Source: Achromobacter pestifer (GTDB lineage Bacteria; Pseudomonadota; Gammaproteobacteria; Burkholderiales; Burkholderiaceae_B). From it: a DNA stretch of 64,000 bases. The stretch is from assembly GCF_013267355.1 (NCBI RefSeq), contig NZ_CP053985.1:1426001-1490000 (forward strand), written 5' to 3'. Under the pieces are notes generated by a model. It worked only from the letters and a program-made list of their open reading frames with translations, did no database searches and was not told the DNA's origin. Within the stretch, counting starts at the first letter, position 1. Each line of letters starts with the position of its first letter. The position numbers and the translations under genes are program-made. Positions 1 to 64,000 of the stretch are shown here, one piece after another.

Positions 1-646
1 AGTAGCGCTCGATGCGGCCGGCCAGCGCATCCAGGTAGGCCGGCTCTTCGTGGAAGCGCTTGATGAAGCGCAGTTCGGGTTGATCGCGCAGGCGGCCGGC
101 ATGGCGCGTGACCGCGTCCACCACCGTGGCGGTGGTACTGGCGGCGTACTGGGGATAGAGCGGGACGGTCAGGATGCGCTCGCAGCCCTGCCGGCGCAGG
201 CGCGAGACGGCGTCCGGGATCGAGGGGTTGCCGTAGCGCATGCCGAGCTCCACCACGGCGTCGATCCCGGCTTCGGCCAGGGCGGCGCGCACGCCATCGG
301 CCTGGCGCTGGCTGTACACCATCAGCGGCGAGCCTTCCTTCATCCAGACGCCGGCGTAGCGCGGCTCCAGTTTCTTGGGCCGCATGGTCAAGACCAGGCA
401 ATGCAGGATGGGCTTCCACAGATAACGCGGAATCTCGATCACGCGCGGGTCGGACAGGAACTCGCCCAGGTACTTGCGTATGTCCTGCTTGCCCGGCGTG
501 TCCGGCGTGCCCAGGTTCACCAGCAGCACGCCGACCTTGCCCGGCCCGCGCGGCGCGGGGTCTTCATCGAAGGGGTCTTCCTGCTCGGGTTCCGGCAGAT
601 AGCGCTCAGGCCACAGGTACTTGAACAGGCGAAGAAACACAAACAC
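1..646 (-). CDS. hemH: Ferrochelatase, N-terminal part (runs off left edge)
   Basis: Inserts ferrous iron into protoporphyrin IX in the last step of haem synthesis. About 215 N-terminal residues are in the window and the C-terminal part lies beyond base 1. After a roughly 36-residue acidic/proline extension the family signature is clear: VGVLLVNLGTPDTP, then IRKYLGEFLSDPRVIEIPR, then SPLMVYSQRQ. The start is GTG at 646, preceded by a strong GGAGG seven bases upstream; a second in-frame GTG at 640 is possible. It lies 39 bases downstream of hrcA on the same strand, so the two are probably co-transcribed. The catalytic histidine region is partly outside the window and cannot be checked. Confidence 0.93.
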   Translation of the reverse strand, partial: MFVFLRLFKYLWPERYLPEPEQEDPFDEDPAPRGPGKVGVLLVNLGTPDTPGKQDIRKYLGEFLSDPRVIEIPRYLWKPILHCLVLTMRPKKLEPRYAGVWMKEGSPLMVYSQRQADGVRAALAEAGIDAVVELGMRYGNPSIPDAVSRLRRQGCERILTVPLYPQYAASTTATVVDAVTRHAGRLRDQPELRFIKRFHEEPAYLDALAGRIERY

Positions 647-685
647 TCCCCTTCCTCCGCAAGGAGGACGTAGCTTTGGATGGAC

Positions 686-1690
686 CTACTGGTTGTGGCT
701 GAGGGCGTTGGACAGCAAGCGCGCCGTGATATCCACGATGGGAATGACGCGTTCGTAGGCCATGCGCGTGGGACCGATCACGCCCAGCGTGCCCACGACC
801 TTGCCGTCCACGCCGTAAGGCGCGGTGATGACCGAGACCTCTTCCATCGGCACCAGCTGTGAATCGCCGCCGATGTAGATCTGCACGCCCTGGGCGCGGG
901 TGGACACGTCCAGCAGCTGCAGCAGGTCGGTCTTTTTCTCGAACAGCGAGAACATCTTGCGCAGGCGGTCCATGTCGGACGCGATGTCGGTCACGTCCAG
1001 CAGCTTGCGCTCTCCGGAGATGACCATGGCGTCGCCGTCCTCGGCGGCTTCCGCGCTGGCTTCGACCGCGGCCTGCATCAGGCGCGAGATGTCTTCGCGC
1101 AGTTGCGCCAATTCGGTGGACAGGGTCTGCCGCACCGCGTTGAAGGACTTGCCGGCGAAATGCATGTTGAAGAAATTGCCGGCTTCCAGCAATTCCGCCT
1201 CGGCATAGTCGCGCTGGACGAAAAGGATGCGGTTCTGCACGTCGCCGTCGGGCGTGACGATGATGAGCAGCACGCGCTTGTCGGACAGGCGGATGAATTC
1301 GATCTGGCGGAACACCTGCGCGCGCTTGGGCGTCAGCACCACGCCGGCGAACTGGGTCAGGTTGGACAGCAAGGCCGCCGCGGCGTTGACGGCGCGCGTG
1401 GGTTCGGCGGCTGCCAGCATCTCGCCCATGTTGTGCGGTTCGAGCTGGTAGGACTGCACCGCCAGCAGCGAATCGACGAACATGCGGTAGCCCCGCGGCG
1501 TGGGAACGCGGCCGGCGGAGGTGTGCGGGCTGTGGATCAGGCCCAGTTCTTCGAGGTCCGCCATCACATTGCGGATCGTGGCCGGGGACAAGTCGAAAAC
1601 TTTCGATAGCGTCCGCGAGCCGACTGGCTGCCCATCGGCGATATAGCGTTCGATCAACGCTTTCAGTAGTGCGCGTGCGCGGTCATCCAT
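686..1690 (-). CDS. hrcA: Heat-inducible transcription repressor HrcA
   Basis: Represses chaperone genes by binding CIRCE operators; its folding depends on GroE. The 334-residue length is normal. The N-terminal winged helix (residues about 1-75) contains the conserved [12 protein letters not shown] and [17 protein letters not shown] stretches, followed by [17 protein letters not shown]. The C-terminal HrcA domain ends in a typical [19 protein letters not shown] segment. It reads divergently from nadK (141 bases apart) and continues into hemH. I searched the 1691-1831 intergenic region by eye for a CIRCE palindrome (TTAGCACTC-N9-GAGTGCTAA) and did not find one, so there is no sign of direct HrcA autoregulation here. 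Confidence 0.97.
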
Positions 1691-1831
1691 AGCAAGTATT
1701 TTAGGGAATCTTTTTCAATTGAGGCGATTTTTGTCCCGCAAGCCCATATGCGGCCCCATATAATCGGCTAAACCGCCCATTCCGGGCAGGTTTCGGCTTC
1801 TGGTCTGGCCTTTCTTGATACGCAAGCAGCC

Positions 1832-2731
1832 ATGCATTTTCCTACCGTAGCCCTGATCGGCAGATACCAGGACACCGGCCTGGACACACCGCTGAGAGCA
1901 CTCGCCCACGCGCTGACGCAAGCGGGCCGGCAGGTGCTCATCGATGCGGACACGGCGCGCAATACCGGACTGACCGAATACCCCGTCGCCACGCTCGAGG
2001 AAATCGGCAAGACCGCGTCGCTGGCCGTGGTCATGGGCGGCGACGGCACCGTGCTGGGCGCAAGCCGCCACCTCGCTCCCTATGGCATGCCGCTGGTCGG
2101 CATCAACCACGGGCGCCTGGGTTTCATCACCGACATCGCGCTGCAGGACGCGCACGGCGCCCTGGCGCGCGTGCTCGAAGGCAGCTTCCAGATCGAGGAA
2201 CGCATGCTGCTGGAAGGCAGCGTGTGGCGCGGCGACCAGAAAATGTATTCCGCGTCCGCCCTGAACGACGTCGTGCTGAACCGCGCGGGACGCGGCGGCA
2301 TGATCGAAGTGCGGGTGGAGCTGGACGGCGCCTTCATGTACACGCAGCGCGCCGACGGCCTGATCATCGCCACGCCCACGGGCTCCACCGCGTACGCGCT
2401 GTCGGCCAACGGCCCCATCCTGCATCCGGGCATGAACGCCATGGTGCTGGTGCCCGTGGCGCCGCAAACGCTGTCCAACCGCCCCATCGTCATTCCCGAC
2501 AGCGGCGTGCTGAACATGACGCTCACGGCCATGGGCCGCGTGGAGGTCGGCGCCAGCGTGCATTTCGACATGCAGACCTGGTCCGACCTGCAGCCGGGCG
2601 ACCGCATCGTCGTGCAGCGCGCGCCCTATACCATCCGCTTCGTGCATCCCGAAGGCTACAGTTTCTTCTCCACCCTGCGCCGCAAGCTGCACTGGAACCT
2701 GATGCCCGAAGCCTCCGACAACGTAGAGTAG
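1832..2731 (+). CDS. nadK: NAD kinase
   Basis: Phosphorylates NAD to NADP with ATP in the cytoplasm. At 299 residues it has the normal bacterial length. Visible signatures are the diacylglycerol-kinase-like GGDGT motif (about residues 69-73), GINHGRLGFITD, the ALND (NE-type) motif around residue 148, and the glycine-rich TPTGSTAYALSANGPILHP segment. A TATAAT hexamer at 1759-1764 lies 68 bases upstream of the ATG but has no good -35 at standard spacing. recN follows after 13 bases, so the two are probably one transcript. nadK-recN adjacency is common in proteobacteria. Confidence 0.97.
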   Translation: MHFPTVALIGRYQDTGLDTPLRALAHALTQAGRQVLIDADTARNTGLTEYPVATLEEIGKTASLAVVMGGDGTVLGASRHLAPYGMPLVGINHGRLGFITDIALQDAHGALARVLEGSFQIEERMLLEGSVWRGDQKMYSASALNDVVLNRAGRGGMIEVRVELDGAFMYTQRADGLIIATPTGSTAYALSANGPILHPGMNAMVLVPVAPQTLSNRPIVIPDSGVLNMTLTAMGRVEVGASVHFDMQTWSDLQPGDRIVVQRAPYTIRFVHPEGYSFFSTLRRKLHWNLMPEASDNVE

Positions 2732-2744
2732 TAAGCGCCCCGAC

Positions 2745-4400
2745 ATGCTGCGCACCCTGCATATCCGCGACTTCGTCATCGTCGAACAGACCGAGATCCA
2801 TTTCGGCCCCGGCTTCACCGTCTTTTCCGGCGAAACCGGCGCGGGAAAATCCATACTGGTGGACGCGCTGGCGCTCGCGCTGGGCGAGCGCGGCGACGCC
2901 AGCATGCTGCGCGAAGGCGCGCCGCGCGCCGACATCACCGCGGTCTTCGATACGCCCAAAGGGCTGATCGCCTGGCTGCAAGAGCGCCAGATCGACGCCG
3001 ACACGGAGCTATCCTTGCGCCGCGTCATCGACGCCCAGGGCCGCAGCCGCGCCTATATCAACGGCACGCCCGCCACCGTGGCGCAATTGCGCGAACTGGG
3101 CGACAGCCTGGTCGACATCCATGGCCAGCACGCGCACCAGAGCCTGATGCGCGCCGACGCCCAGCGCGACCTGCTGGATGCCCACGGCGGCCATGGCGAA
3201 CTGCGCAACGCGGTCGGCCAGGCCTGGAAGCAATGGCGCGCGCTGGCACGCCAGCTGGAATCCGCCGAAAAGGACGCCGCCAGCCTGGCCACCGAGCGCG
3301 ACCGCCTGCAATGGCAGGTCGACGAACTCGATCAGCTGAATCTCGGCCCCGACGAATGGGATGCGCTGCAGTCCGAGCACACGCGCCTGTCGCATTCGCA
3401 ATCCCTGCTGGATGGCGCCACGCAGATCCTCGAAGCCCTGGACGGCGAAGGCGATTCCGCGCACCACCGGCTCACCTCGGCGAACCACCGCATCCAGCAG
3501 ATGCTGCGCCATGATCCCGGCCTGCAGGGCGTGTACGACGAACTGGAATCCGCCCGCATCGCCGTGAGCGAGGCCGTGTCGGACCTGAACAACTACGTCA
3601 GCCGCGTCGACCTCGATCCGCGGCGGCTCGTGACCGTCGAAGCCCGGCTGGGCCTGGTGTTCGAAACAGGCCGCAAATTCCGTGTCGAGCCCGACGCGCT
3701 TTGCGAGCTGCGCGACACGCTGCATGCCCAGCTCAAGGCGCTGCAAGCCGCGGGCGACATCGATGCCCTGCGCGCCCAGACGCAGGCCGCGCAGGCGCAG
3801 TACGACGCCACGGCCGCCAAACTGACGACGGCGCGCCGCAAGGTCGCCAAGGACCTGGGCAAGCAGGTCACGCAGGCCATGCAGACGCTGGCCATGCAAG
3901 GCGGCAAATTCGAGCCCACGCTGGCCGAATCGGCGCCGTCCGCGCAGGGCAACGAGCAGGTCGAATTCCTGGTGGCCGGCCATGCCGGGACCACGCCGCG
4001 TCCGCTGGCCAAGGTGGCCTCGGGCGGTGAACTGTCGCGGATTTCGCTGGCGCTGTCCGTGATTGCCAGCCGCGCCGCGCGCGTGCCCACCCTGATCTTC
4101 GACGAAGTCGACAGCGGCGTGGGCGGCGCGGTGGCCGAGGCCGTCGGCAAGCTGCTGCGCGAGCTCGGCGAACGCCACCAGGTGCTGTGCGTGACCCACC
4201 TGCCCCAGGTCGCCGCCTGCGCCAACAATCAGTTCCTGGTCAGCAAGGCCGAATCGCGCGGCGTCACCCGCTCCAGCATCGAAGAGCTGGACGCCTCCGC
4301 CCGCGTCGAGGAAATCGCGCGCATGCTGGGCGGCATCAAGCTCACCGCCACCACCCGCGAACACGCCCGCGAAATGCTGGAAGGCTTCGGGCAAGACTGA
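2745..4400 (+). CDS. recN: DNA repair protein RecN
   Basis: SMC-like ATPase that handles DNA double-strand breaks. The protein has 551 residues. Walker A is GETGAGKS at about residues 29-36. A long heptad-rich region (about residues 150-380) would form the coiled coil. The signature and Walker B elements are at the C-terminal end: LAKVASGGELSRISLAL and LIFDEVDSGVGG (about residue 450), followed by CVTHLPQVAA. No LexA box was recognised upstream. The gene converges on fur; the hairpin at 4464-4490 lies between them. Confidence 0.97.
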   Translation: MLRTLHIRDFVIVEQTEIHFGPGFTVFSGETGAGKSILVDALALALGERGDASMLREGAPRADITAVFDTPKGLIAWLQERQIDADTELSLRRVIDAQGRSRAYINGTPATVAQLRELGDSLVDIHGQHAHQSLMRADAQRDLLDAHGGHGELRNAVGQAWKQWRALARQLESAEKDAASLATERDRLQWQVDELDQLNLGPDEWDALQSEHTRLSHSQSLLDGATQILEALDGEGDSAHHRLTSANHRIQQMLRHDPGLQGVYDELESARIAVSEAVSDLNNYVSRVDLDPRRLVTVEARLGLVFETGRKFRVEPDALCELRDTLHAQLKALQAAGDIDALRAQTQAAQAQYDATAAKLTTARRKVAKDLGKQVTQAMQTLAMQGGKFEPTLAESAPSAQGNEQVEFLVAGHAGTTPRPLAKVASGGELSRISLALSVIASRAARVPTLIFDEVDSGVGGAVAEAVGKLLRELGERHQVLCVTHLPQVAACANNQFLVSKAESRGVTRSSIEELDASARVEEIARMLGGIKLTATTREHAREMLEGFGQD

Positions 4401-4401
4401 A

Positions 4402-4437
4402 CTGCCGGCCTGCCTTTTGAAGGCGGCCCTCCGGCAG
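4402..4437. terminator. Stem-loop after recN
   Basis: The outer arms CTGCCGG (4402-4408) and CCGGCAG (4431-4437) enclose an inner GCCTTTTGAAGGC hairpin. There is no T-tract on the plus strand, so intrinsic termination is uncertain. Confidence 0.35.
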
Positions 4438-4457
4438 AAAAAGGGTCGATTCCCGCC

Positions 4458-4490
4458 ATAAAAAAATCCCCTTCAACTTGAAGGGGATTT
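4458..4490 (-). terminator. Intrinsic terminator of fur
   Basis: The arms AAATCCCCTTCAA and TTGAAGGGGATTT form a near-perfect hairpin at 4464-4490. On the minus strand it runs straight into a U-tract (plus-strand A-run 4460-4466), 54 bases past the fur stop. Confidence 0.8.
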
Positions 4491-4543
4491 GGATCTCACT
4501 TGCCCGCCGCGAGCGTAGCCGCGGGCCGTCCGATAGGGCCGGA

Positions 4544-4963
4544 TCAGCGGCCCTTCATGCAGCTGCCGCAAATGCCGTACAACACCATGGCGTGGCTTTC
4601 CAACGCGAAGGAGTTGTCCTTGGCAATCTTTTGCTGGCGCTTTTCGATCTCGGGGTCCGAAAACTCGACCACCTTGCCGCAATTCGTGCAGATCAGGTGA
4701 TCGTGGTGATCGCCATCGTTGAGCTCGAACACCGCCTTGCCGCTGTCGAACTGGCTGCGGGCAAGGATGCCGGCCTGTTCGAACTGGGTCAGGACGCGGT
4801 AGACCGTAGCCAGCCCGATTTCGACGTTTTCGCCGATCAGGGCGCGATAGACGTCTTCGGCGCTCAGGTGCCGTTGATCCGATTTCCGGAAAATATCAAG
4901 AATTTTCAGGCGAGGGAACGTCGCCTTCAAACCCATGTTCTTCAGTTCGCTTTGGTCGCTCAT
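4544..4963 (-). CDS. fur: Ferric uptake regulator Fur
   Basis: Iron-responsive repressor that binds Fur boxes with Fe2+ as co-repressor. I chose the start that gives [18 protein letters not shown] (139 residues, the usual Bordetella length), preceded by GGAGAG. An ORF beginning ten codons earlier at 4993 is possible but has no support. The N-terminal winged helix covers residues about 1-82 ([19 protein letters not shown] is the recognition region). The metal/dimer domain has [11 protein letters not shown] and a C-terminal CGSC. It converges on recN and is divergent from bamE, the usual arrangement in the group. Confidence 0.97.
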
Positions 4964-5109
4964 GGTGTAATCGCTCTCCGTCCGCGTTGGCATGGGCAGG
5001 ATAGGTTCACCGCGAGCCGGCTCACCGAAATCATGCCGCCACGCGGAACTATCCTTATGAAACCTTTATGATAACGGTTTTGTCTGCTTCCAAATAATAG
5101 GGGCGCGTA

Positions 5110-5652
5110 GTGTCCATGATTGCACGAATTCCCTCCCGCTCGCTGAAGACCGGCCTGATGGTGGCCGCCCTGGCCGTCGCCCTGGCCGGATGCTCGGGGG
5201 ACAAGTGGGGCTTCCCCTACAAGGCCGGCGTCCAGCAAGGAAACTGGATCACCCAGGAGCAGGTCGCCCTGCTGCAGCCCGGCATGACGCGCGAACAGGT
5301 GCGCTTCGCCCTGGGCAGCCCGACGCTGACCAGCGTACTGCACGCCAACCGCTGGGACTACCCCTACTACTTCAAGCCCGGCTACGGCGAAGCCCAGGAA
5401 CGCAAATTCACCGTCTGGTTCGAAAACGACCGGCTGACCCGCTGGGAAGGCGACAAGCAGCCTGACCTGCAGCCCTACCAGATCAACACGCCCAACGCCG
5501 TCGCCGACGAAAAGGCGGACAAGCGCCTCACGGAAGACGAGGCGCGCCAGAAGGAAGAGGCAGACCAGCTCAAGCGCGACTCCGCCGCTCCGGTCAGCCC
5601 CCTGAACCAGTATCCTGGCCAGCCCGGCAACGCCCCCGAGCCGCTCAAGTAA
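5110..5652 (+). CDS. bamE: Outer-membrane assembly lipoprotein BamE (SmpA/OmlA)
   Basis: Lipoprotein of the BAM complex that inserts beta-barrel proteins. It has 180 residues if it starts at GTG 5110; an ATG two codons on (5116) is the alternative. A lipoprotein signal ends in ALAGC, with Cys28 as the lipidated residue. The SmpA/OmlA fold follows: GNWITQEQVALLQPGMTREQVRFALGSP, then a tryptophan/tyrosine-rich WDYPYYFKPG and a charged C-terminal tail (KADKRLTEDEARQKEEAD) longer than in E. coli. It is transcribed away from fur; a TATGAT hexamer near 5067 could be its -10. dapB begins 15 bases downstream. Confidence 0.95.
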   Translation: MSMIARIPSRSLKTGLMVAALAVALAGCSGDKWGFPYKAGVQQGNWITQEQVALLQPGMTREQVRFALGSPTLTSVLHANRWDYPYYFKPGYGEAQERKFTVWFENDRLTRWEGDKQPDLQPYQINTPNAVADEKADKRLTEDEARQKEEADQLKRDSAAPVSPLNQYPGQPGNAPEPLK

Positions 5653-5667
5653 CACCAAGGATTATCT

Positions 5668-6459
5668 ATGCGTATTGCAATTGCCGGCGCCAGCGGCCGT
5701 ATGGGCCAGATGCTGATCGAAGCCGTCCTGAACGCCCCCGGCCTGCAGCTTGCCGTGGCGCTGGACCGTCAGGGCTCGGCCGCGCTGGGCCAGGACGCCG
5801 GCGCGCCGCTGGGCAAGCAAACAGGCGTGGCGATCACCGATGATCTCGACGCTCTGGCCCAAGCCGACTGCCTGATCGACTTCACCCGTCCTGAAGGCAC
5901 GCTCGAACACCTGCGGGCCTGCGTCAAGCATGGTGTGAACGCCGTCATCGGCACCACCGGTTTCGACGACAACGGCCGCGCCGCGATCGAAGTCGCCGCC
6001 CAGAAGATCGGCATCGTCTTCGCGCCCAACATGAGCGTGGGCGTCAACGCCACCCTCAAGCTGCTGGACATGGCCGCGCGCATCCTGAACTCCGGCTACG
6101 ACGTCGAAGTGTTCGAAGCGCACCACCGCAACAAGGTCGACGCGCCCTCGGGCACCGCGCTGAAAATGGGTGAAACCATCGCCTCGGCCTGGAACGTGGC
6201 CCTGCCGGACGTCGCCACCTGGAGCCGCCACGGCGATACCGGCGTGCGCAAGCCCGGCACCATCGGCTTCTCCGTGCTGCGCGGCGGCGAAATCGTGGGC
6301 GATCACACCGTGTCCTTCTGCGGCACCGGCGAACGCATCGAGATCACGCACCGCTCGGCCAGCCGCGCCACCTACGCGGAAGGCGCCCTGCGCGCCGCCC
6401 GCTTCCTGGAAGGCAAGCACAACGGCCTGTACGACATGCAGTCCGTGCTGGGCCTCTGA
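5668..6459 (+). CDS. dapB: 4-hydroxy-tetrahydrodipicolinate reductase
   Basis: NAD(P)H-dependent step of diaminopimelate/lysine synthesis. The protein has 263 residues. The Rossmann motif GASGRMGQ is at residues 7-14, GTTGF is in the middle, and the catalytic/substrate segment [16 protein letters not shown] carries the conserved His-His and Lys. The C-terminus ends with the usual [10 protein letters not shown]. It sits 15 bases behind bamE and is followed by a strong bidirectional terminator. Confidence 0.98.
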
Positions 6460-6470
6460 AGCCCTCGCCA

Positions 6471-6508
6471 GCAAGAAAAAAGGACCCTGCGGGGTCCTTT
6501 TTTCTTGC
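6471..6508. terminator. Bidirectional terminator between dapB and murB
   Basis: A 38-base near-perfect palindrome with arms GCAAGAAAAAAGGACCC and GGGTCCTTTTTTCTTGC and loop TGCG. The A-run on one side and T-run on the other let it act for both converging genes. Confidence 0.9.
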
Positions 6509-6523
6509 CAGGCCGAAACAGCC

Positions 6524-7570
6524 TCACACCACCACGGGTTCCGGCTCCAGCCGCACGCCATAGCGCTCGGACACCGCGCCCTGGATGGCATGCGCCAGGC
6601 CCATGATGTCGGCTGCCGTGGCCCCGCCGCGGTTGACCAGCACCAGGGCCTGCCGCTCGTGCACCCCGGCGGCGCCCAGCGAGCGTCCCTTCCAGCCGCA
6701 CTGGTCGATCAGCCAGCCGGCCGCCAGCTTGTAGCCGCCATCCGGCTGGGCATAGGACACCAGGCCCGGAAAACGGCTGAGCAGCGCATCGCGCACGCCC
6801 GCCGACACGATCGGATTCTTGAAGAAGCTGCCCGCATTGCCCGTCACCGCCGGATCGGGCAGCTTGGCGCGGCGGATCTCGCACACCGCGTCAAAGACGT
6901 CACGCGCGGTCGGCGCACCCTCGGCCAGCCGGACGTGACGCTGCAGGTCCGGGTAGCCCAGCACCGGGCGCCAGGGCCGGGGCAAGGCAAAACGCACGCT
7001 CACGATCACCCAGCGGCCCGGCTCGTCGTGCTTGAACACACTGTCGCGGTAGGAAAACCGGCAATCGGCCGCGCTCATTTCGACATGGCGGCCCTCACGC
7101 ACATCCCAGGCGGTCAAGCTATGGAAGCGCTCCTCGAGTTCGACGCCGTAGGCCCCGATGTTCTGCACCGGCGCCGCGCCCACCGTGCCGGGTATCAGCG
7201 CCAGGTTTTCCAACCCGTCCCAACCCTGGTTCACGCAGGCCTCGACAAAGCCGTGCCAGGTCTCGCCGCCCGCCGCCTCGACCAGCCAGGCATCGGGCCG
7301 GGCTTGCAGCAGGCGCACGCCCTTGAACGCGACGCGCGCCACCAGCCCCTCCACCTGGCGCGGCAGCACCAGATTGCTGCCACCGCCCAGTACCAGCAGG
7401 GAAGACGCCTCGCGCGCCAGCTGCGACAGCGCCGGCAGTTGCGCCGGATCCCCCAGCGTCACGAAGGCGTCGGCCCGCGACGCCAGCCCCAGCGTGTTCA
7501 GCCGGGTGAGATCCTGGCTGACGGGAAACAAGGCGGGGGACGCATGGGTGTGAACGGGAGAATTTGACAT
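6524..7570 (-). CDS. murB: UDP-N-acetylenolpyruvoylglucosamine reductase
   Basis: FAD/NADPH enzyme that makes UDP-MurNAc for peptidoglycan. At 348 residues it is the type I (E. coli-like) form. FAD-binding motifs are [12 protein letters not shown] (about residues 58-69) and [18 protein letters not shown] (about 125-142). The substrate loop has the conserved SYRDSVFK, and the catalytic serine is in [10 protein letters not shown]. It ends in a conserved glutamate-bearing EPEPVVV tail. It converges on dapB. Upstream lie a 243-base spacer and the tRNA-Gly gene on the other strand. Confidence 0.97.
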
Positions 7571-7705
7571 GAGTGCTGCGGATTGCTATAGTTTCTGTCT
7601 TCGCTCATATTACTTGATTGAGTGCTTGCCCTGCGTTTCGGGCCTTGTTCGAAAACTGCTTGCCGTGTGCAAAACGCAGTGAACAAAGCCAAGAAAACAC
7701 AGGCC

Positions 7706-7734
7706 AAGACAAGCTCGAAAAAATCATGTAGAAT
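7706..7734 (+). promoter_or_regulatory. Probable promoter of tRNA-Gly (copy 1)
   Basis: AAGACA (7706-7711), a 17-base spacer and TAGAAT (7729-7734), followed immediately by a GC-rich GCGCGCC discriminator, as expected for a stringently controlled stable-RNA promoter. The mature tRNA begins about 73 bases beyond the predicted start site. Confidence 0.55.
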
Positions 7735-7813
7735 GCGCGCCTTCTGATCGATAACCAAGTTGATCAGAGTGAATAAGAAAATAGGTTCTGGCTGTTTCAA
7801 GTGCAGAACCCAT

Positions 7814-7889
7814 GCGGGAGTAGCTCAGTTGGTAGAGCGCAACCTTGCCAAGGTTGAGGTCGCGAGTTCGAGACTCGTCTCCCGCTCCA
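7814..7889 (+). tRNA. tRNA-Gly (anticodon GCC), copy 1
   Basis: A 76-nt cloverleaf with encoded CCA. The acceptor arms GCGGGAG/CTCCCGC pair perfectly, the anticodon stem CAACC/GGTTG encloses loop TTGCCAA (anticodon GCC), and the T-loop is TTCGAGA. Two identical copies occur at 24412 and 43573. The 3' flank shares sequence with copy 2. Confidence 0.98.
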
Positions 7890-7926
7890 AATTTTGATTT
7901 CCAGACCCGCTCTGGAAATTCTTGAG

Positions 7927-7949
7927 AAAGGGCCTTCGGGCCCTTTTTT
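7927..7949 (+). terminator. Terminator after tRNA-Gly copy 1
   Basis: Stem AAAGGGCC/GGGCCCTTT with a TTCG tetraloop and a T6 tract. The same element, with one loop change, follows copy 2. Confidence 0.85.
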
Positions 7950-8167
7950 CATTTCCGCGCCCGAAGCGGCGCATCTTCCCGCACCGCCCCGCGGCCCCGA
8001 GCGCGCCGCAACTCTCGGGCACGGATCCCTCGCCGCCACGCGGCCCATGACATACATACCCTTGACCTGCGTCATTCATCCTGGACGTTAGGACAATTTT
8101 CGTGGATTCGCGGAAATCCACGCTCTGCCCGGCTTGCGTACCATTCATTACGTCCTAGGACAAAAAC

Positions 8168-8241
8168 GGCGCGGTGGCAGAGTGGTCATGCGGCAGATTG
8201 CAAATCTCCTGAGGTTGGTTCGATTCCAGCCCGCGCCTCCA
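8168..8241 (+). tRNA. tRNA-Cys-like gene (anticodon GCA), divergent copy
   Basis: A 74-nt cloverleaf with encoded CCA. The acceptor GGCGCGG/CCGCGCC and T-stem GTTGG/CCAGC pair well and the anticodon loop TTGCAAA matches tRNA-Cys. Compared with the tRNA-Cys at 43704 it differs in the D-arm, variable loop and anticodon stem, where GCAGA against TCTCC leaves a C-C mismatch at pair 28-42. It could be a second isoacceptor, a specialised tRNA or a decaying copy. A tRNA caller with covariance scoring would decide. Confidence 0.75.
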
Positions 8242-8319
8242 AGACCTGCCTGGCATATCCGCCCATGGGGCACGGTTGCCAGGACGCAGCCGCCATGGCG
8301 GCACGCCAAGGAGATCGTT

Positions 8320-8553
8320 TTGATTCAAGTCACCCTGTTCCATGACGGTTGCAATCTTTGCCTGGGCATAGACCGCAGCATGGCGGCGGCCTTCGCGACG
8401 CCGCAGCATCGCTACGAATCATTCGACCTCGCGCGGCAGCCCGAGTCCGCCGCCCAGGCCAAGGCTCTCGGCATCACCCGCCTGCCGTCCCTCGTCATCG
8501 ACGGCCGCGTGCTGCGCCTGGAGGACCACTCCCCCATCGAGCACTACGCCTGA
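8320..8553 (+). CDS. Small CxxC (thioredoxin/glutaredoxin-like) protein
   Basis: A 77-residue cytoplasmic protein starting at TTG 8320 with an excellent AAGGAGA five bases upstream. In-frame extensions reach back into the tRNA gene and are not credible. It begins IQVTLFHDGCNLC, with a CNLC redox motif at about residues 10-13 after a beta strand, and continues with a segment ending RLPSLVIDGRVLRL, which carries the cis-proline-like 'LPSLV' of the thioredoxin fold. It is probably a minimal thioredoxin/glutaredoxin-type oxidoreductase. It lies 82 bases ahead of katA with no terminator between, suggesting co-expression in peroxide defence. The function is inferred. Confidence 0.72.
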   Translation: MIQVTLFHDGCNLCLGIDRSMAAAFATPQHRYESFDLARQPESAAQAKALGITRLPSLVIDGRVLRLEDHSPIEHYA

Positions 8554-8635
8554 ACCCGGCTTGGCCGGATCCGGGCCGCGCGATGCACCCGCTCCTGAAG
8601 GCCGCAGCCCAGTTGAACAATGAAAGGAGCCCATC

Positions 8636-10096
8636 ATGAGCAAGCTCACCACCGCATTCGGCGCGCCCGTTCCGGACGACGACAACACCATGACCGCCGG
8701 CCGGCGCGGACCGGCGCTATTGCAGGACGTCTGGTTCCTGGAAAAGATGGCGCACTTCGACCGCGAGGTGATCCCCGAGCGGCGCATGCATGCCAAGGGC
8801 GCCGGCGCCTTTGGCACGTTCACGGTCACTCATGACATCACGCGCTACACCAAGGCCAGGATCTTCAGCCAGGTCGGCAAGCAGACCGACATGTTCGCCC
8901 GCTTCTCCACGGTGGCGGGCGAACGCGGCGCGGCAGACGCCGAACGCGACATCCGCGGCTTCGCGCTCAAGTTCTACACCGAGGAAGGCAACTGGGACCT
9001 GGTCGGCAACAACACGCCGGTCTTCTTCGTGCGCGACCCGCTGAAGTTCTCCGACCTGAACCGGGCCGTCAAGCGCGATCCGCGCACAGGCATGCGCAGC
9101 CCGCAGAACAACTGGGACTACTGGACGCTGCTGCCCGAAACCCTGCATCAGGTGACGCTCATCATGGGCGACCGCGGCATTCCGAAGAGCTATCGCCACA
9201 TGCATGGCTTCGGCAGCCACACCTATAGTTTCATCAACGCCGCCAACGAACGGTTCTGGGTCAAGTTCACCTTCAAGACCCAGCAAGGCATCCAGAACCT
9301 GACGGACGCCGAGGCCGGACAGGTCATCGCCGCGGACCGCGAGAGCAACCAGCGCGACCTGTACGAAGCGATCGAACGCGGCGAGTTCCCGCGCTGGACC
9401 CTGTACGTGCAGATCATGCCGGAGGCCGAGGCCCATGACTATCATCTCAACCCCTTCGACCTGACCAAGGTCTGGCCTCACCAGGACTATCCCTTGATCG
9501 AGGTCGGCGTCCTGGAACTCAACCGGAACCCGGAGAACTTCTTCGCCGACGTCGAGCAGGCCGCGTTCAGCCCGGCGGTGATCGTGCCCGGCATCGGCTT
9601 CTCGCCCGACAAGATGCTGCAGGGCCGCCTGTTCTCGTATGGCGACACGCAGCGCTATCGGCTGGGTGTGAACTACCCGCAGATCCCGGTGAATGCGCCT
9701 CGCTGTCCGTTCCATGGCTACCATCGCGACGGGGCCATGCGCGTGGATGGCAATGGCGGCAGCGTCCCCGCATACACGCCCAACAGCCATGGCGCCTTGC
9801 GGCCGCAGCCAGACTACTCCGAACCGCCGCTGGACATCAGCGGCGCCGCGGCCCGCTGGGACCACAGGGAAGATGCCGATTACTACTCCCAGCCCGGCAA
9901 TCTGTTCCGCCTGATGGCGGCGGACGAAAGGCAGAGGCTGTTCGAGAACACGGCGCGCGCGATCCGTGGCGCCTCCGAGGAAGTCATCGAACGCCACATC
10001 GCCAATTGCACTCGAGCCGACCGGGCCTATGGGCAAGGCGTGCGCGATGCGATCGCGGCGCAGGCCACGCACAGGCATCCGCAAGCGATGCCCTAG
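8636..10096 (+). CDS. katA: Catalase (monofunctional haem catalase)
   Basis: Dismutates hydrogen peroxide in the cytoplasm. At 486 residues it is a small-subunit, clade 3-type catalase. Catalytic His52 is in [12 protein letters not shown]. The distal asparagine region is in [14 protein letters not shown], and the haem ligand Tyr335 is in [19 protein letters not shown]-binding region residues around [15 protein letters not shown] are present. A strong AAAGGAG precedes the ATG. The C-terminus (residues 440-486) is less conserved and ends in HRHPQAMP. No OxyR site was recognised, and the promoter is probably upstream of the small CxxC gene. Confidence 0.97.
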
Positions 10097-10209
10097 GTTC
10101 AAAAAACATCAACCAACACGCCACGGATAGCCGATAAACTGAACTCTCCCATAGCCGGTAAAAAAGGGGCGCGCAGGGTTTCCCAAGCGCCGCCCAAGCG
10201 GAGAGACAG

Positions 10210-11841
10210 GTGCTTGGATCCCAGTTGATTATCCGTACGCTGCATCGCCTGGGCGTCAAGACCATCTTCAGCCTGTCCGGCAATCAGATCATGCCGCTCT
10301 ACGATGCCTGTATCGACGCAGGCATCCGCATCATCCACGTGCGGCATGAGGCGGCCGCCGTCTTCATGGCGGATGCATGGGCCCAGATCACCGGCGAACT
10401 CGGCGTTGCGATGCTGACTGCGGCGCCGGGCATCACCAACGGCCTGGCGCCGCTCTATTCTGCGTCGCAGGCGGAAAGCCCCGTGCTGCTCATCTCCGGC
10501 GATTCGTCCGTTGGCGAAGACGGTTCGGGCGCGTTCCAGGAACTGGATCAGGTCGCCATCACCCGTCCGCTGACCAAGCTTTCGCTGCGTCCGCTGACCA
10601 CGCAGGAACTCTACCCCGCCCTCGAAAGCGCAGTCGCGCAGGCGCTTGCGCCCCGGCGCGGGCCAGTGCATCTGGCCCTGCCCTTCGATCTGATGACGGC
10701 CGAAACTGGCCTGGCCGAGCTTCCCGCCCTGGCGCAGAAGCACGAGCCTGCCGCGTTGGACGCAGCCGGCATGGAACGACTCGCTGCGCTGGTCAACGTG
10801 GCGCAGCGCCCTCTGGTGCTGGCCGGTCCCGCAGGCGCACGGCCTCGCATGCGCACAGCCCGCGAGATGCTGGAAGAAAAGCTTGGGGTGCGCATCATCC
10901 CCATGGAAAGCCCCCGAGGCCTGAAGGATCCGTCCCTGGGCTCCTTGGGCGGACTCATCGCACAATCAGACCTCATTGTGCTGGCGGGCAAGTGCCTGGA
11001 CTTCACGCTGGGCTTCGGCGGCACGGGCGCACTGGGCCAGACGGCCCGGGTCGTGGCGATCGACCCCGACCCCGCAATGCTGGAACGCGCGGCCCGCCTG
11101 CTGGGCGACCGCTTGGCCCTGGCCCTGCAGGGCGATCCCTACGCAGTGCTTGCCGCGTTGCGGACAGCGCCGGCGCCCGCCGAGCGCGCCCCATGGCGCG
11201 CGCAGGTGGATGAAGCGCTGCGTAACCGCAGCACCCTTGGCGCCTCCAATGCCACCGCCGACGCATTGGGGCCGCGCGCGCTGTGCGTAACGGTCCAGGC
11301 TTTTCTCGCCTCCGCCCCCAACCCCATCCTGGTCTGCGACGGCGGCGAATTCGGCCAATGGGCGCAGGCCTACTGCCAGGCCCCGGTACGGATCATCAAC
11401 GGCATGTCCGGCGCGATCGGCGCGGGCGTCTGCTACGCGATCGCCGCCAAGATCGCACGGCCCGACGCCACCGTGGTCGTCCTGATGGGCGACGGCACGG
11501 CGGGCTTCCATCTGATGGAGCTGGACACGGCGGTACGTGAACAGGCCGCGATCATCGCCGTGATCGGCAACGACCTGCGCTGGAACGCGGAACACCTGAT
11601 CCAGATGCGCACCTATGGCCCGCAAAGGCTGATCGGCTGCAAACTTGCGCCGACCGCGCGTTACCACGAAGTCGCCGCGGCGCTCGGTGGGGCAGGCTTT
11701 GCCGCGCGGGACAGCGACAGCCTCGCCACCGCGCTGAACATGGCGGCGCACAGCGGGCTGCCCGCCTGCATCAACGTTTCCCTGGCGGGCGAACCCGCCC
11801 CGGTTTTCAGCGCGTCAACGCAGTCCGCGACCGGTCATTGA
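10210..11841 (+). CDS. Thiamine-diphosphate-dependent enzyme (acetolactate-synthase-like)
   Basis: A 543-residue member of the ThDP decarboxylase/carboligase superfamily. The N-terminal PYR domain has the catalytic glutamate in [13 protein letters not shown] (Glu47). The central domain covers about residues 185-320. The C-terminal PP domain has the ThDP/Mg motif [17 protein letters not shown] from about residue 428 to a downstream GND. The GTG start is preceded by GGAGAG. It is shorter than biosynthetic IlvB and has no small-subunit partner nearby, so a catabolic decarboxylase or lyase (for example of a 2-oxoacid or an acyl-CoA such as oxalyl-CoA) is more likely than valine biosynthesis. The substrate is not readable from the sequence. 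A Bug receptor follows 62 bases on, hinting at an imported carboxylate. Confidence 0.85.
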
Positions 11842-11903
11842 CCTCGAGGCATCGAGCCCAGCTGCAGTCCGGTTTCGTCCCTTAGCACGACAGGAGACTT
11901 CCC

Positions 11904-12905
11904 ATGACCAGACCTACCGGCCTGCCGGCGGGCGCGTTCGCTCGCGCCGCGATTTGCATGCTTGCCTCGCTTCCGGGCCTGGCAAGCGCCCAAGCCTATC
12001 CTTCCAAACCGGTCCAGCTCATCGTTCCATTCAGCGCGGGCGGCGACGCCGACATGGCGGCCCGCAATCTGTCCGCCGCCGCGCAAGGCATGCTTGGCCA
12101 GCCTATCGTCGTGGTCAACAAGGCCGGGGCGAATGGCGCGATCGGCTCGGCCGCCGTGAAGAACGCCGCCCCCGACGGCTACACCCTGCTGGTCGGCCGG
12201 ATAGGCTCCCAGGTCCTGCTGCCGGCGCTACAGCCCAAGACCACGCCCTACACCGCCCGGGACTTCACGTACATCGGGCTGCTGGAGCTGAACCCGGTGG
12301 TCTGTGTCGTGCATCCGGACAGTCCCTACAAGACGATCGGCGATCTGGCGCAGGCGTTGAAGGCCCATCCCGGCAAGCTCAACTACAGCCATTCCGGCCC
12401 GGCCACGGTGCAGAATCTTGCGCCGCAGCTGCTGCTCAGCAGCCTCGGCCTGAAGCCCGAGGCCGTGGTCAACGTCCCCTACAAGGGCGGCAACGAGGTC
12501 GCGTTGGCGGTGCTCAGCAAGGATGCGGACTTCGCCTGCAACAACCTGAGTTCGATGACGGGCATACTCGCCAGCGGCAAGCTACGGGCCTTGCTGACGA
12601 CCACGCCGGAACGCTTGGCGCAGTTCCCCGACATACCCACCGCGCGCGAGCTGGGGCTGCCGCAACTCGAAGCGGTCATAGGCTGGAGCGGATTGTTCGG
12701 GCCGCCGGACATGAGTCCCGAGGCCGTGGCCAAATGGGCCGCCGTGCTCAAGCAGATCTCACAGGATCCGAAGTGGATCGCCGGCAACGCCAACTTCGGC
12801 GGCATCCCCCACGTCCTGTCGCCCACCGAGACGGAAAAATACGTCAACCAGGGCGCCGCGATCTACGCCGACCTGGTGGCCAAGGCCGGGTTACAGGTCA
12901 ATTAA
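11904..12905 (+). CDS. Bug-type tripartite tricarboxylate receptor (TctC family)
   Basis: A periplasmic solute-binding protein of 333 residues with a signal peptide ending ...LASAQA. The mature N-terminus AYPSKPVQLIVPFSAGG and the GQPIVVVNKAGANGAIGS segment are diagnostic of the Bug/TctC family, as is VPYKGGNEV near residue 192. No TctA/TctB permease lies nearby, as is usual for the many orphan Bug proteins of Bordetella. It probably serves the substrate of the preceding ThDP enzyme. Its TAA overlaps the stop codon of the convergent LysR gene. Confidence 0.93.
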   Translation: MTRPTGLPAGAFARAAICMLASLPGLASAQAYPSKPVQLIVPFSAGGDADMAARNLSAAAQGMLGQPIVVVNKAGANGAIGSAAVKNAAPDGYTLLVGRIGSQVLLPALQPKTTPYTARDFTYIGLLELNPVVCVVHPDSPYKTIGDLAQALKAHPGKLNYSHSGPATVQNLAPQLLLSSLGLKPEAVVNVPYKGGNEVALAVLSKDADFACNNLSSMTGILASGKLRALLTTTPERLAQFPDIPTARELGLPQLEAVIGWSGLFGPPDMSPEAVAKWAAVLKQISQDPKWIAGNANFGGIPHVLSPTETEKYVNQGAAIYADLVAKAGLQVN

Positions 12906-13867
12906 CTTGCCTCATTCCCCGCTCCTGGCGGTCCGCCGAGTCCGGCGGACGCCGGGATCGCCTCGCGCAGGTAGCCGACGAACGAGGACACGGTCAGGGG
13001 CACTCGCGGCGTGTAGGGCCTGACTGCGTAAAGGCGTTCCGCATAGTCGCCCACCACCCGCCACCCGCGCAGAACCTCGACCAACTCTCCGCTGCGCAGG
13101 GCCTGGTTGGCGCTGAAATCCGGCAGCAGCGCGATCCCCAGGGACCCGACAGCCACCTCCCGCAGCACTTCGCTGTTATTCGCGGTGAAGCTGCCACGCA
13201 CCGGCACCGCCACGCGCTTGTCCCCGTCACGCGACTCGAACGACCAGGAAGCACTGCCGCTGCGCCGCAGGTAATGCAGGCAATTGTGGGCCGCCAGATC
13301 CATCGGCGTCTTCGGCGTGCCGTGCCGCGCCAGGTATTCCGGGGTCGCAACCAGCACCGAGCGCGTCTCGCAGATGACCGAGGCGACATGCGTGTCCGGC
13401 ACGCCGGCCACGTGCCGGATCGCCAGGTCGAAGCCCTCGGTCGCCAGGGATGCCAGATGGTCGCTGAGTTCCAGCTGGATCCGCACGTCGGGAAAGTCCT
13501 TCAGGAATCCAGGTATCAGCGGCGCAATGACCTGGCGTCCCAGGGCCACGGGCGCGGTCACGGACAGCACGCCGCGCGGCCCCTCGGACAGATCCCGCAC
13601 GGCCGAGAAACCCTCCTCGATGCGCAGAAAGGCCGCCGCGGTCTGGTCGACCAGGCTCTGCCCCGCCTCGGTCAAGCCGACGCTGCGGGTGGTGCGGCGC
13701 ACGAGGGGGACGCCAGCCGCCTGCTCCAGCTCCACGATGCGCTGGCTCACCGAGGCCTTGCTGATCTGCAGGCGGCGCGCGGCCGCCGTGTAGCTGCCGG
13801 TATCGGCCAGCACCCCAAGGCAATGGATATGCGACCACAGATCTTCCAGGCGCCTGGTTTTCGTCAT
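12902..13867 (-). CDS. LysR-type transcriptional regulator
   Basis: A 321-residue regulator. The N-terminal HTH (residues about 6-65) has the family pattern SYTAAARRLQISKASVSQRIVELEQAAGVPLVRRTTR, and the C-terminal co-inducer domain follows from about residue 95. The start at 13867 has GGAG six bases upstream; longer in-frame starts at 13879 and 13891 exist but lack a site. It is divergent from mmsA (119 bases), its likeliest target. An inverted repeat TGTT-CGA-AACA (13880-13890) lies at its start. The 3' end overlaps the convergent Bug gene by four bases so that both stop codons share bases 12902-12905. Confidence 0.93.
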   Translation of the reverse strand: MTKTRRLEDLWSHIHCLGVLADTGSYTAAARRLQISKASVSQRIVELEQAAGVPLVRRTTRSVGLTEAGQSLVDQTAAAFLRIEEGFSAVRDLSEGPRGVLSVTAPVALGRQVIAPLIPGFLKDFPDVRIQLELSDHLASLATEGFDLAIRHVAGVPDTHVASVICETRSVLVATPEYLARHGTPKTPMDLAAHNCLHYLRRSGSASWSFESRDGDKRVAVPVRGSFTANNSEVLREVAVGSLGIALLPDFSANQALRSGELVEVLRGWRVVGDYAERLYAVRPYTPRVPLTVSSFVGYLREAIPASAGLGGPPGAGNEAS

Positions 13868-13986
13868 GTCCTGCTCCATTGTTCGAAACATCAAACACTG
13901 ATTCCAGCCCCCTGATCTCGACGGCCGGGCCGCAATGCGCGACATTGCCAGCTCCAGAACACCATGCTTGAGCACAGGAGCCAGCC

Positions 13987-15516
13987 ATGACCGCAAGCAA
14001 TGCCAGCGCCCAATCCCGCGATGCCGGACACTACATCGGCGGCAGCCTCGTCGAGGGGACAGGCAGCCGCCAGCCCGTCTACAACCCGGCCACGGGCGTC
14101 GTCGCCAGGCAGGTGGCCCTGGCCACGCCCGAAGAGGTGAACCGCGCCGTGGCCAGCGCCCGAGCGGCATTTCCGCAATGGGCGGACACCCCTCCCATCC
14201 GCCGCGCCCGCGTGCTGTTCAGGTTTCTTGAACTGATGAACAAGCATCGCGACGAACTGGCCCACCTGATCACCGCCGAGCATGGCAAGGTTTTCAGCGA
14301 TGCGCAAGGCGAAGTCACCCGCGGCATCGACATCGTCGAGTTCGCCTGCGGCGTCCCCCAGCTCCTGAAGGGCGCTCACACGGAACAGGTCTCCACCGGC
14401 ATCGACAACTGGACGCTGCGCCAACCGCTGGGCGTGGTGGCGGGAATCACGCCGTTCAACTTTCCGGTGATGGTGCCCATGTGGATGTTCCCCGTGGCGA
14501 TCGCGGCGGGCAACACCTTCGTGCTCAAGCCCAGCCCCACCGACCCCAGCGCATCGTTGCGCATCGCCGAACTGCTGCGCGAGGCAGGCCTGCCCGATGG
14601 CGTGTTCAACGTGGTGCAGGGCGACAAAGTGGCGGTTGACGCGCTGCTGGAACACCCGGACGTGAAGGCAATCAGTTTCGTCGGTTCCACGCCCATCGCC
14701 AACTACATCTACGAGACCGGCGCGCGCCACGGCAAGCGCGTGCAGGCCCTGGGCGGCGCCAAGAACCACATGGTCGTGATGCCGGATGCCGACATCGACC
14801 AGGCGGTCGATGCTCTGATCGGCGCCGGCTACGGCTCGGCCGGCGAGCGCTGCATGGCGATCAGCGTGGCGGTGCTGGTGGGCGACGTGGCCGACCGGCT
14901 GCTGCCCAGGCTGATCGAGCGCACCAAGACGCTGAAGGTGCTGGACGGCGAGAACCCCGCGGCCGAGATGGGCCCCATCGTGACCCGCGCCGCGCACGAA
15001 CGCATCAGCGGCTACATCGACCTCGGCGTGCAGGAAGGCGCGCAACTGCTGGTGGACGGCCGCGGCTTCCAGGGCTCGCAGGCGGGCGCAGGTTGCGGCG
15101 ACGGCTTCTGGATGGGCGGCACGCTGTTCGACCACGTCACGCCGGACATGCGCATCTACAAGGAAGAAATCTTCGGCCCGGTGCTGGGCTGCGTGCGCGT
15201 GAAGGATCTGAAAGAGGCGGTGGACCTCATCAACGCCCACGAATTCGGCAACGGCGTGGCCTGCTTCACCCGTGACGGCAACGTGGCGCGCGAATTCGGC
15301 CGGCGCATCGAGGTGGGCATGGTGGGCATCAACGTGCCCATCCCGGTGCCCATGGCCTGGCATGGCTTCGGCGGCTGGAAGCGCAGCCTGTTCGGCGACA
15401 TGCACGCCTATGGCGAGGAAGGCGTGCGCTTCTACACGCGGCAGAAGTCGATCATGCAGCGCTGGCCCGAAAGCATCGGCAAGGGCGCCGAGTTCGCCAT
15501 GCCGACGGCCAAGTAG
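13987..15516 (+). CDS. mmsA: Methylmalonate-semialdehyde dehydrogenase (CoA-acylating)
   Basis: Oxidises methylmalonate or malonate semialdehyde to propionyl-CoA or acetyl-CoA in valine and beta-alanine breakdown. It has 509 residues. The aldehyde dehydrogenase fold is evident: [32 protein letters not shown] for NAD binding, [13 protein letters not shown], and the catalytic cysteine Cys289 in [19 protein letters not shown] and [19 protein letters not shown] are typical of the CoA-dependent MMSDH subfamily. No 3-hydroxyisobutyrate dehydrogenase lies next to it, so it probably works with a partner elsewhere. The divergent LysR is the likely regulator. Confidence 0.94.
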
Positions 15517-15528
15517 CGGCAGCCTGCC

Positions 15529-16281
15529 TCACGCAGGCGAGACCCATCCGCGATAGATGGCGCCCGCGCCCGCTATCGCGAGCAGCACGAAGATGGCTCG
15601 CTTCAGCAGTTCCGGGGACACGCGAATCCTGAGGCGGGAACCGCCGTACAGGCCGATCAGGGCCACGGGCAGCAGCACGGCGGCCGCGGACAGGATTTCC
15701 GGCTGCGCATAGAGTCCGGCGGCGCCGAAGGCCGCCGCCCGGATGATGCCGCTGGCCAGGATAACCACCGAGATCGTGGCGCGGAACTGGTCCAGCGCAT
15801 CCAGCCGGCGCGACAGATAGATGGTGTAGATCGGTCCGCCGGTCCCGAACAGCGCGCTGAAGATGCCGCCGAACACGCCGAACGGCAAGGCCCAGAGCGT
15901 ATTCATCGGCGCCGACGGCTTGGCCCGCCCGCCACGCAGGCCCTTGATGCACACTGCCAGCACGAAGCTGCCCAACAGGATCAGCGGCCAGCGGGCGCCG
16001 GCATTGTGCAGCAACGTGACGCCCAGCCCTATCCCGAGCAGCAGCCAGGGAAACAAGCGCTTGAGCTCGGCCAGGGACACACGCCGCCAGTTGCTGCCAC
16101 CCACCAGCGCGGTGCAGGCCAGGTCGAACAGCACCACCAGCGGAACCGCGAACTGCAAGGGCATGAACTGGACCAGCAACGGCACGGCCACCATGGCCGC
16201 GCCGAATCCCGTCATCCCGAAGACGACATAGGCGACAAGGACGACGGGCGCGGCGAAGGCGAGCGTATCGGGCGGCATCAT
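15529..16281 (-). CDS. Sulfite exporter TauE/SafE family permease
   Basis: A 250-residue inner-membrane protein with about eight hydrophobic segments. The N-terminal motif VVFGMTGFGAAMVAVPLLVQF and the mid-protein PFGVFGGIFSALFGTGGPIYTIYL are the two TauE/SafE repeats. Members move sulfite, sulfonates or organic acids outward; the substrate here is unknown. It lies seven bases after the Bug receptor gene on the same strand, so the pair may import and export related organic anions. It converges on mmsA. Confidence 0.9.
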   Translation of the reverse strand: MMPPDTLAFAAPVVLVAYVVFGMTGFGAAMVAVPLLVQFMPLQFAVPLVVLFDLACTALVGGSNWRRVSLAELKRLFPWLLLGIGLGVTLLHNAGARWPLILLGSFVLAVCIKGLRGGRAKPSAPMNTLWALPFGVFGGIFSALFGTGGPIYTIYLSRRLDALDQFRATISVVILASGIIRAAAFGAAGLYAQPEILSAAAVLLPVALIGLYGGSRLRIRVSPELLKRAIFVLLAIAGAGAIYRGWVSPA

Positions 16282-16287
16282 GCGGGC

Positions 16288-17289
16288 TCAGCTTGCGGTG
16301 ATCTTCTTCTTTTCCACCAGCGCCTTCCACTTGGCGGACTCCCTGGCGATCTCTTCCTTGAGCGCGGCAGCGGGCACGATGGTCGCCGACATGCCCTGGT
16401 CAGCCAGATAGCGCTGCATGTTGGGCTGTTCGACCGCCTTCCTCGCGTCGGCCAGCAGACGGTCGACCGAGGCCTGGGGCGTGCCCGCCGGCGCCAGCAA
16501 GGCGAACCAGCCCGTGAACTCGAACCCCGGCACGCCATCCTCCGCCGTGGTCGGCACGTCCGGCAGCAGCGCCGACCGCTCCTTGCCTGTCACCGACAGC
16601 GCCCGCAGGCGTCCTCCCTTGAGCAGCGGCACGATGGCGTTGATGTTGCCCACGGCGACTTCGATCACGCCCGCCATGAGATCCGTGTAGGCCGGGCCCT
16701 CGCCCTTGTACGGGACGTGCATGAGTTCGATGCCGGCAGCATCGCTGAAGGCTTCACCCGCCATATGCGTCTGGCTGCCCACGCCCGCCGACGAGAAGCT
16801 GAGCTTGCCCGGCCTGGCCCGGGCGTACTCGATCAGCTCGCGCGTGTTCTTGACGGGCACATTGGCGTTGACCGTGATCACCATGGGCCCGTTGGCCACC
16901 TTGCCGACGGGGCTGAAGTCAGCCAGCGAATAAGGCAGCTTGCTATAGATGAACTGGTTGACCGTGAACATGCTGCCCGATGCGAGCAACAGCGTATAGC
17001 CGTCCGCCGCCGCGCTGGCGACGGCCTGCGCGCCCACGCTGCCGCCGGCTCCCGCGCGGTTCTCGACGATCACGCTCTGTTTCAGGCCCTTGCCCAGCTC
17101 AGCCGCCAGCGCACGGCCCAGCAGGTCGGTGGCCCCGCCCGCCGAAAATGGGACGATCATGCGTATGACCTTGTCCGCAGGCCAGTCGGCCCGCGCCGGC
17201 AAGGCGATAAACGGCGTGAGCGCGAGGCCACAGCCCAGCGTCTTGACGATGCGGCGGCGCGCATTATTGGGTTGATTTTCGTTCTTCAT
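16288..17289 (-). CDS. Bug-type tripartite tricarboxylate receptor (TctC family)
   Basis: A periplasmic binding protein of 333 residues. I chose ATG 17289 because AAGGAGA precedes it; a start at 17364 would add a non-signal extension. The N-terminus NNARRRIVKTLGCGLAL looks like a twin-arginine-type or Sec signal. Mature landmarks are MIVPFSAGGATDLLGRALA, VIVENRAGAGGSVGAQ and VPYKGEGPAYTDLM. It belongs to the minus-strand gene run 24.1-15.5 kb, separated from the upstream LysR gene by 171 bases. It is likely the uptake receptor for the substrate processed by that operon. Confidence 0.93.
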   Translation of the reverse strand: MKNENQPNNARRRIVKTLGCGLALTPFIALPARADWPADKVIRMIVPFSAGGATDLLGRALAAELGKGLKQSVIVENRAGAGGSVGAQAVASAAADGYTLLLASGSMFTVNQFIYSKLPYSLADFSPVGKVANGPMVITVNANVPVKNTRELIEYARARPGKLSFSSAGVGSQTHMAGEAFSDAAGIELMHVPYKGEGPAYTDLMAGVIEVAVGNINAIVPLLKGGRLRALSVTGKERSALLPDVPTTAEDGVPGFEFTGWFALLAPAGTPQASVDRLLADARKAVEQPNMQRYLADQGMSATIVPAAALKEEIARESAKWKALVEKKKITAS

Positions 17290-17460
17290 GGATTTGTCTC
17301 CTTCAGTTCGCGGGACGGCGAAGCGCGTCGGCTCGCGGCCGGCTGACGATTCGCCAGGCAGCAACTGACCCTCGGGCCGATGGCTCGATTTTTTTGGGGC
17401 GTTGCGGTGTTTTTCTGCGGACTACTGGGCTGCTGAACTACGGAACTACCGGACTACAAA

Positions 17461-18366
17461 CTACTGGCCGGGACCGGCCTGCTCCACGGCGTCGCGCTGA
17501 CCGGCGCAGACTGACTTCAATGCATCGAGCAACAACTGCGTAAGATGGGCCCGCGGGTTCTCCTTCGGCGCCAGGATGCCCAGGCGGCGCGTGACCGTGG
17601 GCGAACCGAACGGAATGACGCGGATGCCCGGCGGAAATTCGTTCCTGCCGCGGCAGGCCGGCACCACCGATGCGCCCAGGCCATTGGCCACCATGGCGAT
17701 CACGCCCTCCAGGTTGTCGATCTCCATGGTCGAACGCACGGTGATGCGCCTGCGCACCATCTCTTCCTGCACCAGATGTCCCACCCGCGCCGAGCGGTTG
17801 AAGCGGACATAGGGATTCTGTTCCAGGATCTCCTGATCGCTGGCGCCCTTTACCGAACGATGCGCGATGACGACCAACTGCTCCTCCACGAACGGCAGGA
17901 AATCCAGGCCCGAGCGCGGCGCGTCGGGCTCCGTCACGATCGCCACGTCCAGCTGGCGGTGATAGATGGCGCGCTCGAGGTCATGCGTAAGCCCCGTGGT
18001 AACGTGGACCTCCAGGCCGTGGCCCTGCTTCTGCAGGTGGCGCAGCGCAAGCGGCAGCACGCCCGACACACAGGTATGGACGCTGCCCAGCCTGAGCAGT
18101 CCCGACGAGGTGCCCTTCTTCAGGGCGGCGCTCATGCTCTCCCAGTGCGCGATCAGGTCGCGCGCCCGGTGCACCAGCGCCAGCCCCGTGTCCGTGAGTA
18201 TCGGCGGACGCCGGCTGCGGTCGAAGATCGTGATGCCCAGTTCATCCTCGAGCGCGCGGACCTGCATGCTCACCGCCGACAGCGACAGACCGATGGTATT
18301 GCCGGCCTCGGCGAAACTGCCGTGGTCTGCAATCGCGATCAGCGTGTAAAGCGTCCGGATGTCCAT
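17461..18366 (-). CDS. LysR-type transcriptional regulator
   Basis: A 301-residue regulator with an N-terminal HTH starting MDIRTLYTLIAIADHGSFAEAGNTIGLSLSAVS and a periplasmic-binding-protein-like effector domain from about residue 90. It lies 53 bases downstream of the amidohydrolase gene on the same strand, at the tail of the dehydrogenase/hydratase operon. It therefore probably controls that operon and may autoregulate through it. A cognate operator in front of the operon was not identified. Confidence 0.92.
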   Translation of the reverse strand: MDIRTLYTLIAIADHGSFAEAGNTIGLSLSAVSMQVRALEDELGITIFDRSRRPPILTDTGLALVHRARDLIAHWESMSAALKKGTSSGLLRLGSVHTCVSGVLPLALRHLQKQGHGLEVHVTTGLTHDLERAIYHRQLDVAIVTEPDAPRSGLDFLPFVEEQLVVIAHRSVKGASDQEILEQNPYVRFNRSARVGHLVQEEMVRRRITVRSTMEIDNLEGVIAMVANGLGASVVPACRGRNEFPPGIRVIPFGSPTVTRRLGILAPKENPRAHLTQLLLDALKSVCAGQRDAVEQAGPGQ

Positions 18367-18419
18367 GCAAGAAGATTCCTGGTGAAAGGCAGCATTACGG
18401 AAAGGAGGAGTATGCCGCG

Positions 18420-19253
18420 CTAGACGCCGAGCAGCCGCCGCGCATTGCCTCCCATGACTTTGCCGAGATTATCTTCCCGGATCGGCAAGGTCTCGAACCA
18501 CTCTTTGTACCCTTGCACCGGGCAGAACGGGAATGAGCTGGCGTATAGCATCCTGTCCGAGAGAAAGCCGTCGGCCGCCTTCACGTACTCCTCCCAGCCT
18601 GGCATGCGGGAAAAATACATGTCGGGCGACAGCCACAGATTCTGACGCCGGAAGGCCAGATGCAGGATCTCATTGACCCAAGGCCACCCGCCATGAGCGA
18701 CCACCACATTCAGGCCGGGAAAATCCGCCAGCACCCGGTCGGTCCGTATCGGGTCCGAATAGCTCAGGTCCGGCCCCGCCGTGCCTCCGACCATCATGAT
18801 CACCGGCACGCCCAGGTCCTCGCAGTGGCCGTAGATCGGATAGAGGCGCCTGTCGTCGGCGTACATGGGCACCGGGTAGGAACCCGGCTCGATGTTGATC
18901 AGCTTGAAACCGTCCTGCACCGCCTGGCTGATGGTCTGGCATGCGCGCCGCCTGTCGGTGGGGTCGATGGAGGCGGCGCCGATGAATCGGTCCGGGTGCT
19001 CGGCGACGATGCCGCGCACGTCCTCGTTGGACACGCTGCCCAGCACGCCGGCCAGGCGGCCCACGACCACGCCTCGGTCTATGCGCGCGGCGTCCATTTC
19101 TTTCAGCAGCAGCGCCATCGATTGCTGCTGCGCCGCCGCCGACGGCTCGAAACCCACCGTCCGCGTGAAACCGTCGCGGCGCGCTCCCGCCGAGTACATC
19201 AGCGTGTCCAGGAAACCGCCTACCGGCGGCCGCAGCCTAAAGTCGATGATCAT
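18420..19253 (-). CDS. Divergent amidohydrolase (PF04909-like) lacking metal ligands
   Basis: A 277-residue TIM-barrel protein of the amidohydrolase-2 type. The fold is indicated by HPDRFIGAASIDPTD, INIEPGSYPVPMYADDRRLYPIYGHCEDLGVPV, VVAHGGWPWVNEILHLAFR and a C-terminal GGNARRLLGV. Two hallmarks are altered: the N-terminal HxH metal motif is replaced by IDFRLRPP (Arg-x-Arg), and the usual GSDxP aspartate near the end is replaced by YASSFPF. It may hydrolyse or decarboxylate a cyclic or conjugated acid without metal, as LigI does, or be a binding protein. It lies 48 bases after the hydratase beta-subunit gene, in one operon. Confidence 0.82.
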   Translation of the reverse strand: MIIDFRLRPPVGGFLDTLMYSAGARRDGFTRTVGFEPSAAAQQQSMALLLKEMDAARIDRGVVVGRLAGVLGSVSNEDVRGIVAEHPDRFIGAASIDPTDRRRACQTISQAVQDGFKLINIEPGSYPVPMYADDRRLYPIYGHCEDLGVPVIMMVGGTAGPDLSYSDPIRTDRVLADFPGLNVVVAHGGWPWVNEILHLAFRRQNLWLSPDMYFSRMPGWEEYVKAADGFLSDRMLYASSFPFCPVQGYKEWFETLPIREDNLGKVMGGNARRLLGV

Positions 19254-19301
19254 CTGAATATCCCCGTCAATACATGGTTGCTGGGAGCCGCGGCGCCGCG
19301 C

Positions 19302-19982
19302 CTACATCACTTCGTCCTTGCGGTCGTCCGTCTCGCCATAGCGGTGCAAGGCGGGCGGCTTCAGCCCTGCGTAGAGTTTCTCGATGCCCGCGTTGATGGT
19401 CTCGGCGTGCTGCGCGAAGAGCGAATTGCCTTCGAGGTCGCTCTCGACAATGAAGGGCCCGAAGTTCTCGACCTCGAACAGCCACATGGCCTGCGCGATG
19501 CCCAGTTCGTCCAGCCAATGCACTTCGCGCACGCGCTTGATGCCCCGGCCCAGCAAGGCGCCGGTGCCGTAGCCCACGGTCGTCAGATAGATCGCGCCGC
19601 CTGGCGCCAGCACTTTCTTGTAGTCATCGGCGGGCATGCCGCCCTTGCCGATCAGGATGCGGCAGCCGGTTTCCTCCAGCCAGCGCGGTATCCACTTGGA
19701 AAAGCGGAACGAGGCGGTGGCGGTGACTGCGCCCACGTTGTAGCCGCCGCGGCCGTCCGGCGCGGCAGCCGGCGAGCAATGGAAGTTGACGTTGCTGACG
19801 GCGCGCAGGTCCACGGGCAGCGGCAGGCCCTGGTCCAGCACTTTCTTGTAGACGCCTTCGCGGGCCGTATAGACCATGCCGTTCAGATACACGGCCGAGC
19901 CGAGTTCGAGCCTGGCGATGTCTTCCCGCCTGGCGGGCAGGTCCAGATGAAAGACCTTGATGTCGTCGTCGTTGCTTACCAT
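19302..19982 (-). CDS. Class I fumarase-type hydratase, beta subunit
   Basis: A 226-residue C-terminal-domain subunit of the iron-sulfur fumarase/tartrate dehydratase family. Family landmarks are LELGSAVYLNGMVYTAREG and FRFSKWIPRWLEETGCRILIGKGGM, then LAPGGAIYLTTVGYGTGALLGRGIKRV. The ATG at 19982 overlaps the alpha-subunit stop codon (ATGGTAAGC), implying translational coupling. Substrate candidates are fumarate/malate, mesaconate/citramalate or tartrate. The neighbouring dehydrogenase makes a C4/C5 dicarboxylate most likely, but the sequence alone does not decide. Confidence 0.92.
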   Translation of the reverse strand: MVSNDDDIKVFHLDLPARREDIARLELGSAVYLNGMVYTAREGVYKKVLDQGLPLPVDLRAVSNVNFHCSPAAAPDGRGGYNVGAVTATASFRFSKWIPRWLEETGCRILIGKGGMPADDYKKVLAPGGAIYLTTVGYGTGALLGRGIKRVREVHWLDELGIAQAMWLFEVENFGPFIVESDLEGNSLFAQHAETINAGIEKLYAGLKPPALHRYGETDDRKDEVM

Positions 19983-20911
19983 TCGACCGTCTCCCGGCGC
20001 ATGTAGGGCGTGAACCATTGGGGATCGGTGCGGTACTCGATCTTCCCGTTGGCATGGATCCGCGCGGTGGCACGGCGCGAAGACAGGCAGAAGGTATGCA
20101 GGCTGATGGGCATGCCACCCGTGTGGGTGTAGCCGCACTCGATATGGCAGTCCACCACCATGCCGGAGCCGACGAAACCCATCGCGCCCATGCCGATGGA
20201 ATTGCCCAGTTGCATCAGCTCCAATTCGAGTTCCGCCACCTTGGGGTCCGGGTTGCGGTCCCCCACCGTCCGCAGGCAGGCGGCCTGCTTGCCCAGCTGC
20301 ATGCAGGTGTCCTTGGAGCCGCCCAGCCCGATGCCGACGATGGCCGGCTGACAGGCCAGTCCGCGCTTGCCGAAGGCGATCAGCGTGTCCAGCACGAAGC
20401 GCTTGATGCCGTCTATGCCATCGCCGGGAAACAACATGCGGTAGTCGGTGCCGAACAGCCCGCCTTTGTGCACGGTGGTGATGTCTATCCAATCACTGTC
20501 CGGCTCGAAGGACCATTCGACCTCCGGTGCGTTGATGCCGACGTTGTTGTTGTGGTCGGTGCGCCACAGCGGATGCACGCGGTTGGGCCGCAGCGGTACG
20601 CTGACCGTGGCCTCGGCGGTGGCGTGGCGCAGCGCGCGCTCCACGGCGACGAAACCATTGTCGACCGAAGCGTTGTTGCCCACCTTGACGTAGTAGCGCG
20701 GCAGGCCGGTGTCGGCGCACATGGGACGCCGATCCTGGTCGGCGGCCTCCCAGTTGTCCACCATGGCGTGGATGACGAAGCGCGGCAGCTTGCCGGTTTC
20801 CTTCTTCTGCAGTTCCTGGATGCCGCGCTTGTAGTCGGCCGGAATCTCGATGGCCGCGCGGCGCATGATCTCCAGCGCCGCCTCTTCAACTTTCTGGACA
20901 GGGATGCTCAT
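19976..20911 (-). CDS. Class I fumarase-type hydratase, alpha subunit
   Basis: A 311-residue catalytic subunit carrying the [4Fe-4S] cluster of class I fumarases/tartrate dehydratases. Conserved segments are RPMCADTGLPRYYVKVG (first cluster cysteine), GKRGLACQPAIVGIGLGGSKD and the C-terminal VVDCHIECGYTHTGGMP. The arrangement as two separate subunits resembles TtdAB and two-subunit fumarases rather than fused E. coli FumA. It begins 12 bases after the flavoprotein gene. Oxygen-sensitive hydratases of this type often work alongside a succinate dehydrogenase in the same direction of flux. Confidence 0.93.
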   Translation of the reverse strand: MSIPVQKVEEAALEIMRRAAIEIPADYKRGIQELQKKETGKLPRFVIHAMVDNWEAADQDRRPMCADTGLPRYYVKVGNNASVDNGFVAVERALRHATAEATVSVPLRPNRVHPLWRTDHNNNVGINAPEVEWSFEPDSDWIDITTVHKGGLFGTDYRMLFPGDGIDGIKRFVLDTLIAFGKRGLACQPAIVGIGLGGSKDTCMQLGKQAACLRTVGDRNPDPKVAELELELMQLGNSIGMGAMGFVGSGMVVDCHIECGYTHTGGMPISLHTFCLSSRRATARIHANGKIEYRTDPQWFTPYMRRETVEW

Positions 20912-20923
20912 GGTTGGAGTGCC

Positions 20924-22663
20924 TCAACTCTGGGGGATGCCCGCCTCGCCCTCGATGAGCGATTCGCCGGGTTTTACGATGTCGAAGGAAACCGGAACCA
21001 TCTCCAGCGCCACCTCGCCGTCCTGGGCGCTCACGCGCGTGTAGCAGCTGGTGTGCAGGTCGCCGGCGTCGGGGAAATCTTCGCGGTAGTGCGCGCCGCG
21101 GCTGTTCTCGCGCGCCAGCGCGGAAACCGTGATGACCTTGGAAATGTCGACCAGGCTTTCCAGGTTGAGCCAGTCATGCCAGGTCAGGTTGTAGCGGCGG
21201 TCGCCGTCCGTCACGCCGATGTCGCGCAAGGCGGCGCGATGGCCGGCGATGGCCTCCAGGCCGCGCGCCATCGCCTCGCGCTGGCGCAGCACGCCGACGT
21301 CGTCCCACATGGTTTGCGAGAGCGCGTCGCGCAGCTCGTGGATGCGCCCGGCGGGCCGGGAAAACGGGAACTCGGCGCGCTCGATGCCGCGCGCAATGAC
21401 GCGCTGATCCGGATCGCGCCAGTGGCCGGACTTGGCGACATAGGCAGCCATCGCATCGCCCGCGATGCCGCCAAACACCGTGGAATTGGCCACGCCGTTG
21501 CCGCCCAGGCGATTGGCGCCGTGCACGCCGCCGCAATCCTCGCCGGCCGCGTACAGCCCCGGCGATGCGGTCGAACCGTCCACGTTGAATTCGACGCCAC
21601 CCATCAGGTAGTGGGCCGTCGGCACCACCTCCACCTTGCCACCCGCCAGGTCGAAGCCGCAATCCTTGCACCGGTTGACCATGCCGGGAAAGGTCTTGGC
21701 CACCTTGTCCGGGCCCAGATGGCTCATCTGGATATAGACCCCGCCCATCGGCCCCGTGCGTCCTGCCCGCATTTCGGCGTAGATGCCGCGGCTGACCACG
21801 TCGCGCGTGGCGCGTTCGCCGCGCTTGTCGTAGTTGGCCATGAAGCGCTCGCCGTCGCCATTGAGCAGATAGCCGCCCGCGCCGCGCAGCCCCTCTTCCA
21901 GCACTGTTCCGGTCATGCGCGTGTCCGGCCCGCCCAGCAGGCCGGTGGGATGGAACTGCACCATCTCCATGTCCCGCAGCGTCAGGCCGTAACGCAGCGC
22001 CATGGCCAGGCCGTCGCAGGTCTTGTCGCCGGAAGGCGTGTGGTAGCGGTACATGGTCGGGCCCGCCCCCGTTGCCAGCAGCACGGCCTTGGCCTGGATG
22101 TAGCGGTACAGGCCTGTCCGCATGTCGATGAACAGCACGCCCGAAATGCCGGAGCCGTCGGCGGCGGGAATCAGCTCGATGGCGCGATGCTCTTCCAGTT
22201 CGTCCACGTCCAGCGCCCGCACCTGCTCCATGAGGCGATTGATGATCTCGATGCCGGTCAGATCGGCCTTGTGCACGGTGCGGTCGAAACTCTGGCCGGC
22301 AAAGGCCTTGGAATGCAGCGTGCCGTCCGGATTGCGGTCGAAGAAGCAGCCGATCTCGTTTTCCAGCTCGCGCACGCGCTCGACCGCGCCCTCGACCAAC
22401 CGCCACGCCAGATCCTGCCGCGGCAGCCATTTGCCGCCCTCGATCGTGTCCATGAAGTGGCGTTCCACCGAGTCGCCCGCGGCCAGGGCGACGTTGTAGC
22501 CGCCCTGGACCATGCGCGTACAGCCGCACTTGCCCAGCAGGCCCTTCACCGTCACCGTCACTCGCAGCGCCGGATTCGCCTTCTTGGCGTGCAGCGCCGC
22601 GAACAGGCCCGCGCCGCCGGTGCCCAGCACCAGTATGTCCGTCTTGCTATTCTCGATCCGCAT
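20924..22663 (-). CDS. Succinate dehydrogenase/fumarate reductase-like flavoprotein with Cys at the covalent-FAD site
   Basis: A 579-residue FAD subunit. The dinucleotide motif ILVLGTGGAGLFAALHA is at residues 10-26. The catalytic set of the family is present: FHPTG, the Arg in GERATRDVVSR, and HYLMGG; ANRLGGNGVANSTVFGG is typical. The histidine that carries 8-alpha-bound FAD in SdhA/FrdA (five residues before QGG) is here Cys48, in GKCGCTRMVQGG, so the FAD is probably non-covalent. In studied enzymes covalent attachment is needed for succinate oxidation but less so for fumarate reduction. Two membrane anchors and an iron-sulfur subunit are encoded just upstream. Aspartate oxidase is unlikely given those partners. 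Confidence 0.93.
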   Translation of the reverse strand: MRIENSKTDILVLGTGGAGLFAALHAKKANPALRVTVTVKGLLGKCGCTRMVQGGYNVALAAGDSVERHFMDTIEGGKWLPRQDLAWRLVEGAVERVRELENEIGCFFDRNPDGTLHSKAFAGQSFDRTVHKADLTGIEIINRLMEQVRALDVDELEEHRAIELIPAADGSGISGVLFIDMRTGLYRYIQAKAVLLATGAGPTMYRYHTPSGDKTCDGLAMALRYGLTLRDMEMVQFHPTGLLGGPDTRMTGTVLEEGLRGAGGYLLNGDGERFMANYDKRGERATRDVVSRGIYAEMRAGRTGPMGGVYIQMSHLGPDKVAKTFPGMVNRCKDCGFDLAGGKVEVVPTAHYLMGGVEFNVDGSTASPGLYAAGEDCGGVHGANRLGGNGVANSTVFGGIAGDAMAAYVAKSGHWRDPDQRVIARGIERAEFPFSRPAGRIHELRDALSQTMWDDVGVLRQREAMARGLEAIAGHRAALRDIGVTDGDRRYNLTWHDWLNLESLVDISKVITVSALARENSRGAHYREDFPDAGDLHTSCYTRVSAQDGEVALEMVPVSFDIVKPGESLIEGEAGIPQS

Positions 22664-22664
22664 C

Positions 22665-23009
22665 TCAGATCACTCCCGCGATGAAAACCAGGCCCGTCGC
22701 CATGGAGACCGCAAAGCCCCACCCGATCCAGGCGACGCGCGCGTCGCGCGGCGAATTCCACGGCAGCAGCTCCAGCGCCAGCAGACGCAGCCCGAAGAAC
22801 ATGTGCAGGGTCAGCAGCAGCACCAGCCCCCATTCGCCTATCTTCATCGCCGGCATGTCGGCAAGCTTCAGGAATCCGTCCAGCCGCGCTTCGTCCAGCG
22901 CCATCGCCAGCACATAGAAATGGACGGGCAGGAACAGGGCCAGCGCCAGGCCGGAGAGGCGGTGTCCCAGGAAGGCCCAGTACGCCTGATGGTTGCGCGC
23001 GGATTTCAT
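22665..23009 (-). CDS. Membrane anchor of the SDH/FRD-like complex (second anchor)
   Basis: A 114-residue protein with three predicted transmembrane helices. The first contains HRLSGLALALFLPVHFYVLA and the second LLTLHMFFGLRLLALELL, with histidines placed as in haem-b ligands of SdhC/SdhD families. The ATG at 23009 overlaps the stop of the preceding anchor by four bases (ATGA). Its own stop lies one base before the flavoprotein start, so the subunits are probably translated together. Confidence 0.88.
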   Translation of the reverse strand: MKSARNHQAYWAFLGHRLSGLALALFLPVHFYVLAMALDEARLDGFLKLADMPAMKIGEWGLVLLLTLHMFFGLRLLALELLPWNSPRDARVAWIGWGFAVSMATGLVFIAGVI

Positions 23010-23341
23010 GACATCAGCCCTCCCACCGCCGCGACGGCGCGCACGCCCAGAATGAGCAAGCCCGCGCCGAACGCCAGTCCGACCACGGACGCCGCGCCGC
23101 GGCCTAGCCGCAGCCACTCGATCAGGATGTTGCGCAGCCCGATCGGCACGTGGACCGCCACGCTCAGCACGAACAAGCCGTAGAAGACAATCCAGAACCA
23201 GTTGCCCTGAGTGCGCGCGAGGATCTCGCCCGCGGTCAGGCCGCCGCGCACGGCATAGATCACCAGGCCCACGTGCACCAGGACAAAGGGCGCCATCGCC
23301 ATCGCCGTCAGGCGCTGGAGCGCAAACAGACGGGCTTCCAT
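23006..23341 (-). CDS. Membrane anchor of the SDH/FRD-like complex (first anchor)
   Basis: A 111-residue integral membrane protein with three hydrophobic segments. LQRLTAMAMAPFVLVHVGLVIYAV carries a conserved Arg and His, and VLSVAVHVPIGLRNILIEWL is a second histidine-bearing helix; both suit quinone/haem binding. It starts one base after the iron-sulfur subunit stop and overlaps the next anchor by four bases. A complex with two small anchors suggests a quinone-linked enzyme in the cytoplasmic membrane. Confidence 0.88.
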   Translation of the reverse strand: MEARLFALQRLTAMAMAPFVLVHVGLVIYAVRGGLTAGEILARTQGNWFWIVFYGLFVLSVAVHVPIGLRNILIEWLRLGRGAASVVGLAFGAGLLILGVRAVAAVGGLMS

Positions 23342-23342
23342 G

Positions 23343-24077
23343 TCAGCCCCCCTTGAGCAGGCTGAAGATGGCGCTGCGCTTCAATCCCGCAATGCTGCCG
23401 GTGGGGCTGAGGCTTACCGGACAGTGCTTCATGCAGCTGCCCTGTGTGTGGCAGGAATTGCAGCCGCTGCCAGAGGTGGCCTTGCGCAGCACGTCCTTGG
23501 GGTCGGCGTGCCGTTCGTCGTTGAACAGCGTCCACGCCCGGTTCAGGGCGGCCGGGCCAAGATAATCCTTGTCCCAGGACACCACGTCACAGGCCGCGTA
23601 GCACACGCCGCAATTGATGCATTCGATGGCCGCGTCCGCCTGCTTGCGCTTCTTGCTCTGCGGCGATACCAGCGCCGGCGGATCGTTGCGCGTGGCCGTG
23701 CCGACGAAGGTGTTGCCGGCGCGCGCCCACTTCTGGAAGAACTCGCTCATGTCGACGACGAGATCCTTGATCCGCGGCATGTTGCGCAAGGGTTCGATCA
23801 CGATCACGCCGCCTTCCTCGACGCGGCTCACGTGCGTGCGGCAGGTCCAGCGGGGCTTGCCATTGACCGTCATGGCACAGGACCCGCACACGCCGACGCG
23901 ACAGGCGTAGCGGTACGAGAGGTTCGGCTCCTGCGTGCGTTGGACTTCGGTCACCACATCCAGGACCGTCTGGTTTTCCCGCCAGGGGACCGAGTACGTG
24001 GAATAGCTTCCGTCTTCGGTTCCCCGCGAGATGCGGACCGTGAGTTGTCGCTGATTCGTGGAGTTCTTCGTATCCAT
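23343..24077 (-). CDS. Succinate dehydrogenase/fumarate reductase-like iron-sulfur subunit
   Basis: A 244-residue electron-transfer subunit. The N-terminal ferredoxin domain has CRVGVCGSCAMTVNGKPRWTC for the [2Fe-2S] cluster. The C-terminal domain has CINCGVCYAAC and CNSCHTQGSCMKHCP for the [4Fe-4S] and [3Fe-4S] clusters. The order B-C-D-A (iron-sulfur first) differs from the usual sdhCDAB of the core TCA operon, showing this is a separate set. I chose the ATG at 24077; an upstream extension to 24200 would add a non-homologous region. It is the first gene of the minus-strand operon. Confidence 0.93.
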   Translation of the reverse strand: MDTKNSTNQRQLTVRISRGTEDGSYSTYSVPWRENQTVLDVVTEVQRTQEPNLSYRYACRVGVCGSCAMTVNGKPRWTCRTHVSRVEEGGVIVIEPLRNMPRIKDLVVDMSEFFQKWARAGNTFVGTATRNDPPALVSPQSKKRKQADAAIECINCGVCYAACDVVSWDKDYLGPAALNRAWTLFNDERHADPKDVLRKATSGSGCNSCHTQGSCMKHCPVSLSPTGSIAGLKRSAIFSLLKGG

Positions 24078-24411
24078 TTTTCCGCCCTCGGACGACAGGC
24101 TGCGTCCATGAACAGAATTCTGAATCTCGCGTCTTAGTGAAGCAATATGGATTTGGTTGATATTTTTTGAAGTTATTTTCGACCTGTTCAGAGGGCGCAT
24201 CGAACCATCCGGCGCCTGCCGCGCCGCCGCATCTTCAACGGATGGCGATCACTGGACGCATCAAGACCGCCGCCGGCCAGGAATCGAGGCAGGACGGTGA
24301 GCCCCTCGGGCTACCCGCAAGCACCTTTTGAAAAATTAGGTATACTTCCGCCTCGCTTGCTGGAACCGCCCCGGATCGCAATGATCTCGGATGGCGCAAG
24401 GCAAGGGAAAT
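24078..24411. promoter_or_regulatory. Spacer with operon leader and tRNA-Gly copy 2 promoter
   Basis: 334 bases without a gene. The part next to the iron-sulfur gene (about 24140-24182) is AT-rich, with T-runs, and is where the minus-strand operon promoter should be; no convincing -35/-10 pair was found. On the plus strand TATACT at 24341-24346 is a good -10 for the tRNA, with only a weak -35. Confidence 0.4.
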
Positions 24412-24487
24412 GCGGGAGTAGCTCAGTTGGTAGAGCGCAACCTTGCCAAGGTTGAGGTCGCGAGTTCGAGACTCGTCTCCCGCTCCA
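24412..24487 (+). tRNA. tRNA-Gly (anticodon GCC), copy 2
   Basis: Identical over all 76 bases to the copies at 7814 and 43573, with encoded CCA. Downstream it shares with copy 1 the block TCCAAATTTTGATTTCCAG and a nearly identical terminator. Confidence 0.98.
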
Positions 24488-24533
24488 AATTTTGATTTCC
24501 AGCTTCCTTCACGGAATTCTGAAAATCCTTGAG

Positions 24534-24556
24534 AAAGGGCCTACGGGCCCTTTTTT
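24534..24556 (+). terminator. Terminator after tRNA-Gly copy 2
   Basis: Stem AAAGGGCC/GGGCCCTTT with loop TACG and a T6 tract. It matches the copy 1 terminator except for one loop base. Confidence 0.85.
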
Positions 24557-24598
24557 CATTGCGGTTTGCGCCGCTTGGAAAATGAAGGAACATGGGCA

Positions 24599-25213
24599 AT
24601 GGATACCGCATTGATCCTGCTGGTGCTTGTCGCGGCATGGCAGGTGCTGCGCGTGCGCTACCAGCGCGCCCGCATTGCGCTGCTGGGGCGTCATCTGGGC
24701 GGTTTGCAGCTTGAGCGCCACATGGAAACACTGACGCAAGGCTACGCACGCGCCATCCGCGAAGACGCCGAAACACGCCAGCTACAGGTGCTGGAAACCT
24801 TCGCTCAGACCGAACGCGCCGTGGCAGCACAAGTGCAGTCGCTGGCCGACGCCATGCAAAAGGAAAGTCCACAGGCCACCCGCGTGTCCACGCTCTCGTT
24901 CTGCGTGCCATACATCGAGCGCTTTCTTCCTGCGAAGACACGGGATTTTCGTGAGCTGCTGCACATCCATGCACTCGGCTTGCGCCATGTCGTGGACAAC
25001 GAAGGCCACTGGGACGCAAGAGAACGCGCGTACCACCTCTCGGCAGAGTTGTATCTGCTGCAGCACAGTTGCCATTGGTTCTGCAAATCCCGCGCCGTGG
25101 CCGATGCGCGGCTGATGCTGCGGCATCAGGTCAATCACCGGAAAGTCCTGGATTCAGTGTCTGCTGTTACCCGCTCGGCCTACCTGCGATGGCAGGGGGA
25201 CGATAAACACTAA
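24599..25213 (+). CDS. Uncharacterised single-pass membrane protein
   Basis: A 204-residue protein I do not recognise. ATG 24599 has GAAGGAA eight bases upstream. The N-terminus (about residues 3-20, TALILLVLVAAWQVL) is one transmembrane helix followed by basic residues, which predicts a cytoplasmic C-terminal domain. Residues about 45-95 are rich in Gln/Glu/Arg and likely helical. The C-terminal half contains FCVPYIERFLPAKTRDFRELLHIHALG and a Cys/His-bearing HSCHWFCKSRAVADARLML. It stands alone between tRNA-Gly copy 2 and the autotransporter, bounded by terminators on both sides. Confidence 0.7.
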   Translation: MDTALILLVLVAAWQVLRVRYQRARIALLGRHLGGLQLERHMETLTQGYARAIREDAETRQLQVLETFAQTERAVAAQVQSLADAMQKESPQATRVSTLSFCVPYIERFLPAKTRDFRELLHIHALGLRHVVDNEGHWDARERAYHLSAELYLLQHSCHWFCKSRAVADARLMLRHQVNHRKVLDSVSAVTRSAYLRWQGDDKH

Positions 25214-25273
25214 GGCCAACGGCGTCTCGTCCGTTCTGGCCCCGCTTGGCGCGCATTCTCAAGCAAACCCTTG

Positions 25274-25308
25274 AAAAAGGGGCGAATCTTTCGATTCGCC
25301 CCTTTTTT
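25274..25308. terminator. Bidirectional terminator
   Basis: Stem GGGGCGAATC/GATTCGCCCC (25279-25302) with loop TTTC, preceded by A5 and followed by T6. It serves the plus-strand membrane protein gene and the converging autotransporter gene. Confidence 0.9.
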
Positions 25309-25387
25309 CATTGATCCTCGGATCCCATCCGGCGCAGGCGCCGCAAGCGTCACTACCGCGACGCTTGCAGCGCCTGCCGGCGCGGGA

Positions 25388-28300
25388 TCAGAAGCGCACG
25401 GCCAGCTTGAGCACGCCCGACTGCTGCCGGTTGCCGCCGCCGAACTGCGCGTCATAGGCGATGCCAGCCGTCGTGTTGCGCGTGATGGCCATCTCGGCGC
25501 CCAGGCCCAGCACGGCAGCGTCACGTGCGATCGGCACGCCGGTCACCGAGAACGTGCTGCCGCCTTCGAAAGCCAGCTGCTGCTTGGGCTTCACATCACC
25601 CATGGCATGACGCCAGCCCAGCGACGCGGTCAGGCGGCCAGGCGCGCGGTCGGCACCGAACTCCCAGGCGCCGCGCAGACCCAGCGTGGTGCTGGTCACG
25701 TCATCGGAATTGCTGGACCCGTGCAGGGCCGCCGTGCCGCCCGATTCCTCGAAGCCACGCGTGCGCAGCTGGTTCCACGCCAGGCCCGCAAAGGGTTCGA
25801 TGGTGTAGGCATCGCCCAGCGGCAGGTTGTAGCCGAGTTCGGTGAACACCTGCGTCGACGAGGCGTGATAGGAGGACTCGAGCCGCTGGTTCAGGCTGCC
25901 GGCCGCCACGTCGCGTTTTGCGTCGATGTCATGCCAGGTGTAGGCCGCGCCGGCCATGAAGCGGACGTGGCCGGGACCGGCCTGGAAATTCCGGCCGCCG
26001 AACAGGGTCGCGGTGTAGCTGTCGACATTGGTGCGCGAGGACACATCGTCGATCGAGTTGTGGCTGCCGATGTAGCCGACCGCGCCGCCCAGGCGCCAGC
26101 CGCCGCCCACCGCGCCATCGCCGCCAACGAAGAGGCCGCCCGACGATTGGCTCACGCTGGACGCGTTGCCATCGCCGTCGAACTTGCTCCAGTTGCCGAA
26201 CGCTTGCGCCCAGACCGGCGACGCGCCGCTTTGCGGCATGGCGGCGGCCGACGGCGAGCCCAGCTGGGCCGTGGGCCGTCCGGCCAGCACCGGCGCGTCG
26301 AGGTTGCCGCGCAGATGGGACAGCGGCAGCGTGCGCACGGTATCGCCCTGGCTCAACAGCACGCTGGCGGTGCTTGCGTACGCTTCGCCCGACAGCATCC
26401 TCAGGGCCGAGCGTGCTTCGTTCGGGGTCATGGCGAGCACGGCGGTCGCAACCTGGCTGGCGCCGGTGGTCTTGCCCGCGGCGATGCCGCTATCGACCAG
26501 GGAAGATCCGCTGCCGGTCGACGGCGAATCATTGCCGGCAGTGGACGAGCCGTTGCCGGTCGAGGATGAACCGTTGTCCGTCGACGTGGAGCCGTTGCCG
26601 GCCGAGGACGAACCGTTACCCGTCGACGTGGAGCCGTTGCCGGTCGAGGACGAACCGTTGCCCGTCGACGTGGAGCCGTTGCCGGTCGAGGACGAACCGT
26701 TGCCCGTCGACGTGGAGCCGTTACCGGTCGAGGACGAACCGTTGCCCGTCGACGTGGAGCCGTTACCAGTCGAAGACGAACCGTTGCCCGTCGCCGGCGG
26801 CTCCTCCTTGTCCAGCGCGCCGCCCACGTTGCTCTCGTTACCCGAGCCGCCGATACTGCCGATCGGCACGTCGTTGCGCGTCAGGGTCATGTACGCATTC
26901 TTCGGGTCATAGCTGAGCGTGGGCGTCAGGAACGCATATCCGCTCGAAGCGCCGGTGAACTGGCCCTGGATGCCGCCGTCCGCGGTCAGGATGTTGTAGG
27001 TCGTGCGCGGCGCATAGTTGCCGTCGGGGCCCACGTGCGCCACGGTGCCATCGAGGTAGGCGACGCCAGTGACATGGATGCGGTCGCTGAGACTGCTGCC
27101 CGGATCGGCGTGCACGCGGTAGATGGTGTTCTGGCCAAAGGTCAGGTTGCCGTTGACGGTGAGCGTGCCCATGGGCGTGCCGTCGTTGCCGGGAGAGATG
27201 ACCGCGGTGGGATAGAGGTTGGTGGTGCCCACCTGGCCCACGCCCGCCAGCACGACTTCACGGCCGATGTCCATCGGGCCATTCAGCTTGCCGTCGATCT
27301 CCAGGGCGCCGTCGGCGATCAGGATGGGACCCGTAAGGCCGCTGCTGTCGGCGGTCAGGATCACCGATCCCGGGCCGGTCTTGACGAAACCCTGCGTGCC
27401 TTGCAGCGGGTTGTCGATAGTGTCGACGAATTGGCCCGAAGCATAGGTGCCGTCACCGACCACGATCGCGGGCGGGTTGCCGCCGCTGCCAACCAGGGTG
27501 ATGGGAGCGCCTTGCAGGCGATAACGGTCGGTGGCGAACTGGATGCCGGACACGCGCACCGGACCGGCGCTGCCGTCCACGTTCACCGTGCCCGCCGCGC
27601 CCGTGAAAATGGCGTAGCCGCCATCGGGCAGAGCGCCCGCGGCATTGCTCGGACTGTTCCAGTTCGTGCTGGCCGCGCTCCAGGTGCCGTTGCCGCCGCC
27701 CGAGCGGGTCGCGGATGCCGCGCCGTTGCCGTTCCACAGGTTGGTGGTGCTCGGACCCAGGATGAGATTGATCTGCTTGTCGCCGGTCAGATTCTGGATG
27801 GTCGCGGCGGGCGTGGAATCGCCCGAGACCGAGCCCAGCGTCAGGCCGTTGCCGCTCAGGTTGCCACCGTACGACAGGATCCGGTAGTAACCGGCGTTGA
27901 CGCCCAAGGTGTTGACCGTGACGTTCAGCGTGGTGTTGTTGATGGCGGCGTTGCCGCGCACGGTGATGTTGTCGCCGGTGCCCGGTTGCGTAATGGGCAG
28001 CCCCGCGTAACCGGTCTCGAAATTGAATACGGCGTTGTTCATCGACAGATTGCCGTTGACGACCAGATTGCCGTTGGAGACTCCGGTCGGCGTGCCGACT
28101 TCATACCCGGGCGCCACGCGCGCGCCCGACACGTTGAGATCGCCATTGATCGCGCCAAAGCCCGCGACCGTGCCGTTCGAGTTCGCATTGACGTTGCCGC
28201 CCAGCGTAACGCCCGAGCCGCCGCCGTTGCCGCCGATCACCAGCGTGCCGCCGTTGACATCCACCCCGCCTGGGAAATTGGCCGAGCCGTCGAACACCTG

Positions 28301-28405
28301 CGTATTGCCCGACGTAACCGTCAGGTCCGCAGCCGTGACGCCACCGCAGTAGGACGCGCTCAGCGCGAGCGTCGCCGTCAGCCATTTCTTCGTGTCGTGT
28401 ATCAA
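25388..28405 (-). CDS. Type V autotransporter with repetitive Ser/Thr-Gly-Asn linker
   Basis: A 1005-residue surface protein. TTG start at 28405 with GGAGG seven bases upstream. The signal peptide ends near residue 25 (...GGVTAA). Residues about 30-520 form a Gly/Asn-rich beta-helix passenger with repeated 'GGVDVNGGTLVIGGNGGG'-type turns. Residues about 538-617 are a low-complexity linker of heptads such as STSTGNG and SSSTGNG. The C-terminal ~270 residues (from about SPVWAQAFGNWSKFDGDG) are an autotransporter beta-barrel ending in the outer-membrane signature VLKLAVRF. No protease triad or RGD was noticed, so adhesion or biofilm is a guess. It is transcribed away from the signalling genes across the operator-like array. 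Confidence 0.93.
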   Translation of the reverse strand: MIHDTKKWLTATLALSASYCGGVTAADLTVTSGNTQVFDGSANFPGGVDVNGGTLVIGGNGGGSGVTLGGNVNANSNGTVAGFGAINGDLNVSGARVAPGYEVGTPTGVSNGNLVVNGNLSMNNAVFNFETGYAGLPITQPGTGDNITVRGNAAINNTTLNVTVNTLGVNAGYYRILSYGGNLSGNGLTLGSVSGDSTPAATIQNLTGDKQINLILGPSTTNLWNGNGAASATRSGGGNGTWSAASTNWNSPSNAAGALPDGGYAIFTGAAGTVNVDGSAGPVRVSGIQFATDRYRLQGAPITLVGSGGNPPAIVVGDGTYASGQFVDTIDNPLQGTQGFVKTGPGSVILTADSSGLTGPILIADGALEIDGKLNGPMDIGREVVLAGVGQVGTTNLYPTAVISPGNDGTPMGTLTVNGNLTFGQNTIYRVHADPGSSLSDRIHVTGVAYLDGTVAHVGPDGNYAPRTTYNILTADGGIQGQFTGASSGYAFLTPTLSYDPKNAYMTLTRNDVPIGSIGGSGNESNVGGALDKEEPPATGNGSSSTGNGSTSTGNGSSSTGNGSTSTGNGSSSTGNGSTSTGNGSSSTGNGSTSTGNGSSSAGNGSTSTDNGSSSTGNGSSTAGNDSPSTGSGSSLVDSGIAAGKTTGASQVATAVLAMTPNEARSALRMLSGEAYASTASVLLSQGDTVRTLPLSHLRGNLDAPVLAGRPTAQLGSPSAAAMPQSGASPVWAQAFGNWSKFDGDGNASSVSQSSGGLFVGGDGAVGGGWRLGGAVGYIGSHNSIDDVSSRTNVDSYTATLFGGRNFQAGPGHVRFMAGAAYTWHDIDAKRDVAAGSLNQRLESSYHASSTQVFTELGYNLPLGDAYTIEPFAGLAWNQLRTRGFEESGGTAALHGSSNSDDVTSTTLGLRGAWEFGADRAPGRLTASLGWRHAMGDVKPKQQLAFEGGSTFSVTGVPIARDAAVLGLGAEMAITRNTTAGIAYDAQFGGGNRQQSGVLKLAVRF
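26553..26793 (-). repeat. 42-bp tandem repeat inside the autotransporter gene
   Basis: The plus-strand block GTCGACGTGGAGCCGTTGCC recurs at 26580, 26622, 26664, 26706 and 26748, exactly 42 bases apart, with single-base variants. Each unit encodes 14 residues (two heptads). Because 42 is a multiple of three, copy-number change would alter linker length without frameshift. Confidence 0.95.
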
Positions 28406-28865
28406 CGTAAATCCTCCATATGTCGATTAATAAATCTGATATCCAAGGCATTACCGGATTGCTATAAAAGTATTATTAAGTAACCGGGTAACCCTAATGG
28501 CCGAAACAAGTTTTCTCGAAAAAAGGAGGCAATTTATACCCCTTTTCTTTCAATATCTAAAATTAATGAATAGATACCATCTTTATTATTTAAATCAGTG
28601 ACATGGATACCAACCAAGAAACGAAAACAGTGCGTATGGATACCATCCTTTAATAAAAACCAATCACAATGGGCAATATCCTAAGTATTTATTTTTCAAT
28701 AACGGATACCATCCACGGCCATGCGGCCCGGGCTCTTTTCCTCGATTTTCAAGGCGCTCAAGAAACAAATTGACATAGCAGGGCCGGAAAAGCGGCGCAT
28801 CTGGCGGCCCTGCTTCCAGAATTTTCTTATCCGTGGGGATCGGCCCGGCCCATACCATCGCTTGC
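28406..28865. promoter_or_regulatory. AT-rich intergenic region between autotransporter and kinase genes
   Basis: 460 bases without a credible gene, far more AT-rich than the surrounding DNA from about 28410 to 28700. It must hold the promoters of the minus-strand autotransporter and the plus-strand signalling operon, and it contains the repeat array annotated separately. No confident -35/-10 pair could be assigned. Confidence 0.75.
28572..28714 (+). promoter_or_regulatory. Operator-like array with 33-bp periodicity
   Basis: AGATACCATCT at 28572, GGATACCAACC at 28605, GGATACCATCC at 28638 and GGATACCATCC at 28704; spacings are 33, 33 and 66. The missing register at 28671 holds a degenerate GGGCAATATCC. 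Each core is an interrupted palindrome GGAT-ACC-ATCC, and the first copy keeps the symmetry with A/T at both ends, which suggests selection on a dimer-binding site. A further ATACCATC is at 28852. The binding protein is unknown. Confidence 0.7.
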
Positions 28866-31697
28866 ATGATGGCCGCCCCCAGCCTCCCCGACGGATACAT
28901 GCCGGCAACCGCCAGGTTGCCGATGATCCTGCTGCACCTGCTCGCCATGGCGCTGCTGGCCTGCATATTGGTCGGGACGATGCTGTCCATGTACTGGTCG
29001 TTCAGCGACGAAGTCTCCAGCTACCGCCGCCGCATGAACGCCGCCGCCGACCGGGCGCAGATATTCTTCGACCAGCGCGAGGCGCTGCTCCGTTCCGTGG
29101 CCGGCTCGTCGGTGCGCAACACCGACCGCATACCCGCCCAGCACACGCCCAGGACATTCGGCCAGACCGGACAAATCAGCGTGATCCCGCTGACAGACGA
29201 CGCGGATGCCTACGAATGGGCCTTGATTCTCACCCGCCGCAACCGGGCAGACCTGGCCACGGCCAATGCGCGCATCGTCTACACCACCCTGACCGAACCC
29301 GGCGTGACGCGCCTGGCGTTGGACGACACGCGGCACAGCGGCCACGCTATCTCCACGGAAACTGAAAAGTGGCTCTACGAAACCCTGGCTGCGCACCACG
29401 CCACACCGGATCCGGACGACGGCCGCCCGCCAGTCGTCTGGATACGGCCCCTGATGGACCCCACCGATCATCTGTTTCTCTATACGCCTCTGGACACCAC
29501 GGGACGCGAGCAGACCTGGGTGGGGCTAGAGGTCGACGACATTGCCTCCGCCATCGGGGCGGAGCACCCCAGCGACGGGGCGAGCTATACGCTTTACGAC
29601 AGCGACAACCGGGTGGCCTTGCGCGGCGGACCATCGCCATCCGCGACGGACTCGATATCGGCAAGACTGAGCCGCGACTCCTTCGGCTACCAGGGCAGAA
29701 GCTGGCTTCCCCACAGTCTCGCACTGAGCAAGGCTGTCGGCGAAGCTGGCTGGCGGTTGGTCTACTACGTGCCGACACAGGATGTGCTGCGCCACGGCGC
29801 GTCCGCCTTTTGGGCCGTCGGCGCCGTCGCCGCCTGCTTGAGCACGGTGGTCCTGCTGGGCGTGCGCCACATCAGGGAAAAACTGGTCTCTCCCGCCATC
29901 CGGTATCAGACGGCCCTCATCGATAGCCTGGCCTTGAACCGGAAGATCATCGAAGTCGCGCCGATCGGACTCAGCCTGGTGCGCCCCGCCGACGGCACCC
30001 AGGTCATATCGAACGAGGCGGCCCGGCATCTGCTGGACGCGCACGACAGCTGGCGCGAGGACACACGCGCCGCAGGCAATCAGGCCGGCCGGCATGAGTA
30101 TCAGCTGGGCGACGGTCGCACCGTGTGCCTGACATACGCCGCGACCAGCTACCAATCCGAGAACGTGGTGATATGCGCGATCAGCGACATTTCCGCCCAG
30201 AAGGAAGTCGAGCGCACCTTGCGCAACGCCAAGCAAGCCGCCGACCAGGCGAACGACGCCAAGACCTTGTTCTTCGCCACGATCAGCCACGAGATCCGCA
30301 CCCCGTTGTACGGGATACTCGGCACGCTGGAACTGCTCGCGCTCACGCCCATGACGAGTCAGCAGCAGCAATACCTGCACACCATGCAGCAATCGTCCTC
30401 GACCTTGCTGCGCACCATCAACGACACGCTGGACCTGTCCCGCATGGAGGCCGGCCACGAAGACCTGATCCTCTCGGCGTTTTCCCCCGCGGAGATGGTC
30501 GAAGGAGTGGTGGCCAACTACGCCGCCCGCGCCCAGGGCAAGGGGCTACAGATCTTTTCCATTTCCGGCGCCGGCATGCCGGCGATGGTAAAGGGAGACC
30601 TGACCCGGTTGCAGCAGATTCTCAACAACCTGGTGAGCAACTCGGTCAAGTTCACCGAGGGCGGCCGGGTCGTGCTGCGCGCAACCGCGAGCGCCGTCGA
30701 GGCGGACAAGGTCACGATGCGATTCCAGGTCACGGATACCGGCGTGGGCATACGCGCGGAATCGCAAGCCCAGTTGTTCGAACCGTACTTCCGGGCGCAT
30801 CCCGGCCTGGACCAGGACGTGAGCGGCACCGGTCTGGGCCTGGCCATCAGCCGGCGCCTGATCGACCTGATGGACGGCAGCCTGTCCGTGGTCAGCGAGG
30901 TCGGCCTGGGCACCAGCATCACCTTCACCCTCACGCTGGACGTAACCGAGATGGAGCCGGCATCTCCCATACTGCTGCGGCGCAGCGCCGTCTACGTCAG
31001 CGGCGCCATTCCGGAGGTCGTGGCGAACACATGCGCGTGGCTGAACAAGTGGGGAGCTATCGCCATACCGTATCGAGCGCGGGCCCCCATGCAGGATGCC
31101 GGCAACGCAGTCCTGCTGCAGACCTGGCCTCCCGGACAGCCCGAACCATGCTGGACCAGAAGCAAGGTACGCGTGCTCGCGCCAGGCGCGGACCAAGCGT
31201 CGATCGCATCGCGCGGCAGCCGCCTCGGCATCACGAGCCAGGGCAATCCATTCAGCATCGGCATCGCGGTAGCCATGGCCCAGCACGGCCACGAACAGCC
31301 TTTGCTCCCCCCTCCCCGCGCGCAACGCCTGTCGCTGGGACAACGGATCCTGGTCGTCGAAGACAACGCGATCAACCAGGTCATCCTGCGGGAGCAGCTC
31401 GAACACCTGGGATGCTCGGCCACCATCGTCTTCAACGGCCGCGAGGCGTTGCAACGATGGGACCCCGGCAAGTACGACGCCGTCATCACGGACATCAATA
31501 TGCCGATCCTGGACGGCTACGACCTGACACGGGCGCTGCGCGAACTCGGCTACCGAGGAACCATACTGGGCGTCACCGCCAGCGCGGCGCCCGAAACCAT
31601 CACCAAAGGGCTGGAAGCCGGAATGAACCAGGTGCTGCTGAAACCCTTGCCCATCCTGGCCCTGACCGCAACCCTGAACGCATACGCAGAAGGCTGA
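28866..31697 (+). CDS. Hybrid sensor histidine kinase (HisKA-HATPase-REC)
   Basis: A membrane sensor of about 943 residues. Starts at GTG 28833, ATG 28866 and ATG 28899 are all in frame and none has a strong ribosome site. One transmembrane helix near residues 20-42 and a second near 311-332 flank a roughly 270-residue periplasmic sensor domain. A PAS-like cytoplasmic segment precedes the H-box FATISHEIRTPLYG (His475). The ATPase motifs NNLVSNSVKF, DTGVGI and GTGLGLAIS are intact. The C-terminal receiver has VVEDNAINQ and phospho-acceptor Asp876 in TDINMPILDG. No HPt is present in this protein; one is available in the partner at 32971. The architecture resembles RocS/CblS-type kinases near fimbrial genes. 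A REC-EAL gene follows six bases on. Confidence 0.93.
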   Translation: MMAAPSLPDGYMPATARLPMILLHLLAMALLACILVGTMLSMYWSFSDEVSSYRRRMNAAADRAQIFFDQREALLRSVAGSSVRNTDRIPAQHTPRTFGQTGQISVIPLTDDADAYEWALILTRRNRADLATANARIVYTTLTEPGVTRLALDDTRHSGHAISTETEKWLYETLAAHHATPDPDDGRPPVVWIRPLMDPTDHLFLYTPLDTTGREQTWVGLEVDDIASAIGAEHPSDGASYTLYDSDNRVALRGGPSPSATDSISARLSRDSFGYQGRSWLPHSLALSKAVGEAGWRLVYYVPTQDVLRHGASAFWAVGAVAACLSTVVLLGVRHIREKLVSPAIRYQTALIDSLALNRKIIEVAPIGLSLVRPADGTQVISNEAARHLLDAHDSWREDTRAAGNQAGRHEYQLGDGRTVCLTYAATSYQSENVVICAISDISAQKEVERTLRNAKQAADQANDAKTLFFATISHEIRTPLYGILGTLELLALTPMTSQQQQYLHTMQQSSSTLLRTINDTLDLSRMEAGHEDLILSAFSPAEMVEGVVANYAARAQGKGLQIFSISGAGMPAMVKGDLTRLQQILNNLVSNSVKFTEGGRVVLRATASAVEADKVTMRFQVTDTGVGIRAESQAQLFEPYFRAHPGLDQDVSGTGLGLAISRRLIDLMDGSLSVVSEVGLGTSITFTLTLDVTEMEPASPILLRRSAVYVSGAIPEVVANTCAWLNKWGAIAIPYRARAPMQDAGNAVLLQTWPPGQPEPCWTRSKVRVLAPGADQASIASRGSRLGITSQGNPFSIGIAVAMAQHGHEQPLLPPPRAQRLSLGQRILVVEDNAINQVILREQLEHLGCSATIVFNGREALQRWDPGKYDAVITDINMPILDGYDLTRALRELGYRGTILGVTASAAPETITKGLEAGMNQVLLKPLPILALTATLNAYAEG

Positions 31698-31703
31698 AAG
31701 AAC

Positions 31704-32936
31704 ATGCTGTCCAAAATTAAAGTCCTGGTGCTGGACGACCACGCCTACCAGTGCATGCTGCTGAAAGACATGCTCGAGGAAGCGGGTTTCAGGCATGTCG
31801 ATACGACGCTGGACGCGCACGAAGCCTTGGAGCGGATACGGAAAGAAGGCCATCAACTGGTGCTGATGGACGTGGACATGCCCGGCATGGACGGCGCGCA
31901 ATTCATCCATGAGCTCGCCTGTCGCGATCTCAACCCGATACTGGCGATCATCACGGGATGTTCCCGCCGGATGAGCAACAGCATCGGCCTCATGGCCAAA
32001 GAGCGCGGATTCGCGGTGCTGGGAACCTTCATCAAACCCGTTTCCACGGAACAGATCGGCAGTCTGGCGGTAAGCCTGCAGAGAAAGCCGCCTGCCCCGC
32101 CAACCGCGCAGCCCGGTTCTTGCGCCGACGACATCCGGCCGCTGCTGGACAGGCGCATGGTTGAAACCGCCCTGCGCGACGGCAGCATCCAGGCCTGGTT
32201 CCAGCCGAAGAAATCGCTCGCCTCCGGCAACATCGTGGGCGCCGAGGCGCTGGTCCGCTGGCAGCACAAGGAACTTGGCCTGATGCCGCCATCCTGGTTC
32301 CTTAAGTCGTTGCGGGCCTACAACCTGGACCACGAGCTGCTCCTGCGCATGTTGGACGACGGCCTGAAGGCCTATTCCATCTGGCGCGGCCAGGGACACC
32401 GCATCCCCATCTCGGTCAACCTTTCCGCCAGCTTGCTGGACCTTCCGCAACTTCCGGACGAACTCCATGCCATGGTCACCAAACTCGACATCCCCGCCTC
32501 GGACGTGACTTTCGAACTGCTTGAAGACGCGATGCCGGCGCTCGCGGGCCAGTTCCACATGGGGGCAAGCCGCCTGCGCCTGAAGGGATTCGGCCTGTCG
32601 CAAGACGATTTCGGCAAAGGTTACAGCTCGATGTACAGCCTGATCTCCACGCCCTTCACCGAGGTGAAGATCGACCGCGCATTCGTCAACGGCGCCGCGG
32701 CCAACGAGGTACTGGCGGCCGCCCTGGTGGCCTCGATCCAATTGGGGCGGCAACTGGGCCTGCAAGTGACGGCAGAGGGCGTGGAAACGCTGGAAGACCT
32801 GCAATTTCTGAGGCGGATCGGATGCGATGTCGCTCAGGGATTTCTGATTTCCGCGGCCGTCAATGTCGCGACCTTCTGCGAGCTGCTGGCTTACGAGCCC
32901 AACTCTTACTTCACCCCATTGTCCCCACCCCACTAG
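31704..32936 (+). CDS. REC-EAL response regulator (c-di-GMP phosphodiesterase)
   Basis: 410 residues: an N-terminal receiver (about 1-125; acidic pair in LVLDDH, phospho-acceptor Asp56 in MDVDMPGMDG, conserved Lys in FIKPVS) and a C-terminal EAL domain. Catalytic residues appear intact: Glu181 in GAEALVRW, NLSASL, the ELLED glutamates, QDDFGKGYSS, VKIDRAFV and TAEGVETLEDLQFLRRIGC...QGF. The predicted role is phosphorylation-controlled hydrolysis of c-di-GMP, as for Pseudomonas RocR. It lies between two hybrid kinases and is likely a target of their phosphorelay. There is no DNA-binding domain. Confidence 0.93.
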   Translation: MLSKIKVLVLDDHAYQCMLLKDMLEEAGFRHVDTTLDAHEALERIRKEGHQLVLMDVDMPGMDGAQFIHELACRDLNPILAIITGCSRRMSNSIGLMAKERGFAVLGTFIKPVSTEQIGSLAVSLQRKPPAPPTAQPGSCADDIRPLLDRRMVETALRDGSIQAWFQPKKSLASGNIVGAEALVRWQHKELGLMPPSWFLKSLRAYNLDHELLLRMLDDGLKAYSIWRGQGHRIPISVNLSASLLDLPQLPDELHAMVTKLDIPASDVTFELLEDAMPALAGQFHMGASRLRLKGFGLSQDDFGKGYSSMYSLISTPFTEVKIDRAFVNGAAANEVLAAALVASIQLGRQLGLQVTAEGVETLEDLQFLRRIGCDVAQGFLISAAVNVATFCELLAYEPNSYFTPLSPPH

Positions 32937-32970
32937 GGCCAAGCCTGCCGACATCTTTCTGATACTGGAT

Positions 32971-35082
32971 ATGCCGCTGAATAAAAAAAATCGCGGCCTG
33001 CGCCGCCTGAACATCGCATTTCTCTGCGCCCTGCCCTTAGCCCTGCTCTGCGCCGCCGCGCTCTACTGCGCACACCGACAAGTCCTGCTGCGGCACGCTG
33101 ACCTGCTGCAACTCGACTTCCCAACGCTACTGCGCACCAATGCCTGGTTGTTCGCCTGCGTCTTGCTCCTACTGATCGCCGGACTCCACGCCGGCGCCGT
33201 GCTCTGGTTCTGGTGCCGCCGCTACATCGTCCAGCCGGCGCATGCGGCCAGGCGGGCGCTCGCTGAATGCGAAGCGCTTGGCCGGACCATGCTCGCCACG
33301 GTTCCCTGCGCGCTGTGCGCGCTCTCCCGCGCCAACGGCCGGCTGGTCTTCAGCAACGCATTGGCGCTGCAATGGCTGGGAGCTGGCGCTGGCCAGCCGC
33401 TGCCGGACACACCCGACGTCAGGCGCTTGTTGCGGCAGGCGCTGGAGGCGGAGGAACCCGGCAGCATCGAGGCGTTCAACGCCCATGATGGCCGCGCACT
33501 GACGGTGGCCTACGCTCCCACGCGATACCACAGACAGGATGTGGTGCTGTGCGCCTTCGCCGACATCAGCGCGCGCGCCGAAATGGAACATCTTCTGGGC
33601 CTCGCCAAGGCGCAGGCGGACAAGGTCTACGAGTCCGGGGCCGGCATCCTGTCCAACATCGCCCGCGAGATTCGCATGCCGCTGTATGGGGTGCTGGGCA
33701 CCCTGGAAGTGCTGGGAATGACGGCGCTGAACGAGGAACAGCGCCAGCATGTCGACCGCATCCACAGCGCCTCCCTCGTTCTCCAGCAGCTCACCGGCGA
33801 CCTGCTCGACATCGCCAGGATCGAGTCCGGGCAGTTCGCCCTGGAAGCCATCGCCTTCGACCCGCGCGAGCTGGTGGAAGGCGCGGTAGCCGCCCATGCC
33901 TCAATGGCTGAACAAAAAGGGTTGATCATCCATGGCGGCATCGACGCCTCGGTGCCGGACTGCGTCTGCGGCGACGCCGGCCGCATCCGGCAGATCCTGG
34001 GCCATCTGCTGAGCAACGCCATCAAGTTCACGGAATCCGGCCAGGTCGTCGCCAGGCTGCGCGCCCAAGCGATGCCGGACGCCAGGCTGCGTCTCCACCT
34101 GCAGGTGACCGACAGCGGCATCGGCATCGCCGCAGCCGAACAGGCCAGGCTGTTCGAGCCCTTCCACCGCCCCGCAGCCAGTTCGCAGGCTGCGCGCGGC
34201 GCGGGCCTGGGTCTGGGCCTGTTCCTGTGCGCCCGTCTCGCGGCGCTCATGGGAACCCGCATCCGGGTCATCAGCGAACCAGGGCTGGGCAGCAGCTTCT
34301 CCGTTTCCTTCATGCTGGACCAGGCGCAGGCGCCCTGCGGTCCGGCCCCGCAGTTGCAGGGCCTGAATGCCCACAATCTCCTGCACCTCCGGATCCTCGT
34401 CGTCGAAGGCAACCCCATCAACCAGGCCACGCTGCACGATCAGCTCATGCGCCTGGGTTGCCATGCCACGCTCGCGTCGGACGGGGCCGAAGGACTGGCA
34501 TTGTGGAACATACAGCCCTTCGACCTGGTCATGACGGATACCGATCTGCCCAGCATGAACGGCTACGCGCTCGCCAGGGCCCTGCGCGCCCAGGGCATCA
34601 CGGCGCCCATCATCGCCCTGCTCACGAGCGCGAGCCGGGCGGAGGAGCAACGGTGCGCGGCGGCCGGCATGGACGGTTGGCTCGCCAAGCCGATAGGCTT
34701 GCGCGCGCTCAGGCAAAGACTCCAGGCATACGCTACCGCGCCCCCCCGTGCGCAAGGCATTTCGGCCGCAACGCCGCGGATCGGTGCGGCAGAGGTTCCC
34801 GCCAAATACAAAGCCGTCTTTCTCGAAACCATGGACCGCGATATCGTCCGGCTGGAAGCCTCGATGCGGAACGGCGACACCGCGGATGTCCGCGCCCTGC
34901 TGCACCGGATACGCGGGGGCCTGGCCGCCGTGCACATGATCCCTCTACTGAGCCAGGCCGACGACCTGTCGGCCTTGCAGCGCAAGCAAGGCCTGAACGG
35001 CGCGGTGCCTCGGCAGATCGCCGCTTTCATCGGGCAGCTGCGCGGCAAGATGCGCGAAATCGCGGCAGAAGACAACGGCTGA
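32971..35082 (+). CDS. Hybrid kinase-like protein lacking the H-box histidine, with REC and HPt
   Basis: 703 residues. Start ATG 32971 (weak ribosome site; 34 bases after the REC-EAL stop). Two N-terminal transmembrane helices (about residues 14-32 and 55-78) with almost no periplasmic loop. The segment that should be SHEIRTP reads IAREIRMPLYGVLG, so the phospho-accepting His is Arg232. ATPase motifs are mostly kept (LGHLLSNAIKF, DSGIGI, GLGLGLFL). The receiver has VVEGNPINQ (one acidic pocket residue replaced by Gly) but retains Asp523 in MTDTDLPSMNG. A C-terminal HPt domain carries His645 in LLHRIRGG. It probably cannot autophosphorylate and may instead relay phosphate from the kinase at 28866 or act as a scaffold. 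Confidence 0.9.
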   Translation: MPLNKKNRGLRRLNIAFLCALPLALLCAAALYCAHRQVLLRHADLLQLDFPTLLRTNAWLFACVLLLLIAGLHAGAVLWFWCRRYIVQPAHAARRALAECEALGRTMLATVPCALCALSRANGRLVFSNALALQWLGAGAGQPLPDTPDVRRLLRQALEAEEPGSIEAFNAHDGRALTVAYAPTRYHRQDVVLCAFADISARAEMEHLLGLAKAQADKVYESGAGILSNIAREIRMPLYGVLGTLEVLGMTALNEEQRQHVDRIHSASLVLQQLTGDLLDIARIESGQFALEAIAFDPRELVEGAVAAHASMAEQKGLIIHGGIDASVPDCVCGDAGRIRQILGHLLSNAIKFTESGQVVARLRAQAMPDARLRLHLQVTDSGIGIAAAEQARLFEPFHRPAASSQAARGAGLGLGLFLCARLAALMGTRIRVISEPGLGSSFSVSFMLDQAQAPCGPAPQLQGLNAHNLLHLRILVVEGNPINQATLHDQLMRLGCHATLASDGAEGLALWNIQPFDLVMTDTDLPSMNGYALARALRAQGITAPIIALLTSASRAEEQRCAAAGMDGWLAKPIGLRALRQRLQAYATAPPRAQGISAATPRIGAAEVPAKYKAVFLETMDRDIVRLEASMRNGDTADVRALLHRIRGGLAAVHMIPLLSQADDLSALQRKQGLNGAVPRQIAAFIGQLRGKMREIAAEDNG

Positions 35083-35203
35083 ACTTGCGCCATCTCAATG
35101 CGAGAACCGCCGCAAGTTTGAATGCGGCTCGATGGCAGGCAATTGAGAAAATTCCCATAGTTCATGCATCCAGTGGTTTCTAGAATCACAATTTGAAAAC
35201 AGA

Positions 35204-36073
35204 ATGCATGCCTCGCGCGCTAGCGCAGTCGCCATCCTGGCCGACAACGCGCAGGCTTGCGCCAAAAAAATGGAACCTCTCACCAGCGGTGGTGTATTCC
35301 CTCTTCCCGCAGATCCGGCATCAGCGGAAGTTGGCTATCAGCCCGTCTTTTCCGCCGATGGCCGGGTGTGCGAATACGCGTTGCCCGACCTGTACCCGGG
35401 CCACGCCTCCAGGCAAGATGGCGGCCATCCCGCCACGCAAGAACTGCACGACGCGCTGCATCTCTTCGGGCAGGGAAATCAAGGCATTCCACTGTCCTTC
35501 AGTTATGCGCGCGATGCCGCAAGCGTCCCGTGGTCGGCGCACAGTCTGTGCGCCGAACTGAACCTGTCACTGGAGCGGAATCGCTTGCATTTGCTGCCTG
35601 GAAAAAGCGATGACGGCGCTACGGGTCCGAGCTATCCGGCCTCGCTGGTCACGCTGAACATCCCCATGACGTGGGATCTGCTGCCGGATGCCGAACTCTT
35701 CAAGAACCGGCACGACTTCGGCACCGGCCTGAGAGTCAGGATCGGCCCGACGCTCGTGGAAGGCCGGCCGGTTCCGCACGGCGTGCTGCGCGTGGCGGGA
35801 CTGCATATGAAGATCCCCGAACGGTTCTCGGAACATCCCATGCTGCATGGAAAGTTCTTTTCCCTGCTGCAGCGGGCGCAGGCGTTCAAGCTGCCCGTGC
35901 TGGTCATGGGTATCGATGACGCCACCGATTTCCATTGGATGCGCTCCTTTCCGAACCTGATGTTCCAGGGGGATCTGCTGTCGACGCGCATCGGCGCGGA
36001 CAGCCTGAGTCTGCTTCTGGCGATGGGCGGAGACAGGTGGCGCGACTTCAAGGTTGGAGGGCATGCGCGATAG
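35204..36073 (+). CDS. Degenerate EAL-domain protein, predicted inactive
   Basis: 289 residues, soluble, no signal peptide. The EAL fold is recognisable by pattern: GYQPVFSADGRVCEYALPDLYPG matches the strand that normally reads YQP...GYEALLR, with catalytic Glu replaced by Tyr58. LHMKIPERF replaces LKIDRSF, VLVMGIDDATDFHWMRSFPN replaces AEGVETxEQxxxLRxLG, and FQGDLLSTRI replaces QGYLFSRP. The metal-binding acidic residues are largely missing, so c-di-GMP hydrolysis is unlikely. YdiV-type proteins show that such domains can work as protein-binding regulators. Position between the phosphorelay and the fimbrial genes suggests a regulatory role. The family assignment is by eye and needs profile confirmation. 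Confidence 0.7.
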   Translation: MHASRASAVAILADNAQACAKKMEPLTSGGVFPLPADPASAEVGYQPVFSADGRVCEYALPDLYPGHASRQDGGHPATQELHDALHLFGQGNQGIPLSFSYARDAASVPWSAHSLCAELNLSLERNRLHLLPGKSDDGATGPSYPASLVTLNIPMTWDLLPDAELFKNRHDFGTGLRVRIGPTLVEGRPVPHGVLRVAGLHMKIPERFSEHPMLHGKFFSLLQRAQAFKLPVLVMGIDDATDFHWMRSFPNLMFQGDLLSTRIGADSLSLLLAMGGDRWRDFKVGGHAR

Positions 36074-36243
36074 CCGCGCGTGATCTGGCTTTCTTCGGCG
36101 CCAGAACAAGAAATTTCTCAGCCCTGAGAGCACGTTGAACCCGGATGATGCATGGGGTCGGACGCACACAAGGCGTCCGCTACACAACCCCGCCTTCACG
36201 AACCCTAGAAGGCATTCATTCAACATCAACTCCAGGTTTTCAT

Positions 36244-36771
36244 ATGAAACTGAACAAGATCCTGATCGCGCTGGGATTGGCTGGCGCGTTTGCCGGCATG
36301 GCGCATGCGGCTACCCCCGCGGAGATAAGCAAAAGCGTCACCAAGAGCATCACCCTGACCGCTCAGATCAACGACGCGATTTTCGTGTCCAAGCCCGACG
36401 GCTCCACCTGGTACGGCACCGAGGAGCTCGAACCGGAAGACCACAAGCAGCTGAAATTCTCCAAGACGCTACCGATCCGCATATTTTCGAAGGCCGCTGG
36501 AATCAACGTCAAGCTCTCCCAACCTCTGAAAATGTCCAACGGGCACCTCGAGATGAGCAACGCGCAGGTGATCTTGACCCACGCCGCAGGCGACGAAACC
36601 CTGGCATACGACGCGTAGAAAGCGATTACCCAGGTCGTGAAAACCGACGGCGGCTACGACGAAATTCACAATCTGGAAATTTCGGTGGATAGCCCCAAGC
36701 AAAGCGGCACCCAGACCGTCAACGGCAGCTACAGCGGCAATCTGGTCATGGTTTTCGAGCCGATCCCTTAA
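36244..36771 (+). pseudogene. Major fimbrial subunit (alternate CS1/CFA-I class) with in-frame amber codon
   Basis: Signal peptide MKLNKILIALGLAGAFAGMAHA, then a mature start ATPAEISKSVTKSITLTAQIN like CFA/I-class pilins. The reading frame meets TAG at 36616-36618 (codon 125), after ...GDETLAYDA. Beyond it the same frame stays open and pilin-like for 50 more codons to TAA at 36769-36771, ending GNYSG-like NGSYSGNLVMVFEPIP. The downstream part is essential for a complete pilin fold, so the gene is either broken by one substitution, made functional by amber suppression, or a sequencing error. It is the first gene of the fimbrial cluster; the usher gene begins 68 bases later. Confidence 0.88.
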
Positions 36772-36839
36772 GCCTCGCTCGACCACCTTTCTCCAGGGCC
36801 CCGTCCGGGGCTCTTCCTTCCCCTTTTGGACTGCAGGGC

Positions 36840-39101
36840 ATGCGCGCTCATTGGGTTTCCTTTTGCCTCAAAAAAATCCTGCCGTGCGTTCTTGCCGCGT
36901 CCTCCACCCAGGTCTTTGCGCAAGTGAAGATTTCCTACGGCATCCCCGAAGGCTTCAGCGCGGTTGAAATGGACAATAGCGCAAGCTACGTCTCCAGCTT
37001 CAACGGCAGGACGCTGCCTGGATTGATCGCCTATTCGCTGGAGCAGAACCGGCTCGCGTTCGACCCCGTCAAGTATGCGGAAAACGGTGTGACGGTGGAA
37101 GAAATAGAAACCATCCGCCAGGTGATTTCCACGATCGACTACAAGCAATGCGTCAACGGCTGCGACCTGCGCGTGGCGGAGCACTACGTCACCATCGACA
37201 AGATCCGCCGCACATTGCAGATCAGAAGCTCGCGCGACGACTACCTGTCTCCGGCGACCACCTGGGGACTGATCAACAATCAGTCGCTGGACCTGCGCGG
37301 CTCTTCCGACAGCTATCGCGCCATGAACCTCAGCGGCACGACATGGCTGGGCCTGCCGCTGCGCAGCTTCGGCTACATGAGCTGGTATGGCAGCCGTAAC
37401 CGCATGCGCGGCCGCAGCAACGGCGATCAGGGTATCTCGTCCTACTTCCTGCAGAAAAACTTTCACGGCACCTATGTGCGGGCGGGTAAGCAGAACAGCC
37501 TCGATTACGCCTCGGGCTCGGTCAGCACGATGCTCTCGCCCAGCTTCGATCAGTTCATCACCATCGGCAGCCAGAACCATTTGCGGGCCGACCGCGATAC
37601 GGGTTCGCTGGTGCTGTATTCCACCGCGGAAGGCAACTACGAGTTCTACCGCAACGGGCGTCTCATCCTGAAGCGCCCCGCCATGCTTGGCCGCAACGAG
37701 ATCAGCTTCATCGACCTGCCTGGCGGCTACTACCCGGTGGAGATCCGGCTGGTGGACCGCAACGGCAATCTGATCAACCGCGAAACTCGCGACATCAACA
37801 ATCTGAATTTCAACGGCGGCGGCGGCAATTCCTGGCACATGACCGCGGGCAAGGAAATGGGCGCGGACGGGCAACTATTCCAGGCCGCCGTGAGCCGCAA
37901 CCTGAGCCAGTTCTACCTGAACGCCTCGGTCATCAGCGGCGATCAGTCCCGCTGGGCGGGCGAACTCAACGTCACGCGTCCCTCCCGCATCGGCACGGCA
38001 GACCTCACGCCCACGCTGGGCCTGTTGGGCGGCGAGCGCGGCACGGGCGGCTATTTCAACCTGTCGATGAGCGACCCCGTGCTGGGCAGCCTGTCGGCCA
38101 GCCGCTACCAGAACACAAGCGTATCGCGCTTCTATTGGGGCGCGCCCAGCACCAGTTTTTCATACAGCAGAAGCGTGGGCGAGGTCATGCTGGGCTACAA
38201 CTACAACAAGCACAGCCGCGGCGAAGTACAGCAAGCCGAAGCACGCTGGAACTACCGCCCCAACGGCCTGTGGTCGACCTTCTCCTTGGGCGTGCAAAAA
38301 GGCGGCTACGGCCGTGGCGACGGCGGCTACGCCGTGTACTTCAACATGAGCTGGACCCTGGACAAGACCCAAGCCAGCTTCCGCGCGGCCCGCCAGGGCG
38401 GCGAAACCCAGCTCAGCGGCGACTACCGCAAGGAGTTCCAGGACAGCTACGGTGTCTCGACGGCCGGCGTGACCGTCAACCGGAGCAGCGGAAACGACAG
38501 CGTCAACCTCTATGGCAGCCGCTCGGGCACGCGTGGTGAAACATCCCTCAGCCTGGGCCACAGCAACTACGGCAGCAACGCGGATTTCAACTACCGCGGC
38601 ATGCTGGCGGCCAGCGGCCAGGGCATTGCGCTGGGACGTTACAGCAGCAGCGGCAGCGCCATGCTGCTGAAAACACCCGAAGTCGCCGGCGCTTCCTACG
38701 GCTTCAGCGTAGAGGGCCATCCGGTCGGCGGCGGCAGCACCTACGCCGTACCGCTAGGCCAGTACCGCGACGTTCCGTTCGCCCGCGTCCTGAGCAACAG
38801 CGAGCACATGGACATGAGCATCGAAGTCCCTGCCAACGTCGTCCGCGCCCATCCCGGCCAGGTGTATGCGGCGCAAGCCAAGGTGGCGATCAACATGGTC
38901 TACAGCGGCATCCTGACGGATCCCTCCGGCAAGCCCCTGGGAGGAACCATCCAGGAAACCGGCGACACCGCCTATCCCAACGGACTGTTCTCCATCGCCA
39001 GCAAGACCGTGCTTCGCAACATCACGCTGCGGCAGCCGAGCCGCAGTTACACCTGCGACCTCGGCAACGCCATCAACGGCAGCTACTACCGCTGCCAATA
39101 A
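36840..39101 (+). CDS. Fimbrial outer-membrane usher, alternate (CS1/TcfC) class
   Basis: A 753-residue beta-barrel usher that exports and assembles pilins. The signal peptide ends ...STQVFA. The N-terminal substrate-recruiting region follows, then the barrel with EGNYEFYRNGRLILKRPAMLGRNEISFIDLPGGYYPVEIRLVD (the plug-like segment around residues 265-310). The C-terminal domain has two cysteines (SRSYTCDLGNAINGSYYRCQ). It is shorter than FimD-type ushers (>800 residues) and close to the length of CooC/CfaC/CblC ushers. Chaperone 1 follows after 24 bases. Confidence 0.92.
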   Translation: MRAHWVSFCLKKILPCVLAASSTQVFAQVKISYGIPEGFSAVEMDNSASYVSSFNGRTLPGLIAYSLEQNRLAFDPVKYAENGVTVEEIETIRQVISTIDYKQCVNGCDLRVAEHYVTIDKIRRTLQIRSSRDDYLSPATTWGLINNQSLDLRGSSDSYRAMNLSGTTWLGLPLRSFGYMSWYGSRNRMRGRSNGDQGISSYFLQKNFHGTYVRAGKQNSLDYASGSVSTMLSPSFDQFITIGSQNHLRADRDTGSLVLYSTAEGNYEFYRNGRLILKRPAMLGRNEISFIDLPGGYYPVEIRLVDRNGNLINRETRDINNLNFNGGGGNSWHMTAGKEMGADGQLFQAAVSRNLSQFYLNASVISGDQSRWAGELNVTRPSRIGTADLTPTLGLLGGERGTGGYFNLSMSDPVLGSLSASRYQNTSVSRFYWGAPSTSFSYSRSVGEVMLGYNYNKHSRGEVQQAEARWNYRPNGLWSTFSLGVQKGGYGRGDGGYAVYFNMSWTLDKTQASFRAARQGGETQLSGDYRKEFQDSYGVSTAGVTVNRSSGNDSVNLYGSRSGTRGETSLSLGHSNYGSNADFNYRGMLAASGQGIALGRYSSSGSAMLLKTPEVAGASYGFSVEGHPVGGGSTYAVPLGQYRDVPFARVLSNSEHMDMSIEVPANVVRAHPGQVYAAQAKVAINMVYSGILTDPSGKPLGGTIQETGDTAYPNGLFSIASKTVLRNITLRQPSRSYTCDLGNAINGSYYRCQ

Positions 39102-39125
39102 CCGGATATCCGAAGAGGAACCCCG

Positions 39126-39809
39126 ATGCTACGCAAGACTCTGCTCACGCTGTTCGCTTCGATGCTGCTGGCCGCACAACCGGCGCAAGCCGAAGGTGAA
39201 CTGCTGGTGATGCCGGCCCGAATCAAGGTCTTCAATGGTCACGACTACGGCGTCTCCGTCAGGAACATGGGCGACGGACCGCTCTACCTGTCGGCCACGC
39301 TGCAGAAGGTGATGAATCCCGGCCTCGCCCCCGAGGAGCATGTGCCGTTAAGCCAACTCGAGCATCCAGGCCTGCTCGCCAGTCCTGACAAGTTGACGCT
39401 GGGACCCGGCCAAAGCCGCACCATCAGCCTGAAGTCGCTATCCGTGCCGGCAGCGGAAGAGATGTATCGCCTGTACGTCGTGCCAGTAAGGGCGATGCAG
39501 GTGGAAGAAGCGCCCCAGGACAAGATCAGCGCGCCCATGTCCGTCTCCATAGGCTATGGCGTGCTGGTCCAGCACATGCCTCCTCCGGGTCAGCAACGGT
39601 CGGCCTGGTCCTATCGCTGCGAAGGCGAGGGAGTGAGGCTGGAGAACACCGGCAATGTGTCGCTGGTTCTTGCGGATATTGCTTCGCCGGACCGTAGGCA
39701 GGAGCAGAACCGGGTGGTCCTGTTTCCTGGCCTGTCCCGACGCTTCGAGGGGCGGGAGCTGAAGATGCTGGTCGGCGATGCGCCGCAGGGCTTCGATTGC
39801 CGCGGATGA
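39126..39809 (+). CDS. Fimbrial periplasmic chaperone 1
   Basis: 227 residues with a signal peptide ending AAQPAQA. Two Ig-like domains: domain 1 has RIKVFNGHDYGVSVRNMGDGPLYLSATLQKV, then LTLGPGQSRTISLKSL (the G1-preceding loop) and YRLYVVPVRAM; domain 2 includes WSYRCEGEGVRLENTGNVSLVL. A cysteine pair is present in domain 2. It should cap pilin subunits and deliver them to the adjacent usher. Its TGA overlaps the adhesin start by four bases (ATGA). Confidence 0.92.
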   Translation: MLRKTLLTLFASMLLAAQPAQAEGELLVMPARIKVFNGHDYGVSVRNMGDGPLYLSATLQKVMNPGLAPEEHVPLSQLEHPGLLASPDKLTLGPGQSRTISLKSLSVPAAEEMYRLYVVPVRAMQVEEAPQDKISAPMSVSIGYGVLVQHMPPPGQQRSAWSYRCEGEGVRLENTGNVSLVLADIASPDRRQEQNRVVLFPGLSRRFEGRELKMLVGDAPQGFDCRG

Positions 39810-40885
39810 ACACATCAATCACAACCGGGAGGCCAAGTTTGTTCAAACTAGTTTTGGGACAAAGAACATGGGCAGGACTCATGCCCGCTGTTCTGGCGCT
39901 CAGCGCAATACTGACGAACGGGGACGCCTCGGCGAACGAAAACGCCTGGGGCGCCAACCTCGAATACAGCAACATGAGCAATGGCTATAGCAATTGCACT
40001 TATCAGGACAATGGCAACGGCACCAGTACAGTGGGCGTGACCATCAGCTACAAGAGCGCTTGGGGTCACCTTGGCAACCGGCCATTCAGATCCCGGGGAG
40101 TTTTGGTCTACACCTATGACAAGAATGGCAATCTGCAAAATAGCGACATCCTCGCCCGCGACGTCTACATGGACGGCACGCGGCACACGGGAATGTCAAG
40201 CAACCGCAGCTTCGGCGTGTTCTACAACGTAACCATGGGGCGCCCCTTTGCGTCCTGGCACGTGACGAACGCCCAAACCGTGCGGGTATTAGTCAATATT
40301 GACAACAAATTTCTGACGCAGTGGCCTGCAATAGGGGTAAGAGCCGGAAACGTCTCGCAGGTCAACATTTACGCCGAAATCACCGGCCTGGCCTATATCG
40401 GCGTGAACAATTCTTCGGGCAACTGCAATGTGATCACCGAGCCCGAAATTCCGCCACCGCCCGTAGATGCAAAGATCACCATGTCGGCGCCCGATTGGGA
40501 CTTGGGAGAGCTGCCACAGGGGACTGCAACGAGAACGCCTTTTCATGGCGTCGGCGACCAACTGTGCTTCACTTATGACAACCTCAAATGGACAGGATTG
40601 CGCTACGCCATCAACGCCACCAACCAGAATGGCCTGTCAGGTAACGGTTCATACCAACTCAGGCACCTGACCTCGCCTGCCGACACGGTGCCATACCGGG
40701 TCGTACTGCAAGACGCGACGACCAATACCGAAGTCGCGCTGCCCAACACAAGCAATGCAGTTTCCGCCTTAGGCAACAACGGACGCGATTGCTTCTTCCC
40801 CACGTTCACGGCCGACACGCCGAAGGCAGCGAAAGAGGGCGACTACAGCGACGTGCTCACCTTCACGGTCGTCGCGCGGCCTTAG
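39806..40885 (+). CDS. Fimbrial tip adhesin (CfaE/CblD-like)
   Basis: 359 residues, the length typical of CfaE-class tip adhesins. A long signal region ends near ...GDASA (about residue 45). Residues 46-205 form a Tyr/Asn-rich putative receptor-binding domain. A proline hinge (EPEIPPPPVD, about residues 211-220) leads to a pilin-like C-terminal domain ending VLTFTVVARP. Codon use and GC (for example 39960-40350) are visibly more AT-rich than in the flanking chaperone genes, as often seen in adhesins under diversifying selection or transfer. The ATG overlaps the chaperone 1 stop, implying coupling. Confidence 0.85.
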   Translation: MNTSITTGRPSLFKLVLGQRTWAGLMPAVLALSAILTNGDASANENAWGANLEYSNMSNGYSNCTYQDNGNGTSTVGVTISYKSAWGHLGNRPFRSRGVLVYTYDKNGNLQNSDILARDVYMDGTRHTGMSSNRSFGVFYNVTMGRPFASWHVTNAQTVRVLVNIDNKFLTQWPAIGVRAGNVSQVNIYAEITGLAYIGVNNSSGNCNVITEPEIPPPPVDAKITMSAPDWDLGELPQGTATRTPFHGVGDQLCFTYDNLKWTGLRYAINATNQNGLSGNGSYQLRHLTSPADTVPYRVVLQDATTNTEVALPNTSNAVSALGNNGRDCFFPTFTADTPKAAKEGDYSDVLTFTVVARP

Positions 40886-40893
40886 TTCATACC

Positions 40894-41394
40894 ATGCGCC
40901 GTCATGCCCTTCCCCGGCAATTCGCCCGCCACACCGCGTTTGTCGTCGCCGCACTCGCCCTGCCCTGGCCCCAGCACAGCCAGGGGGCCGGCATCCTGCA
41001 CCTGCCGAGGGCGGAACTGCGCCTGGAGCCCGGTCGAGCGCCGGGCGAACTGCTGGCGGAAAACCGCGGCGACAGCCCGCTCTATCTGGATGTGGAGCAG
41101 CAGCTGCTGCTCAATCCCGGATCGACGCCCGAAGTGCTGGTGCCCGTGGGCGAGACCGAACAACCCGGCTTGCTGGTCACCCCCAACCGCCTGATCCTGG
41201 CGCCCGGACAACAGTACCGGATGAGCGTGCGTGTCTTGACTACACCTGCCCGCACGCAAGTCTGGCGTATCACCTTCCGGCCCAGGGAGCGGGTGATTCT
41301 GAAAGACGGCGAGGCCGATGGCAGCGCTCCCTTGATCATCAATATGGCGTACGGCGTGCTGATCTATCAAATCGCCGTGCACGATCAGCCTTGA
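40894..41394 (+). CDS. Half-length fimbrial chaperone-like protein
   Basis: 166 residues, starting at ATG 40894 eight bases after the adhesin stop. The signal peptide ends ...HSQGA. The remainder is one Ig-like chaperone domain: RAELRLEPGRAPGELLAENRGDSPLYLDVEQQLLLNPGS, RLILAPGQQYRMSVRVL and WRITFRPRERVIL, closing with a G-strand-like INMAYGVLIYQIAVHDQP. It ends there, where full chaperones begin domain 2. Only 19 bases separate its stop from the next gene, so no domain-2 remnant exists. It may be a truncated but retained chaperone for a specific subunit, or a degraded gene. Confidence 0.8.
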   Translation: MRRHALPRQFARHTAFVVAALALPWPQHSQGAGILHLPRAELRLEPGRAPGELLAENRGDSPLYLDVEQQLLLNPGSTPEVLVPVGETEQPGLLVTPNRLILAPGQQYRMSVRVLTTPARTQVWRITFRPRERVILKDGEADGSAPLIINMAYGVLIYQIAVHDQP

Positions 41395-41413
41395 ATCCCA
41401 TGAGAACCGTCAC

Positions 41414-41965
41414 ATGAACAGAATTTCGGTCCGCGCCTGCCTGATGCTGGTCCTGGGAATGCTCCCTGCCGCAGCCTCCGCCGTGGATATCGTCCTGACC
41501 GGCGATACCACGAGCACGATCCGCGCCACGGTCAAGGCCTCCAACAGGCTGCTGGTCACGGACGACAAGGGTGGCTGGTTCGACCAGGGTTTGGCCATGC
41601 AACAGTTGCGCGGTTGGAAATCGCCGTATGAGACGCGGGCACGCTTGCGCATCGTGTCCTCGAGCGGCGCGTTTCAGGTACGCATGGAGCGGCCGCTGGA
41701 AATCCGCAACACGGCCAACGCGGCCCAGGTCTTCCGTCAGCCCAAGGTTTCCCTGGCAGCGGAAGACGGGGAGCAGAAAACCCTGGACGTCGGCCAGGAC
41801 GTGAAATTCCTGAATCCGTTTGCGCCGGTTGCGGGCGAGGACTCCATCGGCTACTACGGGCTGGCGATTTCGGCCTACCCGCCGGAAGGCAACTTCAAGG
41901 AGACCGCAGGCAGCTATGTCGGCGAGCTGTCGCTGGTCTTTGAACCGACTGCCCGGATCCCTTGA
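41414..41965 (+). CDS. Minor fimbrial subunit (CS1/CFA-I-like)
   Basis: 183 residues with a signal peptide ending LPAAASA. The mature protein begins VDIVLTGDTTSTIRATVKAS and ends GSYVGELSLVFEPTARIP, a C-terminal beta-strand pattern like that of the interrupted major pilin (GSYSGNLVMVFEPIP). Length and ends fit an alternate-class pilin. It could be a minor subunit, a tip adaptor, or a substitute for the broken major pilin. It follows the half-chaperone by 19 bases. Confidence 0.8.
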   Translation: MNRISVRACLMLVLGMLPAAASAVDIVLTGDTTSTIRATVKASNRLLVTDDKGGWFDQGLAMQQLRGWKSPYETRARLRIVSSSGAFQVRMERPLEIRNTANAAQVFRQPKVSLAAEDGEQKTLDVGQDVKFLNPFAPVAGEDSIGYYGLAISAYPPEGNFKETAGSYVGELSLVFEPTARIP

Positions 41966-42000
41966 GGTGCTGTGCGCGGCCGGACTTCACGGAGATGCGG

Positions 42001-42654
42001 ATGAAACCCTTCGATTGCCTGCTGTTGCTTCTTGCGTCCTGGCTTGCCGCGCCAGCCTCCGCACATATCGACGTGACGCCCAAGCTCGCGGTCGTGCAAG
42101 GCAAGCCGGCCTCGGTCCATATCGTCAACCAAGGCGATCGCGCGGAGTACGTGTCCATTACCCTGTCGCGCCTGCTCAACCCTGGCGTCGAGACTGAACC
42201 GGAGCGCCTGGAGCCTGTCGCGCAAACGGAGCAGCCTGCGCTCTACGTCTATCCGTTCAAACTATCGCTCGCGCCCGGACAAAGCAAGACCATCACCCTC
42301 AAGCCTCTGGCGCAGGTGGAGCAGGAACAGATCTACCGGCTGGACATCAAGCCGGTCGTCAACCTGCTGGATCGGGCGGGACAAGGCACCTCCGGCAACG
42401 TGGTCGTCACCCTGGCGTTCAGCACCCTGGTCAGGCTGCTGCCGCCAAGCGAAACTTCAGAGCTGTCGCTGCGCTGCGTAGCGGAAGGCGCCTGGCTCGC
42501 CGCGTCGGGCAACGTGCGCTATCAGGTCAAGGACGCCGTCGTCGATGGCCGGCCCGTGGATCCATTCAACGTCTATCCGGGCACGCCCATTCTGCTGAAA
42601 GGCCGCGCAATACAAGTTCCCGGCCAGCCAGCCTGCCCGCTCGCCGGGGGCTGA
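42001..42654 (+). CDS. Fimbrial periplasmic chaperone 3
   Basis: 217 residues. The start is ATG 42001 with GGAG about six bases upstream; the ATG at 41995 would sit on that site. Signal peptide ...AAPASA. Both Ig domains are present: LAVVQGKPASVHIVNQGDRAEYVSITLSRLLNPG, LSLAPGQSKTITLKPL and IYRLDIKPVVNL, then domain 2 with LSLRCVAEGAWLAASGNVRYQV and a final cysteine. It is the last gene of the fimbrial run. Together with genes at 39126 and 40894 it makes three chaperone-type proteins in one cluster. Confidence 0.9.
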   Translation: MKPFDCLLLLLASWLAAPASAHIDVTPKLAVVQGKPASVHIVNQGDRAEYVSITLSRLLNPGVETEPERLEPVAQTEQPALYVYPFKLSLAPGQSKTITLKPLAQVEQEQIYRLDIKPVVNLLDRAGQGTSGNVVVTLAFSTLVRLLPPSETSELSLRCVAEGAWLAASGNVRYQVKDAVVDGRPVDPFNVYPGTPILLKGRAIQVPGQPACPLAGG

Positions 42655-42787
42655 TTCCCCGCAAATCAGTCCAAGGCGCCGCCGGCGGCCATGGCGCCAA
42701 CGCCACACATGTGCCCCTCGACAGTGCTGCATTCGCACACTTGCGGTAACCTTCAGCCTGAACAAATCTGAGGTGTTGGAAATAACA

Positions 42788-43423
42788 ATGGGTTTTGAAA
42801 AACTTGCCGACCTGCGCGAGCAGCTGCGGGCACAGGCTCAAAAGGCGGTGCCGGTCCAACCGAAGGCGGCAGGCCGGACAAAGAAGCGGGAGCCTGATGA
42901 AGCGAAGGCTACGGCGCGGCCGCAGCAAAAGCGCGAATCTGGTCAAGCGAAGGCTGCTGCCCGCCCGCAGCAAAAGCGCGAGCCCGTCGACCCCGTGGTC
43001 GAGGCCATCTGGCGCCTGCAGAAGCACTTCCCGCAGGCTTTCCCAAAGAATCCCGCGCCGAAGCTGCCGCTCAAGCAGGGCATCCTGGCCGACGCGGCCC
43101 AGCATCTCGAAAAGCTGGGCATGACGGAAGAGCAGCTCAAGCAGGCCATCGCCACTTGGTGCAAGGGCAGCCGCTACTGGGGCAGCATGGTCGCTGACGC
43201 CACCCGCGTCGACCTGCAAGGCCAGCCTGCGGGCACGGTGACGGCGGAGCAAGCCGCCTATGCGCGCCGCCAGGCTTCGCGCCGGCCGGCCGGCAAGGCT
43301 CGTCCCGCGAAGAACGCCGCCGCGCCGGCCTCGTCGCCGGCCGAGGCGCCTACTGCTGCGCCCGCGCCTGATTCCGCGCCTGACTCCGCGGCCGCCACGC
43401 CCGCCCCCGGCGACACAGCCTGA
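42788..43423 (+). CDS. proQ: ProQ/FinO-domain RNA chaperone
   Basis: 211 residues. A central ProQ/FinO domain (about residues 72-170) contains WRLQKHFPQAFPKNPAPKLPLKQGI, TEEQLKQAIATWCKGSRYWGSMV and ATRVDLQGQPAGTVT. The N-terminal arm is very basic and carries an imperfect duplication of ARPQQKRE. The C-terminal 45 residues are Ala/Pro-rich and disordered. Family members bind structured RNA 3' ends and small RNAs. It is probably transcribed from its own promoter in the 133 bases after the chaperone gene. Confidence 0.9.
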   Translation: MGFEKLADLREQLRAQAQKAVPVQPKAAGRTKKREPDEAKATARPQQKRESGQAKAAARPQQKREPVDPVVEAIWRLQKHFPQAFPKNPAPKLPLKQGILADAAQHLEKLGMTEEQLKQAIATWCKGSRYWGSMVADATRVDLQGQPAGTVTAEQAAYARRQASRRPAGKARPAKNAAAPASSPAEAPTAAPAPDSAPDSAAATPAPGDTA

Positions 43424-43437
43424 CGGCCCGCATAGCC

Positions 43438-43474
43438 CGGCAAGCGGGGACTTTTTCACCTCCCCGCCTTGCCA
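43438..43474 (+). terminator. Long hairpin after proQ
   Basis: Arms GGCAAGCGGGGA (43439-43450) and TCCCCGCCTTGCC (43461-43473) pair almost perfectly around a ten-base loop. There is no T-tract after it, so it may protect the 3' end or act as a Rho-assisted stop. Confidence 0.45.
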
Positions 43475-43499
43475 GGCTACACAAGCCCTAAATTCTGTG

Positions 43500-43505
43500 T
43501 ATAAT
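43500..43505 (+). promoter_or_regulatory. -10 element of the tRNA-Gly/tRNA-Cys unit
   Basis: A consensus TATAAT 68 bases before tRNA-Gly copy 3. No strong -35 at 17 bases (CTACAC). Confidence 0.5.
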
Positions 43506-43572
43506 CGCTGTCTTTGGTGGACACGGCCTTCTGAAAACCAAGTCAGAAGTCACACCAAAACGCAGTACCCCC

Positions 43573-43648
43573 GCGGGAGTAGCTCAGTTGGTAGAGCGCA
43601 ACCTTGCCAAGGTTGAGGTCGCGAGTTCGAGACTCGTCTCCCGCTCCA
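43573..43648 (+). tRNA. tRNA-Gly (anticodon GCC), copy 3
   Basis: 76 bases identical to copies 1 and 2, with CCA. Unlike those, its 3' flank is different: a GGAAGC/GCTTCC stem-loop with A and T runs leads to tRNA-Cys 55 bases on. Confidence 0.98.
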
Positions 43649-43653
43649 AATAC

Positions 43654-43690
43654 AAAAAGGAAGCAACGGCCAACACCGCGCTTCCTTTTT
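43654..43690 (+). terminator. Stem-loop between tRNA-Gly copy 3 and tRNA-Cys
   Basis: AAAAAGGAAGC (43654-43664) pairs with GCTTCCTTTTT (43680-43690). It looks like an intrinsic terminator but lies between two tRNA genes, so it may be leaky or a processing signal. Confidence 0.55.
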
Positions 43691-43703
43691 TCTTGCAAGT
43701 GCT

Positions 43704-43777
43704 GGCGCAATGGCAGAGTGGTTATGCAGCGGATTGCAAATCCGTGTACGTCGGTTCGATTCCGGCTTGCGCCTCCA
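43704..43777 (+). tRNA. tRNA-Cys (anticodon GCA)
   Basis: 74 bases with CCA. Acceptor GGCGCAA/TTGCGCC, anticodon stem GCGGA/TCCGT around TTGCAAA, and T-stem GTCGG/CCGGC all pair. This is the well-formed cysteine tRNA of the window; compare the divergent copy at 8168. Confidence 0.97.
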
Positions 43778-43787
43778 GCGATTTCTC

Positions 43788-43819
43788 AAAACCCGCAGAT
43801 GAAAATCTGCGGGTTTTTT
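43788..43819 (+). terminator. Terminator after tRNA-Cys
   Basis: AACCCGCAGAT/ATCTGCGGGTT stem with GAAA loop and a T6 tract. Confidence 0.9.
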
Positions 43820-43915
43820 GTTTTTCCGGCCCTTTGATCGCCGCACTGGATCGTCGCACTGCGGACCATTCGGCCCCGCTGGCAGCCAACGAAGCCTGGC
43901 GTTCCAGGGATTCGT

Positions 43916-44890
43916 TCATGCGGACACCACCTGCGGATTCACCATATTTACTGGTTTCCCGGCCGCAAAAGCGAGAATCTGGTTGAACACGTCCTTGAAC
44001 TGCAGATCCCATTCTTCGTAGGTCACGTAGCCTATATGGGGTGTGCATAGAACGTTGGGCATACGCAAGAGCGGGTCCGCGGTATCGGTCAACGGCTCTT
44101 GCTCGAACACGTCCAGCGCCGCCATGGCCGGACGTTTGGCCTGCAGCGCAGGCGCCAGGGCGCCGGGTTCGATAAGCCCCGCGCGGCTGGTGTTCACCAG
44201 CAGCGAACCGTCCTTCATGCCCGCGAGATCCGCCGCCGTGACGATCCCCTTGGTGGCGGGGACCAGGCGCATGTGCAGCGACAGCACGTCACAAGAGGAG
44301 AAGAACTCCGTCTTGGACGCCGCAATGTCGTAGCCGTCGTCACGCGCGCGCTGCAGCGATTCGGGACGAGCCCAGACCAGCACCCGCATGCCGAACGCCC
44401 GCGCGTAGCCCGCAACGACGCTGCCAATGCGCCCATAGCCAAAGATTCCCATGGTCTTGCCTCGGACGGTGTGGCCCACGCCGCATTGCCAATGGCCCTG
44501 ACGCATGGACTCCACCTGTTGCGGCAGTTGGCGCATGGCGGCCAGCACCAGCGCCCAGGTCAACTCGGCAGCAGCATACGAAGGCGTATCCGCATGCAGA
44601 TCGGAGCACACAAGGACTCCATGGTCGGTGCATGCAGCGATATCTATGTGCGGATAGACGCTGCGCTGGCTGATCAGGCGCAGCTTGGGCAACCGTTCGA
44701 TCAGTTCGCGGCGTATGGTGGTGCGCTCGCGGATCAGGACCAGTACTTCCGTATCGGCGAGGCGTTGCGCGAGCACGTCGACATCTTCGACGTGATCCGT
44801 CCAAACGGTGACCTCGTGATCGCGCAGCAGGGCATAACAAGGCAGGCGGCGCAGGGTGTCGAACCAGTCATCCAGAATAGCGATCTTCAT
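43916..44890 (-). CDS. D-isomer-specific 2-hydroxyacid dehydrogenase
   Basis: 324 residues of the formate/glycerate dehydrogenase family. The NAD-binding motif is [20 protein letters not shown] (about residues 150-168). The catalytic Arg is in [12 protein letters not shown], the Glu in DVFEQEPL and the His in TPHIGYVT, the usual Arg-Glu-His set. It probably reduces a 2-keto acid or oxidises a D-2-hydroxy acid; the substrate is not predictable. It has no partner on its strand. Confidence 0.93.
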
Positions 44891-45131
44891 GTTTGGAACT
44901 CGCCAGTTAGAAGTGAAGGCTCAAGTTTTACGCTGCTTCTGGCCCCTCGTAAAATAAAACAACGGCGTTCACTCACCCCTCGCGCGAGACCGTCGCGGCG
45001 GCCACCCTCCCGCCTGGGCAATTGACGTCAGGTACGATTGCGGCTTTTCCCCAGCATCTCGTTACGCATCACTACGCGCCGGCAATCAAATGATTGCTAA
45101 GGTGACGCCGTTTGCAACTGACGACGATCCC

Positions 45132-45455
45132 ATGCGCACGCTTCCGAACTCCCGAGCCCGCTCTTCCTCCGCGCTGCTGACGCTGTCCACGGCGGCATTG
45201 CTCACGCTGGCCCCGCTTGCGGCGCAGGCGGACTCGGACAAGCACCGCCACCGCCACGGCCGCGAGTATAAAGAGCAATACTGGGACGGCGCCTGTAAGG
45301 TCGAGCGCAAATGGAAGCGCAACGGCGACTACCAGGAAAAGCGCAAGTGCCGGGACGACTACCGCCATGGCTACATGCCGCAGCCGGTGGTGGTGCCTGC
45401 GATGCCGGCGCCCGCCATCATCATCAACCCTCCTCCCATCATCATCCGGCCCTGA
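45132..45455 (+). CDS. Small exported basic His-rich protein
   Basis: 107 residues, start ATG 45132. A signal peptide ends about ...APLAAQA. The mature part starts DSDKHRHRHGREYKEQYWDG, has two cysteines (GACKVERKWKR, KRKCRDDYRHGY) that could form a disulfide, and ends in a proline/isoleucine tail (NPPPIIIRP). The His-rich start could bind metal, but this is not established. I do not recognise the family with certainty. The next gene begins two bases after the stop, so they are probably co-transcribed. Confidence 0.75.
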   Translation: MRTLPNSRARSSSALLTLSTAALLTLAPLAAQADSDKHRHRHGREYKEQYWDGACKVERKWKRNGDYQEKRKCRDDYRHGYMPQPVVVPAMPAPAIIINPPPIIIRP

Positions 45456-45457
45456 AC

Positions 45458-46048
45458 ATGGATCAATCGGTGAAGGACGCGCTGGCCCGCTGGCCCGACG
45501 TGCCGGCGGTTTACGGCTGGCTGTCGCTGGACGCGCGCGGCCGCTGGCGTCTGCACCCGCAAGGCCAGGCGGCCGCCGGCGGTCCGGGCGAGTCCATCAC
45601 CAATACGCAGATCCTGGAATTCATCAGCCGCAACTACGAACACGACGAGGCCGGCCGCTGGTTTTTCCAGAATGGTCCCCAACGCGTGTTCCTGCGCCTG
45701 GACGCCGCGCCCTACGTGCTGCGCTTGAACGACGACAGCAGCGGGCTGCTCACGCACACGAACGTGACGGTCGATTCGGTCGACGGGTGGAGGCTGGACG
45801 ACGCGGGACAACTGTATGCGATGACGCCCTTGGGCGCGGGCATCGTGCTCGACCGCGATCTGCAGCCGCTGCTGGAGAAGATGGTCACGGCGCAAGGCGC
45901 ACCGCTGCTCGATGCGCTGGCAGACCTTGCCCCCGGCAGCGCAATCCCGGCTGTCCTGCCCGGGATCTACCCGGCCGCGCCCCTGGCGCTGATCGCGCAA
46001 AAGGACGTGGCGCGGGAATTGGGCTTCGAAGCGAATCCCCGCGCCTGA
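45458..46048 (+). CDS. Conserved DUF2946/DUF2944-like cytoplasmic protein
   Basis: 196 residues, ATG at 45458, no signal peptide. It begins DQSVKDALARWPDVPAVYGWLSLDARGRW and contains ILEFISRNYEHDEAGRWFFQNGPQRVFLRLDAAPYVLR. These resemble an uncharacterised betaproteobacterial family of about 190 residues; the exact DUF number is from memory and should be checked. It is compact, with a beta-rich centre, and directly follows the small exported protein gene. The function is unknown. Confidence 0.75.
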   Translation: MDQSVKDALARWPDVPAVYGWLSLDARGRWRLHPQGQAAAGGPGESITNTQILEFISRNYEHDEAGRWFFQNGPQRVFLRLDAAPYVLRLNDDSSGLLTHTNVTVDSVDGWRLDDAGQLYAMTPLGAGIVLDRDLQPLLEKMVTAQGAPLLDALADLAPGSAIPAVLPGIYPAAPLALIAQKDVARELGFEANPRA

Positions 46049-46057
46049 ACGGCGCCC

Positions 46058-46522
46058 TCAGAACATGCCGTTGGGATTGGCGGACTGCTCGGGAATGGGC
46101 TGCACCGCGTCCCAGTGTTCCACGATCTTGCCCTGCTCCAGGCGGAAGATGTCGATGATGGCGCTGCCACGGTCGCCGGGCTGGCGCACCGCATGCACGT
46201 GCAAGATCACGTAGTCGCCGTCGGTGAAGACGCGCTTGATCTCGCTGCGCGACTGCGGAAACTTGTCGCGCAGGAAGGCGATGAACTTGCGGAAGCCTTC
46301 GGGCCCGTCCGCGGCGTTCGGGTTGTGCTGCACATAGCGGTCGCCCACGTACTTCAAGGCGGCGTCCGCGTCCTTCTGGTTCAGGCCCTTCTCGTAGAAG
46401 GCCAGCACGGCCGCCTTGTTGGCGGCTTCCTGTTCGGCGGAGGCATGGGCGGCGGGAGACAAGGCCAGGGCCAGCATGGCCGCGGCGGCGGCGCGCTTGA
46501 AGTAGGACTTCGGGAAGGACAT
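46058..46522 (-). CDS. Exported SnoaL-like (NTF2-fold) protein
   Basis: 154 residues from ATG 46522 (GGAG upstream), with a signal peptide ending LSPAAHA. The mature protein matches the SnoaL-like/ester cyclase pattern: KAAVLAFYEKGLNQKDADAALKYVGDRYVQHNP, DGPEGFRKFIAFLRDKFPQ and GSAIIDIFRLEQGKIVEHWDAVQPIP. Such predicted periplasmic members are common in proteobacteria; the substrate is unknown. It converges on the gene at 45458 and lies downstream of doxX on the same strand. Confidence 0.87.
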   Translation of the reverse strand: MSFPKSYFKRAAAAAMLALALSPAAHASAEQEAANKAAVLAFYEKGLNQKDADAALKYVGDRYVQHNPNAADGPEGFRKFIAFLRDKFPQSRSEIKRVFTDGDYVILHVHAVRQPGDRGSAIIDIFRLEQGKIVEHWDAVQPIPEQSANPNGMF

Positions 46523-46618
46523 GGAAACTCCGGAAATGGAAAACGGCCGGGCCATTCTATGGGCCGGCCGTCCTGCAGGCCACGTCCGCGGCGGTAGACA
46601 GACTGGTGCGCGCAGCGA

Positions 46619-47020
46619 TCAGCCGCGGCCGCTCTTGACCAGCGCGAACTTGCCGTCGCCCAACAGCGCCAGCACGGCAGCCGCCACGGTCAGGAAGATC
46701 GGATATTCCCAGCCGCCGCCGGCATTGCCGAAGCCCCAGCCATTGGGAAAATGCACCGTCGACGCCACGAACAACTGCACCACGGCGATGGCGGCGATCC
46801 AGCGCGGCACGACGCCCAGGATCAGCAGCACGCCGGCGCCGACCTCGAAAAACGTCACCGGATAGGCCAGCCAGCCGGCGAAGCCGATCTTGGCGAAGAA
46901 CTGCGCGGTGCCGGGCAGCGTGAACACCAGCAGCTTGGTCAGGCCATGGGCCAGGAACATGACGCCGAGCGCCACGCGCAGCAACAGCGCGGCATAGGGC
47001 GCGGTACGGGTATCAACCAT
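46619..47020 (-). CDS. DoxX-family membrane protein
   Basis: 133 residues with four hydrophobic segments. Family signatures are RVALGVMFLAHGLTKLLVF and GWLAYPVTFFEVGAGVLLILGVVPRWIAA. The start at 47020 has AGGAGAG five bases upstream. DoxX-type proteins are linked to redox or sulfur metabolism in membranes, but the role here is unknown. It is divergent from the LysR gene at 47151 and is its natural target candidate. Confidence 0.9.
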   Translation of the reverse strand: MVDTRTAPYAALLLRVALGVMFLAHGLTKLLVFTLPGTAQFFAKIGFAGWLAYPVTFFEVGAGVLLILGVVPRWIAAIAVVQLFVASTVHFPNGWGFGNAGGGWEYPIFLTVAAAVLALLGDGKFALVKSGRG

Positions 47021-47126
47021 TGCACTCTCCTAGAGCGGTAGGGGAATCGCCCAGGACGGGAAGATTCTTGATGAGCGCTATTCTTGCGATTCCAAAAACA
47101 AAGATAAACATGCAGAATTGCAAATT

Positions 47127-47149
47127 ATTGTTCCCCGATAGGAAACAAT
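47127..47149. promoter_or_regulatory. Candidate LysR operator
   Basis: Imperfect inverted repeat ATTGTTCC...GGAAACAAT (47127-47149), directly before the LysR start and between it and doxX. It fits a LysR-type site that would regulate both genes. Confidence 0.4.
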
Positions 47150-47150
47150 C

Positions 47151-48083
47151 TTGGACACGCACACCGCCATGCAGACCTATGCCAAGGTCGTGGAACTGGG
47201 CTCATTCGCGGCCGCGGCCGACAAGATGGGCCAGGCCCGCTCCGTGGTCACGCGCCAGATCGCCTATCTGGAACAGAAGTACGGCGTACGCCTGCTGAAC
47301 CGCACCACGCGCAAGCTGAGCATGACCGACGCCGGACGCGCCTTCTACGAACGCGTGCGGCCCATCCTGGCCGAGGTGGCCGACCTGGAGCTGTCGCTGC
47401 AGGCCGAGGGCCAGCGCCCCAGCGGCCGCCTGCGGGTGAGCGCGCCGGTGTCGTTCGGCATCCTGCACCTGGGGCCGGCAATTGCCGAGTACCTGCAGCG
47501 CTATCCAGACGTGATCATCGATCTGGACCTGAACGACCGCGTGGTGGACCTGGTGGAAGACGGCTACGACGTGGCGGTGCGCATCGGTCCGCTGCAGGAT
47601 TCCTCGCTGGTCGCGCGGCCGCTGGCGCCGCAGCAGTTGCTGGTCTGCGCCGCCCCCGGCTACCTGCAACGCCACGGCACGCCGCAGACGCCCGAGGAAC
47701 TGAAGCAGCACCGCTGCCTGCATTACGCCTACGCCAGCACCGGCAATGAATGGCATTTCGAGAAGGACGGCGTGACCCATCTGGTGCGCGTGAACGCGGC
47801 CCTGCGGGCCAACAACGGCGACGTGCTGCGGACGGCGGCGCTGGCCGGCCACGGCATCATCCTGCAGCCCGATTTCCTGGTGGGCGACGACATCCGTGCC
47901 CACCGCCTGGTCGCGCTGCTGACCGATTACGCCCACACCCCGATCTCCATGTACGCCGTCTACCCGCACCGGCGCTTCCTGTCGCCCAAGGTACGATCCT
48001 TCGTGGAACATCTGGAGGGCCGCTTCGGCACCCCCTCCCCGGCCGTTCCGGGCCGGCGCGCCAGCCCCCGCCGCAGCCGTTAG
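47151..48083 (+). CDS. LysR-type transcriptional regulator
   Basis: 310 residues if started at TTG 47151; ATG at 47169 is an alternative six codons in. The HTH region has ELGSFAAAADKMGQARSVVTRQIAYLEQKYGVRLLNRTTRKLS, and the effector domain starts near residue 92. It belongs to the large CrgA-like LysR branch. It is divergent from doxX; the Nudix gene begins 10 bases after its stop. Confidence 0.92.
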   Translation: MDTHTAMQTYAKVVELGSFAAAADKMGQARSVVTRQIAYLEQKYGVRLLNRTTRKLSMTDAGRAFYERVRPILAEVADLELSLQAEGQRPSGRLRVSAPVSFGILHLGPAIAEYLQRYPDVIIDLDLNDRVVDLVEDGYDVAVRIGPLQDSSLVARPLAPQQLLVCAAPGYLQRHGTPQTPEELKQHRCLHYAYASTGNEWHFEKDGVTHLVRVNAALRANNGDVLRTAALAGHGIILQPDFLVGDDIRAHRLVALLTDYAHTPISMYAVYPHRRFLSPKVRSFVEHLEGRFGTPSPAVPGRRASPRRSR

Positions 48084-48093
48084 AATCGTACCC

Positions 48094-48675
48094 ATGACCG
48101 CAAAATCGCCCCTCGAATACTTCCCCGCGCCGCGCCGTTCGCATTTCTGCAGCCAATGCGGCTCGCCCATCAGCCGCCGGGTTCCCGAAGGCGACAACCG
48201 CGAACGCGACATCTGCGATCACTGCGGCGCGATCCACTACCAGAATCCGCGGCTGGTGGTCGGCACCGTGCCGGTCTGGGAGAACCGCGTCCTGCTGTGC
48301 CGGCGCGCGATCGAACCGCGCTACAACACCTGGACCCTGCCCGCCGGCTTCATGGAACTGGGCGAAAGCACCGCGCAGGGCGCCGCCCGCGAAACGCTGG
48401 AGGAATCCGGCGCACGCATCAAGCTGGGCGAGCTATACACCATCATCGACCTGCCCCAGATCGATCAGGTGCACGTGTTCTACCTGGCCCAGGCGCTGTC
48501 GGCCGACCTCGACCCCGGCCCCGAAAGCCTGGAGGCGCGCTTTTTCGACGAATCCGAGATCCCCTGGGACGACCTGGCGTTCCGCACCGTGGCGACCACG
48601 CTGCGCCATTACTTCGACGACCGCAAGCAGGGCGTGTATCCCCCCCATCACTACACCCTAGAATCGCACCGTTGA
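48094..48675 (+). CDS. Nudix hydrolase with N-terminal zinc ribbon
   Basis: 193 residues. An N-terminal zinc ribbon has [13 protein letters not shown] and [13 protein letters not shown]. The Nudix box [22 protein letters not shown] is complete, with REx2EExG. It resembles the NudC-like/ADP-ribose or NADH pyrophosphatase-related short family, but NudC-specific residues were not established. Its TGA overlaps the aat start (TTGA), so the two are translationally coupled. Confidence 0.9.
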
Positions 48676-49445
48676 AACTGCCCTGGCTAGCCGTCGACAC
48701 CCCTTTTCCGCCCGCGGAATTTGCGCTTGCGGATCCCGACGGCCTGCTCGCGGCGGGCGCGGACCTGTCGACATCCAGGCTGATCGAGGCCTACTCCAAC
48801 GGCATATTCCCCTGGTACTCCGAGGGCGAGCCCATTCTGTGGTGGAGCCCCGATCCGCGCATGGTGCTGGCCGTGAAGGACTTCGCGCCCTCGCATTCGC
48901 TGCGCAAGCTGCTGCGCCAGATTGCCAGCCAGGAGCTGGCCGCCGCGCCGCGCGTGCAGGTGCGCGTGGATACCGCTTTCGCCGAGGTGATGGCGCAATG
49001 CGCCGCGCCGCGCGACGGCCAGCCCGGCACCTGGATCACCTCCGCCATGCAGCAGGCCTATCGCGCCTGGCATGAGGCCGGCTACGTGCACAGCATCGAA
49101 ACCTGGATCGACGGTGAACTGGCCGGCGGCCTCTACGGCATCAGCCTGGGCCGCATGTTCTTTGGCGAATCCATGTTCACCCGCGCGCCCAACGCATCGA
49201 AAATCGCGCTGGCCTACGTGGTGCGCTACCTCGCCGCGCAAGACGTGCAACGCATCGACTGCCAGCAGCAGACCCGCCACCTGGCCAGTCTGGGCGCGCG
49301 CCCCATCCCGCGCGCCGCGTTCCTGCAGCATGTGCGCGCAACCACGGCGCTGCCCCCGATCGCCTGGGCGCGCGGCACGCTGGACAGCACCGGCCGCTTG
49401 CATCCCGACACAGCATCGAGCCCGGGGTTCGGCGTTAATATGTAG
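48672..49445 (+). CDS. aat: Leucyl/phenylalanyl-tRNA-protein transferase
   Basis: Adds Leu or Phe to N-terminal Lys/Arg of proteins, marking them for ClpS/ClpAP. 257 residues from TTG 48672, overlapping the Nudix stop by four bases. Conserved motifs are [83 protein letters not shown] and [14 protein letters not shown]. It is followed by bpt, the second N-end-rule transferase. Confidence 0.96.
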
Positions 49446-49487
49446 CCACTCCCCTTGCGGGCCTGCCGCCGCATCGCGGGACCTCCG

Positions 49488-50225
49488 ATGAGCCAGCTCA
49501 AAGAACTCCCCTTCTCCACCCTGCAGTTCTACGCCACCGCTCCCTACCCTTGCAGCTATCTGCCGGGTCGCCAGGCACGGTCGCAGGTCGCCGCGCCCGG
49601 CCATCTGATCAACGCGGGCACCTATTCGCAACTGGTGGAACAAGGCTTTCGGCGCAGCGGGCTGTTCACCTACCGACCCCATTGCGACAACTGCCACGCC
49701 TGCATCCCGGTGCGCGTGGATACCGCGGGCTTCGCGCCCAACCGCAGCCAGCGCCGCGCCTGGCGCGACCACCAGGGCCTGCAGTCGTTCGTGGCCGAGC
49801 TGGCCTGGTCGCCCGAGCACTACCGGCTCTATACGCGCTACCAGCAGGGCCGCCATCCGGGCGGCGGCATGGACGAGGACAGCCGCACGCAGTATGCGCA
49901 ATTCCTGCTCACCAGCCGCGTCAACACCCGCCTGGTCGAGTTCCGCGATGAGACGGGCGAGCTGGTCATGGTGTCCATCATCGACGTGCTGGACGACGGC
50001 CTGTCCTCCGTCTACACCTTCTACGATCCCGACATTGCCGGCAGCCTGGGCACCTACAGCATCCTGTGGCAGATCGAGCAATGCCGCACGTTGAACCTGC
50101 CCTGGCTGTACCTGGGTTACTGGATCGCCGACAGCCGCAAGATGTCCTACAAATCCAGCTTCCACCCGGCGCAGTTCCTGGTCGACGGCGCGTGGGGCGA
50201 GCAGCCCGCCTTGCCGCCCGCCTGA
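49488..50225 (+). CDS. bpt: Aspartate/glutamate leucyltransferase (Bpt-type arginyltransferase homologue)
   Basis: Transfers Leu to N-terminal Asp/Glu. 245 residues. The N-terminus has the conserved cysteines [16 protein letters not shown] and [24 protein letters not shown]. The C-terminal GNAT-like part has [21 protein letters not shown] and [23 protein letters not shown]. The start is the ATG at 49488. Its adjacency to aat is typical and places both N-degron transferases under one transcript. Confidence 0.96.
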
Positions 50226-50292
50226 TCCGCCCCTCCTTTGGAGCGCCTGGCGCGGCGCAGGGCCGGCAAAATTCGCTCTACAATTCCGCCCC

Positions 50293-51333
50293 ATGTCTAT
50301 TCTCTTCCACGCCTATCCCCTGGCCCGCCCGGCGCTGTTCGCCATGGACGCGGAAACCGCCCACGAAGTCACCCTGTCGGGCTTGCAGCGCGCCTATGAA
50401 TGCGGCGCCACGCGCAAGCTCATGCACGCGCAGCCGAAGGCGCCGAGCACGCTGATGGGCTTGCAGCTGGCCAACCCGATCGGGCTGGCCGCGGGCCTGG
50501 ACAAGAACGGCGCCTATATCGACGCGCTGGGCAACCTGGGATTCGGCTTCATCGAGGTGGGCACGGTGACCCCGCGCGCGCAGCCCGGCAACCCCAAGCC
50601 GCGCATGTTCCGGCTGCCGCGCGCCAATGCACTGATCAACCGGCTGGGCTTCAACAACCAGGGGCTGGAGGCCTTCCTGGCCAATGTGCAGCGCAGCGCC
50701 TGGCGCAAGCAAGGCGGCATCCTGGGGCTGAACATCGGCAAGAATGCGGACACGCCGATCGAGCGCGCCGCGGACGACTACCTGATCGGACTGGAAGGCG
50801 TGTATCCGCATGCCGACTACGTGACGGTGAACATTTCCTCGCCCAACACCAAGAACCTGCGCGCGCTGCAAGGCGGCGACGAACTGTCGGCCCTGCTGGC
50901 ACAACTGGCGGACAAGCGCCGCATGCTGGAAGACAAGCACCAGCGGCGCGTACCCATGGCGGTGAAGATCGCTCCCGACCTGACGCACGAGCAGATCGAT
51001 TCCATCGCGGAAACGCTGCCGCGCCATGGCATCGACGGCGTCATCGCCACCAACACCACGCTCTCGCGCGACGCCGTCGCCGGCCAGCCGCATGCCGAGG
51101 AAGCGGGCGGCCTGTCAGGCGCCCCGGTGCATGAATTGTCGCTGGCGGTCATCCGCCGCCTGAAGGAAAAGCTGGGCGGCAGCCTGGCGATCATCGGCGT
51201 GGGCGGCGTGATGTCGGGCCGCCAGGCCCGCGAAAAGATGGACGCGGGCGCCGACGCGGTGCAGCTCTACACCGGCCTGATCTATCGCGGCCCGGCCCTG
51301 GTGGGCGAATGCGTGCGCGCCGTGGCGCGCTGA
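50293..51333 (+). CDS. pyrD: Dihydroorotate dehydrogenase (quinone), class 2
   Basis: FMN enzyme of pyrimidine synthesis, attached to the inner membrane. 346 residues. An N-terminal membrane-associating helix with [23 protein letters not shown] and substrate motifs are [50 protein letters not shown] (catalytic serine in ISSPNT) and GVGGVMSG. It is the last gene of the 47.1-51.3 kb plus-strand run. Confidence 0.98.
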
Positions 51334-51380
51334 GCGCAAACGCGGCCGGCATCCACCGGCCATACTGCTAAAAAGCAGGC

Positions 51381-51410
51381 AAAAAAAAGGGGCCACCCGG
51401 TGGGTGGCCC
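51381..51410 (-). terminator. Terminator of the phasin gene
   Basis: Stem GGGCCACCC/GGGTGGCCC (51390-51410). On the minus strand it is followed by a U8 tract (plus-strand A8 at 51381-51388). Confidence 0.85.
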
Positions 51411-51482
51411 TAATTCCAGCTCTGCTCTGTCACTCAACAGTACTACATAACTACGGTTTGCGCAGCACTGCGCGCCAAAAAC

Positions 51483-52061
51483 TTAGGCGCTGCGACGGCT
51501 GCGGCTGGCAACCTTGGTCGCTGCATCGGCAGCATCCGTGGCGGCCTTGAAGGTCGCGTTGGCGGCGGCATTCAGGTTCGACTCGGCGACTTCGGCGGCC
51601 TGCTTGGCGGCCTTGGTCATCGAATCGTAGGCGCTGGTCGCGGTGGCCAGCGAGGACTTGATCAGGGCAACAGCGCTTTCGGAGCCGGTCGGGGCGTTCT
51701 TGGAGAACTGGTCGACGGCTTCGCTCAGTTGCTGCTGGCTTTCGGCGATCTGGTCTTCGGTCAGCTTGACCAGGCTGGTCTGCACGCCGGCGACGATGTC
51801 GTACACGTGCTTGGTGTAGGCCATGGCCTTCTCGGCGCCCGGCTGCAGCAGGCCCGAGGCGAAAGCGGCGGCTTCCTGCGGGTCCTTGACTTCAGCGGCT
51901 TGCTGCGACTTCTGGGCGACTTCGTCCAGGGTGGCGCGAACGACCTTCAGGTTCAGTTCGACCAGCTTTTCGAAGCCGGCGAAAACGGCCGTCTGGGCAG
52001 CCACGATGGTGTTGATGCTGGCCTTTTGACGGTCCAGGACTTGTTGCGGGATAGCGCTCAT
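51483..52061 (-). CDS. Phasin (PHA granule-associated protein)
   Basis: 192 residues from ATG 52061 (GGAG six bases upstream). Helical and Ala/Gln/Lys-rich. The N-terminus IPQQVLDRQKASINTIVAAQTAVFAGFEKLVELNLKVVRATL is the phasin family core, and a Lys/Arg-Ser tail ends the protein. It coats polyhydroxyalkanoate granules and controls their size. Expression is probably governed by PhaR-type repression at the promoter sites annotated at 52175-52265. Confidence 0.94.
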   Translation of the reverse strand: MSAIPQQVLDRQKASINTIVAAQTAVFAGFEKLVELNLKVVRATLDEVAQKSQQAAEVKDPQEAAAFASGLLQPGAEKAMAYTKHVYDIVAGVQTSLVKLTEDQIAESQQQLSEAVDQFSKNAPTGSESAVALIKSSLATATSAYDSMTKAAKQAAEVAESNLNAAANATFKAATDAADAATKVASRSRRSA

Positions 52062-52434
52062 AGGATGCTCCATGGGTAGCCGGAGGCTGTCCGGCAAAGA
52101 AGGATGGTTGTCTGCGACGAACTATAAAAACGTGCGCGGAAACTGGTACTACAAGCTACCGCCGGCCCGTTTGATGCACTGCACAATTGACATTCTAGAC
52201 TGGGGAAAATCCTTGTCAAGGAGTTTTTGTGCGACGCAACAAAGAATTGCACTTTGATGGTGCAAGCCTCGCCTGGGTTTGATCCAGCACAAAGGTTTCC
52301 CAGGATTCAGGAAATACCCGAAGTGACGTCGTATCAATTGTTTTCTAAACTGCTTTCACGCTGATGACAGACAAATAAACCCACAAGTCGGCGCGCAACA
52401 ACAAATCGCAGCAAACCCTGCAATTGGAGACCTC
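52062..52434 (-). promoter_or_regulatory. Phasin promoter region with inverted repeats
   Basis: 373 bases without a gene. On the minus strand TTGACA (52219-52214), a 16-base spacer and TAGAAT (52197-52192) form a strong sigma-70 promoter. TGCACTGCACAA (52175-52186) lies at the predicted start site. Upstream of the -35 are TTGTGCGACGCAACAA (52227-52242) and TTGCAC-N7-GTGCAA (52247-52265). These TGC/GCA repeats are good candidates for PhaR operators. The remaining ~160 bases before the Bug gene show no clear element. Confidence 0.65.
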
Positions 52435-53412
52435 ATGACCCTCATCCCCCGCACGCTTTCGGCCTTGCTCGCGGCCAGCGCCATGCTCGCAGCCGGCGCC
52501 GCCCAAGCCGAATATCCGGATCGCCCCATCAATATGGTGGTGCCGTTCGCCGCTGGCGGCCCGACGGACAACGTCGCGCGTTCGCTCGCGGAAGCCATGC
52601 GGCCGAGCCTGGGCCAGACGGTCGTGGTCGAGAACAAGGGCGGCGCCGGCGGCACCATCGGCACCACCCAGGTGGCCCGCGCCCAGCCCGACGGCTACTC
52701 CGTCCTGCTGATGCACGCCGGCTTCTCGACGGCGCCCTCGCTGTACAAGAATCCGGGGTACGACCCCTACAAGAGCTTCGAGCCCATCGGCCTGGTGGTC
52801 GACGTGCCGATGACCATCATTGCGCGTTCGGACTTCCCGCCGAACAACATCAAGGAACTGGCCGAGTACGTCAAACAGAACAAGGACAAGGTGTCCCTGG
52901 CCAACGCCGGCATCGGCGCCGCCAGCCATCTGTGCGGCACCATGCTGGTCGAAGCGCTGGGCGTGCAGCTGCTGACCATCCCCTACAAGGGCACGGCGCC
53001 GGCCATGAACGACCTGCTGGGCAAGCAGGTGGACCTGATGTGCGACCAGACCACCAACACCACCCAGCAGATCGACAGCGGCAAGGTGAAGGCCTACGCC
53101 GTCACCAGCCTGAAGCGCGTCCCCACGCTGCCGAACCTGCCGACCATGGACGAATCCGGCTACAAGGGTTTTGAAGTGGGCATCTGGCATGGCATGTGGG
53201 TGCCGAAGGGCACGCCCAAGCCCGTCGTCGACAAGCTGGTCAAGAGCCTGCAGGCCGGCTTGGCCGATCCCAAATTCCAGGACCGCATGAAGCAGCTGGG
53301 CGCCACGGTGCTGACGTCCGACGCCAACCCGCAAGCTCTGGAAGCCAAGGTCAAGCAGCAGGTCCCGCAGTGGGGCGAGCTGTTCAAGAAGGCTGGCGTC
53401 GAACAGCAGTAA
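52435..53412 (+). CDS. Bug-type tripartite tricarboxylate receptor (TctC family)
   Basis: 325 residues. Signal peptide ending AGAAQA, then EYPDRPINMVVPFAAGGPTDNVARSLAEAM, VVVENKGGAGGTIGTTQ and IPYKGTAPAMNDLLGKQVDLMCDQ, all diagnostic. Periplasmic carboxylate receptor without adjacent TctA/B. An IclR regulator converges from downstream and could control it. Confidence 0.94.
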   Translation: MTLIPRTLSALLAASAMLAAGAAQAEYPDRPINMVVPFAAGGPTDNVARSLAEAMRPSLGQTVVVENKGGAGGTIGTTQVARAQPDGYSVLLMHAGFSTAPSLYKNPGYDPYKSFEPIGLVVDVPMTIIARSDFPPNNIKELAEYVKQNKDKVSLANAGIGAASHLCGTMLVEALGVQLLTIPYKGTAPAMNDLLGKQVDLMCDQTTNTTQQIDSGKVKAYAVTSLKRVPTLPNLPTMDESGYKGFEVGIWHGMWVPKGTPKPVVDKLVKSLQAGLADPKFQDRMKQLGATVLTSDANPQALEAKVKQQVPQWGELFKKAGVEQQ

Positions 53413-53444
53413 TCGGCGGAAGCGCCTGCATGGCGCACGCAAGA

Positions 53445-53472
53445 GGAAAGCCCCGTCAGGGGCTTTTCTTTT
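53445..53472 (+). terminator. Terminator after Bug receptor
   Basis: AAAGCCCC/GGGGCTTTT hairpin with GTCA loop and T-rich tail (53447-53472). Confidence 0.8.
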
Positions 53473-53490
53473 TGGAGGCCGACCTTATGG

Positions 53491-54354
53491 TTACGGGCGC
53501 AGGGCCTCGGCGGCCATGCCCAGGCCGTTGAAGCCGGCGGACACCGAGGGCTCGTAGCCCAGCGCTTCGGAAATGCTGGCGGCGGTGTCGACCAGCGCCT
53601 TGATCCAGTCGTCCTGCAGGCGCTCCGCGGGGGCAGAGATGGACAGACCGGCGACCAGCTTGCCGGTATCATCGAAAATGCCGGCGGCGATGCAGCGCAC
53701 GCCCAGTTCCAGTTCTTCGTTGTCCCGCGCATAGCCGTGGCGCCGCACCAGCGCCAGTTCACGCTCCAGGCGGTCCAGGTCGGTCAGGCTGTTGCGCGTG
53801 TGGCCGGCCAGGCCAGTGCGCAGCGCGTAGGCGCGGACCTGGCGCGCATCGGCCGTGGACAGGAACAGTTTGCCGGTGGAGGTCAGGTGCAGCGGCGCGC
53901 GGCCGCCGATGGCGCGGACCACCTGCATGCCGGAACGCTCGCTCCAGGCACGTTCGATGTAGACGATCTCGTCGCCCTGCTGGACCGACAGGTTGATGGT
54001 CTGTCCGGTCAGCTTGTGCAGCGAACGCATGGCGGAGATGGCGGCCTCGCGCACGTTCAGGCGCCCCTTGACCAGCGATCCCAGCTCCAGCAGACGCATG
54101 CCCAGCTGATACAGGCCGTTGTCGACGCGTTCGACGTAGCGGCCCACGACCAAGTCGTTCAGAATGCGGTGCGCGGTCGATGCATGCAGGCCGGTGGTCG
54201 CGGACAGTTCTTTCAGCGTTACCGGATCCGGCTGCGCGGCCAGGGCGTCGAGCAGGCGCATGGCGCGCTCGATCACCTGGATGGCGATGGGATGGGCGGA
54301 GGCGCCTTCGGTCTCTGCGTCCAGGGCATTGCGGGTAGTGGGGAGACGGGACAT
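53491..54354 (-). CDS. IclR-family transcriptional regulator
   Basis: 287 residues from ATG 54354; a longer frame to 54489 is judged non-coding. N-terminal winged HTH with IQVIERAMRLLDALAAQPDPVTLKELSATTGLHASTAHRILNDL. The IclR effector domain follows, with LTGQTINLSVQQGDEIVYIERAWS, GGRAPLHLTSTGKLFLS and a cysteine-containing GVRCIAAGIFDDTGKLVAGLSIS. It converges on the Bug receptor gene; its target is unknown. Confidence 0.93.
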   Translation of the reverse strand: MSRLPTTRNALDAETEGASAHPIAIQVIERAMRLLDALAAQPDPVTLKELSATTGLHASTAHRILNDLVVGRYVERVDNGLYQLGMRLLELGSLVKGRLNVREAAISAMRSLHKLTGQTINLSVQQGDEIVYIERAWSERSGMQVVRAIGGRAPLHLTSTGKLFLSTADARQVRAYALRTGLAGHTRNSLTDLDRLERELALVRRHGYARDNEELELGVRCIAAGIFDDTGKLVAGLSISAPAERLQDDWIKALVDTAASISEALGYEPSVSAGFNGLGMAAEALRP

Positions 54355-54522
54355 GGAAAGGGGGGCGAGGACAGCTGCGCCGCCTGTAGGGCCCCACCTT
54401 CGGGAACCGGACTTGCGGCATCGCAGCAAACAGTTCTTTCCCGTATTGTGAAATTTACTGGCGCGTTTGGCAACCGCTTTTTGTATCAAAAAAAGGGCCG
54501 CACATCTAGTGAGGCCCTGATT

Positions 54523-55338
54523 TCACGCTGCCGGCGGCGGCGCCAGCTTGCCGCCCAGGCGCAGCACCTCGGCCCTCAAGTACTCGAGAGCCTCCGCTGC
54601 GGCGGCCGGTTCGCCCTTCACGCCCAGGTCGATATGGGGCGTGCCGCCGGCCTCCCCCACGCTGGGCAGGCTGAACGCCCGCACGCCCGGCCAGCGCGTT
54701 TCCACGGTCTGCATGGCCGGGGTGATGCGCGATTCGGGCATGCTGAAAACCAGGAAGGAATGCTCCGCGTGGGCACGCACATGCTGCAGTGCACGATAGC
54801 GCGTATCCAAGGTCCATTCCAGCATGGGCCAGGCCATGACGGGAAAGCCCGGCACGAAGGTGTGGTCCTTGATGAAGAAGCCAGGGATGCGGTTGTAGGG
54901 ATTCGGGACGATCTCGCAGCCTTCCGGAAACACGCCCATCTGCAGCCGCTGCTGGTTTTCCGGCGCGCTCATGTCGGCCGTGCCCTGCCCCTTGGCCGCC
55001 ATCTCGGCCGTGCGCAACGCGATGGCCTGCTCGGCCTCGGGGTGCAGCGCCAGCGGCAGGCCCAGCGCGGCAGCGGCGGCCTGGCGCGTGTGGTCGTCGG
55101 GCGTGCCGCCGATGCCGCCACAGGAAAACACCACATCGCCGGTGGCGAAACTGCGCTTGTAGGTGGCGATGAGCGTGTCGCGGTCGTCGGGCACGATCTC
55201 GGCCCAGCCCAGCTGCATGCCGCGCGCGGCCAGCAGTTCGACGATCTTGGAAAAATGCTTGTCCTGACGGCGGCCCGAGAGGATCTCGTCCCCCACGATG
55301 ATGAGGCCGATACGGCGGGCGGCGGATTCTGCGGCCAT
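54523..55338 (-). CDS. CinA-like molybdopterin-binding domain protein
   Basis: 271 residues from ATG 55338; an ATG at 55380 that overlaps the upstream stop is also possible. The MoCF/CinA N-terminal domain is clear: RIGLIIVGDEILSGRRQDKHF, DVVFSCGGIGGTPDDHTRQA and NPYNRIPGFFIKDHTFVPGFPVMAWPM. It lacks the C-terminal CinA deamidase domain, so it is the stand-alone form (YfaY-like N-terminal part). Members may be pyrophosphatases of nucleotide-like substrates, but the role here is unproven. Confidence 0.88.
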   Translation of the reverse strand: MAAESAARRIGLIIVGDEILSGRRQDKHFSKIVELLAARGMQLGWAEIVPDDRDTLIATYKRSFATGDVVFSCGGIGGTPDDHTRQAAAAALGLPLALHPEAEQAIALRTAEMAAKGQGTADMSAPENQQRLQMGVFPEGCEIVPNPYNRIPGFFIKDHTFVPGFPVMAWPMLEWTLDTRYRALQHVRAHAEHSFLVFSMPESRITPAMQTVETRWPGVRAFSLPSVGEAGGTPHIDLGVKGEPAAAAEALEYLRAEVLRLGGKLAPPPAA

Positions 55339-55372
55339 GTCCGATTCCAGAAGTTGAGAGGGATGACGCCGG

Positions 55373-56182
55373 TCAGACATCGATGACACGGTCCTCGCGC
55401 AAACGCTTGAGCGCTTCCAGACCATAGTGGGCATAGACCAGGGCCGAGAACACCGGCAGGATGACCCACGCCGGCGGCAACAGGTTCAGCAGCGAGCAGA
55501 TCAAGCCGATGGTCCAGAAGCCGCCGTTGTTGCGTTCCAGGATGAGCTTGCGTTCGGCGGGGCTGGCGTGTTCGACGATGGCGTCCACGCGCATCATGCG
55601 CGAAAACGCGAAGGCCCACCAGAAGATCGACAGCGCGATGGCCATCGGCGGCACCAGCCAGAGCGGCAGCGTCAGCAGCCAGCCCGCGGCAAAGACCAGG
55701 GATACCCAGATCGCGTTCCACACGCTGACCGCGGTCGCATGTTTGCCTTGCCGTGTGACGCTCACGTATTCACGCTGGCTGACGTGGCGCAGCACCAGCG
55801 GCATCACGAAAACGGCGGCAATCGCCAGGCCCAGGATGCCCGATACCGGCAGCAGGATGGCCACGGCAATGATGGGCACCATATAGACCTTGAGCGAGAA
55901 CAGCCCCATCGCCAGCATCCAGTCCTCCGCGCGGTTGACGAAGTCCCAGCGCGCCGCCTCGGCCGCCAGCCATTCATTGAGCGGCGTCCAGAACAGGTAC
56001 AGCAACAACAGCGCCCCCACCAGCGCGATCAGGAACGGCAGCAGCAGCGCGAACAGCATGGAGGGATGGCACTGGGACACCAGCGCGCGCTTGAAGGCCT
56101 GGCCCACGCTGACAGCGCCGGCCCCGGCAGCGGAAAATCGGCCGTTGTCGGGCGTGGCGGAATCAGTGCGCAAAGCGGTCAT
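55373..56182 (-). CDS. EI24-domain (CysZ-like) membrane protein
   Basis: 269 residues with about four to five transmembrane helices. The motif AFKRALVSQCHPSMLFALLLPFLIALVGALLLLYLFW starts the EI24 domain, and EHASPAERKLILERNNGGFWTIGLI is a conserved cytoplasmic stretch. CysZ relatives conduct sulfate, but this longer form is not clearly CysZ. It precedes the CinA-like gene on the same strand and is divergent from the thioredoxin-like gene. Confidence 0.87.
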   Translation of the reverse strand: MTALRTDSATPDNGRFSAAGAGAVSVGQAFKRALVSQCHPSMLFALLLPFLIALVGALLLLYLFWTPLNEWLAAEAARWDFVNRAEDWMLAMGLFSLKVYMVPIIAVAILLPVSGILGLAIAAVFVMPLVLRHVSQREYVSVTRQGKHATAVSVWNAIWVSLVFAAGWLLTLPLWLVPPMAIALSIFWWAFAFSRMMRVDAIVEHASPAERKLILERNNGGFWTIGLICSLLNLLPPAWVILPVFSALVYAHYGLEALKRLREDRVIDV

Positions 56183-56245
56183 GGAGGAGAAATGAGGGGG
56201 TGGACATCCCAGGTATGATAGTCAAACACGCCTTGATCTGCCCAC

Positions 56246-56629
56246 ATGTCCCTACTTGTACCCGATACCGACCTGACCGCGCTGCGCGCGCGGCTCGGCT
56301 CATCGCCCGACGCCTGGCTGGTGGCCTGTTTCTGCGCGGCCTGGTGCGATACCTGCGAGCAATACAAGCCCAAGCTGCAAGCGCTGGCCGCCGCCATGCC
56401 GCGGCACGTCTTCGCCTGGATCGACATCGAGGACCACGCCGAACTGCTGGGTGACGAAGACGTTGAGAACTTCCCCACCCTGCTGGTGCAGATCGGCCCG
56501 CGAGTGGTGTTCTACGGCCCGATGCTGCCGCACATCGGCCACCTGGAACGCCTGCTCGAAAGCCTGAATGAAAACAGCGCCGAGGTCGCCACGGCCTTGC
56601 CGGACCTGCCGCGCATGCTGGCCGCCTGA
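56246..56629 (+). CDS. Thioredoxin-fold protein
   Basis: 127 residues, cytoplasmic. The active-site segment is CFCAAWCDTCEQYKPKLQALA, giving a CDTC motif at about residues 34-37. The cis-proline motif is NFPTLLVQIG. A typical thioredoxin alpha/beta order follows, with extra C-terminal helix. It is divergent from the EI24 gene (63 bases apart) and ends at a bidirectional terminator. Confidence 0.92.
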   Translation: MSLLVPDTDLTALRARLGSSPDAWLVACFCAAWCDTCEQYKPKLQALAAAMPRHVFAWIDIEDHAELLGDEDVENFPTLLVQIGPRVVFYGPMLPHIGHLERLLESLNENSAEVATALPDLPRMLAA

Positions 56630-56667
56630 GCCGCGGCATGCCGGCGCGCCACGCGCGGCCCAGTCAT

Positions 56668-56705
56668 AAAAAAACCCGCAACGCCCAAGGGCTTGCGGGT
56701 TTTTT
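56668..56705. terminator. Bidirectional terminator between thioredoxin-like gene and rhlE
   Basis: Arms AAAAAACCCGCAA and TTGCGGGTTTTTT enclose an inner GCCC/GGGC pair. A and T runs on both sides serve the two converging genes. Confidence 0.9.
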
Positions 56706-56719
56706 CATGCAGGCGCTTG

Positions 56720-58201
<1,482 letters not shown>

Positions 58202-58525
58202 CAGGGTTAGGCAGATACCGGGACCAGTGAAAAAGAACAAAACGAGAGTGCTACGCGCACTGCACTACATAAGCATCGGAACAGCCAGAACACGCGCAAT
58301 CCGCATCCTGCGTTGCAGGCCAGGCGGCGCATTCTGGATTCGATACTTATGAGGGCAGTACCAGGCCCGGATTGCTGTGGATAACATGATTTTAGCGCAG
58401 CCGCATTACCACACGGTCCGACGTCAGTTCGAAAGGCATTGCAAACGCCTTCCGCCAGCCGCCAGGAAGCGCCCGCCGGGCATACCAGGAGCGTCCACCC
58501 CGTGGACGCTTTTGGCGAGAAACCG
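58202..58525. promoter_or_regulatory. rhlE leader and azlD 3' region
   Basis: 324 bases without a gene. It contains an isolated perfect DnaA-box sequence, TTATCCACA on the minus strand (58376-58384), and a perfect 9-bp stem AGCGTCCAC/GTGGACGCT (58490-58510) followed by T4 on the plus strand. The long stretch before rhlE may be a 5' leader. No sure promoter was identified. Confidence 0.45.
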
Positions 58526-58861
58526 TCAACCGGCCAACCAGCGCAGACCCCACAGGGCCAACATGCCCACGATGATGACCAGCACCGCGCTACGCGTGCG
58601 CAGGAAAACCAGCACGGCGACCACGCCCGCGACCAGCTTGTAGTCGAACACGGGCCCCAGGCCGGCCTTCCAGGGCAGCAGATCCGGCACGATGATGGCG
58701 GTCAAGGCGGCGGCAGGCGCATAGCGCAAGGCCCGCCGCACGCCTTCCGGCAGGGGGATGTAATCGCCGAACAGCATGAAGCCGGCGCGCGTCAGCACGC
58801 TGCACAGCGCCAGCAGCAGGATGGCGGAATAGACGTAGATTTCGGCGGGCCAAAGGGTCAT
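58526..58861 (-). CDS. azlD: Branched-chain amino acid exporter small subunit AzlD
   Basis: 111 residues with three to four membrane helices. Family motifs are SVLTRAGFMLFGDYIPLPEGVRRALRYAPAAALTAIIVPDLL and FLRTRSAVLVIIVGMLALWGLRWL. The start overlaps the azlC stop by four bases (ATGA). It partners AzlC to export leucine, isoleucine and valine or analogues. Confidence 0.92.
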   Translation of the reverse strand: MTLWPAEIYVYSAILLLALCSVLTRAGFMLFGDYIPLPEGVRRALRYAPAAALTAIIVPDLLPWKAGLGPVFDYKLVAGVVAVLVFLRTRSAVLVIIVGMLALWGLRWLAG

Positions 58862-59607
58862 GCGCGAGCCTTGAAGTAGCGTTCCGCCCAGATGCCGGCG
58901 ACCACGCCCGCCACCACGGCGGCGGCCAGGCCCAGGCGCAGCGGCAGGACCTGCCCGGTCCAGGCGACCACGCCGGCGGCCAGCATGGAAATCAGCATGG
59001 GCTTGCTGCTGGCCAGCGGCACCGTGATGGCCAGCAGCGCCAGCACCGCGGCGAAGTCCAGCGACCAGCCCGTGGGCACCATGGTGCCGAGATAGATGCC
59101 GACGATGGAGGACGTCTGCCAGACGAACCAGCCCGGCGCGATGGCGCCCAGGAAGAACCAGAGCTGTTCGCGCGTGCCGCGCACGGCCGCATCGCCATAG
59201 CGCGGCATGAACAGCACGAAACCCATGTCGGTCGTGAAATACCCCAGCCCCAGCCGCTTGGGCCAGGACAGGTGGCGGAAATAAGGATGCAGCGCCGCGC
59301 CAAAGATGAGAAAGCGCAGGTTCACCACGCAGCCGGCGGCGAAGATCAGCCAGAGCGGCGCGCCGGTGGCGATGAGCGGCAGGGAGGTCAGCTGGGCCGA
59401 GCCGGCGTACAGCAACAGGGTCATGGCCAACGCCATGGTTTCCGTCAGGCCCGACTTGACCATGGCCACGCCGGTGACCAGCCCCCAGGTGGCGGTGGCG
59501 ATCAGGGCGGGCACGATGGCGTGTACGCCTGCGCGGAAGGCGGTAACGCGTTCCTGGCGGACCGCGGCGGGGTCTTCGGTTTCAGGAAGCGCGGATTCAG
59601 AGGACAA
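58858..59607 (-). CDS. azlC: Branched-chain amino acid exporter large subunit AzlC
   Basis: About 249 residues. The start is uncertain; TTG 59607 (SSESALPETED) with AGGGG upstream is the best fit, and GTG codons further up near 59667 are alternatives. Family landmarks are FRAGVHAIVPALIATATWGLVTGVAMVKSGLTETMALAMTLLLYAGSAQLTSLPL and NLRFLIFGAALHPYFRHLS. It has seven to eight predicted membrane helices. It is divergent from ilvE, which acts on the same amino acids. Confidence 0.9.
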   Translation of the reverse strand: MSSESALPETEDPAAVRQERVTAFRAGVHAIVPALIATATWGLVTGVAMVKSGLTETMALAMTLLLYAGSAQLTSLPLIATGAPLWLIFAAGCVVNLRFLIFGAALHPYFRHLSWPKRLGLGYFTTDMGFVLFMPRYGDAAVRGTREQLWFFLGAIAPGWFVWQTSSIVGIYLGTMVPTGWSLDFAAVLALLAITVPLASSKPMLISMLAAGVVAWTGQVLPLRLGLAAAVVAGVVAGIWAERYFKARA

Positions 59608-59802
59608 CGGCTGGCCCCTGGCGATTCGGACAGGACGACATGGAAACTCTAAGGAAAAGGAACGCACGACAACCCGTTCGCCCGCCGGGATCACTATGCG
59701 CGGGCCTGGCGGCGCCACGCCGGGGCGCGAATAGGCGCGTATTGTAACCTCGCTGCTTGATACAATATGCGCCTCGAGATTCTTGGCTCTTGGGAGTAGA
59801 CC

Positions 59803-60723
59803 ATGTCGATGGCAGACCGCGACGGCTTCATCTGGTACGACGGCAAGCTCGTACCGTGGCGAGACGCGACCACGCACGTCCTGACGCACTCCCTGCACTA
59901 CGGCCTGTCGGTATTCGAAGGAGTGCGGGCCTACCGTTCCGAGATCGGCACCGCCATCTTCCGCCTCGAAGACCATACCAACCGCCTGTTCAATTCGGCG
60001 CACATCTACCAGATCCCCATGCCCTTCGATCGCGACACGATCAACGAAGCGCAGCGGATGGTGGTGCGCGAAAACAAACTCGAAGCCGGCTACCTGCGTC
60101 CCCTGGTGTTCTATGGCCCCGAAAAAATGGGCGTGTCGCCCAAGGGCGCCCGGGTGCACGTGGCCATCGCCGCCTGGCCCTGGGGCGCCTACCTGGGCGA
60201 AGAAGCGCTGTCCGCAGGCATCCGCGTCAAGGTGTCCTCATTCGCGCGCCAGCACGTGAACGTCACGATGCCGCGCGCCAAGGTGGCAACCACCTACGCC
60301 AACTCGATCCTGGCCAATACCGAGGCCCTGCAGGACGGCTACGACGAAGCCCTGCTGCTGGACACCGAAGGCTTCGTGGCCGAGGGCTCGGGCGAGAACC
60401 TCTTCATCGTCAAGGACGGCGTGCTTTGCGAGCCCGAGATCGCCTCCGCCCTGACCGGCATTACCCGCTCCACCATCCATGCGCTGGCCGCAGACCAGGG
60501 CCTGCGCGTGGTGACCAAGCGCCTGACGCGCGACGACGTCTACATCGCCGACGAGGCGTTCTTCACCGGCACGGCCGCCGAAGTGACGCCCATCCGCGAG
60601 GTGGACAACCGCCAGATCGGCAACGGCCGGCGCGGCCCGATCACGGAGAAGCTGCAGAAAGCATTTTTTGACGTGGTGAATGGCCGCAACCCGAAGTACC
60701 ATCACTGGCTGAGTAAAGTCTGA
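59803..60723 (+). CDS. ilvE: Branched-chain amino acid aminotransferase
   Basis: PLP enzyme of Leu/Ile/Val synthesis and breakdown. 306 residues. SLHYGLSVFEGVRAYRSEIGTAIFRLEDHTNRL is at the N-terminus. PLP Lys160 is in AKVATTYANSILAN, followed by GYDEALLLDTEGFVAEGSGENLFIV and the C-terminal FFTGTAAEVTPIREVDNRQIG. The divergent azlCD exporter genes suggest a shared branched-chain theme. A zinc-finger gene follows. Confidence 0.97.
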   Translation: MSMADRDGFIWYDGKLVPWRDATTHVLTHSLHYGLSVFEGVRAYRSEIGTAIFRLEDHTNRLFNSAHIYQIPMPFDRDTINEAQRMVVRENKLEAGYLRPLVFYGPEKMGVSPKGARVHVAIAAWPWGAYLGEEALSAGIRVKVSSFARQHVNVTMPRAKVATTYANSILANTEALQDGYDEALLLDTEGFVAEGSGENLFIVKDGVLCEPEIASALTGITRSTIHALAADQGLRVVTKRLTRDDVYIADEAFFTGTAAEVTPIREVDNRQIGNGRRGPITEKLQKAFFDVVNGRNPKYHHWLSKV

Positions 60724-60799
60724 TCCGCGCGGCCCGATCCATGACCAGGCCGCATCATTGCCCCAACCTGCCGTTTACCGGTTTTTTTCAGGAATATCC

Positions 60800-61021
60800 A
60801 TGACCGCTGCTGCTCCGGCCGCCGTCCCCCACCCCCACGAAGTCATCGAGGTCGGCGCCGACGACCTGCCCGTGTTCTGTCCGGGCCCCAAGGCGCCGCT
60901 CTGGAGCATGCACCCCCGCGTGTTCCTGGACGTGGCCCGCACCGGCTCCGCCAGCTGCGCCTACTGCGGCGCTGAGTACCGCCTGAAGCCCGGCACCGTG
61001 CTGCACGGCCACGGGCACTGA
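60800..61021 (+). CDS. Small zinc-finger-domain protein
   Basis: 73 residues from ATG 60800 (AGGA upstream). The core PVFCPGPKAPLWSMHPRVFLDVARTGSASCAYCGAEYRL has the Cys-x..-His-x..-Cys-x2-Cys pattern of the PF10276-type zinc finger related to complex I subunit NDUFS6, common behind ilvE in betaproteobacteria. The role is unknown. Confidence 0.88.
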   Translation: MTAAAPAAVPHPHEVIEVGADDLPVFCPGPKAPLWSMHPRVFLDVARTGSASCAYCGAEYRLKPGTVLHGHGH

Positions 61022-61058
61022 GTCACCCGTTCTACAACGCCCACCCGTTTCCGCCACC

Positions 61059-61481
61059 ATGTTCGCCACGCCCGAAGAAGCAGAGCACGCGTTCTACGAA
61101 GCCCTCGATCAGGCGGACGTCGTTCGCCTGATGCAAGTCTGGGCGGACGACGAGGAAGTCGTCTGCATCCACCCGGGAGGCCTGCGCATCGTCGGCCATT
61201 CGGCGGTGCAGGACTCCTGGCAGCAGGTGCTGACCAACGGTCCCTTGCACGTGCGCCCTTTGCGGCCGCTGGTCATGCTGAGCATGATGTGCGCGGTGCA
61301 CGTGCTGGTGGAACAAGTGGCGGTGCAGACGCGGGAAGGCACGCAATTCGCCAATTGCTACGCCACCAACATCTACCACAAGGGCCCGACCGGCTGGCGC
61401 ATGGTCATGCACCATGCCTCGCCGGCGCCCACGGAAGCCGGGGTGCTCGACTTGCACGACGTACCCGACATGCTGCACTGA
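61059..61481 (+). CDS. NTF2-fold (SnoaL-like) cytoplasmic protein
   Basis: 140 residues. TPEEAEHAFYEALDQADVVRLMQVWADDEEVVCIHPGGLRIVGHSAVQDSWQQVL is the typical start of this conserved family (YybH/nuclear-transport-factor-2 fold), closing with NIYHKGPTGWRMVMHHASPAP. No signal peptide. It lies 37 bases after the zinc-finger gene. The biochemical role is not established. Confidence 0.87.
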   Translation: MFATPEEAEHAFYEALDQADVVRLMQVWADDEEVVCIHPGGLRIVGHSAVQDSWQQVLTNGPLHVRPLRPLVMLSMMCAVHVLVEQVAVQTREGTQFANCYATNIYHKGPTGWRMVMHHASPAPTEAGVLDLHDVPDMLH

Positions 61482-61498
61482 ATCGGGTGGATTTTTAG

Positions 61499-62599
61499 TT
61501 GGCCGCTGCTCGTCTTGATACCACGCCCTGCCCCGTTCCCTCCTGGTTGCCCGGAGGCGACAGCCAGACGGTTTATGCCGCCCTGTTCGCGCAGTATCAC
61601 CGCATCGCGTTCGTGCGCGAACGGGTGGACACGCCCGACACCGATTTCGTCGACTTCGACTGGACCGGCCCGGGCCTGTTCCCGCACAAGTCCGCCGACG
61701 GCGCGCCCCTCAGCGGCCAGCGCCCGGTCGCCAATGGCAAGACCGCCGCGGCCAGATGGATGACCGATGCGGACTGGAAGTCCCTGCCGCATACACCCGA
61801 CACCCCCGCCCTGATCCTGTTCCACGGCCTGGAAGGCGGCAGCAACAGCCGCTATGCGCAGTCCATCGCGCATCATTTCCGCGCGCGCGGCTGGATCGTG
61901 GTGATCGCGCATTTCCGTGGCTGTTCGGGCGTACCCAACCGCCTGGCCCGCGCCTACTATTCCGGCGACTCGGCCGAGGTCGGCTTCATGCTGGAAACCG
62001 TGCGCCAGCGCATCCCGCATGCGCGCTGGCATGCGGTCGGCGTCTCGCTGGGCGGCAACGCGCTGCTCAAGTACCTGGGCGAACACCAGGAGGACACCGG
62101 CTGGCTGACGGCCTGCGCGGGCGTTTCCGTGCCGCTGGACCTGGTGGCTTGCGGCAAGACCTTGTCCACCGGCATATTCAACCGCAGGGTCTACACCGGC
62201 CATTTCCTGAAGACGCTCAAGCACAAGGTGCTGGAGAAGGCGCATCGCTATCCCGGCGCCGTCGACGTCATGCGCATCGCCCATGCACACGATCTGCGCG
62301 AATTCGACGACACCTACACCGCGCCCATGCATGGCTTTCGCAATGCGCTGGATTACTGGACGCGCGCGTCCAGCAAGCCCTGGCTGCCCAAGATATCGGT
62401 GCCCACACTGGCGCTCAATGCCCGCAACGATCCATTCGTGCCGGCCGCGTCGCTGCCCACGCCCGAGGAGTGCTCGTCCAGCATCCTGCTGCACCAGCCG
62501 ACGGACGGCGGCCATGCCGGTTTTCCGACCGGCAGCTTCCCGGCCCACCTGAACTGGCTGCCGCAGCGGCTGGGACGCTTCTTCGAAACCGGCCAGTAG
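61499..62599 (+). CDS. Alpha/beta hydrolase, YheT family
   Basis: 366 residues from TTG 61499. The N-terminus PSWLPGGDSQTVYAALFA is the YheT signature. The hydrolase core includes LILFHGLEGGSNSRYAQSIAHHFRARGWIVVIAHFRGCSG, the nucleophile elbow AVGVSLGGNALLKYLGE, and a late Asp/His pair (NARNDPFVP; DGGHAGFP). The substrate is unknown; esterase activity is assumed. It converges on the metalloprotease gene. Confidence 0.93.
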   Translation: MAAARLDTTPCPVPSWLPGGDSQTVYAALFAQYHRIAFVRERVDTPDTDFVDFDWTGPGLFPHKSADGAPLSGQRPVANGKTAAARWMTDADWKSLPHTPDTPALILFHGLEGGSNSRYAQSIAHHFRARGWIVVIAHFRGCSGVPNRLARAYYSGDSAEVGFMLETVRQRIPHARWHAVGVSLGGNALLKYLGEHQEDTGWLTACAGVSVPLDLVACGKTLSTGIFNRRVYTGHFLKTLKHKVLEKAHRYPGAVDVMRIAHAHDLREFDDTYTAPMHGFRNALDYWTRASSKPWLPKISVPTLALNARNDPFVPAASLPTPEECSSSILLHQPTDGGHAGFPTGSFPAHLNWLPQRLGRFFETGQ

Positions 62600-62629
62600 G
62601 GCGCGCCGGCGCCCTGCCCGGCCCGGCGC

Positions 62630-64000
62630 TCAGCCCGACTTGAAGCGTTCCAGCAACTGGCGCTCTTCGGCCAGCTTGTCCTTCACTTCCTTGATCTGCA
62701 CGTCGATCTGCGACTGCTCGTAGAAGTCGGTGGACATGTTGCGCGCCTGCTGCAGCTGCGATTCCGCGGCGGCGTATGCGCCTGTCATGACGTAAAAGCG
62801 CGCCTGGTCGCGGCGCGCGGCCACGGGCTTGCCGTTGCGGTCTTCGCTCTGCGCCAGCATCTGGTAGAGGCTGGGCTCGTCGCTGCCCCATTGCTTGATC
62901 TTGGCCCGCAGGTATTCCTGCGCGTCGGCGTGGCGGCCGATGCTTTGCAGCGCCTGGGCGTAGGCGATGCCCAGGGCCCGATGGCCGGGCCAGCGCTTGG
63001 TGCCGGCCTGGGCCAGCTCCAGCGCCCGGGGGTATTCCTTGCGGGCCAGGGCGATATCCACGCTGAGCTTGGCCAGCTGGGCCGAGCTGCGGCCGTCCGC
63101 CGACGCCAGGTTCCAGTTGCGCTCGGCCTCCGCCAGGTTGTTGCGCTGGAACGCCTGCAGCGCCAGGCCGTAGTAGGCGGCCGATTTGCGCACGCCGGAC
63201 AGCGCCTGGGCCTCGTCCTGCAATTGCTGGCCAGCAGTGCGCAGGCTGACCGCGTCGCGGCCCTGCACCACGCGCATCTTGGCGCGTACGTACCAGAAGT
63301 CGTCGCTGTCCACGTGGCGAGCCACCGGGGACTGGTTGCGCACCCGGTTCTGCACGTCCGACATGCGCTCGATGGACAGCGGGTGGGTGCTGGCCCATGA
63401 GCCGCCGCCCGCGCCTTCGTTCAGGCGCGACGCGTTCATCAGGCGCCCGAACATCTGCGCCATGCCCTCGGCGTCATAGCCCGCCCTGGTCAGCATCTGC
63501 AGCCCGGCCCGGTCGGCCTCGCGTTCCGCGTCGCGGGAAAAGCCCAGTTGGCGGTTGATGGCCGCGGCCTGGCCGAATGCCGCCACGCCCACCGCCAGAT
63601 TGCCGCCCCCCCCGGCCAAGGCCGCCAGCAGCGCCCCCGCCAGGCTGGCCAGCATCAGCATGCTGTTCTGGTTCTGCTGGGTCATGCCGCGGGCGATGTG
63701 GCGCTGCACGACGTGGCCGATTTCGTGCGCCAGCACCGCGGCCAGCTCGGACTCGCTGGCCGAAGCCACGATCAGGCCGGTATTGACGCCGATGAAGCCG
63801 CCGGGCATGGCGAAGGCGTTGATTTCGGGGTCGCGCACGCCGAACATCTCGACCTCGGGGACCCCGCCGGGCGCGAAAGCCGCCAGCTTGCGCCCCATGG
63901 TGGTGAGGTATTGGCTGAGTTCGGAATCGTCGACATAGGTCGGATCGCGCCGCCCCTGGGCCATGATGGCCTCGCCCAGGCTGCGCTCCAGCGCGGGGGA
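62630..64000 (-). CDS. M48 metalloprotease, BepA/YfgC-like (runs off right edge)
   Basis: At least 456 residues are in the window. The open frame continues to the right edge, with upstream residues reading SLGEAIMAQGRRDPTYVDDSELSQYLTTMG, so the N-terminus and signal peptide lie beyond base 64000. The zinc site is AHEIGHVVQRH, with EREADRAGLQ as third-ligand region. A glycine-rich membrane-associated hinge is at LMLASLAGALLAALAGGGG. The C-terminal ~200 residues are TPR repeats. BepA-type proteases act on misassembled outer-membrane proteins such as LptD in the periplasm. Confidence 0.92.
   Translation of the reverse strand, partial: SPALERSLGEAIMAQGRRDPTYVDDSELSQYLTTMGRKLAAFAPGGVPEVEMFGVRDPEINAFAMPGGFIGVNTGLIVASASESELAAVLAHEIGHVVQRHIARGMTQQNQNSMLMLASLAGALLAALAGGGGNLAVGVAAFGQAAAINRQLGFSRDAEREADRAGLQMLTRAGYDAEGMAQMFGRLMNASRLNEGAGGGSWASTHPLSIERMSDVQNRVRNQSPVARHVDSDDFWYVRAKMRVVQGRDAVSLRTAGQQLQDEAQALSGVRKSAAYYGLALQAFQRNNLAEAERNWNLASADGRSSAQLAKLSVDIALARKEYPRALELAQAGTKRWPGHRALGIAYAQALQSIGRHADAQEYLRAKIKQWGSDEPSLYQMLAQSEDRNGKPVAARRDQARFYVMTGAYAAAESQLQQARNMSTDFYEQSQIDVQIKEVKDKLAEERQLLERFKSG

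Follow-up and report, generated by a model that had tools for sequence, protein, structure and literature searches.

A probable split Pvr/Rcs-type phosphorelay between adhesin genes of Achromobacter pestifer, with a likely DNA-binding output encoded in trans

Four consecutive genes in the window (the whole stretch of Achromobacter pestifer DNA that was analysed, 64,000 nucleotides) most likely belong to a split Pvr/Rcs-type phosphorelay, a variant of the PvrS-PvrR-RcsC-RcsB system found beside cupD in Pseudomonas aeruginosa. Judging from gene content and upstream sites, a DNA-binding output probably exists and is encoded at a distant chromosomal site. The sequence-only reading of this locus had described a four-gene set with domains that fit a multi-step relay, adhesin genes on either flank, an EAL protein that is dead and the lack of a nearby HTH gene, and all of this was borne out, the four genes being genuine and their coordinates unchanged. 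Its proposal that the output may run mainly through c-di-GMP and protein contact was not supported. The features of the locus are the following.

25388..28405, minus strand, autotransporter adhesin with a PF03797 barrel, divergent from the operon
28572..28713, plus strand, operator-like array with 33-bp spacing, repeat units of GGATACCATC type
28816..28829, plus strand, RcsB-box-like site, 50 bp 5' of the HK1 start
28866..31697, plus strand, HK1, a hybrid kinase of PvrS type that retains its H-box and receiver motifs
31704..32936, plus strand, REC-EAL phosphodiesterase, PvrR/RocR-like, catalytic motifs present
32971..35082, plus strand, HK2, RcsC-like, by appearance cut down to an HPt relay (start of its longest ORF, 32863)
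35144..35157, plus strand, RcsB-box-like site, 60 bp 5' of the dead EAL gene
35204..36073, plus strand, EAL-fold protein without catalytic signatures (dead EAL)
36107..36120, plus strand, weak RcsB-box-like palindrome 5' of the pilin gene
36244..36771, plus strand, putative major pilin frame, in-frame stop in the window genome (G000), weak family match
36840..39101, plus strand, fimbrial usher, TcfC-like (PF16967, 41.5 bits, cut-off 29.4)
39126..39809, plus strand, TcfA-like fimbrial chaperone (50.5 bits, under the cut-off of the model)
39797..40885, plus strand, putative fimbrial tip protein, by position alone (the family search gave no significant match)

The order hybrid kinase, REC-EAL, HPt kinase matches that of PvrSR/RcsCB, which lies on PAPI-1 of strain PA14, and the likeness extends to domains, similar protein sizes, adjoining fimbrial genes, an RcsB-like regulator and, as candidates here, RcsB-type boxes. 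This nearest relative did not figure among the systems compared in the sequence-only reading. The best NCBIfam matches were PvrR for REC-EAL and RcsC for both HK1 and HK2, all under cut-off (REC-EAL scored 446 bits against the PvrR equivalog model NF052596, which requires 580), and the closest solved structure to REC-EAL was RocR (E 1.6e-48). The domain content fits a multi-step relay, in which domain searches located the sole HPt in HK2. However, the PvrSR/RcsCB cluster has its own RcsB-type regulator, which the window cluster lacks, and an HPt kinase with both the HisKA His and the phosphatase Thr, which are missing from the window HK2 together with the sensor loop and an intact receiver. 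Moreover, the window adds the dead EAL gene and an adjoining autotransporter. The locus can be regarded, as first suggested, as an undescribed variant, now placed in the PvrSR/RcsCB type. Literature searches on Achromobacter PvrR, RcsB and c-di-GMP, fimbriae or EAL proteins showed no description of it in the titles or abstract openings of the matches listed, and a search for PvrS/RcsC homologues with Bordetella gave no match.

An RcsB-like REC-GerE regulator is encoded inside the cluster, 3' of HK2 or 5' of HK1, at 20 of 31 loci with related operons in the genus, and the copy at L037 matched RcsB in the PDB with an E-value of 4.4e-45. In the five-genome clade of the window, the regulator gene lies outside the kinase cluster, and the autotransporter and the fimbrial genes flank the kinase operon together with the dead EAL gene. 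The window genome retains an intact ortholog (REC and GerE) 2.56 Mb from the kinase operon, with the flanking genes of the inferred ancestral site and with the kinase operon absent there. Orthologs at E<=1e-70 are present in 35/43 genus genomes. One genome (G232) has kept the regulator and has no close kinase-operon matches; therefore the regulator may have other partners. In the window genome, 14 sequences match the regulator at E<=0.001, and two of them (43% identity), NarL-type regulators at 6.395 Mb, adjoin REC-EAL and hybrid kinase genes, so that the kinase operon might be paired with one of these or with another DNA-binding regulator. This seems unlikely, as the 6.395-Mb regulators have their own kinases alongside, no match other than the RcsB-like regulator comes near 70% identity (the next best reaching 43%) and the boxes upstream of the window genes are of RcsB type.

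These boxes differ in strength. The site at 35144, upstream of the dead EAL gene, matches the RcsAB consensus at 11/14 positions, a score reached by 13/2000 shuffles, and its counterpart in G200 matches at 13/14; the pattern TNAGAAWWTTCYYA, picked after this site had been seen, has a single match in the 7.18-Mb genome. The HK1 site at 28816 (10/14) lies at an equal distance in the relatives, and its score, reached by 263/2000 shuffles, is weak alone. The pilin site at 36107 scores 9/14 (455/2000 shuffles) and 8 or 9/14 across the five clade genomes; taken singly, neither the HK1 box nor the pilin box of the window does better than chance for its region. Over 44 regions, the best matches averaged 10.6/14 as against 8.6 with permuted motifs, a mean equalled by none of 300 permutations, and 21/44 regions scored at least 11/14 (permuted mean 0.7, maximum 9), although 18/44 fail to beat their own shuffles at 0.05. 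A further 11/14 site lies at 18368 in the window, and RcsAB-type matches of 10 to 14/14 precede five of six genes of a second autotransporter type, the sixth region reaching 9. We regard the boxes before the window genes as candidate RcsB-type sites, of which the one at 35144 is unlikely to have arisen by chance.

The clustering of the RcsB-like regulator in relatives, its persistence in trans and the upstream box-like sites make a DNA-binding output likely. They also leave unsupported the earlier suggestion of a relay that ends in the two EAL proteins (REC-EAL and dead EAL) and acts through c-di-GMP and protein contact on the fimbriae and the autotransporter. That reading accords with the lack of an HTH domain in 14 ORFs that we tested from 24.6 to 43.4 kb, with the catalytic motifs kept by REC-EAL and with the wide occurrence of the dead EAL gene (see below). 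However, a cluster without an HTH gene does not imply that a DNA-binding output is missing, and with the regulator in trans here and in the cluster in relatives, we consider an output without DNA binding quite improbable. An additional c-di-GMP output through REC-EAL may nevertheless exist.

The phosphorelay proposed here would depend on an HK2 that has changed markedly. Its HisKA His is missing in all five genomes of the window clade and retained in 29/29 other HK2s scanned. The sensor loop and receiver residues are also lost in the clade. The phosphatase Thr is gone from three clade genomes, that of the window included, and is still present in G251 and G250; a joint loss of His and Thr across the whole clade was thus ruled out. 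The HPt His is retained in 17/17 aligned HK2s, and also in G251 and G250, although dN/dS within HK2 is highest in the HPt domain (0.37-0.47). The residue count on the aligned HK2s covered proteins of >600 residues, with the HK2 fragments of L049 and L050 excluded and L051 lacking an HK2; kinase matches of ~40% in G254, G256 and G259 were left unassigned to a class. In three clade genomes, dN/dS of the HK1 receiver is 0.04-0.07 as against 0.21-0.26 for that of HK2, and the His and receiver motifs of HK1 are intact in 5/5 clade genomes. This residue pattern fits an HK2 that has apparently become a natural RcsD-like relay. A decaying locus, in which HK2 and the pilin are heading for loss and no signalling is left, would account for these losses, for the pilin stop and for the incomplete operons at L049, L050 and L051, but is very unlikely in view of the open HK1, REC-EAL, HK2 and dead EAL frames (dN/dS 0.07-0.32 in three clade genomes), of the HPt His kept in 5/5 clade genomes and of pilin frames free of an early stop in G240, G200 and G251. 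The family match of the pilin is weak (Pfam CS1, E 0.097; TcfB, E 0.0097), and its frame is interrupted in the window strain, so the fimbria may not be made there.

The dead EAL gene occurs in 37/41 genus genomes and, among 250 family genomes, its product was seen in this genus alone. When a profile built from 31 dead EAL sequences was run against 151 family genomes, with at most 17 candidates scored in each, the matches outside the genus spanned just ~50-60 residues near the C-terminus and came from frames of 595-801 residues. The EAL, DDFG and EGVE catalytic signatures are missing from the conserved columns of these 31 aligned proteins, and the Pfam EAL score of the window protein is below cut-off. 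Its predicted fold is that of an EAL domain, with YdiV at rank 50 among the Foldseek matches, in keeping with its first description as a dead EAL protein. Since the profile matches the cluster REC-EALs weakly (probability 41), individual active-site residues can be mapped only tentatively.

We infer the following route. HK1 would autophosphorylate on its own His and pass the phosphate to its own receiver, from which it would reach the HPt His of HK2; the latter, no longer sensor, kinase or phosphatase, would serve as a membrane-tethered HPt carrier. The HPt would then supply two receivers, that of the local REC-EAL and that of the RcsB-like regulator 2.56 Mb away. The phosphorylated regulator would bind the boxes 5' of the HK1, dead EAL and pilin genes, so the adhesin genes and the EAL pair would rise together. 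REC-EAL would lower c-di-GMP, and the dead EAL protein would be a non-catalytic modulator that contacts proteins or senses c-di-GMP, in the manner of BvgR or YdiV. In PA14, RcsC requires its HPt His, and Thr506 accounts for its repressing, phosphatase-like effect (PMC3842833). The receiver Asp of PvrS is dispensable in PA14 and PvrR works without phosphorylation, so the route here would differ. Tentatively, one genus may here be converting a bifunctional sensor-phosphatase into an HPt carrier of RcsD type. The relay would be re-routed through the HK1 receiver, the signal-controlled phosphatase brake would be lost, and the dead EAL protein, induced by the regulator, would take over as brake by sensing c-di-GMP or by binding the RcsB-like regulator. 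What was done to RcsC by site-directed mutation in PA14 has a natural counterpart at this locus. Across the five related genomes, the sensor loop, the HisKA His, the phosphatase Thr and receiver residues have been lost to different degrees, whereas the HPt His has stayed. This opens to testing how pseudokinase HPt carriers like RcsD arise and how a relay is re-routed, as well as what a dead EAL protein adds beside a regulator/phosphodiesterase pair.

Other known systems share parts of this arrangement. RcsD, a relay protein lacking the HisKA His, is discussed in PMC3842833; the enterobacterial RcsC-RcsD-RcsB relay shares this lack with HK2, and its RcsAB-type box has candidate counterparts here. 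However, the origin of HK2 is an RcsC-like protein of the genus, a receiver-like domain is still present in it, and a REC-EAL is included. RocS1-RocA1-RocR of P. aeruginosa combines a REC-EAL with an HTH regulator acting on chaperone-usher fimbriae, much as is proposed for the locus described here, whereas here the related output regulator is RcsB-like, two kinases are encoded with the HPt in the second, and a dead EAL gene is present. PMC5930307 presents YdiV/RflP of Salmonella as a degenerate EAL protein under Rcs control, comparable to a dead EAL protein under probable RcsB-like regulation. In contrast to BvgR of Bordetella BvgAS, the fourth gene is linked to a Pvr/Rcs-type operon and not to bvgAS. 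According to PMC4552427, Achromobacter isolates from CF lungs carried a presumably deleterious rcsB mutation, not necessarily in the regulator gene considered here.

Finally, the 33-bp array upstream of HK1 has GGATACCATC-type units at 28572, 28605, 28638 and 28704 and a degenerate one at 28671, and its sequence is not RcsB-box-like. The autotransporter is 98% identical to that at L035, 96% to that at L036 (residues 1-916) and 92% to that at L095 (G222). The array is conserved in G240, G200, G251 and G250, and also 5' of the G222 autotransporter, where HK1 is not a neighbour; for this reason, we rejected a role of the array as operator for the kinase genes and, from its genomic distribution, assign it to the autotransporter promoter. 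It was absent from the six upstream regions of the second autotransporter type, and is present in G250 although the autotransporter match there is limited to residues 643-1005.

The Pfam domains of the kinase operon agree with the sequence-only reading, which had described two hybrid kinases, the second bearing the HPt, together with a REC-EAL protein and a degenerate EAL protein.

G000:C2:1426001-1490000: the window stretch, within the 7.18-Mb genome G000
28866..31697, plus strand: HK1, PvrS-like hybrid kinase (HisKA, HATPase, receiver)
31704..32936, plus strand: REC-EAL protein
32971..35082, plus strand: HK2, RcsC-like kinase (HisKA, HATPase, receiver, HPt)
35204..36073, plus strand: dead EAL protein, whose sole Pfam match is a weak EAL match at the C-terminus

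The EAL, DDFG, KID and EGVE signatures are all kept in REC-EAL (alignment of 11 sequences), which is therefore probably an active phosphodiesterase, judging from these motifs. A copy of the fourth gene in A. xylosoxidans B_1 is 88% identical, and the matches of its protein that carry names include Achromobacter anxifer, A. aegrifaciens and unnamed species; the assignment to Achromobacter rests on these relatives. No HTH domain was found in the 14 ORFs compared with Pfam between 24.6 and 43.4 kb of the window, as had been noted for the neighbourhood of the operon, and the earlier observation on the operon itself stands. On the fimbrial side, the frame of a putative major pilin (36244-36771) is broken in G000 by an in-frame stop at codon 125, and frames lacking the early stop are present in G240, G200 and G251; a ProQ/FINO-family gene (42773-43423) lies directly past the fimbrial genes.

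The best NCBIfam match of REC-EAL is PvrR, at 446 bits short of the cut-off of 580, which leaves its membership uncertified; HK1 and HK2 both match RcsC best (405 and 327 bits, cut-off 920). In P. aeruginosa PA14, according to an excerpt of PMC2696094, pvrS, pvrR, rcsC and rcsB (931, 399, 1084 and 231 residues) adjoin the cupD fimbrial genes. Relatives of the operon within Achromobacter share this gene order, and their proteins are of comparable length (at locus L041, for instance, 944, 407, 1100 and 230 residues). Their fourth member is an RcsB-like regulator, for which RcsB is the best family model (174 bits in L041 and 177 in L037, cut-off 235); the closest solved structure to the L037 regulator is RcsB (E 4.4e-45). 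The window locus is a new variant of PvrSR/RcsCB, from which it differs by a regulator in trans, an HPt kinase that appears to be a carrier only and an extra dead EAL gene. To this extent the suggestion of an undescribed variant was correct.

The regulator lies 3' of the kinase genes in L041, L042, L043, L046, L048, L049, L050 and L051 (the last three operons being incomplete), and 5' of HK1 in L037 and L038; in L039, a 236-residue ORF 5' of HK1 matches it. A second RcsB-like type is found 3' of the kinase genes in L040, L044, L054, L056, L057 and L059. Altogether, 20 operon loci have a regulator, a total that takes in L094, L095 and L128, versus 11 without. These 11 are L088-L093 plus five loci from the window clade; L091 has less than 3 kb of sequence left on the regulator side. 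L045, L052, L053, L055 and L058 lack the kinase genes, and there the regulator is divergent to the dead EAL gene. The window genome itself has an intact ortholog of 218 residues with REC and GerE domains at G000:C2:4018300-4018953, flanked by a pentapeptide gene and others that L041, L053 and L055 likewise have around the cluster. Because of this synteny the region may be the ancestral cluster site; neither the kinase operon nor the dead EAL gene was found there. At E<=1e-70, 35 of the 43 genus genomes have an ortholog. Among the others, the cluster of G075, G137, G153 and G192 contains the second RcsB-like type, and G222 has a 44% relative; the remaining three are G255, G257 (78% complete) and G260 (57% complete). 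An output without DNA binding, as proposed from the window, is not supported, given the regulator clustered in related operons and its intact ortholog in trans. In addition to its window-type locus, G251 has a second complete operon (L128, G251:C1:3690000-3709900), which comes with an RcsB-like regulator, a dead EAL gene and an autotransporter of its own; in a second cluster of G000 (L076, G000:C2:6386000-6405900), two NarL-type regulators accompany REC-EAL and hybrid kinases.

In the HK1 tree (18 rows), G000, G240, G200, G251 and G250 group with support 100/100, G250 being basal in this window clade. The HisKA His of HK2 is gone in all five, replaced by Gln in G250 and by Arg in the other four; the Thr is gone in three (Met, Ser, Ala), G251 and G250 keeping it; both residues are present in all 29 HK2s scanned outside the clade (14 + 8 + 7, fragments excluded). 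The HK2 receiver is damaged in 5/5: in four genomes the N-terminal pair of acids has lost a conserved member, and in G250 the phospho-acceptor Asp is Asn. The HPt His is present in all five, as are the H-box and receiver motifs of HK1. Between its two hydrophobic segments near the N-terminus, window HK2 is missing a large part as well: matches that adjoin in the window lie about 790 bp apart in G244, and G250 reads as intermediate in length. By its sequence, HK2 of the clade appears to be a kinase reduced to an HPt carrier. In PA14, as far as the excerpt of PMC3842833 goes, PvrS is the kinase and RcsC acts in relay and as phosphatase; a change of RcsC Thr506 turns repression into activation, a further change of His502 has little effect, and the HPt His1029 is required.

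Three genomes of the clade, compared with each other, gave dN/dS of 0.12-0.16 for HK1, 0.07-0.12 for REC-EAL, 0.24-0.32 for HK2 and 0.20-0.24 for the dead EAL gene. By domain (G000 versus the other two), the HK1 receiver gave 0.04-0.07, the HK2 receiver 0.21-0.26 and the HPt 0.37-0.47, the top value in HK2, which counts against a simple reading. Phosphate would pass from the HK1 His to the HK1 receiver, then to the HK2 HPt and the output receivers. This route would run through the HK1 receiver, whereas the PvrS receiver Asp is described as dispensable in PA14 (excerpt of PMC3842833).

Sites resembling an RcsB box were scored against the 14-position RcsAB consensus, as it appears in an excerpt of PMC12388358.

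28816: 50 bp 5' of HK1, 10/14, score reached in 263/2000 shuffled regions
35144: 60 bp 5' of the dead EAL gene, 11/14, 13/2000 shuffled regions
36107: 5' of the pilin, 9/14, 455/2000 shuffled regions

Of these three best sites only 35144 stands alone, because shuffled regions reach the other two scores far more often. One further 11/14 match lies at 18368 of the window, and a pattern fitted post hoc to the 35144 site occurs once genome-wide, at the dead EAL gene. Over 44 regions (26 HK1, 6 second-type autotransporter, 12 dead EAL), picked after box-like sites had been noticed in some, the mean best match was 10.6, whereas 300 permuted motifs averaged 8.6 (sd 0.29, maximum 9.98); related sequences among the regions are not independent, a property that the permuted-motif control shares. 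Matches of at least 11 occurred in 21/44 regions (permuted motifs: average 0.7, at most 9). Their own 300 shuffles were beaten at p<0.05 by 26 regions (HK1 11/26, second-type autotransporter 4/6, dead EAL 11/12) and not by 18. In ten loci (G000, G240, G244, G206, G214, G218, G098, G181, G242 and the second copy of G248) the best site is 48-50 bp 5' of the HK1 start, although it reaches only 9/14 in four of them. The second autotransporter type is a recurrent neighbour of the relatives' kinase operon (L037 5623-8994, pertactin-like; L038 5763-9128; L088 2934-6278; L090 13742-17083); five of its six scored upstream regions have RcsAB-type matches of 10-14 of 14, that of L038 being 14/14.

Upstream of the window's own autotransporter (25388..28405, minus strand), four GATACCA-type repeats and a degenerate further unit are spaced at 33 bp (28572-28713), and four such units were reached in 0/300 shuffles of the intergenic region. 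Across four genomes, 44/50 columns are invariant in the repeats versus 33/92 in the spacers, a contrast that partly follows from the choice of units. The array is most likely the operator of the autotransporter, since G222 (L095 18635-18775) has it with the same autotransporter, not next to HK1. The conserved array implies a second DNA-binding regulator.
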